A DNA stretch of 40,820 nt from Nitrososphaerota archaeon (GTDB lineage: Archaea > Iainarchaeota > Iainarchaeia > Iainarchaeales > GCA-2688035). The position numbers were made by a program, and so were the translations under genes. Shown piece after piece: positions 1 through 40,820 of this stretch. Every line of letters starts with the position of its first letter. Within the stretch, counting starts at the first letter, position 1. Location of the stretch: positions 1 to 40,820 of the forward strand of contig JAFCCH010000001.1 of assembly GCA_017610265.1 (NCBI GenBank), in the 5' to 3' direction. The notes under the pieces are model-generated. The model was not told where the DNA came from and did not search any database. It saw only the letters and a program-made list of their open reading frames with translations.

Positions 1-1
1 T

Positions 2-799
2 TCAACAAATGGAACAAAATTTTGGTTGAGTTTTCAACCAGACCAAAATGGCACAATGCTTTGGGCAATTTATAAGTTCTTTGAGAAAAAAAAGATACCA
101 AAAAAATATGTCACGCTTATAAAAAAACTCGCAAATGGATTATGCAATATATGGGACAAAACTCATTTTACAAAAAAGACCCAGGGTTTGTGGGAATACT
201 ATTACTGTTACCCTGATTTAGATGAGAACCATACTTATTCCTTGGCAGCTTGCGCTCAAGGCCTTAATCTAGCAAATAAGCTTATAACTAACAAGAGATG
301 GGAAATTGTTTCAAAGCAAATGGTAAAGCAAATCCAACAAAGATATGCTCAAAAACTCAATTATTTTACAAGGACAACAGGAAAGATCAAGCTTCTAAAA
401 ATTGATGCATCGCTAATAGGTTTAGTATATCCTTTCGATATTGTAAAACCTAACGATGAAAGAATGATTAAGACAATTGAGATTATGGAAGCTAAAATTA
501 TGGTCAAGACTGGCCTATTGAGGTATGAATATGACACTTATGATGCTTGGGCAATTGAAGGTGGTTACAGAGGAAAGGGAGCAGGAAGTTGGCCTTTGCT
601 CAATTTCTGGTTGGCAATTTATTATTATCAATCTGGAAACAAAAAGAGCGCTTTGTCATTGTATAATAAAACATTAAAACAATTTGAAGATTACATACCT
701 GAACAAGTTTTTGATAACGATATACAACAAACAGTAAAACCTTTAGCTTGGGCACATGCAATGTTTATTCTTGCCACAAAAGAGCTGGATTTAATATAA
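2..799 (+). CDS. GH15-family glycoside hydrolase, 3' part (partial)
   Basis: This is the C-terminal part of a glucoamylase/glucodextranase-type (GH15) enzyme, which hydrolyses alpha-glucosidic bonds in an (alpha/alpha)6 barrel. The frame is open to the first base of the window, so the true start lies upstream; a TTG at 26 is only an internal codon. Counting from that TTG, the motif QPDQNGTMLWAIY (residues 4-16) matches the family's helix-pair signature. GLWE (54-57) carries the expected general acid Glu57, and IPEQV (224-228) carries the expected general base Glu226. The stretch DASLIGLVYPF (127-137) followed by RYEYDTY is also typical of GH15. Both catalytic glutamates are present, so the enzyme is probably active. 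No signal peptide can be judged because the N-terminus is missing. Substrate (starch, dextran or trehalose) cannot be told from this part. Family call is firm, specificity is not. Confidence 0.85.
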   Translation, partial: STNGTKFWLSFQPDQNGTMLWAIYKFFEKKKIPKKYVTLIKKLANGLCNIWDKTHFTKKTQGLWEYYYCYPDLDENHTYSLAACAQGLNLANKLITNKRWEIVSKQMVKQIQQRYAQKLNYFTRTTGKIKLLKIDASLIGLVYPFDIVKPNDERMIKTIEIMEAKIMVKTGLLRYEYDTYDAWAIEGGYRGKGAGSWPLLNFWLAIYYYQSGNKKSALSLYNKTLKQFEDYIPEQVFDNDIQQTVKPLAWAHAMFILATKELDLI

Positions 800-942
800 G
801 TTCGAGTACGTCTTTGCTTCTCATTACCTTCCTGAAACTAAGCTCGCCACTCTCAATCTTATGTCTTGTATTTTGGTCAGCATTATTGCAAGCAAGCATC
901 ATTTATTGGACTGTGTCCCTAAACTGAACAACTGGTTAAAGC

Positions 943-1168
943 AATATATATTTCTGGCCATTTTTTCCTCAAAAAACATTAATTTTAATACCCCATTGTC
1001 ATTGGGTACTATAAGCAATGATAAGGTTAACACATGTTGACTGGTATTGACAAAAATTTGTAACTAATCCTTGGTCTTTAGAGTAGGATGGGCGGACTGA
1101 GGCATCCAAAAAAATTTGGATGAAATTTGCACTGTCTTCGTGCTCTTAGCACTTGACAGAGTTTTTTC
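943..1168 (+). ncRNA. candidate structured RNA with terminator-like 3' end
   Basis: The 449-nt gap between the GH15 gene and the hemerythrin gene has no plausible ORF but strong local structure. A TATA-like run AATATATATTT (943-953) could drive a transcript starting near 975. Downstream are TACCC/GGGTA (989-1008), a perfect 8-bp stem CATCCAAA/TTTGGATG with a 4-nt loop (1103-1122), and a compound hairpin CTGTC..GTGCT CTT AGCAC..GACAG (1132-1159) followed at once by six T residues (1162-1167). A second GGATG (1086-1090) could pair with CATCC (1103-1107) instead of TTTGGATG, giving two mutually exclusive hairpins. No known RNA family was recognised. It might be a stand-alone RNA, a regulatory leader remnant, or structured spacer. 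The rest of 800-1248 shows nothing I can name. Confidence 0.25.
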
Positions 1169-1248
1169 TAATTAGAATTTATGCGAAGTCATACTATTGA
1201 GTTCAAACGAAATGGCATTCTTGCTCGCACCAGTCCCGCGTGAGGGCT

Positions 1249-1665
1249 TTAGAAGTTTTGTTCGTAGGCAGGAAACAGAATGTCTTCCTCTATCTTGATT
1301 CTTTTGTCGACAGCAGCCCCAATTTCCAAAAATTCCTTGTTGAATTCTGGGTTCTCTCTTAGGGCTTTAAGCGAGTCTTTCTCGTATTTAGCAAAGAAGG
1401 CAAGAACAGTTTCTGCAATTCCAACCATTTCTCCTGAAAACTTTTTTCCCATTTCCTTCAATTCCTGTTTGTCAGAACTGTCAAATTTTGGGTAAATAAG
1501 CTTGTTTTCAAGGTCAAGGTGTGCTGAAAGAATTGTTCTAAGTTCCTGAAAATAATCTCTCAAATCAGGCACTGTTTCCTCTTTGGAGGCAATTGTTTCT
1601 TTTCCTGTTTCAAGCATTCTCATGATTTCTGCATGTTCGTTTCTTAGCTGTTGTATTAAACTCAT
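1249..1665 (-). CDS. hemerythrin-like (HHE) four-helix protein
   Basis: This 138-residue protein has the four-helix pattern of the hemerythrin/HHE cation-binding family, which binds O2, NO or a di-iron centre in the cytoplasm. Helix 1 has NEHAEIM, helix 2 HLDLENKLIYP and helix 4 IEEDILFPAYE, in the usual order and at the usual length. Two usual ligand positions differ: helix 3 reads GEMVGI where a His is expected, and helix 4 reads DKRIKIEE where the family usually has His before the EE pair. The iron site may therefore be incomplete. The start is the ATG at 1665; the frame continues upstream to 1806, but that extension overlaps the divergent lipoprotein and looks non-coding. A TATA-like box 23-31 nt upstream fits a nearly leaderless transcript. 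Confidence 0.75.
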   Translation of the reverse strand: MSLIQQLRNEHAEIMRMLETGKETIASKEETVPDLRDYFQELRTILSAHLDLENKLIYPKFDSSDKQELKEMGKKFSGEMVGIAETVLAFFAKYEKDSLKALRENPEFNKEFLEIGAAVDKRIKIEEDILFPAYEQNF

Positions 1666-1687
1666 AATAAAAACTAGTTTCAACAAG

Positions 1688-1696
1688 TATATTATT
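1688..1696. promoter_or_regulatory. shared TATA-like element between divergent genes
   Basis: TATATTATT lies in the 56-nt space between the divergent starts at 1665 (minus) and 1722 (plus). It is about 26 nt from the minus start and 33 nt from the plus start, so it could serve as a TATA box in either direction. Confidence 0.3.
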
Positions 1697-1721
1697 GTTT
1701 CGGAGGCTAATTTCTTTTTAA

Positions 1722-2096
1722 ATGAAGAAAACAATTGCAATTTCGTTTCTTTTAGTTCTTGTTTTAAGCGGCTGTCTTGCCTCTCAGGACATTGAGGCAA
1801 TTGCATTGCAGGCCGTTGACAAAAAGTTACAGCAAGAATGGGCTGATTCTTTTTTCAAAAATTGCTTTTTTGAGCAAACAACTCTAGTTTCGGAGCCGGT
1901 TGAAAATTCTTCTGCAGAGGTTTTTGTTTGCTTTAAAGAAGACGATGTTGCCCTTTGCAAGCAAACGGAATTCCTTGCATCTTACCTTATTTTAGTTAAT
2001 TCTTCTGGAAAGGCCGTTATTGTTTCAGAGCAGGGGCCTTTGCAGAACTTTTCTCAAGCAATAGAGTGCGGCGAGGACACTATCTTCTGGCAGTAA
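1722..2096 (+). CDS. small secreted lipoprotein, unknown function
   Basis: This 124-residue protein begins with a lipoprotein signal peptide: MKKT, a hydrophobic run, then a lipobox-like LSGC with Cys18 as the likely lipid-modified residue. The mature part has about 106 residues, contains several more cysteines (NCFFEQ, VFVCFK, ALCKQ, IECGE) that could form disulfides, and has no catalytic motif that I recognise. It is likely anchored on the outer face of the cytoplasmic membrane. It is divergent from the hemerythrin-like gene and is followed by an eight-T tract (2099-2106), the usual archaeal termination signal. Function unknown; the secretion and lipid-anchor call is reasonably secure. Confidence 0.7.
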   Translation: MKKTIAISFLLVLVLSGCLASQDIEAIALQAVDKKLQQEWADSFFKNCFFEQTTLVSEPVENSSAEVFVCFKEDDVALCKQTEFLASYLILVNSSGKAVIVSEQGPLQNFSQAIECGEDTIFWQ

Positions 2097-2098
2097 AC

Positions 2099-2184
2099 TT
2101 TTTTTTGCAAATCCTAAAATTTGGCATTGCTTAACCTTGTTTAAAAAATTAGAAGGAGTGGGAAGCAAAGCTTCCCCTAAAAAA
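2099..2184. terminator. convergent terminator region
   Basis: Eight consecutive T residues (2099-2106) follow the plus-strand lipoprotein gene. On the minus strand, downstream of the major pilin, six T residues (complement of 2178-2183) are followed by a perfect 7-bp hairpin GGGAAGC AAA GCTTCCC (2160-2176). Together they separate the two convergent genes. Confidence 0.5.
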
Positions 2185-2191
2185 TATTGTT

Positions 2192-2650
2192 TTATGGGCA
2201 GGTGCCGATTAATGGCTTTTGGCCTGTCTGCGTCTTGCCTTGAATGCCGCCAACAACGTTGTATGCTATTGAAACATCATATTGGTAGCTTGAGCCGCTT
2301 GAGCAGGCGATTCCTGTTGAACCCGTAACTGCACCGTTTGTGTCTCCGGCTGCAAGGTTTGCGTCCATAATTCCCATTGCTGTATTGTCAACAGTTATCT
2401 CGGTAACCTGAATCTTGTCTGTTGTCAGGTTTTGTAAAGAAAACGTTGCCTCTGTTGCCGTGCTTGTAACTTGCCAGTCTGTTATCGCAATTGGCGCGCT
2501 GCTTTTCCAGTAAGCCCTACTTTGGCTTTCTGTAATGCCTGTTGCAAGTCCTGGAAACCAACCCATTACTCCGACAACAACAAGTGCAATGACAATAATT
2601 ACTGCAAGAATAATCAGGTATTCTGTTGTGCCTTGTCCTTTCATATTCAT
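2192..2650 (-). CDS. major type IV pilin-like protein (class III signal peptide)
   Basis: This 152-residue protein has a textbook archaeal class III signal peptide: MNMKG, a likely prepilin peptidase cut after Gly5, then QGTTEYLIILAV with Glu at mature position +5 and a hydrophobic helix to about residue 35. The remainder is a Thr/Ser/Gly-rich beta-type head with a Cys pair (GIACSSG and GTCP-end) suited to a disulfide. It is the last gene of the pilus cluster and has its own TATA box (2702-2716) and a strong GGAGG (2658-2662) seven bases before the ATG, which fixes the start. A dedicated promoter and strong ribosome site suggest high expression, so this is the best candidate for the main pilus subunit. 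Confidence 0.85.
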   Translation of the reverse strand: MNMKGQGTTEYLIILAVIIVIALVVVGVMGWFPGLATGITESQSRAYWKSSAPIAITDWQVTSTATEATFSLQNLTTDKIQVTEITVDNTAMGIMDANLAAGDTNGAVTGSTGIACSSGSSYQYDVSIAYNVVGGIQGKTQTGQKPLIGTCP

Positions 2651-2701
2651 GGCTTTTCCTCCATTTAAGTTAATAAAAAATCTGTTTTAAGTTAGGTTTT
2701 T

Positions 2702-2746
2702 GTTATTTATAAACCTTTTTTGATAACGACTAATTGCTATCAAAAA
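2702..2746 (-). promoter_or_regulatory. promoter of major pilin with upstream inverted repeat
   Basis: On the minus strand GGTTTATAAATAACA (2702-2716) is a good archaeal TATA box about 52 nt before the pilin ATG. Directly upstream is a 9-bp inverted repeat, TTTTTGATA (2717-2725) and TATCAAAAA (2738-2746), which starts right after the stop codon of the platform gene. It could be the terminator of that gene, an operator over the BRE position, or both. Confidence 0.55.
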
Positions 2747-3784
2747 TTATATCCCAAGGAATTGCGAAAACATTAAGTTTGAAACAAAGAGGGCTGCAAT
2801 TGACACAATGAAAATAAGCGGACTGTATTTTAATCCCATTTTTGCCTTCCCCTGCCCAATAACTCCAATAAACATTCCTGCAAGAAGCGCGTTTCCAAAA
2901 AGAAGAATGAAGGAAACAATCATCATAAAGTCTGTAGTAATACTGAGTTCACTTGAGAGGAATGCAACAGAAGCGGTTTCTGCTCCAAGGCCTGTTGTGG
3001 TCTCTGCCTGAATTGAAGCAATCATGGTAAGGAACTGCATTGAAACAGCTAGAAGAAGCGGAGTTGCAATAATTATTACAAACGCAACAAAAATAACGTA
3101 CATTCTAGTGCTTGACTGCAGTTCTTTCTTCATTTCCTGGGTTTGCCTGAGGTCAAGTGCGCTTGTTTCAAGCAGCTTTGCAAGTTTGCCTCCGCTCTTC
3201 ATTGCCTGGGCAAAAAACGAAACTGATTCATTTAAAATGCGTGAATTAATTCTTACTCCTAATTGTGCCAAAGCTGATGAAAAACTTTTGGTGCCAAGGC
3301 TTTTTACAGAGGCAATTTTTACTTCCTCTGACAATGGCCCAAATTCCTTTCTTGCACTTGCCCTAAAGGCTGCAAAAGGAGTCATGCCTGCATTTATGTT
3401 GCTTGAAACTAACAGCATAAAGTCGGGCAAAATTTCTTCAACCATTGAAATCCGCCCTTCAATCAGGTAATAGGTGTGAAGGTAAACAAAGATGATTGCT
3501 ATAAACGCCAAAAGCAGGCCTGCTCCAAACGCTATCGCTAAGGGTGTAAGTAAAGTTGTAAAGTCAAGCACGAAAAAATATTGCCCAACTGTAAGAGGCA
3601 AAAGAAAACCTATTATACCTGCAAGTACTATCAAAATCATTCTTTTTCCAAGCCAGACGTCAAAGTCTTCGTTTATGCCTGCAAACCTTAGCTTTGGAAA
3701 GACTTTTTCCCGCCTTTTTTCCTGTGGAACAAGTTCGCACACTCTCTTGCAAGTTCTTGCGTAAGCTGCTTCAAGGTCCTTCAT
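2747..3784 (-). CDS. type IV pilus platform protein, T2SF/TadC/ArlJ-like
   Basis: This 345-residue membrane protein is a T2SF-domain platform component, which anchors the pilus in the membrane and contacts the assembly ATPase. Hydrophobic segments lie near residues 48-70, 77-107, 228-255, 287-313 and 320-343. The cytoplasmic T2SF domain lies between the second and third (VEEILPDFMLLVSSNINAGM through FAQAMKSGGKLAKLLE). Its start overlaps the stop of the second platform gene by four bases (ATGA), so the two are translated together. Two platform proteins of about 300 residues each recall the TadB/TadC pair of Tad pili rather than the single ArlJ of archaella. Family call is secure; exact orthology is not. 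Confidence 0.85.
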   Translation of the reverse strand: MKDLEAAYARTCKRVCELVPQEKRREKVFPKLRFAGINEDFDVWLGKRMILIVLAGIIGFLLPLTVGQYFFVLDFTTLLTPLAIAFGAGLLLAFIAIIFVYLHTYYLIEGRISMVEEILPDFMLLVSSNINAGMTPFAAFRASARKEFGPLSEEVKIASVKSLGTKSFSSALAQLGVRINSRILNESVSFFAQAMKSGGKLAKLLETSALDLRQTQEMKKELQSSTRMYVIFVAFVIIIATPLLLAVSMQFLTMIASIQAETTTGLGAETASVAFLSSELSITTDFMMIVSFILLFGNALLAGMFIGVIGQGKAKMGLKYSPLIFIVSIAALFVSNLMFSQFLGI

Positions 3785-4668
3785 GCAAACACCTTCGGAA
3801 TTCTGCTTTTAACAAATCCAATCAAAATTACTTGCATTGCAAATGCTCCAAAAACCATTAGAAGAACATGGGTTGGCCCAACTGATGCCCCACCAAGAGA
3901 GGAAAGAATTACTAAAAAAGTTATTCCAAGAGTTGGAATGGCTGCCGCAAGCAGCAGGTAAATCAAAATCCACAAATTTAATTCTGCTGCATAATCCTTT
4001 ATGGCTCTTGCCTGCCTATCAGAGAGTCTTTGCACAATGCTGCTTAGGGCGCCCTGTACTGAGGCTCCGCTTCTAAGGGATGCAAGAAGCTGCCAGGCCA
4101 TTTTTCTTAGGTAAATGCTTTTTGTTTTAAGAGCCATGCTTTCAATTGCCTTTGACTCGCTTTCTCCGCCGCTTATGTCCTTTGTCAATTCTTCAAATTC
4201 CTTGCTCACAATTCCATACTCTGACCTGCTGATATTAACCATTGACTTAAACAAGGAAACTCCGCTGCTCACCTGAATCAGCATGCTTTTCAACGCAAAC
4301 AAAAGCTGCTGGTCAATTCCTGCAGCATATTTCTTTGCCATTATTCCTGGATAAATGATGTGGAGGAAAAGTGCAAAGCTGAAGAAGGACAAGCCAATAA
4401 GGCCTGAAAGCATGCTGTTTTCCTGTGTCACAAGTCCGTCGCGCAAAAACATTAATGCATAAAAGAAAAAGAAGAACAATGCTCCGTAAAACAATGCACT
4501 GAAGAAAGCTGCTGTCAAATACTTTTCCGGAGAAATTTCAAGGTCTGCTTCCACCAAATCGTATTTTACGTTAAAGAAAATTCCAGCCAATTTTTCTCCA
4601 ATCCAAACAAAGTGCCTGTTTATCTTCATTGACCTTTCAATTGAGAAAAGCATGAACTTTACTCTCAA
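3781..4668 (-). CDS. second type IV pilus platform protein, T2SF/TadB-like
   Basis: This 295-residue protein is a second T2SF-family platform subunit. Membrane segments lie near residues 49-74, 85-109, 232-258 and 265-288, with the T2SF-type helical domain between the second and third (QQLLFALKSMLIQVSSGVSL, then LRSGASVQGALSSIVQRL). The start used here is a TTG that shares TTGA with the stop of the ATPase gene; an ATG at 4653 (residue 6) is a credible alternative. It overlaps the next platform gene by ATGA. The order ATPase, platform, platform on one strand implies one assembly machine. A heteromeric platform made with the 2747-3784 product is inferred from the tight coupling. Confidence 0.83.
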   Translation of the reverse strand: MRVKFMLFSIERSMKINRHFVWIGEKLAGIFFNVKYDLVEADLEISPEKYLTAAFFSALFYGALFFFFFYALMFLRDGLVTQENSMLSGLIGLSFFSFALFLHIIYPGIMAKKYAAGIDQQLLFALKSMLIQVSSGVSLFKSMVNISRSEYGIVSKEFEELTKDISGGESESKAIESMALKTKSIYLRKMAWQLLASLRSGASVQGALSSIVQRLSDRQARAIKDYAAELNLWILIYLLLAAAIPTLGITFLVILSSLGGASVGPTHVLLMVFGAFAMQVILIGFVKSRIPKVFA

Positions 4669-6575
4669 GAGTCATCACCAAACAATGTTTTTGGATCTGC
4701 ATTCTCAGCCGCTGCTTTTTTCAAAAGTTCTGGTTCGGAATAGAAAAGCTTCATTATTCTTCCAACTGAATCAATGTCGTTTAAGTTGTTTTCAATAGCC
4801 CACTGCAAAATGCTTGCCCTTTCCTCAAGGTCCTTAGTAATTTCGTCCTCAGTCATTCCGGTATGGAGATTAAGCCGCCTAATAAACTTTGTTGCAGGGT
4901 TAACATTTTCCCACTCGTCTGTCCTTGGATCCCATTTAAAAATTGTGTTAACTGAAAGTTGCTCTGAGCCGCTTACGCCTGCCTCAATTTCGCTTAATTC
5001 ATAGGTTCGCCTGACATTCTTTCTTCTATCTCTGTACTGAACTAGCACAAGGTCAACTGCCTCAATTTCAAGTGGGGGCAGGGACATTGGTGGTTCTGTC
5101 AGCCTCCTTAAAACTTCCTGGCTGCTGTCTGCGTGCAGTGTACTGTAAACGCTGTGGCCTGTGTGCATTGCTTCAAACAAAACCTCTGCTTCTCTTTTTC
5201 TCCTCATTTCTCCAAGAATAATTCTGTCAGGCCTCATTCTAAGCGAGGACTGCATTAAGTCAAGCATTGAAACCTCTCCAAGCCCCTCTGGGTTTGCATT
5301 TCTGGTTGTTAACGCCACCCAGTTCCAGTGCATGTATTTTGGAAGCATTAATTCCCTTACATCCTCAATTGAAATTACTCTGTGATATGACGGAATCATT
5401 GCAGTTAATGCATTGAGGCAGCTTGTTTTTCCTGAAGCAGTTCCTCCTGCAACAACAAGGCTCATTTCGTAATGCATTGCCATCCAAAGCAATGCAGCCA
5501 TTTCAACATTCATTGTGTGGCTTTTGCCGATAAAGTCAATTATTGTCCACGGCCTTCTTGAAAACCGCCTTATTGTAATCGTGTTTCCAAAACTGCTCAC
5601 AGGGCTAAGTGTTGCATTTACTCTGTCGCCTGAGGCAAGGTGTGCGTCAAGAATAGGATTCAATGTTGTAATTTGCCTTCCAATCTTTCTTGCAATCTGT
5701 GAAGCATAATTGAATATGTCGTCTTCTGACTGCATTATAATTGTTGACTGCATCCAGCCATATTTTTTGTGATAAACTGTTATTGGGTGTTTAGCACTAT
5801 TGATTGCAACTTCTTCAAGTTCGTTGTCTGCCATCAAAATTTCTACTCTCCCAAGGCCATACATTGAGTGAAGCAAAAGTCCTGCGAGAACATCAACAAC
5901 GCGTGTTGGACTTTCTCCCAAATAACTTTTCAATTCCTTTCTTGCAACCGAAAAAAACTTTTTCTTCAACAAAGCGCTTTTCTTTGAATCAGTTATTTCT
6001 GAAACATCTACTGGAATCTGTTCTGCAATATCTTCTTTCAATTCTTCAAAAAATGCCTGGGTGTAAGCGCCAATATATGGCGTCATCAGGTGATAGATTG
6101 GCCTTCGCTCTTCTTTCACTTGGTAAATTCTGGCGGTTGCCGGCACAAAATCAACTGAAAATTTGTATTCTTCCAAGAGCTTTCCTTCAATTCCGTAGCG
6201 TGGCACTGTTGGCAGTTCTTTTAGAAAAGAAATTGAGGGTTTTGCAGTAATAAGTGTTGGATAGTGGACATCTACAAGACCTTGCTTTTCAAGAACCAGT
6301 CCAACTCTTTCAATGCTTTCAACACTCCAGTTTAACTGGGTTGCAAGGCCTTGGAAGGACATTTTTTTGTTTCTTTTAATCAAGCCAACTAACTTGTCAA
6401 TTGGTGTTTCAAGCAAGGGAGACTTTGAGGGCTTTTGAACCTCTTCTTCCCCTGTTGCCGCTGTTTCAGAATCTACTGGAGCTTCTTCAACTGCTGTCTC
6501 TTCGGTTACAGGCACAGCCTCTTCAGCCACTGGTTCTGCCTGTTCTTTTACCTTTTTTCCAGCCTTTTTTGCCAT
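4665..6575 (-). CDS. pilus assembly ATPase (VirB11/TadA/GspE superfamily) with N-terminal winged helix
   Basis: This 636-residue secretion ATPase powers pilus assembly at the inner face of the membrane. The Walker A motif GGTASGKT is at 377-384, the Asp box ISIEDVREL at 401-409, a Walker B-like RIILGEMR at 451-458, and the His box segment MHTGHSVYSTLHADS around 470-484. Before the catalytic core there are an acidic low-complexity tail (about 10-50), a winged-helix-like domain (about 58-110, with FQGLATQLNWSVESIERVGLVLEKQGLV) and an N-terminal domain of the family (about 190-340). The winged helix is an unusual addition. The gene is followed by both platform genes with stop/start overlaps. A TATA palindrome at 6625-6636 lies upstream, so it may have its own promoter. 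Confidence 0.9.
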   Translation of the reverse strand: MAKKAGKKVKEQAEPVAEEAVPVTEETAVEEAPVDSETAATGEEEVQKPSKSPLLETPIDKLVGLIKRNKKMSFQGLATQLNWSVESIERVGLVLEKQGLVDVHYPTLITAKPSISFLKELPTVPRYGIEGKLLEEYKFSVDFVPATARIYQVKEERRPIYHLMTPYIGAYTQAFFEELKEDIAEQIPVDVSEITDSKKSALLKKKFFSVARKELKSYLGESPTRVVDVLAGLLLHSMYGLGRVEILMADNELEEVAINSAKHPITVYHKKYGWMQSTIIMQSEDDIFNYASQIARKIGRQITTLNPILDAHLASGDRVNATLSPVSSFGNTITIRRFSRRPWTIIDFIGKSHTMNVEMAALLWMAMHYEMSLVVAGGTASGKTSCLNALTAMIPSYHRVISIEDVRELMLPKYMHWNWVALTTRNANPEGLGEVSMLDLMQSSLRMRPDRIILGEMRRKREAEVLFEAMHTGHSVYSTLHADSSQEVLRRLTEPPMSLPPLEIEAVDLVLVQYRDRRKNVRRTYELSEIEAGVSGSEQLSVNTIFKWDPRTDEWENVNPATKFIRRLNLHTGMTEDEITKDLEERASILQWAIENNLNDIDSVGRIMKLFYSEPELLKKAAAENADPKTLFGDDS

Positions 6576-6624
6576 TTTTCATCATTCCCTGCCTTTGCAA
6601 TAAACGCTTTTCTGATTAATAAAT

Positions 6625-6636
6625 GTAATATATTAC
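6625..6636 (-). promoter_or_regulatory. palindromic TATA element upstream of pilus ATPase
   Basis: GTAATATATTAC is a perfect 12-bp palindrome with a TATA core. It overlaps the stop codon of the upstream minor pilin gene and lies about 50-60 nt before the ATPase ATG, leaving room for a 25-nt leader. Confidence 0.4.
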
Positions 6637-7526
6637 GAGCTTCCAAGCTCTATTTTTCTGTTAATTGCAACATCTGATTGAACATAATTCAAGTCGGCAT
6701 CGTAATACCATACAACCTCTTCTGTTGATGCAGCAAACTTTGCCTCAATGGAAATTCTAACAGAAACGTTTGGGGTTTGAATATTGTCCCTTACTTTTAC
6801 AGAATTTTCATTGCCTTGAACATCTCCAAAGCTTACAACAAGGTCGCCCATAACGCTTCCTTGAAAAGCAAACTCGTATTCATATTCCTGTGTCGGATCC
6901 TGGTCACAGATGCTTGTAACGCTTTCTCCAAAGTTGTCAGTATAACGAAGATTTACATTTACATCCCCGCCGCTGTCGCAGGTCCAAGCAGTTGAACCAC
7001 TGCTGTCATATCTTGCTCCGTCAACGTAAACATTTATGTCGTAAGTGAAAACTCCTGTGTCGCTTCCATCGTCCCTGAAAAATCTTACAAAGTTTTGATC
7101 GCCGTCATACTGGTGTGTGTAACGCAGACCGTTGTCAAAAACCATTTCGGCATTGCCGTCCAAAAGCCTGTCAAGTCCAAGGCTTATTGAGGCGTTCTGC
7201 ATTGTCCCATAATTGCCGTCAACAAAAATGTTATAATCAATTAACTGATACTTGTTTATATCTGCAGGGATCTTGTCCTCTAGCCCAATTGTCATAAATG
7301 TTCCTGCTCTTCCAACTGTTTGTTCCACTCCAAGAATTTTGCTAATGTCAAAGATTACGTCGTCTGCAACAAGGCCGGCTTTTTCAATTGGATAAATTGC
7401 ATTAATGTTTACTTCCCTGTCCTTAATCATTCCTTGGTAGAACACAGAGAACCACACAATGGTTATTACAATCAAAATTGTGCTGATTGAAATTACAAAA
7501 CCTTTTTTTCTAAAGCTGTGATTCAT
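6633..7526 (-). CDS. minor pilin-like secreted protein
   Basis: This 297-residue protein has a pilin-type N-terminus, MNHSFRKKG followed by FVISISTILIVITIVWF, with a likely cut after the Gly. It lacks the Glu at +5 seen in the major pilin. The rest is a beta-rich extracellular domain with repeated VDG/DGAR and Asp-rich turns and two cysteines near the middle (TAWTCDSG, SICDQDP). The start at 7526 is chosen because it forms an ATGA overlap with the stop of the preceding gene; an upstream GTG-type start at 7544 is possible. The position between other pilin-like genes and the ATPase supports a role as a minor or tip pilin. No closer function can be read. Confidence 0.72.
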   Translation of the reverse strand: MNHSFRKKGFVISISTILIVITIVWFSVFYQGMIKDREVNINAIYPIEKAGLVADDVIFDISKILGVEQTVGRAGTFMTIGLEDKIPADINKYQLIDYNIFVDGNYGTMQNASISLGLDRLLDGNAEMVFDNGLRYTHQYDGDQNFVRFFRDDGSDTGVFTYDINVYVDGARYDSSGSTAWTCDSGGDVNVNLRYTDNFGESVTSICDQDPTQEYEYEFAFQGSVMGDLVVSFGDVQGNENSVKVRDNIQTPNVSVRISIEAKFAASTEEVVWYYDADLNYVQSDVAINRKIELGSS

Positions 7527-7972
7527 GCTGTTTCCCTCACCCACATTTTCATTTCGGCTAAGTAGAAGTTAAGGTTTCCGTCGCTTTCGGTAAAAAAGCT
7601 TCTTTTTATCACTGCAAGGTCATCAAAGGTTTTGGCACAATCAGTTCTTAGAACAACAAAGACAGGATTTTTAAGGTCTGTTTCGGAATAGACAAATACC
7701 TCTGCACAAAGATTGTAGGGCAGGCTGTTCAAAAAAGACCTTATTTCAATTGTGCTTTTGTCTTCAACACTGGTTTCGAGTGCGCCTGTTTTGTCCAAAA
7801 CTGTTATTGCATCTCCAGCCGTTTCCTTTAGCAGGTTGCTGTTTCTTGCCCTATACTCAATTTCTCCGAGGAAAAACACGCTTGTTCCGATAAATATTAT
7901 CAAAACAAGGAGTGCGACAAAAGCATCAAGGGAAATCACAAACCCTTTTTTGTTTCTTGGAAAAAGCTTCAT
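7523..7972 (-). CDS. minor pilin-like protein
   Basis: This 149-residue protein has a class III-like N-terminus, MKLFPRNKKG then FVISLDAFVALLVLIIF, with an acidic residue (Asp) at mature position +6. The head domain has about 110 residues with two cysteines (NLCAEV and RTDCAK) that may pair. It overlaps both neighbours by ATGA (start at 7972, stop at 7523), so it is part of a strictly coupled string of pilin-like genes. A role as a minor pilin in the same filament is inferred from the N-terminus and the context. Confidence 0.75.
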   Translation of the reverse strand: MKLFPRNKKGFVISLDAFVALLVLIIFIGTSVFFLGEIEYRARNSNLLKETAGDAITVLDKTGALETSVEDKSTIEIRSFLNSLPYNLCAEVFVYSETDLKNPVFVVLRTDCAKTFDDLAVIKRSFFTESDGNLNFYLAEMKMWVRETA

Positions 7973-8478
7973 TCAAACACCCTCAGTCTTACAACAACAT
8001 TGTTGCTGTCGTAGATTGCAATTCTGTTAATGCTTACAACTCTGCTTTCAAGCCCTGGTTCTTGGCCAAAACTTTCTACAATCAAATTGTTTTGTAGGCT
8101 TTTCACTTCCAGCTTGAAATCGAATTTTGATAATCCGAGTACTTCCTTTAAATCCTCATAATTGCTTGATGTAAGTGTTTTCATCTGAGTCATTTTTTCA
8201 ATGCTGAGAAAATTTTGATGCTCTGCAAGCCCAATAACATTTACCTCCTCAAGGCTTGAAAGTTGTTGCCAGTTTGCCGGGCTTCCTGTGGTAAGCAAAA
8301 GGATATTGGCAGCCTGTTGTCCAATTTGCCTCATCTCGGAATCTTGTTCTATGAAGTAAAGCCTGTTTGCGAGCTGGTTTCCGTAAACTGCGGCAGTTGT
8401 CAGAATAAACAGAAAGACTATTGAGGCAATCATTAGGTCTGTTGAAAAAATTTGGCCTTTTCTATTAAGCAAAGTCAA
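7969..8478 (-). CDS. minor pilin-like protein
   Basis: This 169-residue protein starts NRKG then QIFSTDLMIASIVFLFIL, a prepilin-like N-terminus with Asp at about +6, followed by a head domain rich in Gln, Asn and Leu and lacking cysteines. The start is uncertain. A TTG at 8478 overlaps the preceding gene by 14 bases, and another TTG at 8472 by 8 bases; no ATG lies before the signal sequence. The stop overlaps the next start by ATGA. It belongs to the coupled pilin string and is probably a minor subunit. Confidence 0.72.
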   Translation of the reverse strand: MTLLNRKGQIFSTDLMIASIVFLFILTTAAVYGNQLANRLYFIEQDSEMRQIGQQAANILLLTTGSPANWQQLSSLEEVNVIGLAEHQNFLSIEKMTQMKTLTSSNYEDLKEVLGLSKFDFKLEVKSLQNNLIVESFGQEPGLESRVVSINRIAIYDSNNVVVRLRVFE

Positions 8479-8857
8479 TTACAATCTCCCCGTTTATGTT
8501 TTCAATTTTCAATTCTTTTCCTAATGCAAGATTGTTTACAGTAACATTGTTTGTGAGCAATGCAGAATCTACAAAATTGTTCCGCCATGAAACTCTGGCG
8601 GCATTTCCTGCAATGCTTGGTGCAAATCCCTCAATTTGCTTTAACCTTATTGTTGTCTCTGCTCCGTTGCCTACAACAACTATTCCATTTATGTTTTCTG
8701 CAAGCTTGTCTGCAATTGTTTTGGCCTCGTGGTTTTCCTGGCTCAACGTTAAACCTTGTCTTTTTTCCCCGTAAATGCTTAATGAAAACAGAAGCAGGCT
8801 TACAAGCAGGACTACAACAATTAGGAACTCTATTGAAACTTGTGCTTTGCCATTCAT
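8465..8857 (-). CDS. pilin-like protein (class III signal peptide)
   Basis: This 130-residue protein has a clear class III signal: MNGKA then QVSIEFLIVVVLLVSLLLFSL, with the cut after Ala5 and Glu at +5 as in the major pilin. The head domain is about 95 residues of alternating hydrophobic and polar residues, probably a single beta-rich fold, without cysteines. The gene lies 9 bases after the large pilin gene and overlaps the next one. It may be a second structural pilin or a minor pilin. Confidence 0.8.
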   Translation of the reverse strand: MNGKAQVSIEFLIVVVLLVSLLLFSLSIYGEKRQGLTLSQENHEAKTIADKLAENINGIVVVGNGAETTIRLKQIEGFAPSIAGNAARVSWRNNFVDSALLTNNVTVNNLALGKELKIENINGEIVIDFA

Positions 8858-8866
8858 TCATTCACC

Positions 8867-10999
8867 CTAAGGATCATATGTTGAGGTAGTATAAGTGCTG
8901 CCGTCGCTGAATTCGAACACAAGGTAAAAGTCTTCGCCGTCGTCGTTTACTTTTTTTGTGAATTCCAATTTGTTGTTGTTTGAGTAGGCTGTGGCTGCTG
9001 CTATTGTGAAGTCTGCGTCAATATCTCTCCAGATATCGGCATCTGTAACTCCGCCTCCTCCGTCCCATCTTGTGTTATTGTTTAGCTTAATTTTTTTAAG
9101 TTTTGCATTGTCATTGTCGTTAACTGACCATTCCCTTACTTTCATTCTAGTTATTGTAATTGTTGAACTGCCAAGATTTTCTATTGTCCAGTCGTCCAAA
9201 TGTTTTCCTGGTCCATCAAAACTTGCTGTGCTCCAGCTGAAGTTAAAATTGGTTGATTGTAATGGCACATTAATTGTTATTTGTCTGTTTAGGTCGCTTC
9301 CGCTTTCGTTTGAGTTTGTTGAATCGTCTGTGCAGTTTACATCCCATCCATAGGTTGCGTTTGAAGTAAATGTTTTTGTGAATGATTGTGTTATTCCCTC
9401 AGTAATTGAGTTATCTGTCTGGTCTGATGCTCCGTTAATCAGGAGTTCGCATGAGGCAATGCCTGAATTTCCGTCAGTAACATTGTATGAAAATAATGTG
9501 TTGTAACTGTCATATGTGTTTGCATCGGCCGGAGCTTCCAGTGTCACTATTGGAAGGTCAAGATCATTCACTGGGTATACAGGAGTAGTGTAACTACTTC
9601 CGTCGCTGAAGCCGAATACTATGTAGAATTCTTCATAGTCGTCGTTTATATTGTCGTTAAACTCTAACTTGTTGTTGTTTGAGTAGGATGTGGCTGCTGC
9701 TATTGTGAAGTCTGCGTCAATATCTCTCCAGATATCGGCATCAGTAACCCCTGCTCCATCCTGCCATCTTGTGTTATTATTTAATTTTATTTTGTCAAGT
9801 AATGCATTATCAAGATCATTTTCACTCCATTTTCTTACTTTCATCTGGCTTATGCTTATTGTTGAATCGCATGTGTTTTCAATTGTCCAGTTGTCTAAAT
9901 GTTTTCCTGGTCCATCAAAACTTGCTGTGCTCCAGTCAAAGTTAAAACAGTCTTTCATTTCTATAACAATTACTGTTATTTCAATTTCGTCACTGTTTGT
10001 ACCGTCTGTTGCTGTAATAATGCCTGTATATGAGCCAGCACTTGTTGCACCAGGAACTGTCAGAGTATAATTTGTTGTTTTACACATTCCTGCTCCCAGA
10101 GAAGTAATTGTTGAAATTGGGTCAATCCAGTTTGCAATTGTTCCGCTGTCTGAAAAGGAAATATTCATTAGGGTATTGTTGCTGTTGTTGCATGTTTCAA
10201 AGCTGTTGTTGTCAATATTATTTGACATAAGGTTGCTGGTTCTTGTTGCCGGAAAAATTGCCAGAACTCCTCCGCCTGACACAAGCACTTCTGCCGTTAC
10301 TGGCAATGAATTGTTTTCGTCGCCTGATGCAAATGCTGCGTCAACTGAAATATTTCCTGCGTAGGTTCCTGAAGCCGTTGGGCCTGAAGTGTAAGTTAGT
10401 GTAACAAGCTGTGACTGGCTTGGGTTTAGTGTAAAGGAGTAGGTATCAAGACTTAGGTTAACATCTCCTTCTGTCCAGTTCCTGGTTAAAAAGATGTCCG
10501 CGGCCTCTGTTCCATTGTTGGTTAGGGTAACAGTGTCTTCTTCTGAATCATTTTGGTTTAGGGTAACGTAACTGCTTGTTTTGTTTAACGAGATGTTTTC
10601 AATGCCTACAAAAACACATTGCTCTTGGGCTGTTAGCCAGATAAAGTGGCCTCCTTGGTCAACAGGAAGGCTTCCTAGAAGGCAGGTGTTTACTCCTGCG
10701 TAAACATCTGATTCAAGCACATTTATTACAAATGCGTTTTGTTCAATGCCGCTTTTGCTTTGGTCAACATTGGTTGGCACTGTGTAGAAAACCCTTTTTT
10801 TGGCGCCGACTCCTTGGGCGTAAACGTCGTTGGCGGCGTTTGCTAAATCTTGTACGCTTATTTGGGCTGTTTCAACTATTTGCTGCTTTTGAAGGCCGGC
10901 TATTGAGGTAGCGCTATAGCTGTAGATTGCTATTAGAACCACTATTGAAACAGCCAGAATTATTAGCAGCTCTGTTGCCGCCTGCCCTTTTTTGTGCAT
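8867..10999 (-). CDS. large pilin-adhesin with duplicated domain
   Basis: This 710-residue protein begins with a class III pilin signal (MHKKG then QAATELLIILAV, Glu at +5) but is four to five times longer than a normal pilin. After the pilin helix and a variable domain come Ig/NEW3-like segments (about 135-240 and 245-348), then two copies of a domain of about 125 residues (352-476 and 585-710) separated by another beta domain with Cys pairs (about 482-578). The repeats share SWSTASFDGPGKHLD-type and DADIWRDIDADFTIAAAT-type blocks almost exactly. N-glycosylation sequons (NXS/T) are abundant. It is the first gene of the pilus cluster and probably forms the filament tip or an adhesin. Ligand unknown. 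Confidence 0.82.
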   Translation of the reverse strand: MHKKGQAATELLIILAVSIVVLIAIYSYSATSIAGLQKQQIVETAQISVQDLANAANDVYAQGVGAKKRVFYTVPTNVDQSKSGIEQNAFVINVLESDVYAGVNTCLLGSLPVDQGGHFIWLTAQEQCVFVGIENISLNKTSSYVTLNQNDSEEDTVTLTNNGTEAADIFLTRNWTEGDVNLSLDTYSFTLNPSQSQLVTLTYTSGPTASGTYAGNISVDAAFASGDENNSLPVTAEVLVSGGGVLAIFPATRTSNLMSNNIDNNSFETCNNSNNTLMNISFSDSGTIANWIDPISTITSLGAGMCKTTNYTLTVPGATSAGSYTGIITATDGTNSDEIEITVIVIEMKDCFNFDWSTASFDGPGKHLDNWTIENTCDSTISISQMKVRKWSENDLDNALLDKIKLNNNTRWQDGAGVTDADIWRDIDADFTIAAATSYSNNNKLEFNDNINDDYEEFYIVFGFSDGSSYTTPVYPVNDLDLPIVTLEAPADANTYDSYNTLFSYNVTDGNSGIASCELLINGASDQTDNSITEGITQSFTKTFTSNATYGWDVNCTDDSTNSNESGSDLNRQITINVPLQSTNFNFSWSTASFDGPGKHLDDWTIENLGSSTITITRMKVREWSVNDNDNAKLKKIKLNNNTRWDGGGGVTDADIWRDIDADFTIAAATAYSNNNKLEFTKKVNDDGEDFYLVFEFSDGSTYTTSTYDP
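8870..9247 (-). repeat. duplicated domain, C-terminal copy
   Basis: This encodes residues 585-710 of the large pilin. It matches 9572-9946 at an offset of 699 bases (233 codons). The DNA is nearly identical in two blocks, around 8970-9050 and 9198-9240, and more diverged between them, which points to a fairly recent in-frame duplication or ongoing gene conversion. Confidence 0.85.
9572..9946 (-). repeat. duplicated domain, N-terminal copy
   Basis: This encodes residues 352-476 of the large pilin and is the partner of the copy at 8870-9247. Unlike the C-terminal copy it carries a Cys at its start (DCFNF) and a second Cys (ENTCDST), so it may be disulfide-stabilised. Confidence 0.85.
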
Positions 11000-11003
11000 A
11001 GCC

Positions 11004-11042
11004 TTAAACCGGTTTAAATAAGGGTTTAGTGCTTTATATGGT
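11004..11042 (-). promoter_or_regulatory. promoter and palindromic operator of the pilus cluster
   Basis: On the minus strand a TATA-like CCATATAAAG (11033-11042) lies about 35 nt before the large pilin ATG. Between the two is a perfect 14-bp palindrome TTAAACCGGTTTAA (11004-11017), which would cover the transcription start. This is where an archaeal repressor would block initiation. No regulator can be assigned from sequence. Confidence 0.5.
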
Positions 11043-11047
11043 TTTTG

Positions 11048-11278
11048 TCATTCTGTGTAGCCGCTTGCCCTAAGCCTTTTTTTGCCTCTGGTAAACATCC
11101 AGAATGCGCCGTAAAATGAGATTGCTGCAAGCAGGTAGAAGGGCACTGCATCAATGCTTACTCCTGACATTTGCTTTAGAATTCCTGCGACAATGGTTGT
11201 CAAAAAGATTGTTGTAAATACTACTGCTGCGCCAAAAAAGAAAATGGCTCTCAGAATCATTTTTTGCTTGTCATCCAT
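11048..11278 (-). CDS. small two-helix membrane protein, unknown
   Basis: This 76-residue protein has two hydrophobic helices (about 10-35 and 44-62) joined by a short loop (QMSGVSIDA) and ends in a basic tail (RGKKRLRASG). No family is recognised. It lies between the signalling genes and the large pilin gene, on the same strand, and only 48 bases before the pilin start. It could be a membrane partner of either group. The codon pattern and clean length make it a credible gene. Confidence 0.6.
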   Translation of the reverse strand: MDDKQKMILRAIFFFGAAVVFTTIFLTTIVAGILKQMSGVSIDAVPFYLLAAISFYGAFWMFTRGKKRLRASGYTE

Positions 11279-11320
11279 TTCAAATCAGTTTAATTAAAGC
11301 TTTCTTCTATTTAATCCTTT

Positions 11321-11371
11321 TTATTAGAGGAAAATTGTTTTGTTATAATTCTTATTAGAGGAAAATAGTTT
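11321..11371. repeat. direct repeat, about 20 bp, at the end of the 11355 gene
   Basis: TTATTAGAGGAAAAT[T]GTTT (11321-11340) recurs as TTATTAGAGGAAAAT[A]GTTT (11352-11371), 19 of 20 bases identical with a 31-base period. The second copy encodes the last codons and stop of the P-loop-less RecA-like gene; the first lies just after it. Confidence 0.7.
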
Positions 11372-11963
11372 CGTCGCAGTACTGGCTTATTCTTGTTAAA
11401 ACCTCTTTTTCTGCTTGGTCGTCCATTGAAATAAACACTGCGTTAATGCCTGGTTTTTTCCTTAGCTCTGTTGTAATTGCGTGGAAGAACTTTTCAACAA
11501 GCTGCTTGCCATGGTATGCTAATAATATTGAAATTGAGTCAAATACAAAGAACGAATTTTCGTTGTCTGGAGTGTTTTCAATTGCTTTGTAGATTGCAAT
11601 CTCCAAAGCCATTATTTCCTGCGGCCCTCCTACATAAACTAGGTTGTCATTTTCTTCTTCGTCATCTTTTCTTGTTGCAAAGTCTACAAAGGTAATTCCT
11701 TCTGTTGCAATTCCTTCTTGTTCAAACTTTGCTGCAAGGTTTTCAACAGGGCTTGTCCCGCTTGCGTAAATGCCTGTATTTCTTCCCTTGCTTAAAAGCT
11801 TTATAAGTTCAATTATTCCGTATTGGGCATTTTCTGCTTTCAATCCAAGAAGTGTAATTCCCTGTGCCCTTTCCAGGTCAAGCTTTTCTTCAAGCTCTCT
11901 GTTGAAGCAGCTTGCAACCGACAAAAGGTCTTGCAGTTCGTCGAATTTATCTTTTTCTTCCAT
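11355..11963 (-). CDS. P-loop-less KaiC/RecA-like protein (paralogue A)
   Basis: This 202-residue protein resembles the core of KaiC/RAD55-type RecA ATPases but has no Walker A. The first strand reads GITLLGLKAENAQYG where GxxxxGKT would be expected. A Walker B-like strand is kept (SFFVFDSISILLAY). The segment AAKFEQEGI..GITFVDF, then YVGGPQEIMALEIAIYKAI, aligns by eye with the products at 16861-17400 and 23276-23809. It differs from them by an N-terminal coiled extension of about 35 acidic/charged residues. It follows the intact KaiC-like gene on the same strand. It is probably a non-catalytic scaffold or a receiver partner; this is inference. Fold call is moderate. Confidence 0.65.
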   Translation of the reverse strand: MEEKDKFDELQDLLSVASCFNRELEEKLDLERAQGITLLGLKAENAQYGIIELIKLLSKGRNTGIYASGTSPVENLAAKFEQEGIATEGITFVDFATRKDDEEENDNLVYVGGPQEIMALEIAIYKAIENTPDNENSFFVFDSISILLAYHGKQLVEKFFHAITTELRKKPGINAVFISMDDQAEKEVLTRISQYCDETIFL

Positions 11964-11987
11964 GTTAAAATAGAATTACTTAATTGT

Positions 11988-13031
11988 TTAAAATACTTCT
12001 ACTTCTGGGTAAATTGTCAATCCGTCTTTTTCAAAGCCTATTGCAAGCAGTTTGTTTGTGTGCTTTGTGCCCCGCATCTTGAGAATTTCACAGCTGTGCA
12101 CCCTTACTCCTTTGTCTTCTTCTTTGCTGTAATAAAGGGAGATAATTGCGTCTGTCAAAAAGCCAACACTTCCCTCTTTTACTTCTGCTACCTTTGGCGG
12201 CAGTTCTGAAATGATTATTGAGGTGCAGCCCCATTTTTTTAGCAAGTCAAAAAAATCAAGGATGTTTTCCCTTCTTTGGTATTCGTCTTTGAAAAGCAGG
12301 CCATAGGATGTGATGGAATCAATTACAAGCCTTTTGGCGCCCATTGCCCTTATCTGGTCTCTTATTGGGCCGCCTCCTTCGCGCATTAGTTTTTCAACCT
12401 GGTGGGGTTTGTATTGCAGTACCTTGAACAAATTTTCTTTCTCTAATGCTTCAAAGTCAAAGCCAAATGCTGCACTATGCCTGTATAATGATTTTCTTTC
12501 TTCTTCAAATGAAATAAATATGCCTGGTTCCTTGTAGTCTATTGCGCCTCTGTACAGGAACTGTAATCCAAAAAGTGTTTTTCCTGTTCCTGCAGAGCCA
12601 ACGATTAAGACACTTGAGCCTTTTTCAAAGCCTCCTTCAACCAATGGGTTAAGTCCTGTAATGCCTGTGGGGACTCTTTCAACTCCTGCAAGTTTTCTTG
12701 CAACCTTTTCTACAACTGCTTTTGCCTTTGAAACAACCTTTTGCGGCATTGGCCTTGCAGGTTCTGTTTGTGCCTTTTCCTTTATTTGGGTTGTAACCTG
12801 CCTGAAGTCAAATCCCTCTGAGGCTTTTTCTCTTTGTTTTTTTGGCTTTGCCTGGAATGCGTTCATTTCCTTTTCAAGCTTTTTTTCTAAAGCAGGTTGC
12901 TGTTCTTTAGCCTGTTCGTCTTCTTTTTCAATTTCGTCTTCCCAGTCCTTTATCTCTGGTGCTTCTGGTTCAGCCTTTTTTTTCTTGGCTTTTCCGCCTA
13001 CTAATTTGCTAAAATTGGCTTTTTTCGGCAT
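11988..13031 (-). CDS. KaiC-like (RAD55-type) RecA-fold ATPase
   Basis: This 347-residue cytoplasmic protein has a highly charged, probably disordered N-terminus (1-110, Lys/Glu/Pro-rich) and then one KaiC domain. Motifs are PTGITGLNPLVEGGF (substrate-entry signature), Walker A GSAGTGKT at 145-152, FEEE at 175-178 (position of the catalytic Glu pair) and Walker B RLVIDSIT at 234-241. All ATP-binding residues are present, unlike in the three degenerate relatives nearby. In archaella the KaiC-like ArlH binds the ArlI/ArlJ motor. Here a KaiC-like gene lies in the signalling block just upstream of a pilus ATPase/platform set, so a similar regulatory contact is possible but unproven. Confidence 0.85.
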   Translation of the reverse strand: MPKKANFSKLVGGKAKKKKAEPEAPEIKDWEDEIEKEDEQAKEQQPALEKKLEKEMNAFQAKPKKQREKASEGFDFRQVTTQIKEKAQTEPARPMPQKVVSKAKAVVEKVARKLAGVERVPTGITGLNPLVEGGFEKGSSVLIVGSAGTGKTLFGLQFLYRGAIDYKEPGIFISFEEERKSLYRHSAAFGFDFEALEKENLFKVLQYKPHQVEKLMREGGGPIRDQIRAMGAKRLVIDSITSYGLLFKDEYQRRENILDFFDLLKKWGCTSIIISELPPKVAEVKEGSVGFLTDAIISLYYSKEEDKGVRVHSCEILKMRGTKHTNKLLAIGFEKDGLTIYPEVEVF

Positions 13032-13084
13032 TGTAATCGCTAAATAGTATGGTTTAATTCTTTAAAAAACTGCCTTTCCTTCTT

Positions 13085-14974
13085 TTATCTGTCGTTTTTC
13101 TTTTTGACACTTAGGTCTCGGCAAACAGCAACTCTTACAATTTTGCCTTCAATTTTGGTTTTCTTTGCGTTGATTTCTATTTTAAATTTTGAACCGTCTT
13201 TTCGCAAGCCAATGGTTTTGTATGCTTTTTCATATTGTGAACTAATTTTTTCTCTAACATTGCCTTTTTGTTCTGGCGCAATTAGGTTAATGGCGTTTGT
13301 TCCAATAAGTTCTTTTGAGGAATAACCAAAAATTTTGGCAAACTGGTTGTTGACGTCAATTATTTTGCCTTTGTCATGAATTAAAATTCCTTCAAAAACA
13401 ACTTCAGATAGCAACTTGAATCTTTTTCTGCTTGCTTCTAGTTTTTCTGTCGCATCTTTTTCTTCAGTAATATTTCTAACAGTTGCCTGCAAAAAATCCT
13501 TGCCTCTAATTTTCATCTTTGTCAAAAGAACTGTTGCCTTAAAGTCTGTTCCGTCAATTTTCCTGTGAGTCCATTCAAAGAAGTTTGAGCCCTTTTCAAT
13601 AGCAATTCCAATTTCCTTTTTTGCTCCTTCGGCGGAGGGCTTTCCGTTTGGCTGTGTTGGTGGTGAGAGTTCGCTAGGGTTTTTTGATATAAATTCTTTT
13701 TCTGTTTTTGCCCCGAACATTTTTAGGGTTGCCGGATTGCCTGCTGTAAAATTCCATGTTGGCGGTTCCAAAATCATTATTGCATCCCTTGAACTTTCGT
13801 ACAAGGTTTGGAATTTATTTTCTGCCTCTTCCTTTGCGGTAATTACTTTTCCCAGGCCAACTTCTCCCTTTGAAAGTCCTGTTCTGAGAATGGCTAGCTT
13901 TAGGCTTGCAAGAATTCTGTCTAGGGAATCTGTCAAGGATTGGATTTCGTCTATTCTGCTTTTCTTCAATTGCACGTCAAGCTTTCCTTTTGTTATAAGG
14001 TCAACGGTTTTGGTTAGTTTTTTTATCGGCTTTGAAATGAATTTTGCCACAAAAAATCCAATCAGGCTCATAATGGCGGTTATAACGATTATTATGCCCA
14101 AAGAGGTTCTGATTAATTCTTCTCTTGCATCGCCAAATGCTTCTGTTTCATTTATCTCTGCTAATAAGCACCAATCCATTTTAGGGATGTAAATATGGGT
14201 TCCTAAAACAGAAATGCCCTTATAATTATTAAATAAGTGAGTATCTTCTTCTGCCTCCGTGCCGCTATATTGAAAACAATGCTTTGTATTTTCCGTATCG
14301 ATTTTTTGCTTTAAGAAAGTGTCTTCTTCAAATCTTGAAGGGGTAACCATATACCCATCTTTGTTAATTAAATATATTTCACCGGTTTCCCCCAAACCTC
14401 CATAACTAGTCATTATCTTTTCCACTGTTTTTCCATCAGAACCAACAGCCACAACCCCTAGAAATTCCCCGTCTTGAATTAAAGGCCCTGATATGACTAT
14501 TCGAACACCGAAAACATCCTCCTCAAAGAAATCCGAAACAAAATAATTTTCTTTGCCGTTTATAAAAATATCTTTTCCGGAAATATCTCTGTCCACCAAG
14601 CTTTCTTCGGTGGAAATAATGATTTTGCCTTCGGGATTTGTAATTGAAATATGCAAAAAATTAGAGTTTTCCTTTTGTGTATCTGTAAGAATCTGTTCCA
14701 CGTTTATTTTATATTCTTCATCGCTGGTTTCCAAATAACTCTTCAAATGTTTCCGCATCCAGGTTTTGCTTGTAACCAATCTTGCCCTTTGCTCATACAT
14801 TTTTAAAGCTGTTTCAATATTATGCGCTTTTGAATTGGCAGTTGTTTCCAAATGGGAGATAACTGCGTTTTCCAATATCTCGGTTGATTGTAGGTAAAAA
14901 TAGTAGGTTCCACCAACGCTTCCAAACACGGTTGCAAAAACAAATACTAGGATAATCATTGTACTAAGTCTCAT
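13085..14974 (-). CDS. Cache-HAMP-PAS-PAS receptor without a kinase domain
   Basis: This 629-residue membrane receptor has a first TM helix (5-27), a large extracellular region (about 30-285) with double-Cache features such as NPEGKIIISTE and INKDGYMVTP, a second TM helix (289-312), HAMP (311-362), and two PAS domains (about 388-506 and 516-625). It ends right after the second PAS: there is no HisKA, HATPase, GGDEF or MCP output. Its start overlaps the stop of the histidine kinase gene by ATGA, behind an AGAGG ribosome site, so both are made together. It may be a sensory partner of that kinase. Both PAS domains closely resemble PAS6 and PAS2 of the eight-PAS kinase in this cluster. Confidence 0.85.
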   Translation of the reverse strand: MRLSTMIILVFVFATVFGSVGGTYYFYLQSTEILENAVISHLETTANSKAHNIETALKMYEQRARLVTSKTWMRKHLKSYLETSDEEYKINVEQILTDTQKENSNFLHISITNPEGKIIISTEESLVDRDISGKDIFINGKENYFVSDFFEEDVFGVRIVISGPLIQDGEFLGVVAVGSDGKTVEKIMTSYGGLGETGEIYLINKDGYMVTPSRFEEDTFLKQKIDTENTKHCFQYSGTEAEEDTHLFNNYKGISVLGTHIYIPKMDWCLLAEINETEAFGDAREELIRTSLGIIIVITAIMSLIGFFVAKFISKPIKKLTKTVDLITKGKLDVQLKKSRIDEIQSLTDSLDRILASLKLAILRTGLSKGEVGLGKVITAKEEAENKFQTLYESSRDAIMILEPPTWNFTAGNPATLKMFGAKTEKEFISKNPSELSPPTQPNGKPSAEGAKKEIGIAIEKGSNFFEWTHRKIDGTDFKATVLLTKMKIRGKDFLQATVRNITEEKDATEKLEASRKRFKLLSEVVFEGILIHDKGKIIDVNNQFAKIFGYSSKELIGTNAINLIAPEQKGNVREKISSQYEKAYKTIGLRKDGSKFKIEINAKKTKIEGKIVRVAVCRDLSVKKKNDR

Positions 14975-16848
14975 TTTTTTGCCTCTTGCTTTAATTGCTC
15001 TTTTTCTTTATTTAAGTATTTCTTTTTGCCTGTTTTCTGACTTTTTTTGATTGATGGATCAATTTCCTGTTCCTTGTTACTGCCAAAAATCTGCCTTACT
15101 TGTGTTGTTACAGTATCCAGCGTGTTTTTGTTAATTATCCCTTCCTTGTTCAATTTCTGCAAGTAATCTGTAAAAGACTCATAGTCCAGGCCCTTGCTTT
15201 GCAGAATGTTGAACTCTTTTTCTCCTAGTGGACCAAGGGCATTTATCAGAACCTTTTTGGCCTTTTTCCTAATGTCCTCCTGTGGTGAAAACAGCATCTT
15301 TATTGGCTTGATGTTCTTTTCCGGCGTGAACGGAACCGTAAAATAAAAAGTTGAGCCCTTTTCTTTTTCACTTTCAACCCAAAGCTTTCCCTTCTGTGAT
15401 TCGGCTATTCCCTTACAAATTGTCAGTCCAAGTCCGGTTCCTCCAAATTTTCTGTACATTGTTTGCTCTTCCTGGAAAAATGGCTCAAAAATGCGCAGCT
15501 GGTTTTCTTTTGATATTCCAATTCCTTTGTCCTTTACTGAGAAAAGAATGTCTGTTTTTCTTGCCTGGGCCGAAATTGTTATTGTGCTGTTTTCTGGAGA
15601 AAACTTGGTTGCGTTGTTGACAAGATTTCGTAAAATCTGCATTGTCCTGTCAGGGTCAACTTCTATTACTGGTAATCTGCCAATGTTTGCAACATACTTG
15701 ATTTTCTTTTCAGGCATGAATTCTTTCATGCTTTTGATTAACCTTTGAATATGCGGTGTCAGGTCTGCTTTAACAAACCTAAATTTTAGTCTTGCTGCTT
15801 CAATTCTTGAAATATCCAAAAAGTCCACAATTATGTTGTCTAGTCTGGTTGTGTTTCTCAGAACAAGATCAAGTGATTCAGCCTGTTTTTTGTTTAGCTT
15901 TCCGTAAAATCCCTCTTTCAACATTTGCAGCTGTGCTTTCATTGGAGTCATTGGGCTTCTAAGCTCGTGACTGGTGATTGACAAAAATTCTGTTTTAGCA
16001 TGATCCAACTCCTTATGTTCTTGCTCTGATTTCTCCAGGGCGTTTACAGTCATGTTAACTGTTGCACCCATTTCTTCTAATTCGTCGCCGCTTTTTATGT
16101 TAACCCTTACCTTAAAGTTTCCTTTTTTAATTTCGCGGATTGCGTTGCTTAGTTTTTTCACAGGTTGTACAATCGACTGCGAAATAAAAAATCCGATAAC
16201 ACTGCTCAAAAAAATGATAAAGAGCGTGCTTGATAAAAGAATTGTTTTGGTTTCAGTAATTTGTCTGTCAAACTTTTTTCCTTTATCTTCAAGCTCTGTT
16301 TTGTGTGTTTCAAGATGCCTGTTTACCTGATTACTTATCGGAAAGTACAGTGGCTTGTACAATTTGTTCATTTCATCCATCAATTGCCCACTTTCAGCCC
16401 CTCTGTCTTTCATTTCAACTATTTTATTGTTTACGATGACAAGTTGATCTACTTTTCTGTCCAATTCTTCGGCATCATCCACTTCTTCCGGTCCAAAATA
16501 AGATTCGTATTCCAGATGCCTTTTGGAGGCATTGCTGAGGTCTAATCCGGCTTCATCTATCCATTCTTTTACGGTTTTTCCATTTCTTTCAACATTGCCT
16601 CTTACAATATATCCAATGGTATATGCTTTGAGTTTTTCAAGATTTCCTTTTATTTCAAGTATTGCAATTGTGCCTGGCAAAATGTCTGTTTCAATTTCTT
16701 CGTATGTTGCCCCAATGTTGCTGATATAGCTGTTTTCTGAAATTGCAACAATTAAAAGAAAGATAATGGTTAAACCTATCCAAACCGCAAACTTTTTTCT
16801 GATTGACCCAAACAGCGCCTTTTTCAGGCTGAATCCTTTTTCTTCCAT
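14971..16848 (-). CDS. membrane histidine kinase with novel C-terminal extension
   Basis: This 625-residue sensor kinase has TM helices at 19-37 and 203-223 flanking a helical extracellular sensor of four-helix type, HAMP (224-275), HisKA with the phospho-acceptor His294 in SHELRSPMTP, and HATPase (about 395-508) with N box LRNLVNNATKF, G1 DKGIGIS and G2 GGTGLGL. All catalytic boxes are intact. After the kinase there are about 115 extra residues: a compact helical segment (about 515-590, with LGPLGEKEFNILQSKGL and LNKEGIINK) and a Lys-rich tail. I do not recognise this extension. The start is the ATG at 16848; a TTG two codons earlier is less likely. Likely partners are the receivers just upstream. 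Confidence 0.88.
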   Translation of the reverse strand: MEEKGFSLKKALFGSIRKKFAVWIGLTIIFLLIVAISENSYISNIGATYEEIETDILPGTIAILEIKGNLEKLKAYTIGYIVRGNVERNGKTVKEWIDEAGLDLSNASKRHLEYESYFGPEEVDDAEELDRKVDQLVIVNNKIVEMKDRGAESGQLMDEMNKLYKPLYFPISNQVNRHLETHKTELEDKGKKFDRQITETKTILLSSTLFIIFLSSVIGFFISQSIVQPVKKLSNAIREIKKGNFKVRVNIKSGDELEEMGATVNMTVNALEKSEQEHKELDHAKTEFLSITSHELRSPMTPMKAQLQMLKEGFYGKLNKKQAESLDLVLRNTTRLDNIIVDFLDISRIEAARLKFRFVKADLTPHIQRLIKSMKEFMPEKKIKYVANIGRLPVIEVDPDRTMQILRNLVNNATKFSPENSTITISAQARKTDILFSVKDKGIGISKENQLRIFEPFFQEEQTMYRKFGGTGLGLTICKGIAESQKGKLWVESEKEKGSTFYFTVPFTPEKNIKPIKMLFSPQEDIRKKAKKVLINALGPLGEKEFNILQSKGLDYESFTDYLQKLNKEGIINKNTLDTVTTQVRQIFGSNKEQEIDPSIKKSQKTGKKKYLNKEKEQLKQEAKK

Positions 16849-16860
16849 AAACAATCGCTT

Positions 16861-17400
16861 TTACACAGAGGGGTAGGCCTTGCTTAGGTCTATTACTCTG
16901 TCCACAAACATGCTTGTTTCTTGGACAAGCGCATCCTGTTCCTTTACCTTTATTGCATAGAACACTGCCTTGCTTTTTGTTGCCCTGACCCTTGCCGCGG
17001 TATTTGAAATAAATCTGGCAACAGGGACCTTGCCTTCGTAGACCATAAGGTTTGTGATTGAATCAAAAATAATATACTCAAAACCATGCCTTAAGAGTTT
17101 GGTTATTTTTATTGAGAGCTCGGTAAAGGCTGCCGGGGAACTGACATAATAACATTGATCTGTGTCGTCTACGTCCTTAATCGTCTTGGTGATTGCGTCA
17201 ACAAACACAAAATTGCTTATGTCAATTCCTTCTTTTTCAAAATTTTCCGTTAGTGCAGTAAATGTCTTGTTCAATGTAATGTAGCCAACAGTGCCTCCGC
17301 TGATTTGCTTTGCAATGTCTGAAGCAATTTCGTTGTATTGCATACTTGGCATTACTAACAGAATACTTTGGTTTTTGGACAACTCTTGAAGAATGTCCAT
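16861..17400 (-). CDS. P-loop-less KaiC/RecA-like protein (paralogue B)
   Basis: This 179-residue protein has the layout of a minimal RecA/KaiC core with the P-loop lost: the first strand reads SILLVMPSMQYNEIA, with no GK[T/S]. The Walker B-like strand is YIIFDSITNLMVYEG. Further shared blocks are LTENFEKEGIDISNFVFVDAI and YYVSSPAAFTELSIKITKLL. The gene starts one base after the stop of a receiver gene and lies 12 bases before the histidine kinase start, so receiver, pseudo-KaiC and kinase are translated as a unit. It is probably a protein-protein adaptor rather than an ATPase. This is inferred from the lost motif and the neighbours. Confidence 0.68.
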   Translation of the reverse strand: MDILQELSKNQSILLVMPSMQYNEIASDIAKQISGGTVGYITLNKTFTALTENFEKEGIDISNFVFVDAITKTIKDVDDTDQCYYVSSPAAFTELSIKITKLLRHGFEYIIFDSITNLMVYEGKVPVARFISNTAARVRATKSKAVFYAIKVKEQDALVQETSMFVDRVIDLSKAYPSV

Positions 17401-17401
17401 T

Positions 17402-17758
17402 TTATTCGCCCACTATCTTCTTTACTCTTTCAAGCAATGTGTTAACGTCAAAAGGCTTTTGAATAAAGTCCACAATATTTTTTTGCTTTAGAAGCTCTTC
17501 CTTTTCAGCTTCACCTGTTCTTACAACACTGAGGTAAGAGATTTTAATGTTTTTAATCTGTGGAACGATTTGCTTTACTGGAGTGCCAGGCATCATAATA
17601 TCCAGTAGTATTAGGTCTGGTTTTGTTTCCTTTAACTTTTCCAGGCAGTCGTCTCCATTGACTGCTTCAACTACTGTGTAACCTTTTCCTTCAAGAATTG
17701 TCCTGACAGTAATTCTGATGTCTTTTTCATCGTCAACAATCATTATTGTTTTTCCCAC
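17402..17758 (-). CDS. single-domain response regulator (receiver)
   Basis: This 118-residue CheY-like receiver has the acidic pair DD (9-10), phospho-acceptor Asp53 in LLDIMMPG, a Ser (SYLSVV) at the switch position and the conserved Lys in FIQKPF. It ends at the receiver fold with no output domain. It lies 3 bases after another receiver gene and 1 base before pseudo-KaiC paralogue B. It shares the SVV switch region and FIQKPF with the 17762-18115 receiver, so those two form a subgroup. It must act by protein contact or as a phosphate relay. Confidence 0.9.
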   Translation of the reverse strand: MGKTIMIVDDEKDIRITVRTILEGKGYTVVEAVNGDDCLEKLKETKPDLILLDIMMPGTPVKQIVPQIKNIKISYLSVVRTGEAEKEELLKQKNIVDFIQKPFDVNTLLERVKKIVGE

Positions 17759-17761
17759 TTT

Positions 17762-18115
17762 TTATTCCCCCAAAACTTCTTTTATCTTTCCAATAAATGT
17801 TTTCTCAGAAAACGGCTTTTGAATAAAGCCATCAACTTCGTCCATTAAAACTTCCTTTTGAGGCACAACTGAAACATAAAGGAGTTTTGTTCGCTCGTTT
17901 GCCTTTTCTTTAATCAACTTAACAAGGTCATAGCCTGAAAGGGTTGGCATTCTAATATCTACCAGAATTAAATCAAAGTCCTTTATTTTGAGTAAGTCCA
18001 TTGCCTGGGCTCCGTTTGTGGCTATGGTTGCCTCATAACCCTCTTTTTCAATCAAATTTTTAATGCTCTGCAAATCATCAAAAACGTCGTCAATTACCAA
18101 AATGCTTTTTGCCAT
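17762..18115 (-). CDS. single-domain response regulator (receiver)
   Basis: This 117-residue receiver has DD at 9-10, Asp53 in LVDIRMP, Ser in LYVSVV, and the Lys in FIQKPF; all phosphorylation residues are kept. It is the first gene after a strong promoter: CTTTATATAAAAG at 18163-18175 and AGGAGG (18124-18129) eight bases before the ATG. This start therefore probably opens a transcript that runs through the second receiver, pseudo-KaiC B, the HAMP kinase and the Cache receptor. No output domain. Confidence 0.9.
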   Translation of the reverse strand: MAKSILVIDDVFDDLQSIKNLIEKEGYEATIATNGAQAMDLLKIKDFDLILVDIRMPTLSGYDLVKLIKEKANERTKLLYVSVVPQKEVLMDEVDGFIQKPFSEKTFIGKIKEVLGE

Positions 18116-18123
18116 ATCTAAAT

Positions 18124-18191
18124 CCTCCTAACAATAACAAGTTTCCAAATAATTACTAGTTTCTTTTATATAAAGAATTCGTTTTCGAAAA
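18124..18191 (-). promoter_or_regulatory. promoter of the receiver/pseudo-KaiC/kinase operon
   Basis: On the minus strand there are, in order, a perfect palindrome TTTTCGAAAA (18182-18191), a TATA box CTTTATATAAAAG (18163-18175), and AGGAGG (18124-18129) eight bases before the receiver ATG. The palindrome sits just upstream of the TATA/BRE position, where archaeal activators bind. Confidence 0.55.
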
Positions 18192-18195
18192 GAGA

Positions 18196-18582
18196 CTATA
18201 AAAAGCCCTTTAGCCAGGTCATTGCCTTTTCCTTGTCTGAAAACATCTTTGCTGGACAAGCTGGCTTGTTTACCTTGAGAAAAAGGTTTCCAACAGTTCT
18301 GCTCAACGGCGATTTTGCAAGCAGTGCAATCGCGCTCCAGACCTTGGCGCTTTCCTTTCCTGCAAAATATTGTTTTGCCAGCATGCTTATCTTCTTGACT
18401 TTGTCTAAATAAACAATTTGCGGCACCTTCTTTCCATTGCTTAACCTTTTGGACCTTTTAACATCTTCTTTGGCATCTGCCAAATTAAGCTCAATACCCT
18501 CATGGTAATCGGTGTGTAAAATTCCAAATTCGTCAAGCCTGATTCGACCCTTTTTGTATCGCAAAACTTTTTCTTCTGCCAT
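18196..18582 (-). CDS. DUF7793/STAS-like small protein
   Basis: This 128-residue soluble protein resembles the DUF7793 type of STAS/SpoIIAA-like proteins: a beta start (RIRLDEFGILHTDYHEG), then ELNLADAKEDVK, LSNGKKVPQIVYLDKVKKI, an AKQYFAG helix, SPLSRTVGNLFLKVNKP and a C-terminal MTWLKGFL helix. These proteins are often found beside sensor kinases, mostly in bacteria. The start is the ATG at 18582, eight bases from AGAGG; the ATG two codons earlier would leave only two bases. Its ribosome site overlaps the stop of the eight-PAS kinase, so the two are likely co-translated. Role (adaptor or anti-sigma-like partner) unknown. Family call is from recalled pattern only. Confidence 0.6.
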   Translation of the reverse strand: MAEEKVLRYKKGRIRLDEFGILHTDYHEGIELNLADAKEDVKRSKRLSNGKKVPQIVYLDKVKKISMLAKQYFAGKESAKVWSAIALLAKSPLSRTVGNLFLKVNKPACPAKMFSDKEKAMTWLKGFL

Positions 18583-18593
18583 AAACATTGCCT

Positions 18594-21500
18594 CTATTTG
18601 CCTTCAAATGGAATTGAGAAATAGAAAGAGCTTCCCTTACCCAATTTGCTTTTGACCCAAATTTTTCCCTTGTGGGCGTCAATTATTTGCTTGCAGATGC
18701 TTAGGCCAAGCCCTGTTCCTGGCACTGTCTTCTCTGCCTGGAAAAATTGTGTAAACAGCTTTTTCTGGTTAGCCTTGCTTATTCCTGTTCCAAAATCCCT
18801 TATTTCAACAACAAAGTTGTTGCCTTTTTTTTCTGCAATTATCCTGACTTCTCCGCCAATTCTGCTGAATTTTATTGCGTTCTCCAAAAGGTTTTTGACA
18901 ACAGTGAAGATTTCTTCCGAGTCAAGTATAATCTGGCCTGTTTTTGCTATATCTTTAACAATTTTGATTTCTTTGTTGTTTGCCTCTATTTCCATTGACT
19001 CAATAACCTCTTTCATAAGGTTTTGAATTGATGTTTTGACTTTTCTTATGGCAATTCCTTTTGCTTTAATCTTTGAGGTTTCCAAAACCTTTCCAATAGT
19101 GTTTTTTAGCCTGTCCTCTTCAAGCAGCATTGTTTCAATTATTTCCTGTTGGGGTTCAGTTAATGAGCCTATTTTTCCTTCTGCCAATGATTCTGTAAAG
19201 CTCATCATTGAGGTCAGAGGTGTTTTTAATTCGTGGGATGCTGCGCTTAGGAACTCGTCTTTTGCCTTGTCAAGCCTTTGCAGTTCAACTACCTGGTTTT
19301 TGATTGTTTCCTCGGCCTTCTTTTGTTCAGTAATGTTTTTAGCCAGTCCAATCACTGCAATTGTCTTGCCTTTTTCTCCTTTTATCGGGCTTAGGGTAAC
19401 ACTTATCCATGAAATTTTGTCTTGAACAACTATTTTTGTCTGTGACCCTTTTGGCTTTCCTGTTTTAAAAACAATATCTAAATTTGCAGAATAACTGTCA
19501 GCAAGTTTTTTTGGAAATAATTCAAAAATGCTTTTTTCAACAATTTTTTCAGGTTTTTGTTTTAATTCTTGGGCAGCTGCCTTATTTACAGACAAAACCT
19601 TTTTGTCGGGGCTAATCATAAAAATCATGTCACTTGCGCTTTCAACAAGGCTTCTGTATTTTTCTTCACTTTCCCTAATTTTAAGATTTAGGTTTTGCAG
19701 TTGGTTGATATTTGCCTTTAGGAGAATCTGGTTCAGCCTAAGGTTTTCTTCAGTCTTCTTTTTTTCGGTAATGTCTCTTGAAACATTGGCGAGATAAATT
19801 GGTTTTCCTGTATTTTCATCTTTTATTGTAAATGTCATGGTATGTACATCGGTTATTTTTCCTGTTTTAATATTTTTGTAGGCAAGTTCACCTTCCCATT
19901 TTCCTTTCTTTAACGCTGTTGGAATCAGTTCTTTTTTCACTGTGTTCATAAACTTGTCCGGAATTACTTCAAAAATTTTGTGGTTATTAATCTTCTTTGG
20001 ATTAATTCCCAGTATCTTGCTTCCAACTCTATTGAGGAACACCATTCTTCCATTCAAATCAGTCAGGTTCACAACTTCGCTGTTGTATTTTGAAATGCTT
20101 GCAAGTTTTTTTATTTTTTCTTCAGCTTTTTTTCTATCACTTATATCACGAACCGTTGCTTGCAGTAAATTTTTTCCATTCAGAGTTATTTTGTTTAGTA
20201 AAATTGTTGCATAGAAATCTTCTCCACTTATTTTTTTGTGGGTCCATTCGAAAAAGTTGGTTCCTTTTTTGAGTGCTTTTTTAATCATTTTTTTGGCTTT
20301 AATGCTTGAAAGCTGTCCATCAGGCTGATACTTTGGAGAAATCTCCCAAGGCCTTAAAGTAGTAAATTCTTTTTCGTCTTTTACACCAAACATTTTTATT
20401 ATTGAGGGATTTCCTGAAGTGAATTTCCAACTTGGAGGTTCCAAGGTCATCAAAGCATCTTTTGAATTGTTAAACAGTGTTCTGAATTTTTCCTCACTTT
20501 CTTTTAATGCTTCTTCAGCCTTTTTCTTTTCTGTTATGTTATCATAAACGCCAATAATTCCGATTATTTTTTCATTGATGTCCCTCAAAGGCCTCTTGCT
20601 TGTTCTTAGCCATATTTTATTTCCTTTTGAGTCTATTTGAAGCTCTTCATAAAACAATTTTTCTTTTCCGCTTTCCATAACTTGTTTATCGTCCTTTCTA
20701 TACAATTTTGCCTGTTTTTTCCAGTTCATTTCAAAATCGGTTTTGCCAACAAGGTTTTCAGATTTTCTCATTCCGGCGTCTTTGGCAAATATTTCGTTGC
20801 TTCCTAAATAAACACAATTTAGGTCCTTCCAGAAAACTCTTGAAGGGATTGATTCAAGAACCAACTTTAACATCCCTTGAGATTTTTTTACCTCTTCGTC
20901 GGCTTTCTTTCTTTCAGTTATGTCTCTTCCTATTGAAATTACAAGTGGCTTGTTTTCTTCGCTTTTTATAAGTGAGGCCTTGTATTCAAATGGTATCCTT
21001 TTACCTGTTTTGGTTATTAAGGAGAGTTCAACAATGCCGCTTCCTGTTTTAAGAATCTGTTTAATAACAGCGCTTGCTTTCTTCAAGTCTTTTTTGGAGT
21101 AATAAGAATTAGGGGCCTTCATTTTAGCAATTTTTTTGTCTGAATAACCTGAAACCTTTGAGAAATTCTTGTTCCACCTAATTGCCTTTCCGGTCTTTGA
21201 ATTAAATGCAAAGAAGGTGTCTGTTTGGGCATTGATGGCTTTGTCGGTAAATTCTTTTTCTTTCTTCAATGCAATATCTGCATTTTTTCTTTTGGTTATG
21301 TCTGAAAAAATTCCATCTACATACTGTTCCTTGCCTTTTTTGTATGCTTGCAGAGATCTCTCATACAACCATATCCAGTTTCCATTTTTGTGTTTAATCC
21401 TGTATTTAACGTCATAATTTTTTCCCTTTGAAAAAAGGTTTGCAAACGCCTTCTTTACTTTTTTAAGATCTTTTGGGTGAATTCTCCCAAACCATAATTT

Positions 21501-22424
21501 GCCTCCAGCTTTGTAAATTTCTTTTTGTGTAAAACCATAAACTTTTTTAATATTGGGGCTTATAAAAACAGTTTTTCCTTGCTTGCTTGTAGTCCAAGTT
21601 ACATCAGGTATGTTTTCGATAAGATGCCTGTATTGCATTTCGCTTTTCTTTAATTCTTCTTCCGCTTTTTTTTCTTTAGTGATGTCTCGGCAGACAGCGA
21701 TTCTTATTATCTTGTCCTCGCTTTTAATCTTTTTTGCATGAATCTGCAGCAGGAATTTTGTTCCGTTTTTTTTCAGGCCAATTGTTTTATAGGGCTTTTC
21801 AAACTCTTTGCGAATTTTTTCCAGAACGGCGTCTCTTTCTTTAGGAGCAATTAGTTGCAGTGCATTCTTTCCCAAAAGCTCTTTTTTTGAATAACCAAAA
21901 ATTTTTGCAAACTGATTGTTAAGGTCTAATATCTTACCCCTGTCGTGGATAAGAACTCCTTCAAAAACAACCTGTGAAAATCTCTTAAAGCGACTTATTC
22001 CTTTTTTAATTTCAGTCTGCTTTCTTTCCAATGTAGTGTATGCCTTTTCATCGGTTATGTCGTGAAAGACCTCTAAAATTCCTTTCTTGCCGTTTGGAAG
22101 CCTTATTCCTGTATGGCTTACCCTATAGGTTCTGTTGCCTGCGATTCCTTCAACCTCAATTGTTTTAGTCTGACCAATTTTAATAGGCTTTTTTATAGGG
22201 CAATTGCTGCATTGCTGTTTGTTCTTCTTATAAACTTTGAAACACTTTTTCCCAATTGCTTTTTTTCCAAAAATCTTCAAAAAGAATTTGTTCAAATAGA
22301 GAATTCGAAGCTTTTCGTCGACAATGTTAACACCTAAAGGCATTAAGTCCAAGGTGTGTTTTGCTGCGTCTGAGTTAAACTCTTCTAATTTGGCAATAGC
22401 TGTTTTTCTCGGCTTCTTTCCCAT
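18594..22424 (-). CDS. soluble histidine kinase with eight PAS domains
   Basis: About 1276 residues with no membrane segment. Eight PAS domains lie at roughly 22-127, 142-252, 259-379, 387-505, 512-637, 642-767, 772-890 and 917-1035. HisKA follows with the acceptor His near 1064 (SHELKTPLTS), then HATPase (about 1167-1274) with NLLENAIKF, DFGTGIS and GTGLGL; all boxes are intact. PAS1 has a Cys cluster (C61, C72, C75 in CFKVY and QQCSNCP), which could bind metal, heme or respond to redox. Linkers end in the usual DIT-x-KKKAEE coiled coils. The start used is the ATG at 22424; a GTG at 22433 is possible. It is a cytoplasmic multi-input sensor, probably feeding the flanking receivers. Confidence 0.92.
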   Translation of the reverse strand: MGKKPRKTAIAKLEEFNSDAAKHTLDLMPLGVNIVDEKLRILYLNKFFLKIFGKKAIGKKCFKVYKKNKQQCSNCPIKKPIKIGQTKTIEVEGIAGNRTYRVSHTGIRLPNGKKGILEVFHDITDEKAYTTLERKQTEIKKGISRFKRFSQVVFEGVLIHDRGKILDLNNQFAKIFGYSKKELLGKNALQLIAPKERDAVLEKIRKEFEKPYKTIGLKKNGTKFLLQIHAKKIKSEDKIIRIAVCRDITKEKKAEEELKKSEMQYRHLIENIPDVTWTTSKQGKTVFISPNIKKVYGFTQKEIYKAGGKLWFGRIHPKDLKKVKKAFANLFSKGKNYDVKYRIKHKNGNWIWLYERSLQAYKKGKEQYVDGIFSDITKRKNADIALKKEKEFTDKAINAQTDTFFAFNSKTGKAIRWNKNFSKVSGYSDKKIAKMKAPNSYYSKKDLKKASAVIKQILKTGSGIVELSLITKTGKRIPFEYKASLIKSEENKPLVISIGRDITERKKADEEVKKSQGMLKLVLESIPSRVFWKDLNCVYLGSNEIFAKDAGMRKSENLVGKTDFEMNWKKQAKLYRKDDKQVMESGKEKLFYEELQIDSKGNKIWLRTSKRPLRDINEKIIGIIGVYDNITEKKKAEEALKESEEKFRTLFNNSKDALMTLEPPSWKFTSGNPSIIKMFGVKDEKEFTTLRPWEISPKYQPDGQLSSIKAKKMIKKALKKGTNFFEWTHKKISGEDFYATILLNKITLNGKNLLQATVRDISDRKKAEEKIKKLASISKYNSEVVNLTDLNGRMVFLNRVGSKILGINPKKINNHKIFEVIPDKFMNTVKKELIPTALKKGKWEGELAYKNIKTGKITDVHTMTFTIKDENTGKPIYLANVSRDITEKKKTEENLRLNQILLKANINQLQNLNLKIRESEEKYRSLVESASDMIFMISPDKKVLSVNKAAAQELKQKPEKIVEKSIFELFPKKLADSYSANLDIVFKTGKPKGSQTKIVVQDKISWISVTLSPIKGEKGKTIAVIGLAKNITEQKKAEETIKNQVVELQRLDKAKDEFLSAASHELKTPLTSMMSFTESLAEGKIGSLTEPQQEIIETMLLEEDRLKNTIGKVLETSKIKAKGIAIRKVKTSIQNLMKEVIESMEIEANNKEIKIVKDIAKTGQIILDSEEIFTVVKNLLENAIKFSRIGGEVRIIAEKKGNNFVVEIRDFGTGISKANQKKLFTQFFQAEKTVPGTGLGLSICKQIIDAHKGKIWVKSKLGKGSSFYFSIPFEGK

Positions 22425-22456
22425 AGACCCCACGTGCTTTGTTTAAGAGTAAGATA

Positions 22457-22825
22457 TTATGCAAGCAATGCCTTGACTCTTTGAACAAGGTCCCTGTTTT
22501 TGAACGGTTTTCTGATATATTCAAGAACGCCCATTTCCTTCAAGTCGTTTAACCCTGTTTCAGAGAACTTTGCAACAGTCAAAACCATTAGCTTTGACTT
22601 TTTCAGGTTTTCGTCGGCGCAAATCTTTTCGCAGAGTTGGACTCCGCTCATTTCTGGCATAAAAACATCAATTATCACCAAGTCGTAAAATGTTTGCTCC
22701 ATTTTCTCAAGGGCTTCCACTGCATTTGACGCACATTCCACTTCAAGGCCTTCACCTGCCAGCGCAATTCCAACTGCGTTGAGAATGCTTGGTTCGTCAT
22801 CCACCACTAAAACTTTTTTTGCCAT
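22457..22825 (-). CDS. single-domain response regulator (receiver)
   Basis: This 122-residue receiver has DD at 9-10, Asp53 in IIDVFMPEMSG, Thr in VLTVAKFSE and Lys in YIRKPF. No output domain. The ATG at 22825 is ten bases after GGAG and is preferred over a GTG three codons earlier, which would sit one base from it. It is a close paralogue of the receiver at 25419-25787: both share CEKI, VLTVAKFSE and RV-A-L near the end. It lies directly upstream of the eight-PAS kinase, its likely phospho-donor. Confidence 0.9.
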   Translation of the reverse strand: MAKKVLVVDDEPSILNAVGIALAGEGLEVECASNAVEALEKMEQTFYDLVIIDVFMPEMSGVQLCEKICADENLKKSKLMVLTVAKFSETGLNDLKEMGVLEYIRKPFKNRDLVQRVKALLA

Positions 22826-22846
22826 TTGCTTCACGCTCCAGAATTT

Positions 22847-23212
22847 TTATTTTCCAAGTACGTTTTTAATTTTTTCAATAATCTCTTTGTTGTTAAACGG
22901 TTTCATTATATAATCGCCAACGCCTTCTTTTTTCAGTTCCTCAATTTTTTTCTCAGAAATTTTAAAAACCGCCGTAATCATTATAACTTTTGTTTTCTTG
23001 TTGAACTTTTTGAACTCTTCAAAGAATTCCCAACCACCCATCAGTGGCATTAGAATATCAACAAGGACAAGGTCAACATTGTCTTTTTTCAATTCTGTTA
23101 AAGCGTCTTCTCCGTTGTCAAGTGAAAGAACTTCAAAGCCCTCGTTTTCAAGAATTATTTTTAGGGCTTTTCTTGTGGATTCGTCGTCGTCTACAACCAT
23201 TATTTTTGTCAT
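22847..23212 (-). CDS. single-domain response regulator (receiver)
   Basis: This 121-residue receiver has a run of three Asp (8-10), Asp52 in LVDILMPLMGG, Thr in VIMITAVF and Lys in YIMKPF. It ends with the receiver fold. It lies between pseudo-KaiC paralogue C and another receiver, all on the same strand with short gaps. Its segment FFEEFKKFNKKTK is more basic than in its neighbours. It needs a protein partner for output. Confidence 0.9.
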   Translation of the reverse strand: MTKIMVVDDDESTRKALKIILENEGFEVLSLDNGEDALTELKKDNVDLVLVDILMPLMGGWEFFEEFKKFNKKTKVIMITAVFKISEKKIEELKKEGVGDYIMKPFNNKEIIEKIKNVLGK

Positions 23213-23275
23213 GTTTTATCCCTTAACCTGTTTTATCTAATGGTTTTCTTTCTTAAAAAACATTCCATTTTGCTA

Positions 23276-23809
23276 TCATTCAAGACTTGCGTATTCAATT
23301 ATCTTGTCTGCAAACAATGCAAGTTCTTTCATTAACCCTTTTTCAAAGTCTGACTTTAAAATTATATAAAGGCCTCTTGTATTTGTGCCCTTTGTAAGAG
23401 TAATCAAATGGTGTAAGAATTTTATTGTCTTGAATTCGTCGTTGTGAACAGCAAGTGAACTAACTGAATCCAGAAACAAAAGCTCGGTTTCGTCCTTAAT
23501 TGCTTTTGAAACCTCTATTGCAAGCTCGGTTAAGGCTGTTGGCGCTGCAATAAAGCGGCTGTCTGCAGTAACAGGCTCTTCTCCGTGCTTTTTTGAACAT
23601 CCAACAAATTTGTAATTTTCAATTGAAATGCCTTCGTTTGTAAATGTTTCTGCAAGGCTTTTGACCTGGGTTGTTATACTGACATAACAAATGCTTCCCA
23701 CGACTTTTGAGAGCTTTTGGTTTAGCTTAATGATGCTTCCTTTGTACTCGGATTCGTTCAGCACTAGAACAATATTTTGGTTTTCTTCAACCTCTTTTAC
23801 AAGATTCAT
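23276..23809 (-). CDS. P-loop-less KaiC/RecA-like protein (paralogue C)
   Basis: This 177-residue protein matches paralogue B in length and block order: first strand NIVLVLNESEYKGSI (no Walker A), LAETFTNEGISIENYKFVGC, FIAAPTALTELAIEVSKAI, and a Walker B-like LLFLDSVSSLAVH. It is flanked on both sides by receiver genes with 17 and 63 base gaps. The same pairing of a pseudo-KaiC with receivers is seen at 16861-18115. It is probably an adaptor that recognises a receiver; this is inference. Confidence 0.67.
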   Translation of the reverse strand: MNLVKEVEENQNIVLVLNESEYKGSIIKLNQKLSKVVGSICYVSITTQVKSLAETFTNEGISIENYKFVGCSKKHGEEPVTADSRFIAAPTALTELAIEVSKAIKDETELLFLDSVSSLAVHNDEFKTIKFLHHLITLTKGTNTRGLYIILKSDFEKGLMKELALFADKIIEYASLE

Positions 23810-23826
23810 TTTCGCTGTCTCCTTGT

Positions 23827-24189
23827 TTAAACCAAGTTCTTTATTCTTTTGCCAAATTCCTTTACTAAAACAGGCTTTTGGATATAGTCAACCGGCTTAA
23901 GCTTTTTAATGATTTTTTCTCCGGTTTCACTTAATTCTGCCACTGTTAAAAACGCAACTTTTTGGTCCTTTGTTTTTGGATTTGCCCTAATCCTTTCAAC
24001 TGCTTCTCTGCCGGACATTTTTGGCATGAAAATATCCATTAGGACAAGGTCAAACTTTTCCTTTTCAATCATTTCCAATGCCTTTTTTGCGCTGTTTGCA
24101 GTTGCTGCCTCAAAACCCTCTGTTTCCAAAATCTTTTTTATTGATGACAGAATATCCTGCTCGTCGTCAACAATCAACACTTTCTTCAT
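23827..24189 (-). CDS. single-domain response regulator (receiver)
   Basis: This 120-residue receiver has DD at 8-9, Asp52 in LMDIFMPKMSG, Thr in FLTVAELSE and Lys in YIQKPV. The start at 24189 shares ATGA with the stop of the PAS histidine kinase and is served by a GGAGG just before; the longer frame to 24279 only runs back into the kinase gene. Such coupling makes it the cognate receiver of that kinase. No output domain. Confidence 0.92.
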   Translation of the reverse strand: MKKVLIVDDEQDILSSIKKILETEGFEAATANSAKKALEMIEKEKFDLVLMDIFMPKMSGREAVERIRANPKTKDQKVAFLTVAELSETGEKIIKKLKPVDYIQKPVLVKEFGKRIKNLV

Positions 24190-25391
24190 TTCTTTTTTCC
24201 TCCCTTTGTTTCCTCTTTCTTTAACGGAATGCTGAAATAAAAGGTTGTTCCTTTGCCAAGGCCCTTGCTTTCTGCCCAAATCTTGCCGCTGTGAAGGTTC
24301 ACCAACTCCTTGCAGATGTTTAGGCCAAGTCCTGACCCTTGGCCTCGCCTGCTTGAAAGATTTTCTAACTGGGTAAATGGTTTGAAGATCTTTTCCAAAT
24401 TTTCCTTGTCTATTCCTGGGCCGTCATCCTTAATGCTTACAATAACATTTCCGTTCTTTTTTCTTGTCTCAACCCAGACCATGCCATTAACTTCAACAAA
24501 TTTTAATGTGTTGTCCAGGAGGTTTATCAGAACGCTTGACATTTTGTCTGAATCGCATTCTACTTTGGGAATTTTTCCAAGCTTTTGAATTACAACAACC
24601 TTTTTGCCAAGGGCCTTGCTTCTCATTGTTTCAAGTGTATCCTCTATCAGCTCATTCAAGTCAATCATTTTTTTGTTTAGCTTGAGCTTTCCTCTTTGAA
24701 TTCTGCTTAGGTCAAAAATTCCCGAAATCATTGTGTTAAGCCTTTTTAAGTTTCTTTCAATCATTTCAATGCTTTCAAGCTGTTCCTTGTTAAGGCTTCC
24801 AAAATCTCCTCTTTTAAGCAGCTGAAGCTGAATCATCAAAGGAGTAACAGGTGTCTTTAATTCATGGGATGTTCTTGCAAGAAAATCTGTTTTCATTGTG
24901 TCAAGTGTTTTTAATTCGTCAAGCGCCTTGTTTAATTTGTCAATAGTTGCCCTTAGAACAAGCTCTTTTTCACGCAGTGCTTTCTCAGAATGTTTCTCCT
25001 CAGTAATATCTCTTTGTATTAAAATAGAATACAAAATCCTTCCATGTTCGTCTCTTAGGGTTGTTGCATTAAGAATAACATTTCTTTTCTCGTTTTTTTT
25101 TGAAACAATTGTTACTTCTTCATTTCTTAAAATGCCTTTCTTTTTCCATTTGGCAAAAAGCTTTTTTACTTTTTTCTTTGCCTCTGGTGCATAAATTATT
25201 TTAAGTGACTTTCCTACAAGCTCTTTTTTCTTGTAGCCAAGTGCGTCCAGGGCTGCCTTGTTTACGTTAATAATCTCTCCTTTTGTTGAAATCAGGTAAC
25301 AGTAGTGCGGCCCATTTTCGAAAAATTGAGTAAAGCGTTCTTCACTTTCTTTTAACGCCTCTTCAAGCGTTGCCTTTTTTGCACTTGCCAT
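24186..25391 (-). CDS. soluble PAS histidine kinase
   Basis: This 401-residue cytoplasmic kinase has one PAS domain (about 15-133, with FFENGPHYCYLIS and NVNKAALDALGY), a coiled linker, HisKA (about 163-230, His176 in SHELKTPVTP) and HATPase (about 280-392) with N box INLLDNTLKF, G1 DDGPGID and G2 GSGLGL. All catalytic residues are present. It lies between two receivers: one ends ahead of it with a 27-base gap and one overlaps its stop. The C-terminus is Lys-rich. Typical length for this architecture. Confidence 0.92.
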   Translation of the reverse strand: MASAKKATLEEALKESEERFTQFFENGPHYCYLISTKGEIINVNKAALDALGYKKKELVGKSLKIIYAPEAKKKVKKLFAKWKKKGILRNEEVTIVSKKNEKRNVILNATTLRDEHGRILYSILIQRDITEEKHSEKALREKELVLRATIDKLNKALDELKTLDTMKTDFLARTSHELKTPVTPLMIQLQLLKRGDFGSLNKEQLESIEMIERNLKRLNTMISGIFDLSRIQRGKLKLNKKMIDLNELIEDTLETMRSKALGKKVVVIQKLGKIPKVECDSDKMSSVLINLLDNTLKFVEVNGMVWVETRKKNGNVIVSIKDDGPGIDKENLEKIFKPFTQLENLSSRRGQGSGLGLNICKELVNLHSGKIWAESKGLGKGTTFYFSIPLKKEETKGGKKK

Positions 25392-25418
25392 GTTTGAAGC
25401 CCCTATTTAAGAGGTGTT

Positions 25419-25787
25419 TTATTGCAGGCTGGCGTTGACTCTTTGAACCAATTCCTTGTTTGTAAATGGCTTGTGAATATAGTCCGAAAGCCAGAGGCCT
25501 TGCACATCCTTGATTCCTGATTCCGAAAACTTTGCCACAGTCAGGACAATTACCTTTGTTGTCCTAAGGTCTTTGTCTTCGGAAATTTTTTCGCAGAGTT
25601 CCAGGCCAGACATCTCTGGCATAAAAATATCTACGATTGCCAAATCAAAATGTGTTTGCTTCATTTTTTCCAATGCCTCTTTTGCGCTTGCAGCAAACAT
25701 TAGCTCGTAGTCGGTGCCTTCAAGCGCAAGTTTTATGGCATTTCTAATGCTTTCTTCGTCGTCAACAACCAGAACTTTTTTAGTCAT
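25419..25787 (-). CDS. single-domain response regulator (receiver), first gene of the signalling cluster
   Basis: This 122-residue receiver has DD at 9-10, Asp53 in IVDIFMPEMSG, Thr in VLTVAKFSE and Lys in YIHKPF. It is the promoter-proximal gene of the signalling block: a TATA-like CTATAAAAT (about 25834-25843) lies about 50 nt upstream and AAGGAG precedes the ATG. It is close in sequence to the 22457-22825 receiver. No output domain. It probably pairs with the PAS kinase that follows. Confidence 0.9.
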   Translation of the reverse strand: MTKKVLVVDDEESIRNAIKLALEGTDYELMFAASAKEALEKMKQTHFDLAIVDIFMPEMSGLELCEKISEDKDLRTTKVIVLTVAKFSESGIKDVQGLWLSDYIHKPFTNKELVQRVNASLQ

Positions 25788-25832
25788 TTTTTAGTCTCCT
25801 TGCGGTAAGAGTTTTCCTTAAACTCCTAATTT

Positions 25833-25979
25833 TTATTTTATAGGTTTTCTAATTATTAAGGCTTTGTTTGCTGTTGACAGCGTTAATTTTAAGCCTTTTT
25901 TTAGGTCCTTTACTTGATAGTTGTTCAGATAGCCTTTTCCGAAAACTTTTTTAAGTCCTATAGGGCTTAATTTAATCAT
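25833..25979 (-). CDS. possible small basic protein (48 residues)
   Basis: A 48-codon minus-strand frame starts at an ATG that overlaps the start codon of the divergent HTH gene by two bases. It encodes a Lys/Leu-rich peptide with residues like FGKGYLNNYQVKDLKKGLKL and ending RKPIK. No Shine-Dalgarno motif is evident, and its last codons contain the likely TATA box of the downstream receiver gene. It may be real or chance. If real it would be co-directional with the signalling cluster. Confidence 0.25.
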   Translation of the reverse strand: MIKLSPIGLKKVFGKGYLNNYQVKDLKKGLKLTLSTANKALIIRKPIK

Positions 25980-26250
25980 GCCTTTTGATGAATTTAGCTT
26001 TGTTTTAAGAGGAAGGAACAGGTACAAGATCCTGAATGCCCTAATGGCTGAAAAGCTTACTTCTGTGCAATTGAGCAAAATGCTCAATATTCCAAGTTCA
26101 AACATTGCCAGAAACGTTGTTGAGCTAAGAGAAAAGAACCTTATCAGGCCTTTAACAAATGCCCGCAAATTCAAGTTTTACGCAATAACTGCCAAGGGGA
26201 AGAGGACTTTGGTGGAAGTTGAAAGAATTAAGAGCATGCTTGAATCTTAG
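25978..26250 (+). CDS. winged-helix HTH transcriptional regulator
   Basis: This 90-residue DNA-binding protein is of ArsR/MarR-like winged-helix type. The helix-turn-helix is at about residues 28-52 (TSVQLSKMLNIPSSNIARNVVEL), followed by a wing (LIRPLTNARKFKFYAIT) and a C-terminal helix (VEVERIKSML) that may dimerise. No metal-binding cysteines and no effector domain are seen. It is divergent from the signalling cluster and so could regulate the promoter of the 25787 receiver gene; this is inferred from position only. Confidence 0.75.
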   Translation: MPFDEFSFVLRGRNRYKILNALMAEKLTSVQLSKMLNIPSSNIARNVVELREKNLIRPLTNARKFKFYAITAKGKRTLVEVERIKSMLES

Positions 26251-26326
26251 GAAAAATTCACTGTTTCTGCTCAAACAAGCTGTTCCAGCCTGTTTTTGGG
26301 GTATGGCTTTAAATTAGTTTTCTCTT

Positions 26327-26388
26327 GCGATATATTTGAATTTTGCCTTAAATAGGTAGAATAAGCGAATAAAACACAAAAGGAGGAG
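26327..26388 (+). promoter_or_regulatory. promoter and strong ribosome site of the histone gene
   Basis: A TATA-like GATATATTTG (about 26329-26338) and a second TTAAATAG (about 26349-26356) precede a strong AGGAGGAG (26381-26388), which starts 14 bases before the ATG at 26395. The strength of the ribosome site fits an abundant protein. Confidence 0.5.
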
Positions 26389-26394
26389 TTTACT

Positions 26395-26571
26395 ATGGGA
26401 GACTCATTAGTTGTTGGAAGTAAAGTTAAGGAAGCTGTAAAGGCTGCAGGATGCAACTGTGCAGGAGACTTAACAGACGCATTAAGCAACGAGGTTTCAG
26501 GGCTTGTCAACAAGGCAGCCGCAAGAGCAAAGGCCAACGGACGAAAAACCGTTAGGGCAGCAGACCTCTAA
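26395..26571 (+). CDS. short histone-fold protein (DUF1931-like)
   Basis: This 58-residue protein matches the short histone-fold family seen in some bacteria and archaea (DUF1931 type). It has an N-terminal VVGSKVKEAVKAAG helix, a central ALSNEVSGLVNKAAARAKANG helix and the hallmark GRKTVRAADL end, where classical archaeal histones continue with a third helix of about 10 more residues. The RKT motif is the loop-2 DNA contact of archaeal histones. The closely spaced Cys pair (CNC) is unusual. A strong AGGAGG eight bases upstream and a hairpin terminator downstream define a single-gene unit. It is probably an abundant nucleoid protein; whether it wraps or bends DNA is not readable. Confidence 0.85.
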   Translation: MGDSLVVGSKVKEAVKAAGCNCAGDLTDALSNEVSGLVNKAAARAKANGRKTVRAADL

Positions 26572-26599
26572 AATCAAAAAAATCTTTTTGTTTTGGACT

Positions 26600-26640
26600 G
26601 GGAGTTTTTAAAACTCCCTTTTCTAAAACTATTTTTTTGT
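26600..26640 (+). terminator. hairpin plus T-tract terminator after the histone gene
   Basis: An 8-bp perfect stem GGGAGTTT TTA AAACTCCC (26600-26618) is followed by TTTTC and then a run of seven T (26632-26638). It resembles a bacterial intrinsic terminator as well as an archaeal T-rich one. Confidence 0.65.
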
Positions 26641-26693
26641 TTTGTTCAACAAACACCTGTATTTTATTGTGTTTTGACGAAACAAACCAAATA

Positions 26694-26728
26694 TTTAAAT
26701 ACTATAGTAAACCATAGTTTACTATGGT
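26694..26728 (+). promoter_or_regulatory. TATA box and nested palindromic operator of the toxin-antitoxin operon
   Basis: TTTAAATA (26694-26701) is the TATA box, about 27 nt before the ATG at 26724, so the mRNA is essentially leaderless. Between and over the start codon lie nested palindromes: ATAGTAAAC (26704-26712) with GTTTACTAT (26717-26725), and ACCATAGT with ACTATGGT (26711-26728). This is the expected place for autorepression by an antitoxin. Confidence 0.75.
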
Positions 26729-26942
26729 TACGACTATTCAGGTTAGTGAAAATCTTCATTCTGCTCTTAAGAAAAATAAGCTTTCTTCAAGTGAGAGTTT
26801 TGAAGAGCTTTTATGGGATTTGCTCGAGGATAGGATGCAGCTCAATGAAGAAACTGTAAAAGAGATTGAGCAAGCAAGGAAAGACTTTTCAAGAGGCAAG
26901 TTTTATTCTTTGGAAAAAGTTGAAAAAGAAGCAGGCATTTAA
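26724..26942 (+). CDS. antitoxin, RelB/RHH-like
   Basis: This 72-residue protein has an N-terminal RHH-like segment (TTIQVSENLHSALKKN, then SFEELLWDLLED) and an acidic/basic helical C-terminus (VKEIEQARKDFSRGKFYSLEKVEKEAGI) of the type that wraps around RelE toxins. The toxin gene starts at the very next base after its stop codon. The operator palindromes over its own start codon fit autorepression by the antitoxin. Family assignment is by pattern and context; RelB-like versus another RHH antitoxin class is not settled. Confidence 0.8.
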   Translation: MVTTIQVSENLHSALKKNKLSSSESFEELLWDLLEDRMQLNEETVKEIEQARKDFSRGKFYSLEKVEKEAGI

Positions 26943-27197
26943 ATGTACAAAATCCTGTTCAGTCCTCTTGCCAAAAAGCAGTATCTCAAACTAGAAAAAT
27001 CTGTTCAAAAAAGAATCTCAATTGCTTTAAGAAGGCTGTTGTTTAATCCTGAAAAACATGTCAAGAAACTTGTAGGTTTAGATTATTACCGTTTTAGAGT
27101 TGGTGACCACAGGATTATCCTTGACATAAAAAAGAAAGAACTCTTAATTTTTGTAATAAAAATTGGCAAAAGAAAAAACATCTACAAAAACTTTTGA
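26943..27197 (+). CDS. RelE/ParE-family toxin
   Basis: This 84-residue protein has the RelE fold pattern: MYKILFSPLAKKQYLKLEKSVQKRI (first strand and helices), LVGLDYYRFRVGDHRIILDI (central strands with conserved Arg) and a C-terminal VIKIGKRKNIYKNF. RelE toxins cleave mRNA in the ribosome; ParE types attack gyrase. The strongly basic GKRKNIYK end and the YRFRVGDHR motif are closer to archaeal RelE. It follows the antitoxin with no gap, so translation is coupled. Confidence 0.85.
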   Translation: MYKILFSPLAKKQYLKLEKSVQKRISIALRRLLFNPEKHVKKLVGLDYYRFRVGDHRIILDIKKKELLIFVIKIGKRKNIYKNF

Positions 27198-27203
27198 CTA
27201 ATT

Positions 27204-27713
27204 TTAGAAGATATTCCTTTTAATTGAGTAATAGTTTACATCGTTTTCTGAATCAACAATTGCAAGAACAAGTTCTGTTTTGATGCTGGATGCAAGCCTT
27301 GTCATTCTGTTTAATTCAGTCATGGAAAGCCTTTTGCTTTGGTTTAGCACATTGACAACCCACTGAGTGTGAGCCTTTCCAGGCTTCTTGCCCTTTGGGT
27401 AAACCCTAAAGTCTGCGCCAAATTTAAAGCCTGTTTTTGGGCAGTATCCTTGTTCTCTCAGGTTTCTGTAAACAAGGAACTTTGTGTAAAATTTCTTTTC
27501 TTTTTTCTCGGCAAGGGCAAGCAGCTTTTTCTTTGAAAGCTTTTTCCCGTCCTTGTCCCCAATCTCTAACTTTTTCTTTTCAAGCAAGTAAATGGCTTCA
27601 TTCAAATCAAGGACAAATTCGCCCTTGCTCCGCTCGCCAAATCCCTTTTGCTGAAGCTGGCTCTCCAGCCTCTTCTTTTCAACAATTACCTTGCTTCCAA
27701 TCAAATGACACAT
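27204..27713 (-). CDS. endA: tRNA-splicing endonuclease
   Basis: This 169-residue enzyme cuts introns from pre-tRNA at bulge-helix-bulge motifs. The C-terminal catalytic domain carries FLVYRNLREQGYCPKTGFKFGADFRVYPKG, with catalytic Tyr105, His115 (GKAHTQW) and Lys145 (SSIKTEL). The N-terminal domain is the usual alpha/beta module. Length fits the homotetrameric (alpha4) archaeal form. The ATG at 27713 is preferred because GGTG lies six bases before it; a GTG at 27722 is the alternative. It is convergent with the toxin gene with a six-base gap. Confidence 0.92.
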   Translation of the reverse strand: MCHLIGSKVIVEKKRLESQLQQKGFGERSKGEFVLDLNEAIYLLEKKKLEIGDKDGKKLSKKKLLALAEKKEKKFYTKFLVYRNLREQGYCPKTGFKFGADFRVYPKGKKPGKAHTQWVVNVLNQSKRLSMTELNRMTRLASSIKTELVLAIVDSENDVNYYSIKRNIF

Positions 27714-27794
27714 TTTGTTCACCTTGATAAAGCTTTAATAACTTAATAACCTTTAATTAAAAAAGGATTACTAATAGTTGTTTTGTGATAGAAA

Positions 27795-28877
27795 ATGGCA
27801 AAAATAGACCCGTGGGGAAGTTCCTCAATAAGCAATTACGAACATGTCTTCAAGGCATTTGGCCTGAAAGAATTTCCTGACAGCATGCGTTCTGCATTAA
27901 AACACAGGTTCTTCAAGAGAAAGATTGTAATTGCCCACAGGGACTTTGAAAAGGTTTTGAAAAGAATAAAGCAAAAAAAGCCGTTCATAAACATTACTGG
28001 CATTGCCTCCTCTGGCCAGTATCATCTGGGCCACAAGGCAGACATTGACTTGTTTGTATTCTTTAAAGAACAGGGCGCAAAAAACTATTTCTGCGTATGT
28101 GACATTGACGCCTACGCCAGCCGACCTAAAATACTTACTCTTGACGACGCAAAAGAGATTGCAGTTCAAAATGCGGCTGATGCCCTTGCCCTTGGCTTGA
28201 GCGAAAAAGACATTTATGTGCAAAGCAACAGGGACAAAAAATATTACTGCTTTGCTTTTGAAATTGGGAAAAAGATTACTGCAAAAACCTTTGAGGCAAT
28301 TTATGGCCATCTTGACCTTGGGAAGGTTTCAGCAAACCTTTTGCAATATGCTGACATAATGCATGGTCAGCTTCCTGAATACAGCGGCAAGATGCCAAGC
28401 ATTACAGGAATAGGCCTTGACCAGGATCCCCATGCCCGTGCAACAAGAGACATTGCCAAAAGGCTGTCCTACGACATTGAGGTTCCTTCATTTATTTACT
28501 TCAGGCACCAGTCTGGCCTGAAAGAGGGTAGCAAAATGTCTGCCTCAGAGCCTGACACTGCAATCTTCTTAAACGATTCAGAAGCAGAGGTCAAAAGAAA
28601 GGTTGGCAACTGTTTTACTGGTGGAAGAAACACTGCTGAAGAGCAAAGAAGGCTTGGTGGCAACCCTGATGTTTGCAAAAAGTATGAGATTGATCTCTTT
28701 CACCTTGAAGACAATAAGAAAATCAAGGACATCTTTGACAAATGCAAGGCAGGAAAAAGGCTTTGCGGAGACTGTAAGAAACTTACAACCGAATATTTGC
28801 AGGCTTTCCTGAAAAAGCATCAGGCAAAAGCAAAAAAGAATTTACCAAAGGCAAAAAAGATTGTTTACGGCAAATGA
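27795..28877 (+). CDS. trpS: tryptophanyl-tRNA synthetase
   Basis: This 360-residue class I synthetase charges tRNA-Trp. The HIGH motif is YHLGH (76-80) in GIASSGQYHLGHK and the KMSKS motif is KMSAS (247-251). GLDQDPHARATRDIAKRL (about 207-224) is the archaeal/eukaryal TrpRS signature. The C-terminal part has CKAGKRLCGDCKKLTTEYL, also seen in archaeal forms. GTGAT ten bases before the ATG matches the 16S anti-SD. Full length for an archaeal enzyme, with no missing motif. Confidence 0.95.
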   Translation: MAKIDPWGSSSISNYEHVFKAFGLKEFPDSMRSALKHRFFKRKIVIAHRDFEKVLKRIKQKKPFINITGIASSGQYHLGHKADIDLFVFFKEQGAKNYFCVCDIDAYASRPKILTLDDAKEIAVQNAADALALGLSEKDIYVQSNRDKKYYCFAFEIGKKITAKTFEAIYGHLDLGKVSANLLQYADIMHGQLPEYSGKMPSITGIGLDQDPHARATRDIAKRLSYDIEVPSFIYFRHQSGLKEGSKMSASEPDTAIFLNDSEAEVKRKVGNCFTGGRNTAEEQRRLGGNPDVCKKYEIDLFHLEDNKKIKDIFDKCKAGKRLCGDCKKLTTEYLQAFLKKHQAKAKKNLPKAKKIVYGK

Positions 28878-28897
28878 TGGTTTTAGGGGGGGAAGGT

Positions 28898-29377
28898 TTA
28901 CTCTTCTTCCGGAATGTCAACTGTTTCTATTTCAATTCCCTTAAGGCTTATCTTCATATTTGCAAGTAGGTCCTTGAAGGTCTGGTTGTCCTGGTTAACA
29001 ATATAGAGTTTGTCAATTCTTTGCAGTTGTGCAAGGTGCTCTATTTTTGTTGCAGTGTCGCCCCATTCAATTATGTCGTTGCAGGTTTTTCTCTTTTTTC
29101 CCAACGCAGTCTTTACTTCCTGCATTAAGTGGTTTCCTCCAGCAATTTCGTTTGTGGCGAAGCCAAACCCGCCTGACATTGCATGCGTATCAATTACTAA
29201 AAGCAGAATTATTTCCTTTGCCTTGTTTGCAACTTTTTCAACAAACAAGGGATGTGTTTCTTTCTTGCTTAGCAAAGGCACCAAAACTTTTAATGTTGCG
29301 CCCTTGTCTTTTTTTTCCTCGGCTTTTTCCTTTTCTTTTTTTTTAGATTGCTTGGAACTGGTCTTTTCTTTTTTCAA
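28898..29377 (-). CDS. USP/HUP-fold-like protein
   Basis: This 159-residue protein has a Lys/Glu-rich N-terminal tail of about 27 residues and then a likely universal-stress-protein-type fold: LKVLVPLLSK as first strand, FVEKVANKAKEIILLLVID, an insertion rich in Gly (MSGGFGFATNEIAGGN), helices, and IDKLYIVNQD and KGIEIETVDIP as late strands. No clear ATP-binding GxxGx9G[S/T] loop is seen. Translation seems to start at a TTG (29377) that overlaps the previous gene by 35 bases; no ATG lies early in the frame. Function unknown; fold assignment is tentative. Confidence 0.5.
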   Translation of the reverse strand: MKKEKTSSKQSKKKEKEKAEEKKDKGATLKVLVPLLSKKETHPLFVEKVANKAKEIILLLVIDTHAMSGGFGFATNEIAGGNHLMQEVKTALGKKRKTCNDIIEWGDTATKIEHLAQLQRIDKLYIVNQDNQTFKDLLANMKISLKGIEIETVDIPEEE

Positions 29378-30206
29378 TTATCTCACCTTCATCTTTGAGC
29401 AATTCGCAGATGATTTTTACAAGTGTCTTGTCAATTTCCATTTTTTCTGCAACTCCTGCAGAGCTTAGTCCTTTTTCATCTTTAATCGTGGAAATGATTT
29501 TTGCCCTGTGCTTTTCGTAAAGATCTGTTTTCACAATGTGATACATTCCGTCAAAGCCCTTAATGCCCTTTATTTTTCCGTCTTCAATGTCTTTCTTTAA
29601 GCTTTCGCTCAGGGCCTTTACTTCGTTGACGTTTTTGCAGACAAGAAAGCCGTCTTTTTTGAGAGAAGTGTTGCTAGGGCTGGCTGCTTTTGGCTTCTGC
29701 GTGTCTTTTTGTTCTGGTTTTGGCTCAGGCTTTGCAGTCTCTTTTTGCACGGCTTCTTTTTGCTCTGGCTTTGCGGCTTCTTTTTGAACAGGCTTTGCAG
29801 TGTCAGTCTTGGAAGCCTTGCCTTCTCCCATCTTTACATTGGTTTCGACTTCTTCCACTGTTTTGTAAACAGCTTTTTTGTATTTTGGGCTTAGCTTGAA
29901 TGGAACAATATTTCCTTCCCTGATAAGTTCCTTAAATCGCTTTAATTCTTCTTTGTTCAAAAACTCTTCAAATTTGTCTTCAACCCGGTCTTTTAGGCCT
30001 TTTTTCTTTAGCAGGGCAAAAATTTTCTTGTCCAAAGGATTTCCTGCCTTTTCAGGAACCTCTTCTGCTAAAAGAACCCAAACGCCCTCTTTTGCCCTAA
30101 CAAGTTCGTATTTGCCGTTGGGGTCAAGCCCAAGCTTGTTAAATTCATCCTGGCCAACCAATAGCGCAAAGTCTGCGCCTTTTGTTGAAACACTTACCTT
30201 TCCCAT
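29343..30206 (-). CDS. unknown protein with Lys/Glu/Pro linker and C-terminal winged helix
   Basis: This 287-residue protein has an N-terminal beta segment (about 1-50, MGKVSVSTKGADFALLVGQDEFNKLGLDPNG-type, somewhat AbrB-like), a charged helical region (55-120), a long low-complexity linker built from AKPEQKE-type repeats (about 130-180), then VNEVKALSESLKKDIEDGKIKGIKGF and a C-terminal winged-helix-like domain (about 235-283, AKIISTIKDEKGLSSAGVAEKMEIDKTLVKIICELL). It overlaps the following USP-like gene by 35 bases. It may bind nucleic acid, by the winged helix, but I cannot name it. Confidence 0.65.
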   Translation of the reverse strand: MGKVSVSTKGADFALLVGQDEFNKLGLDPNGKYELVRAKEGVWVLLAEEVPEKAGNPLDKKIFALLKKKGLKDRVEDKFEEFLNKEELKRFKELIREGNIVPFKLSPKYKKAVYKTVEEVETNVKMGEGKASKTDTAKPVQKEAAKPEQKEAVQKETAKPEPKPEQKDTQKPKAASPSNTSLKKDGFLVCKNVNEVKALSESLKKDIEDGKIKGIKGFDGMYHIVKTDLYEKHRAKIISTIKDEKGLSSAGVAEKMEIDKTLVKIICELLKDEGEIIEKRKDQFQAI

Positions 30207-30275
30207 ACCCGTTTATATCTAATCAATAAAACAATTAAATAACTGATTTGTCAGGCAGGCTTTTGTCGAAAAAGC

Positions 30276-31376
30276 CTATTTTTGCACTAAATCTTCTTCA
30301 AGAGGGGTACATTTCTTCAATGCCTTTGCTGCTTTTTTTCCAAGCACTTCCTTGTAGTGCTTTGGTTCAAGGCCGTTTCCTGGCCTTCTTACAATCAGGT
30401 TTTCTTCTGTAAAGGTTTCTCCTTCTGCAACCTCTTTTACAACCCAGATGCTTGGTCTGAAAATCTTGTTTTCTGCCTCTCCTTTTCTTGGGCCATAACA
30501 GGCTTTTCCAAGCCGTTTTTCAATTTCAGTTTCTTTCAAGTCGGGTTTTTTGCCTTTCTCTGCTGCCCTGACTGCCTCAACCATTTCTTTGAACTCGGCG
30601 GGTTCTAATGAAAAGCCTGCGTCCGGGCCTCCCTCGTCCCGAGAAATTATTAAGTGCTTTTCAATTATCTTTGCTCCCTGGCTTATTGCAATTGCCGTTG
30701 CCTCTGTTTCCAAAGAATGGTCTGAAAAGCCTGGAATCACATCAAACTTTTTTTCAATGTCTGCAATGGTTGCAAGATTCATTTGCTTTGGTTTTGCAGG
30801 ATATGAAACAACACAATGTAAAACAGCAACTTCTGGACAGCCTGCTTCCTTCAAGGTCTTTATGGCAAGCGCAATCTCTTTCTCTGTTGCAAGCCCGCTT
30901 GAAACAATTACCAGCTTTCCTGTTTTGCCAACTTTTTCAAGCAAGGGGACATGTCCGATCTCAAAGGAAGCAATTTTGTAAATTGGAATGTCTAATTCTT
31001 CAAGAAAGTCAACCGCAGTAATGTCAAAGGGTGCTGAGAAAAACACAAGGCCCTTTGATTCTGCTCTTTCCTTAAGCTTTGCCTGCCACTCCCAGGGGGT
31101 GTGGGCTTTTTCGTAAAGGCTGTAAAGTGTTTCTCCTCTCCATGCCTCGTTTACCTTAACCTGAAATGGCTCTGATTCGCATTTCAAAGTAATTGTGTCA
31201 GGGGTATAGGTCTGAATTTTAATTGCGTCTGCTCCTGCCTCTGCTGCAGCGTCAATTATTTCAATCGCCTTTTCAAAGCTTTGGTGATGGTTGCCTGACA
31301 TCTCTGCAATAATAAAAACAGGCTGCCCCTCGCCGACTGTTTTCTCAATTTTTCCCTTTATTGAAAATGTTTTCAT
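30276..31376 (-). CDS. pseI: pseudaminic acid synthase / NeuB-family sialic-acid-type synthase
   Basis: This 366-residue enzyme condenses phosphoenolpyruvate with a six-carbon amino sugar to make a nonulosonic acid. The TIM barrel carries FIIAEMSGNHHQ, AGADAIKIQTYTPDTIT, TPWEW, FSAPFD, YKIASFEIGH, GFSDHSLE and IEKHLIISRDEGGPDAGFSLEP. These match the PseI branch (TYTPDT, TPWEWH-like, FSLEP) better than bacterial NeuB. A C-terminal SAF/antifreeze-like domain (about 305-366) is present. No other sugar genes are nearby, so the pathway must be completed elsewhere. The product probably decorates surface proteins such as the sequon-rich pilin and Ig-like proteins here. PseI versus NeuB is a sequence judgement. 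Confidence 0.88.
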   Translation of the reverse strand: MKTFSIKGKIEKTVGEGQPVFIIAEMSGNHHQSFEKAIEIIDAAAEAGADAIKIQTYTPDTITLKCESEPFQVKVNEAWRGETLYSLYEKAHTPWEWQAKLKERAESKGLVFFSAPFDITAVDFLEELDIPIYKIASFEIGHVPLLEKVGKTGKLVIVSSGLATEKEIALAIKTLKEAGCPEVAVLHCVVSYPAKPKQMNLATIADIEKKFDVIPGFSDHSLETEATAIAISQGAKIIEKHLIISRDEGGPDAGFSLEPAEFKEMVEAVRAAEKGKKPDLKETEIEKRLGKACYGPRKGEAENKIFRPSIWVVKEVAEGETFTEENLIVRRPGNGLEPKHYKEVLGKKAAKALKKCTPLEEDLVQK

Positions 31377-31432
31377 TTGAATTCCTACTGAATTGTGTTG
31401 GAAAACAATTTAAAAGCAGTAATTTGATTTTA

Positions 31433-31921
31433 CTATTTTTGTCCTATACTCTTCAAATGCCTTTTTTGCCTGCCATCTTCTGCAAGCTGTGCCTTGCTTG
31501 GGGCATAGCCTTTTGCAGCCATTTTTCTTTCCTTGTTTCTGTTGACAAAGTAAATAATTCTTCTAAGAGCGTTTCTCATCTTTCTTTGGTCTGCAGGGCT
31601 TCTTTCAACTGATGCAACTATCCCGCTTTTGAGAACAAGGTCTAGGTTAAGCATGCCCTTTTCCTTAAACATTTTTCTCAGGGCCTCAAGGTTAACTCCC
31701 TTAACCTGTCTTAGCACAGTGGTTGCATTTGAAATCTCTTTTACCACGTTAATTGTTTTTGGGCTGCCTTCCTTTAGCCGCCTTCTTTGAACTCTTGCCG
31801 CAACAAGCTTTTGTGAAACAAGTTTTTCGGCAAAGTTTTGCCCAGGGCTTTTCACTTTGCCTTTTCCCATTTCTGGGAAGAGGTTAAGCTGGCCTTGAGG
31901 CGCTGGTTTTCTTTTGGCCAT
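31433..31921 (-). CDS. basic protein, unknown, partner of RHH gene
   Basis: This 162-residue, strongly basic protein is not recognised. The first 45 residues are Lys/Pro/Gln-rich and hold QGQLNLFP, similar to a PCNA-binding QxxLxxFF box. The middle (about 55-110) is helical (INVVKEISNATTVLRQVKGVNLEAL, then LDLVLKSGIVASV). A segment with RKMRNALRRIIYFVNRNKERKM follows and could bind nucleic acid. Its ATG shares a base with the stop of the RHH regulator (TAATG), so the pair is coupled. A toxin or a DNA-bound factor repressed by the RHH protein are both possible. Confidence 0.6.
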   Translation of the reverse strand: MAKRKPAPQGQLNLFPEMGKGKVKSPGQNFAEKLVSQKLVAARVQRRRLKEGSPKTINVVKEISNATTVLRQVKGVNLEALRKMFKEKGMLNLDLVLKSGIVASVERSPADQRKMRNALRRIIYFVNRNKERKMAAKGYAPSKAQLAEDGRQKRHLKSIGQK

Positions 31922-32178
31922 TAGTGCACTCCCTCAAACTTGTATTCTTCAATTTCGTTCATTGTTTCTTCCACGAGGTTTTCTTCCCTTTCAAGCTCTT
32001 TGCTGTCAATCTTTTCCTCTGCCTTTATGTCAAGCAGGTTTTTCTTAATCTCAATAAGCCTTGCCCTGATGGAGTCTCTTATAAAATCGCTTCTGCTGCT
32101 AAAAAGACCGTATTCTTTGATTAGCTTGTCAATTTCTTTCACAAGCTTTGGGTCGATTACAAGTGAATAATGCTTCAT
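31921..32178 (-). CDS. ribbon-helix-helix (CopG/MetJ-type) repressor
   Basis: This 85-residue protein has the RHH fold: strand KHYSLVIDPKLVKEIDKLIKEYG and then FSSRSDFIRDSIRARLIEIK, the classic SR-x-DFIR-x-SIR signature. The acidic C-terminal tail (about 50-85, SKELEREENLVEETMNEIEEY) resembles antitoxin tails that bind a partner. The upstream region carries three 12-bp-spaced iterons (32198-32230), a natural operator, so it very likely represses its own operon. Co-translated with the basic 162-residue protein. Confidence 0.85.
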   Translation of the reverse strand: MKHYSLVIDPKLVKEIDKLIKEYGLFSSRSDFIRDSIRARLIEIKKNLLDIKAEEKIDSKELEREENLVEETMNEIEEYKFEGVH

Positions 32179-32197
32179 AATGGTTCATTCCTTTATT

Positions 32198-32230
32198 GTT
32201 ATATAAGATGTTATATAACATGTTATATAA
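32198..32230 (-). promoter_or_regulatory. RHH operator: three 9-bp iterons over the TATA region
   Basis: GTTATATAA occurs at 32198-32206, 32210-32218 and 32222-32230, with an exact 12-base period. The last two also form a perfect 20-bp palindrome (32211-32230, TTATATAACATGTTATATAA). Each unit is itself TATA-like, so repressor binding would block TBP. The first copy is 20-28 nt upstream of the RHH start. Confidence 0.8.
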
Positions 32231-32265
32231 ATTACCTTTGTTTTGTCTTTAATTTCCATATTTTA

Positions 32266-33111
32266 CTAAATTGAAACAAGTAAAATTCCTGCAAATATAA
32301 GAATTACTCCAAGAAGCCTGTGCCAGAAAAGTTTTTGTTTGAGGAATGTTATTGCAATGATAAAAATAAATATTGACATCAGGCCTTCCATTGCATAAAT
32401 TTTTGAGGCATGCCCGATTGACAATGCGTAAAACAAAAACAGTGTTCCAAGTGCGCCAAAAATTGCTGCCGCAAAGATTTTTGGAATTTTCTTTAATTTC
32501 GGCAGCGCTTCTTTTCTAAAGAGTGAAAGGTAAATTCCCGAAATTAGTGTTCCTGAAAAATACATTATTATTGCAAGGGCTATTGGTTGAATGTCAAACA
32601 AAAGGCTTTTTGTAAGCAGTGAATAAACAGTGTTTACTGCAACCAATGCAAGAACCATAAAGAACGCTTTGTTAATATTTGGCAGCTTAAATTTTCCTTC
32701 TGAAAGCAATGCATACATTCCTATTAAAACCATTGCAAGTCCGAGATAATTTGTCAAGCTTGTTGTTTCATTGAAGAGTATTATTGATCCTGAAAAAACC
32801 AGTAGGAGAGTTGCTGCCTGCCTAAAGGGCACAACTATTTCAACATCTTCCAGTTTGAGGGTGAGGAAATAAACAATGCCTGAAACTGCAAAAATTCCTC
32901 CAAGCACAAGAGCCCAAAACATCTGTTCAAGAGTAATATTTAATTCAAAGAAAACAAGGCCTATCGCAAGCAGGATTATGCCGTCAAAAAACATCTTCAA
33001 CGTGTTTGTGCCAAGAGCTGAGTAACCCTTGTCCATTACAAATTTATCAATCGCAGTTGAAATAGAGAAAGACAAGTAGGCAAGTATTCCCAGAACAAGC
33101 CAGGGCTCCAT
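32266..33111 (-). CDS. EamA/DMT-family membrane transporter
   Basis: This 281-residue protein has ten hydrophobic helices in two EamA repeats (first half about 3-135, second about 147-281). Typical EamA helix ends are seen: LVLGGIFAVSGIVYFLTLKLEDVEIVVPF in the first half, and FGALGTLFLFYALSIGHASKIYAMEGL and LLGVILIFAGILLVSI in the second. Such proteins export or import small metabolites such as amino acids or nucleotide sugars; the substrate cannot be read. It follows the methyltransferase gene by two bases, so they are likely in one operon. Confidence 0.85.
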   Translation of the reverse strand: MEPWLVLGILAYLSFSISTAIDKFVMDKGYSALGTNTLKMFFDGIILLAIGLVFFELNITLEQMFWALVLGGIFAVSGIVYFLTLKLEDVEIVVPFRQAATLLLVFSGSIILFNETTSLTNYLGLAMVLIGMYALLSEGKFKLPNINKAFFMVLALVAVNTVYSLLTKSLLFDIQPIALAIIMYFSGTLISGIYLSLFRKEALPKLKKIPKIFAAAIFGALGTLFLFYALSIGHASKIYAMEGLMSIFIFIIAITFLKQKLFWHRLLGVILIFAGILLVSI

Positions 33112-33113
33112 TT

Positions 33114-33749
33114 TTATTTCTCCTTTTCAAGAAGCAGCATTACAAATATTCCAAGCTTTTCCCCTAGCTTGTTTTTTATTTTTCGGTTAAGCCTTCTGCT
33201 TGGAGTTGCAACAATTTCCTGTTTTGAAACATTCCATCCTTTTTCCAAAAACATCTTCACTTCCCTGCTTCCAAGTTTGTGTAAGTGTCCCCTGGTATTC
33301 ATTCCCTTAACTTTGCTGAATGCTCTCCAAAAAAATCCTTTTTCAAGCGGAACAGTTACAAGAACTTTTTTTCTTGAAACCCTTTGAAGCTCTTTTAGGG
33401 CAAGAGTCCAGTTGGGAACATGTTCCAAGACCTCTGTGCAAAGAACAAGGTCAAATACCTTGCTTTTGAATGGAAGCTCTTCTGCATTAATGCGTGCAAA
33501 CTCACCCTTTGGGCAGTTGGCTTTGGCTGCCCTTGTGCTTTCAGGAGAATTGTCTCCACCAAAGGCATTTTCCGTAAATTCAAGCGCTTTCTTTTCAAAG
33601 TAGCCTTGGGCGCAACCCACTTCCAAAAACATGTCTTTGGAATCAAGCTTTTTGAGTTCCTGCAAAACAAGTTCTTCTCTTGCCGTATTGCCAAGCAGTC
33701 TTCCGCCAAGACCCTCATAGTAAAAGCCTTGGTCATTTTGCTTTGGCAT
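33114..33749 (-). CDS. class I SAM-dependent methyltransferase
   Basis: This 211-residue enzyme has the SAM-binding motif I FLEVGCAQGYF (about 41-51), an acidic residue ending strand 2 (FGGDNS), motif ARINAEELPF, and FDLVLCTEVLEHVPNW as motif IV/post. It is of the Methyltransf_11 type, acting on small molecules, lipids or sugars. The C-terminal part is basic (SRRLNRKIKNKLGEKLG). It lies 6 bases after the thioredoxin reductase gene and 2 before the transporter. Substrate unknown. Confidence 0.85.
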   Translation of the reverse strand: MPKQNDQGFYYEGLGGRLLGNTAREELVLQELKKLDSKDMFLEVGCAQGYFEKKALEFTENAFGGDNSPESTRAAKANCPKGEFARINAEELPFKSKVFDLVLCTEVLEHVPNWTLALKELQRVSRKKVLVTVPLEKGFFWRAFSKVKGMNTRGHLHKLGSREVKMFLEKGWNVSKQEIVATPSRRLNRKIKNKLGEKLGIFVMLLLEKEK

Positions 33750-33755
33750 TTTGTT

Positions 33756-34691
33756 TCACTTCAGTCCCTTGATAAATTCAAATGCTGAAACAGCTGCCTT
33801 TGCACCTGAACCGGCGGCCACGATTGTCTGCGCAAGCTCTCCTGTAATGTCTCCTGCTGCAAACATGCCTGGCAAGCTTGTCCTGTTGTCAGTGTCTACT
33901 TTGATAAATCCCTTTTCAGTCAATTCAAGGCCAAGCTGTTTTGCCAAATCATTTCTTGGCTGCATTCCAATGTAAATAAACACTCCGTTGACAGGCACAA
34001 CCTTTTCCTCGCCTGTTGCTCTGTTCTTTGTCTTAATGCCTTCAACCTTTTCCTTTCCTTCAATAACAGTAACCTGTGTGTTAAGGATTATCTCAATTTT
34101 TGATTGCGCTTTCAGGGCTTTTTCGTAAACAGAATCGTAAGCTGCCTTTTCACCAAACTCTACTATATAGACCTTGCTGCAAATGTCTGCAAAGAATATT
34201 GCGGCGTTTGCTCCACTATTTCCTCCGCCTACAACTGCAACAACCTTGTCTTTGAAGCCTGGGCCCTCGCATGTTGCACAGTAGGAAAGGCCTTTGCCAT
34301 ACAATTCTTTTTCTCCCGGAACATTCAACATTTTGTACTTGCTTCCTGTGCAGAGGATAACTGCCTTGGCAGCTATTTTTTCCTCTCCGTTTTCCATGTC
34401 AATTTCAAAACCTGTTTCAGTTTTCTTAATGCCTGTTATTTCTGCGGCTTCATCTATTTCAACATCAAAATCTTTCAAATGCTCCTGCATTTTTTGCATT
34501 AGCTTGATTCCCTCAATTTTCTTCATTCCGGTATAATTCTCAACCCAGATTGCGTCGGCTGTTTGTCCGCCGGCTGCTTTTGATTCAAAAATTCGCACGC
34601 TTAAGGCCTTTCTTTTGGCATACAATGCTGCTGTAATGCCTGCTGGTCCTGCGCCAATAATAACAACGTCAACTTCTTTTTCCCCAGCCAT
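33756..34691 (-). CDS. trxB: thioredoxin reductase-like flavoprotein
   Basis: This 311-residue FAD-dependent disulfide reductase has the FAD motif GAGPAG (13-18), GGQT, the redox-active CATC (138-141), the second nucleotide motif GGGNSG (155-160) and C-terminal FAAGDITGE. Residues that normally fix NADPH (HRR and the Arg three positions on) are replaced: the strand reads YIVEFGEKAAYDS, with an acidic end. NADH or another donor may be preferred. Length and domain order are normal. It heads a compact operon with the methyltransferase and the EamA transporter. Confidence 0.92.
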   Translation of the reverse strand: MAGEKEVDVVIIGAGPAGITAALYAKRKALSVRIFESKAAGGQTADAIWVENYTGMKKIEGIKLMQKMQEHLKDFDVEIDEAAEITGIKKTETGFEIDMENGEEKIAAKAVILCTGSKYKMLNVPGEKELYGKGLSYCATCEGPGFKDKVVAVVGGGNSGANAAIFFADICSKVYIVEFGEKAAYDSVYEKALKAQSKIEIILNTQVTVIEGKEKVEGIKTKNRATGEEKVVPVNGVFIYIGMQPRNDLAKQLGLELTEKGFIKVDTDNRTSLPGMFAAGDITGELAQTIVAAGSGAKAAVSAFEFIKGLK

Positions 34692-34818
34692 CTTTTTCTC
34701 GCCTAAAAGTATAATATTAGCAGAATCCTTAAAAAAGCCTTGCAGAAACCCTCTCTAAAGCCAAACCGCAAGGTATTAATATAACCTAAAAAGACAATCT
34801 ATCTAGTGAAGTGAAAAG

Positions 34819-35718
34819 ATGAAAAAAGAAGCAGCATTGATCGGAATTGCATTTCTATTAATCCTTGGATTAGTTTTTGCTGACACAATATTTTTCTCTA
34901 GTGGTACGACACGAAAAGCTTACCCTGGTACAACAAAAACTAATTGCGATGGTGGTTCAGGCTGTACTGTTAATCCAGGTCAAACCTTTACTATTACTGA
35001 TACTGTAAACAACTCTGCTGGAATTCCAAAAGAATTTGAGTTTTTCCAGGTAAAGGTTGAAAGCGGTTATAATGTTCAACCAAGAATTAAAGATTATAGC
35101 AATTCTGCAAATGGAACTGATGGTGTTTGGACTGATTATGGTTCAAAAGTAAAAAATAATGAACCGCATTTCGCAAACATTTACACTTATGGCTGTTTTA
35201 TTAGTGATAGTGAACAGGAAGGAGACGGGGTTCTCTTCCACGATTATTACATAGATTCTGATTGTGTTGCAAAATACACTAAAGTCAAAGCAGATTTCTT
35301 GGCTAGGTTGAATGACAGTGCTCCAACAGGCGTTCTTACAGCAAGCCTTGTTGCTGACAAGAAAACAGGTGACGCGCCTGTTGATGTGACTTTTGATATT
35401 TCTGCTTCAGGTCCTGACGCTGGGAAAAAGCTTACTGGATACAAGCTTGAATTTGGTGACGGAAAAGAGAAAAGCGATGACTGGCCTGCCGAAACAGATG
35501 CTACTGGCCTTGCTGCTTTGAAGACGCTTAAACATTCTTACGAAAAAAGCTCTACTGCTAAATTAACTGTTACTCAAAGTGACGGTGAAAAAAAGTCAAT
35601 GGAAGTTGGCATTACTGTTGCAGGAACAGTTTCTTCTGCCTGCACTGAATGCGATAACATTGTGAAATGCCTTGCATGCATTAACAAGGAATCCTTTGTA
35701 AAGGGCTTATTTGGGTGA
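34819..35718 (+). CDS. secreted protein with PKD domain and terminal cysteine clusters
   Basis: This 299-residue protein has an N-terminal signal or anchor (MKKEAALIGIAFLLILGLVFA). A Cys-bearing N-terminal domain (TNCDGGSGC, YGCFISDS, DSDCVAKY) is followed by a PKD-type beta domain (about 172-268, DKKTGDAPVDVTFDISASGP and YKLEFGDGKEKS with the WDFGDG-like core, then HSYEKSSTAKLTVTQSDG). The end has a CxxC-x5-CxxC cluster (CTECDNIVKCLACI). A TATA-like TTAATATAAC (about 34776-34785) and GAAGTGAAAAG precede the ATG. Likely a surface protein; ligand unknown. Confidence 0.75.
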   Translation: MKKEAALIGIAFLLILGLVFADTIFFSSGTTRKAYPGTTKTNCDGGSGCTVNPGQTFTITDTVNNSAGIPKEFEFFQVKVESGYNVQPRIKDYSNSANGTDGVWTDYGSKVKNNEPHFANIYTYGCFISDSEQEGDGVLFHDYYIDSDCVAKYTKVKADFLARLNDSAPTGVLTASLVADKKTGDAPVDVTFDISASGPDAGKKLTGYKLEFGDGKEKSDDWPAETDATGLAALKTLKHSYEKSSTAKLTVTQSDGEKKSMEVGITVAGTVSSACTECDNIVKCLACINKESFVKGLFG

Positions 35719-35723
35719 GGCCA

Positions 35724-35804
35724 ATGGTTGGAATAAGGCGAAGAATAAGGCGCAGACTTGGCTCGCTGAAAGATCGAATCTTTAAATCAGGTGGCAGGCT
35801 CTAG
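35724..35804 (+). CDS. possible 26-residue Arg-rich peptide
   Basis: A 27-codon frame starts five bases after a GGTGA that overlaps the stop codon of the PKD protein (GGTGAGG at 35714-35720), so translation would be coupled. The peptide has eight Arg and two Lys against one Asp, arranged as MVGIRRRIRRRLGSLKDRIF, then Lys-Ser-Gly-Gly-Arg-Leu. It could form a cationic amphipathic helix. No stop interrupts it and the ribosome site is good, but the frame is short and unsupported by homology. It may be a real small protein or a chance frame. Confidence 0.4.
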   Translation: MVGIRRRIRRRLGSLKDRIFKSGGRL

Positions 35805-35890
35805 TTCAAACCTATTTCTAAAATGCCTGGCAAGCTCTTGTTTCTAAAAAGTAGATTAGTTTCTATTTAGGTTTAAGAAAATGAATGGTG

Positions 35891-35922
35891 GGGAAAGGAA
35901 TTCTTCCCTTTCCCAAAAAAGG
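35891..35922 (-). terminator. hairpin at the end of the surface-protein operon
   Basis: GGGAAAGG-AA and TTCCCTTTCCC form a stem with one bulge (35891-35914), and the minus strand has six T just before it (complement of 35915-35920), directly after the stop of the 35925 gene. It also faces the plus-strand genes from the other side. Confidence 0.45.
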
Positions 35923-35924
35923 TT

Positions 35925-38213
35925 TTATTTCTTCTTCTTAACAGGCTTTTTTTTGACAACGTGCTTTTTCTTTATTTCTTTCACGATATCATGTAGGTTC
36001 TTGTTGTTGCCTTTTTTGTGCTTGCCTATTTCTTCAAGCTTCTTTCCAGGAATGTTTTGCACGTCTTCCACAAGGTGTTTCATTCCACTTTCTTTTGATG
36101 TATTGCCTGCTTCTGCTCTGAGTGCTACTGCTGCAAAGATTGCAATTACTGCAATTACGACTGCTGCAAGCAGTAAATCCGCAAGGCCGCTTGTTAGTCC
36201 TACAAGCCCAAAGAGGCCTATGTTAATTGCTTCTTCTTTCTCTGGCTCTTCTTCAAGGTTTATTGAAACAGTCCTTTCCATTGTTCCCTTGTCTGTTTCA
36301 ACAAGAAGAATAACATCAAACACTGTTTCCTCGTTTCCTTGGCCAAGGTAAAGCCTTACCGGTACCTCTATTGTTTCTTCGGGCTGCAGTGTTGTTTCAC
36401 TAAACTCGAAGTCTGAGTTAATGTCCTTGGTACTAAGGCCAAGAACTCTTATCAAAGAATTGCTGTCGTTTGAAAGTTTTATTGAAACCTTCAGTGTGGT
36501 ATCAATTGTCTCAACGATTTCGTCAAGCTCTGCGTCTGTCTTAACACTTGCGGTTCCAAGGTCTGCGTACAGGCCTCCGTAGACAACTGTTTCGATTTTC
36601 CTGTTGACTTTGGCTTTGTCTGCCTTTACAGTTATCATGCCTGTGTGCTTTCCTTCCTTTGTGTCGTAAGGAGGGGCGAAGTAAAGGTATACTTCCTTTT
36701 CCTCGCCTGCTTCTACAATTGCTTCTTCTGGCTCAAAGTAAATCCATTTTGGGCCATCAACTTCAACCGAAATGTTCTGGTTTTGGCTTCCGTTGTTTTT
36801 TACAACAATTGTGTATGCCTCGCTTTTGCTGTTTGCATCAAGTTCTATTACCTGAATTAAGCCATCCCAGTCAACCTGAATGTTGAAACAGTCTTCTACA
36901 ACAAGGACATAATCTTTTTGCATTGCAAAATTGTTTCCCTTTACTGTGAGGGTGAAGTTCTTTTCACCTGGCTGTTCTTTGCTCAGGTCTAATTCAATGC
37001 TTATTTTCTTGTTTTCTCCGCTTTCAATTGTCATAAAAGCAGGTGAGACTGATGCGCCAAGGCCTGAAACCTTTAGCTCTGTGTCAATTTCTTCAACACC
37101 GTCGTTTGTCAGGTTAAATTTGTAGACAGGGTTGTTTTCAATGCACGTTGTTGGTGTTTTGTCAACAAGTTCTCCGTTTAATTCAATTGACTCTATTGAA
37201 ATGTTGTAGCAGTCCTGCAATTCAACTGAGAATTCTTTTTCTGTATCCTTGTTGAATTTTGTTGAATGGGTCTTCACATAAAAGTCGTGTTGGCCGTTTT
37301 CTGCTGCTGTTTCTGTGAATGTAATTGCAACTGTTTCTTCTTCTCCTGATGCAAGAGTTATGCTGCTTGTTTCAAAAAAAGCCCAGTTAATGCCTTCAAT
37401 ACTTACTGTTAATTTGTCTTCAACCGGCCCGTTGTTCTTTATTTTTACTAAGCCTGTTTTTTCTTTTTCTCCGCATGCCTTAAGGTTTTGTGCAGTAATT
37501 ACTATTGCCTGGCTGTCCTCGATTGTAATGCTTGCGGTTTTTTGCTTGAAGAAACTGCTTCCCTTAATGTTTGCCCTTACGGTAAATTCGTGTTCCTTTG
37601 TTTCTGCGTCGCAGGCTGGTTCAATGCCAAGCATTATTGTCCTGCTTGCTCCGTCTTCCAAAAGCATTTCGCTTAGTGAAAAACTTGCCCAGCTTTGAGG
37701 AATTCCTTCAATGCTTAGTGAAATTCTTTCGTTTCTTTCACCGTTGTTTTTCAGTTCTATTTCAAACTCTTCTTTTTCACATTGTTCAATTTTGTTGTTT
37801 TGGGGTGAAATTTCTAAGTCAAGGAGTCTGCTTTCAACAACTCTTACGTCTATTACTTTTGTTGTTGTTCCGTCTCCTTTAATTTCTAAGGTTACTGTGT
37901 ATTCTCCTGGTTCAATAAAACAGCTTTGTGGCTTTACAAAGGCGTAAAGTTCTTCTGACTGTCCTGATCCCAGTGTTATTGCAAGAGGACGTCGGTTAAT
38001 CCATTCTCCGTTTAGGTTAATCCACTCGCTGTTTTGGCCAACTGCACTGATTTCGTAGGTCCTTGTGCTTCCTGAATTGTTGTACAAAACATATGCTGCC
38101 GTGTCTGGCACTGCACAGTCTGTTTCAAGCGAAAAATCGCCTGTTAGTTCTGTTGCCTGTGCTGTCCCCAAAAGGCACAGCATTAGTCCAATTAATAGTA
38201 TATTTTTGTTCAT
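35925..38213 (-). CDS. membrane-anchored surface protein with repeated Ig/NEW3-like domains
   Basis: This 762-residue protein has a signal peptide (MNKNILLIGLMLCLLGTAQA), about six beta-sandwich domains of 100-110 residues related to the NEW3/COG1470 type, a TM helix near residues 675-706 (GLADLLLAAVVIAVIAIFAA) and a basic cytoplasmic tail ending KKKPVKKKK. Domain boundaries are marked by Cys-bearing strand starts such as DCYNISIES, DCFNIQVDW and LKACGEK, and by recurring KNNG motifs. The start at 38213 overlaps the preceding stop (TAATG). Likely a cell-surface or S-layer-associated structural protein, with N-glycosylation sequons. Confidence 0.8.
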   Translation of the reverse strand: MNKNILLIGLMLCLLGTAQATELTGDFSLETDCAVPDTAAYVLYNNSGSTRTYEISAVGQNSEWINLNGEWINRRPLAITLGSGQSEELYAFVKPQSCFIEPGEYTVTLEIKGDGTTTKVIDVRVVESRLLDLEISPQNNKIEQCEKEEFEIELKNNGERNERISLSIEGIPQSWASFSLSEMLLEDGASRTIMLGIEPACDAETKEHEFTVRANIKGSSFFKQKTASITIEDSQAIVITAQNLKACGEKEKTGLVKIKNNGPVEDKLTVSIEGINWAFFETSSITLASGEEETVAITFTETAAENGQHDFYVKTHSTKFNKDTEKEFSVELQDCYNISIESIELNGELVDKTPTTCIENNPVYKFNLTNDGVEEIDTELKVSGLGASVSPAFMTIESGENKKISIELDLSKEQPGEKNFTLTVKGNNFAMQKDYVLVVEDCFNIQVDWDGLIQVIELDANSKSEAYTIVVKNNGSQNQNISVEVDGPKWIYFEPEEAIVEAGEEKEVYLYFAPPYDTKEGKHTGMITVKADKAKVNRKIETVVYGGLYADLGTASVKTDAELDEIVETIDTTLKVSIKLSNDSNSLIRVLGLSTKDINSDFEFSETTLQPEETIEVPVRLYLGQGNEETVFDVILLVETDKGTMERTVSINLEEEPEKEEAINIGLFGLVGLTSGLADLLLAAVVIAVIAIFAAVALRAEAGNTSKESGMKHLVEDVQNIPGKKLEEIGKHKKGNNKNLHDIVKEIKKKHVVKKKPVKKKK

Positions 38214-40075
38214 TAATTTTGCCCCCTCATCCACATTTCGTTTTTTTGTTTCTTCATCCAAATTTGGTTTTTTTGTGTGCTAGGATTTCTGCTGGCTCTT
38301 GAAATAAGAACAAGGGCCAAAACAACTATAACGAGTAATGTCAGTCCAAGCAATGCAGATCCGCCTGCTGCAAACAGTCCAACAAGGCCTGCAAGGTTTG
38401 CATCTGCCTGTTCTTCTTCTTCGACTGCTTCAACTATTAGTGTTACAGATCTTTCATCGCTTTGTTCTGTGTTCCAGGCCTTTAATTCAGGCCAGTATTC
38501 ACCGTTTGTGTCCTTGTCTGCGATGATGTTTAGTTCAACGGTCTTTTCCTGTCCTGGGGCCAGTGAAAGGCTTATTTCCCAGGTTGCAGCAATTCCGTCA
38601 GGCAATCCGGTTAATTCAACCCTGATGTTTTCTTGAAGTGTATTAGAGTTGTTTTTCACTGTTACAAAAATGCTTTTCTCTGCATTTTCGTCCATGTTAA
38701 TGCTTGTTGCATAACCTGTGATTTCTATTGCCTGTTCTGGAACATCAGGGATTTCCTCTGCTTCAATTACTTCAAAGTAGAGTTCTGCTTCAAATTCGTC
38801 CCTTCCTGTGTCTGCCTTGAATGTAATGCTGTAAAAGCCTTCTGCAGCTTCCTGTAATGCATTTACGCTGATGTAAACTTCTCTGCTGCCGTGCCTTTCA
38901 ACATCTATTTCGTCGTCTGAAAGAATAACTTCGATATTGTCGTAGTCATTGTCTATCTCTAATTCAAATTCTTCCGAGTAATCTCCCTCGTTTTCTAAAA
39001 CAACTGTAAAGACAGCATTTTCCCACTGGCTTAGTTCAAGGTTGTTTTCCTCAACTCTAATATCTACTGAGTGTGCCTTTTCCGGTCTAATGCAAAGGTC
39101 TTCTCCCAATCCATAAGAGGAATTCCAGACCCTTAATGCTATGTTGTAGTCCTTTACCCTTGCGTCCTGGTCAACGTTTACCTCAAAGTAGAATTCTCTT
39201 TCTTCGTCTCCTTCAAGCCATGCACTGCTTGTACTTAACCTTGCAGCAAGTTCTCCGCCTGCACTAAAGTAAATCTTTTGCTCTGTGTCAAGTTTGTTTT
39301 TAACTGTAAAATAAATCTTTTCGTCTTCGCCTTTTTCAACATCAAGGCATCTTGTGCTTACGTCTAATGAAAATTCAGCGTTCTTTTCTTCTCCGCAGTC
39401 TTCAACGTCAAGTACCACTGTTTCCTTGACTATTTCGTCATCTGTTATTGCCATCATGCTGACTGTGTGGGTTCCCTCTGTACTGTAGGGGGAGGGGTGG
39501 ACATTTAATTCGACATATTTTTCCTCAAATGGAATTAGTGAAAGGGTTTGCCTTTCAAAGTATGGCAAAAGCATTTCGTTTTCTGCCTGCAATCTTACTT
39601 CTTTGAATTCGTCGCTGTTGTTTCTTACAAGAACGTTTATGTGGTCTTTTGTTCCCCTGCAAATGTCATTAGAATAAGCAACAAGCTCGATTTCTGGCTC
39701 TTCGCTTACGTAAATTGAAATAATTGCAAAAGCATATTCTGTGTCTGACTCTGCTCCAAGAATTACTGTCTGCAGCCCTCTTGGAGCATTTTCTGTTCTA
39801 ATTGTTATTGTTGTGTTTGCTGTTTCATTGCCGTTGAGGCACGTACTGTCCTCGCTTAAATCAGTTTCAATATATGCGTCATCCTGGTCTGTTTCAAGCT
39901 TTATGCAAACTTCATCATATCCAAGATTCTTAATTTGGAATTGCAGTCCAATTGAATCATTTCTTGAAATATTTACCTGGTCCATGCTTGGAATTATGGC
40001 AAATGAAGCAAATGCGCTTGAAGCAAATGCAATTAGTAGAATTGTCGCTAGTATTAGTTGTGTTGGGTGTTTCAT
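38213..40075 (-). CDS. membrane-anchored surface protein with Ig/NEW3-like domains
   Basis: This 620-residue protein has a signal peptide (MKHPTQLILATILLIAFASSAFA), four to five beta-sandwich domains (boundaries near VEDCGEEKNAEFSLDVSTRC and AHSVDIRVEENNLELSQWENA), and a C-terminal TM helix (GLFAAGGSALLGLTLLVIVV). The cytoplasmic tail contains a tandem peptide repeat, KNQIWMKKQ and KNEMWMRGQ. It overlaps the gene before it (ATGA) and after it (TAATG). A strong acidic bias in the extracellular part is typical of archaeal surface proteins. Probably acts in one complex with the other two operon products. Confidence 0.8.
   Translation of the reverse strand: MKHPTQLILATILLIAFASSAFASFAIIPSMDQVNISRNDSIGLQFQIKNLGYDEVCIKLETDQDDAYIETDLSEDSTCLNGNETANTTITIRTENAPRGLQTVILGAESDTEYAFAIISIYVSEEPEIELVAYSNDICRGTKDHINVLVRNNSDEFKEVRLQAENEMLLPYFERQTLSLIPFEEKYVELNVHPSPYSTEGTHTVSMMAITDDEIVKETVVLDVEDCGEEKNAEFSLDVSTRCLDVEKGEDEKIYFTVKNKLDTEQKIYFSAGGELAARLSTSSAWLEGDEEREFYFEVNVDQDARVKDYNIALRVWNSSYGLGEDLCIRPEKAHSVDIRVEENNLELSQWENAVFTVVLENEGDYSEEFELEIDNDYDNIEVILSDDEIDVERHGSREVYISVNALQEAAEGFYSITFKADTGRDEFEAELYFEVIEAEEIPDVPEQAIEITGYATSINMDENAEKSIFVTVKNNSNTLQENIRVELTGLPDGIAATWEISLSLAPGQEKTVELNIIADKDTNGEYWPELKAWNTEQSDERSVTLIVEAVEEEEQADANLAGLVGLFAAGGSALLGLTLLVIVVLALVLISRASRNPSTQKNQIWMKKQKNEMWMRGQN
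38227..38280 (-). repeat. 27-bp tandem duplication in the 3' end of the 38213-40075 gene
   Basis: TCATCCACATTTCG-TTTTTTTGT at 38227 recurs with few changes at 38254, a 27-base period. It encodes the repeated cytoplasmic tail peptides and ends next to the start codon of the downstream gene. Confidence 0.75.
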
Positions 40076-40614
40076 TTTTTTGCCTCCAATCGTTTTACAT
40101 AGCGTGCAATGAATGCAATCAGCAACACTGCCGCAATAACTGCAAGAAATGCGTTCAACGCATTTTCAAGTGTAAGGATAGAGCCTGCAATCGTGTAAAA
40201 TCCGGTTAATGGATTTTCTTCAACAGGCTCTTCTTCAAGAACTTCTTCTTTGAACAAAACCCTTATCTTCCTGGAAACCTTTTCTTCGCCCATTGAAACC
40301 TCAAGGGTTCCTTCATAGGTGCTTCCTGCAAGCTCTTTATTTGGCTGGATTGAAAGGGTTGCAATTGTTGCCTTTCCGGCCCCAAGCTTTCCACTGTAAG
40401 AGCTCACAATTGCTTCAAAGGGTGCACTAAATTCAATAGAGTAATTTTCCTCTTTGTAAGAGTCGTTTCTGATGGCAATTGGAATGTCTTTCTGTCCTTC
40501 CTGAATCACTACTGTGTTTGAAACATCAAGGTATAGAGCGCTGACGCTGGTACTAAATACTAGCAAAACCAATGCTATGGCATAAAGGCTTTTTCTCAAA
40601 TCTTTCCCCACCAC
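40072..40614 (-). CDS. small membrane-anchored protein with one Ig/NEW3-like domain
   Basis: This 180-residue protein has a signal peptide (SLYAIALVLLVFSTSVSA), one beta-sandwich domain (about 28-120, with TVVIQEGQKDIPIAIRND and GAGKATIATLSIQPNKELAGSTYEG), an acidic stalk (EEVLEEEPVEEN), a TM helix (LNAFLAVIAAVLLIAFIARYV) and a KRLEAKK tail. It is the first gene of the operon and overlaps the next by ATGA. The start is uncertain: GTG at 40614 or 40611, or a TTG at 40599 behind GGTGGGG. It may be a small accessory subunit of the larger surface proteins. Confidence 0.75.
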   Translation of the reverse strand: MVGKDLRKSLYAIALVLLVFSTSVSALYLDVSNTVVIQEGQKDIPIAIRNDSYKEENYSIEFSAPFEAIVSSYSGKLGAGKATIATLSIQPNKELAGSTYEGTLEVSMGEEKVSRKIRVLFKEEVLEEEPVEENPLTGFYTIAGSILTLENALNAFLAVIAAVLLIAFIARYVKRLEAKK

Positions 40615-40679
40615 AAAGCAAGTTATTAATCAAGTTATGTATCAAATTAACTTGTTCACTTTGCTTTGTTATATATAAC
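40615..40679 (-). promoter_or_regulatory. promoter with long imperfect inverted repeat
   Basis: A palindromic TATA element GTTATATATAAC (40668-40679) lies 55-65 nt before the operon start. Between it and the start is an inverted repeat with arms ACAAAGCAAGTTA (40615-40626 region) and TAACTTG..TTTGCTTTGT (40648-40670), the right arm carrying about nine extra bases, plus a third CAAGTTA in the middle. It could be a repressor site or a structured 5' leader. Confidence 0.45.
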
Positions 40680-40728
40680 TGCTGCTTGGATAATATAAAA
40701 AGATATCGTTTTAGCTCTCATTTGTTTG

Positions 40729-40820
40729 CTATTTCAACATCTGCTTCAAAAGGTTGGATTTGGTAATAATACCTGAAATCTTGCCTTTTTTTACAACCAA
40801 AATAGCTGGGCTGTAGTTCA
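40729..40820 (-). CDS. CBS-domain protein, C-terminal end (partial)
   Basis: The last 30 codons of a minus-strand gene that starts beyond the window. The encoded end NYSPAILVVKKGKISGIITKSNLLKQ, followed by MLK and a TAG stop, is the final strand-strand-helix of a CBS domain (V-KKGK-I-GIITK-NLL), which binds adenine nucleotides. What other domains the protein has cannot be seen. Confidence 0.7.
   Translation of the reverse strand, partial: NYSPAILVVKKGKISGIITKSNLLKQMLK

Follow-up and report, generated by a model that had tools for sequence, protein, structure and literature searches.

KaiC proteins and their inactivated relatives reportedly form signalling hubs in archaea, in the account given by Makarova in 2017, which PMC6393860 and PMC5847659 cite. 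Stand-alone (bare) receiver domains make up about 40% of archaeal response regulators, and since most of them have been reported outside any conserved gene neighbourhood, their targets are not inferable from context (PMC5847659). Response regulators of the REC-DUF835 and iKaiC-REC types also exist (PMC5847659). In the archaellum, ArlH modulates ArlI (PMC8978795), and KaiC genes adjoin archaeal type IV pilus genes, with the second component unknown in most cases (PMC4858521). The preliminary description of the locus studied here knew of no described system of its composition; the principle had in fact been published (Makarova 2016, PMC4858521; Galperin 2018, PMC5847659), and KaiC hubs and inactivated-KaiC outputs are earlier proposals.

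The window, meaning the whole stretch of 40,820 nucleotides that was analyzed, belongs to a 1.28-Mb Iainarchaeota (Diapherotrites) assembly that is about 82% complete, and absences from it are therefore provisional. Its minus strand carries, between positions 11355 and 25787, six receivers (REC), three intact histidine kinases (HK), a dCache receptor that lacks kinase domains, a KaiC, three pseudo-KaiC proteins (pK), and a DUF7793 protein, as assigned with Pfam; the inventory first proposed for this block was confirmed in parts and coordinates by Pfam and motif residues (Table 1). From 25787 down to 2192, all genes lie on the same strand, no more than 96 bp apart and in several cases overlapping by 4 bp, which bears out the single-strand arrangement that leads into a type IV pilus cluster. 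HisKA and HATPase_c domains were found in each kinase, with intact H, N, and G boxes in all three, and the acidic pair, phospho-Asp, T/S, and Lys are intact in all six receivers, so the block contains the kinases and phosphorylatable receivers of a two-component system. REC5 likely starts at the ATG at 24189, overlapping HK3 by 4 bp, rather than at the TTG at 24279 of the listed open reading frame. The DUF7793 protein was rejected as a core component, being present in only 3 of 73 relatives. The block holds every histidine kinase and six of the seven receivers detected in the assembly, in which the HATPase matches are the three kinases plus one weak other, and such clustering is therefore not attributed to chance. 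Nearly all detected two-component proteins of this reduced-genome DPANN archaeon thus sit in one block beside a pilus.

Table 1. Features of the signalling block and of the adjoining pilus cluster, in window coordinates.
Feature	Position	Strand	Basis
REC6, stand-alone receiver	25419..25787	-	PF00072 5e-26; active-site residues intact
HK3, PAS-HisKA-HATPase histidine kinase, module B	24186..25391	-	Pfam, conserved boxes, HK3-REC5-pK3 set in relatives
REC5, stand-alone receiver, pK3 partner	23827..24189	-	Pfam, gene order
pK3, P-loop-less KaiC relative, receiver class	23276..23809	-	DUF7504 1.5e-7; tree
REC4, stand-alone receiver	22847..23212	-	Pfam, active-site residues
REC3, stand-alone receiver	22457..22834	-	Pfam, active-site residues
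HK2, multi-PAS cytoplasmic histidine kinase, 1279 aa	18594..22433	-	Pfam, conserved boxes
DUF7793 / SpoIIAA-like protein, accessory	18196..18588	-	PF25056 7e-30
REC2, stand-alone receiver, module A	17762..18115	-	Pfam, active-site residues, relatives
REC1, stand-alone receiver with DIMMPGTPV signature, pK2 partner	17402..17758	-	Pfam, active-site residues, relatives
pK2, P-loop-less KaiC relative, receiver class	16861..17400	-	Fold model, tree, relatives
HK1, 4HB-HAMP-HisKA-HATPase histidine kinase	14971..16854	-	Pfam; near pK2 in most relatives
dCache-HAMP-PAS-PAS receptor without kinase domains	13085..14974	-	Pfam; 4-bp overlap with HK1
KaiC-family ATPase, pilus-linked clade	11988..13031	-	PF06745 1.6e-54; tree
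pK1, P-loop-less KaiC relative, KaiC/pilus class	11355..11963	-	DUF7504 3.6e-11; tree
Probable membrane protein, 76 aa	11048..11278	-	At or near KaiC/pilus boundary in several relatives
Large pilin-like surface protein, pilus cluster gene 1	8867..10999	-	Class III type N-terminus; first gene conserved
Four small pilin-like genes (8465, 7969, 7523, 6633)	6633..8857	-	ORFs, relatives
Pilus assembly ATPase (T2SSE)	4665..6575	-	PF00437 9e-32
Two pilus platform proteins (T2SSF), 3781-4668 and 2747-3784	2747..4668	-	PF00482
Pilin, class III signal-like N-terminus	2192..2650	-	N-terminal sequence
Hemerythrin-like protein, recurrent module A member in relatives	1249..1806	-	PF01814 5e-11

The block had been described as a phosphorelay, a wording that its domain content does not support. 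Pfam found no HPt or hybrid kinase-receiver domain in the block, on which ground a multi-step phosphorelay was rejected, and the block looks, from its sequence, like parallel or branched two-component signalling. No MCP signalling domain was found in the assembly, so the reported lack of MCPs stands provisionally at this completeness, as does our rejection of a chemotaxis (Che) variant.

The KaiC of the window shares PF06745 and intact Walker A (residue 145), Glu (FEEE, 175), and Walker B (236) motifs with cyanobacterial KaiC and qualifies as a KaiC family ATPase. However, it consists of one domain rather than a tandem pair, and in the alignment the S/T autophosphorylation pair is replaced by G/F, which sets it apart from clock-type KaiC; lacking both residues, it is unlikely to undergo a clock-like phosphorylation cycle. 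The P-loop motif is absent from pK1, pK2, and pK3, which retain a Walker-B-like hhhDS. Their Pfam matches are to DUF7504, KaiC, and DUF835, with weak to moderate E-values, DUF7504 scoring above the cut-off for pK1 and pK3 and below it for pK2. With KaiC homology and no Walker A, all three fall among the inactivated KaiC proteins (iKaiC/DUF7504/DUF835). The predicted structure of pK2 has a RecA/KaiC fold (pLDDT 93.9), and the best PDB sequence match of the pK profile is a weak one to ArlH/FlaH (4yds). Given this weak match and the missing P-loop, the pKs were not classed as ArlH despite the similar fold.

Comparison across genomes connects particular receivers with particular pseudo-KaiC proteins. 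A search of public genomes with pK2 only, no receiver being included in the query, returned 28 loci from several archaeal phyla. REC1 adjoins pK2 in 26 of these, and in the other two a single pK gene lies between them; the spacing ranges from -14 to 45 bp, and 4-bp overlaps are frequent. A Thermoplasmata-type set, at L139 and L141, reads REC-pK-pK-KaiC. Among 87 genomes of the phylum, nine contain pK2, separated by a clean score gap (at least 211 versus 146 bits), and all nine are HK-positive and have a receiver adjoining pK2. REC5 likewise adjoins pK3 in five genomes, the source and four relatives, with the HK3-REC5-pK3 set found also in G003, G005, G022, and G048. Receiver-adjacent pK genes occur in 12 of 13 HK-positive genomes versus none of 60 HK-negative ones. 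The pK tree resolves two classes, one receiver-adjacent (pK2 and pK3) and one KaiC/pilus-adjacent (pK1), and receivers adjoin 41 of 46 members of the former versus about 3 of 48 of the latter. The preliminary description would have abandoned its model if relatives carried pseudo-KaiC genes without receivers; that is the case for pK1, of the pilus class, but not for pK2 or pK3. The REC1-pK2 and REC5-pK3 pairing is well supported as a prediction from gene neighbourhoods and, together with the class split, favors the idea that the receivers act through contact with KaiC-like proteins. Mirroring of the REC1 and pK2 trees was rejected as support, as the correlation of their distances is weak (r 0.34, a value reached in 112 of 5000 permutations) and shared ancestry confounds it.

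Pairing of genes could also arise with no binding at all, if the modules were co-inherited or co-expressed cassettes whose receivers served as phosphate sinks, cross-talk shuttles, or binders of kinases or receptors. The block has six receivers to three kinases, and four of them (REC2, REC3, REC4, and REC6) lack a one-to-one pK partner, as such an explanation would allow. A natural in-frame REC1-pK2 read-through from locus L119 was folded as a single chain with the TGA read as a residue, a first alignment in which pK rows had aligned onto the receiver half having been discarded. Both halves folded well, but at a pTM of 0.62 (shallow alignment, short linker, unphosphorylated) their mutual placement is not confident, which again suits the absence of binding. 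Nevertheless, we consider that explanation improbable: the adjacency of REC1 and pK2 is specific across deep divergence, several loci keep the pair without the nearby kinase that accompanies pK2 in most relatives, and natural REC-iKaiC fusions are published (PMC5847659).

The pilus cluster is of the archaeal type IV kind, with T2SSE, two T2SSF, and pilin-like genes that include class III signal pilins. It had been called complete, which holds for these components; no prepilin peptidase gene lies inside the cluster, and three candidates are found elsewhere in the assembly. A tie between the signalling block and the pilus, at first a matter of position only, now has more behind it, as it recurs in Woesearchaeota and other Iainarchaeota. 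In the KaiC tree, the window KaiC is nested in a 12-row clade (100/99) whose members are mostly upstream of the same pilus type, and sister KaiCs in Woesearchaeota accompany both REC-pK-HK and pilus genes. In one woesearchaeon (locus L122), REC1, pK2, HK, KaiC, pilins, T2SSE, T2SSF, and T2SSF follow in a row on one strand. From these relationships we infer that the pilus is the output of the block.

It is rather unlikely, but worth serious weight, that the REC/pK/kinase modules are a real signalling unit with another output, either a different KaiC-bound target or transcription, and that the pilus is an occasional neighbor. Only 6 of the 28 REC1-pK2 loci have pilus genes within the flanks that were fetched (about 2 expected at a rough rate, P ~0.015), leaving 22 with no pilus core gene there; the same-genus genome G003 has module A on one contig and the pilus on another, and the members of a second KaiC clade, which accompany pK and HK, mostly do not lie near pili. 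However, the G003 ortholog of the window KaiC, which sits in a REC-pK-HK module instead, still belongs to the pilus-linked clade, and the continuity in the window and in L122 is operon-like. In a further variant, the pseudo-KaiCs would be transcriptional effectors, as other KaiC-linked regulators of archaea are, and the block would govern the expression of the pilus genes and not the activity of the motor; this draws on a paper that treats KaiC ATPases where it discusses how pilus expression is regulated (Makarova 2016, PMC4858521). Within the block, no DNA-binding domain passed the Pfam cut-off, the only match being a sub-threshold HTH in the HK1 tail, and we regard this variant as very unlikely.

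Our preferred reading, to which we give somewhat better than even chances, is a route from kinase to receiver to partner pseudo-KaiC to KaiC and on to the pilus motor, in which the pKs are docking targets of stand-alone receivers. As the sequence shows, three competent kinases, presumably aided by the kinase-less dCache receptor, face six phosphorylatable receivers. Phosphorylated REC1 and REC5 would then bind their neighbors pK2 and pK3, KaiC-fold proteins without the ATP-binding loop, as the conserved pairing suggests. These could act via the intact KaiC and the pilus-class pK1 on a ring of KaiC type that sits at the pilus motor, by analogy with ArlH acting on the archaellum motor ATPase, and the sensed signal would change pilus assembly or activity. 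The stimulus may be a redox or oxygen cue, since several relatives include a hemerythrin-like gene in the module. More tentatively, and with less confidence than we place in the route itself, dead KaiCs may, as a general class, be the receptors of stand-alone receivers in archaea. Each family of receivers would co-evolve with its own pseudo-KaiC, which would join mixed KaiC rings and so pass phospho-signals to motor ATPases such as that of the type IV pilus; DPANN archaea would then have a chemotaxis-free route from kinase to filament.

Set against the known systems, the locus resembles the hubs of Makarova 2017 in having KaiC-family proteins and P-loop-less relatives alongside two-component parts. 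It differs in that a REC1 family is tied to a pK2 family across several phyla and that the pseudo-KaiCs divide into two classes, one linked to receivers and one to KaiC and the pilus, although parts of this picture may already have been noted there. As in the archaellum switch, CheY-CheF-ArlCDE-ArlH-ArlI (PMC8978795), a KaiC-fold protein would carry a signal to a type IV filament motor, but here no MCP or CheA was found, the filament is a pilus rather than an archaellum, and the pseudo-KaiCs lack the P-loop by which ArlH binds ATP. The REC-DUF835 and iKaiC-REC regulators (PMC5847659) likewise couple a receiver to an inactivated KaiC domain; there the two are fused, whereas here they are separate, often overlapping genes. 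For one family of receivers, REC1, a single gene partner is conserved over several archaeal phyla, giving a concrete candidate target, and the REC1-pK2 pair is small enough for direct expression and testing. Finally, the locus matches the pilus-linked KaiC genes (PMC4858521) in placing KaiC beside pilus ATPase and platform genes, and it adds receivers and pseudo-KaiCs as a candidate for the second component.

The composition of the block, in which receivers lacking output domains, kinases and KaiC-like proteins had been said to feed into a pilus cluster, was confirmed. The window spans an entire contig, C68 of an assembly of 1.28 Mb that is ∼82% complete. Its minus strand carries a gene run from 25787 to 2192 in which no intergenic gap exceeds 96 bp and several neighboring genes overlap by 4 bp. 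Sequence inspection found catalytic residues retained in every block receiver (REC) and histidine kinase (HK), and KaiC retains its Walker A, Walker B and Glu motifs. The three pseudo-KaiCs (pK) all lack the P-loop and retain a Walker-B-like segment. An AlphaFold2 model of pK2, made from an alignment with 30 relatives (pLDDT 93.9, pTM 0.90), has a RecA/KaiC fold nearest to PH0284 (2dr3, TM 0.74 by query) and also resembles KaiC and FlaH/ArlH in structure comparison; the best match of the pK profile to PDB sequences was a weak one, to ArlH (4yds, 0.0019). All three of the assembly's kinases and six of its seven receivers lie in the block, and the seventh (C30) adjoins a gene with two fused pK domains. 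The genome's second pilus-like cluster has its own tandem of KaiC (235 aa) and pK (216 aa), a type kept in many relatives.

Coordinates and order of the genes discussed (T2SSE, pilus ATPase; T2SSF, platform)
Sequence	Feature	Position	Strand or place
Window	REC6, HK3, REC5, pK3, REC4, REC3, HK2, DUF7793		(-)
Window	REC2, REC1, pK2, HK1, dCache receptor, KaiC, pK1, 76-aa protein		(-)
Window	5 pilin-like genes, T2SSE, T2SSF, T2SSF, pilin		(-)
Window	76-aa protein	11048-11278	(-)
Window	Hemerythrin-like gene	1249-1806	after final pilin
L046 (C30)	Double pK	5080-6501	beside seventh receiver
L092 (C21)	KaiC-pK tandem	6519-7877	second pilus-like cluster
L122	REC1	5699-6055	one strand with rest
L122	pK2	6052-6591	one strand with rest
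L122	HK	6588-7295	one strand with rest
L122	KaiC	7301-8065	one strand with rest
L122	Pilins, T2SSE, T2SSF, T2SSF	T2SSE 11216	one strand with rest, after KaiC
L069	Long central-pK protein	1999-4374	
L105	Long central-pK protein	6503-8524	

A GTDB contig scan with pK2 alone as query yielded 28 pK2-type loci, 7 of them from genomes already examined through their receivers and the other 21 independent. REC1 adjoins pK2 in 26 and is separated from it by one pK gene in the remaining 2, and its own signature, DIMMPG, occurs in 28/28. Of 87 genomes of the phylum, 9 carry pK2, their scores being cleanly separated from the rest. In L119, REC1 reads through in frame into pK2 naturally; modelling this product as a single chain, and not as a multimer, gave two well-folded halves and a pTM of 0.62, which does not support a fixed interface. 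Thermoplasmata-type loci (L137, L139, L141) show the order REC-pK-pK-KaiC, an independent receiver/pseudo-KaiC/KaiC association; the set in L139 and L141 is a separate one.

The named close relatives are Candidatus Diapherotrites, that is, Iainarchaeota. Receivers occur in only 22 of 73 relatives and HisKA kinases in 13; a receiver-adjacent pK was found in 12 of the 13 HK-positive genomes versus none of the 60 HK-negative ones (Fisher 7e-13, uncorrected for shared ancestry). Receiver matches lay within 2 kb of a pK in 26 of 44 cases, the exceptions coming mostly from two genomes (G013, G032). Two modules recur in these neighborhoods. Module A is REC2-REC1-pK2-HK1-dCache receptor, to which hemerythrin and KaiC are added in some cases; module B consists of HK3, REC5 and pK3 as adjacent genes. 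In G003, G071 and Woesearchaeota (L124, L127), module A contains or adjoins homologs of the window's hemerythrin-like gene, a hint of a cue related to redox state or oxygen. A contig titled Chloroflexota (L107) has a Diapherotrites-like module; its name looks wrong, because the contig corresponds to G002, a genome assigned to the same genus as the window.

The pK tree splits at a 99/97 branch into two classes. The class with pK2 and pK3 is receiver-adjacent in 41/46, and that with pK1 and with pKs paired to KaiC in other pilus clusters in ∼3/48, counts that are inflated because the first class was partly collected from receiver neighborhoods; the pK2-only scan is free of this inflation. Proteins of ∼670 to 790 aa with a central pK domain and otherwise unassigned regions lie near KaiC or pilus genes in L069 and L105. 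Five loci (L077, L078, L080, L081, L089) have pilus ATPases of 850 to 1090 aa, adjoined by a divergent pK gene and then further unlabelled genes.

The window's KaiC is orthologous to KaiCs upstream of pilus genes, falling in their clade (12 rows, 100/99). In relatives (G018, G029, G032, G034, G046, G050, G058) KaiC often lies directly upstream of the same pilus cluster, frequently with the 76-aa protein. This probable membrane protein recurs order-wide at or near the KaiC/pilus boundary and is a possible anchor. The same clade includes the G003 KaiC, which has relocated and now ends module A. Sister to the clade are KaiCs of Woesearchaeota L122 and L126, where REC1, pK2, HK1, KaiC and pilus genes occur together. 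Pilus core genes were in the fetched flanks of only 6 of 28 pK2 loci (∼2 expected at a rough rate, P ∼0.015), and therefore the pilus may not be the only output. The proposal of the preliminary description, a phosphorelay with output by contact with KaiC-like proteins that possibly controls pilus assembly, was partly supported, and sharpened. The analysis shows the parts, their catalytic residues, the conserved pairing and the KaiC orthology. We infer that a receiver would bind its pseudo-KaiC, that KaiC and pseudo-KaiC may mix in rings, and that the pilus motor would be controlled, in one direction or the other, by a putative stimulus.

We did not find in the papers searched the specific receiver/pseudo-KaiC pairing, its spread over several archaeal phyla, the division of pK into two classes or the compact operon with pilus genes. 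The general principle is already known, because KaiC-pilus linkage, receiver fusions to inactivated KaiC, ArlH regulation and a hub proposal, reportedly of Makarova in 2017, are already published. KaiC family genes adjoin archaeal pili, with the second component unknown in most cases (PMC4858521). Most stand-alone receivers have no conserved neighborhood, archaeal receivers are viewed as acting by protein contact, and inactivated KaiC domains occur fused to receivers (PMC5847659). The archaellum ATPase is regulated by ArlH (reviewed in PMC8978795).
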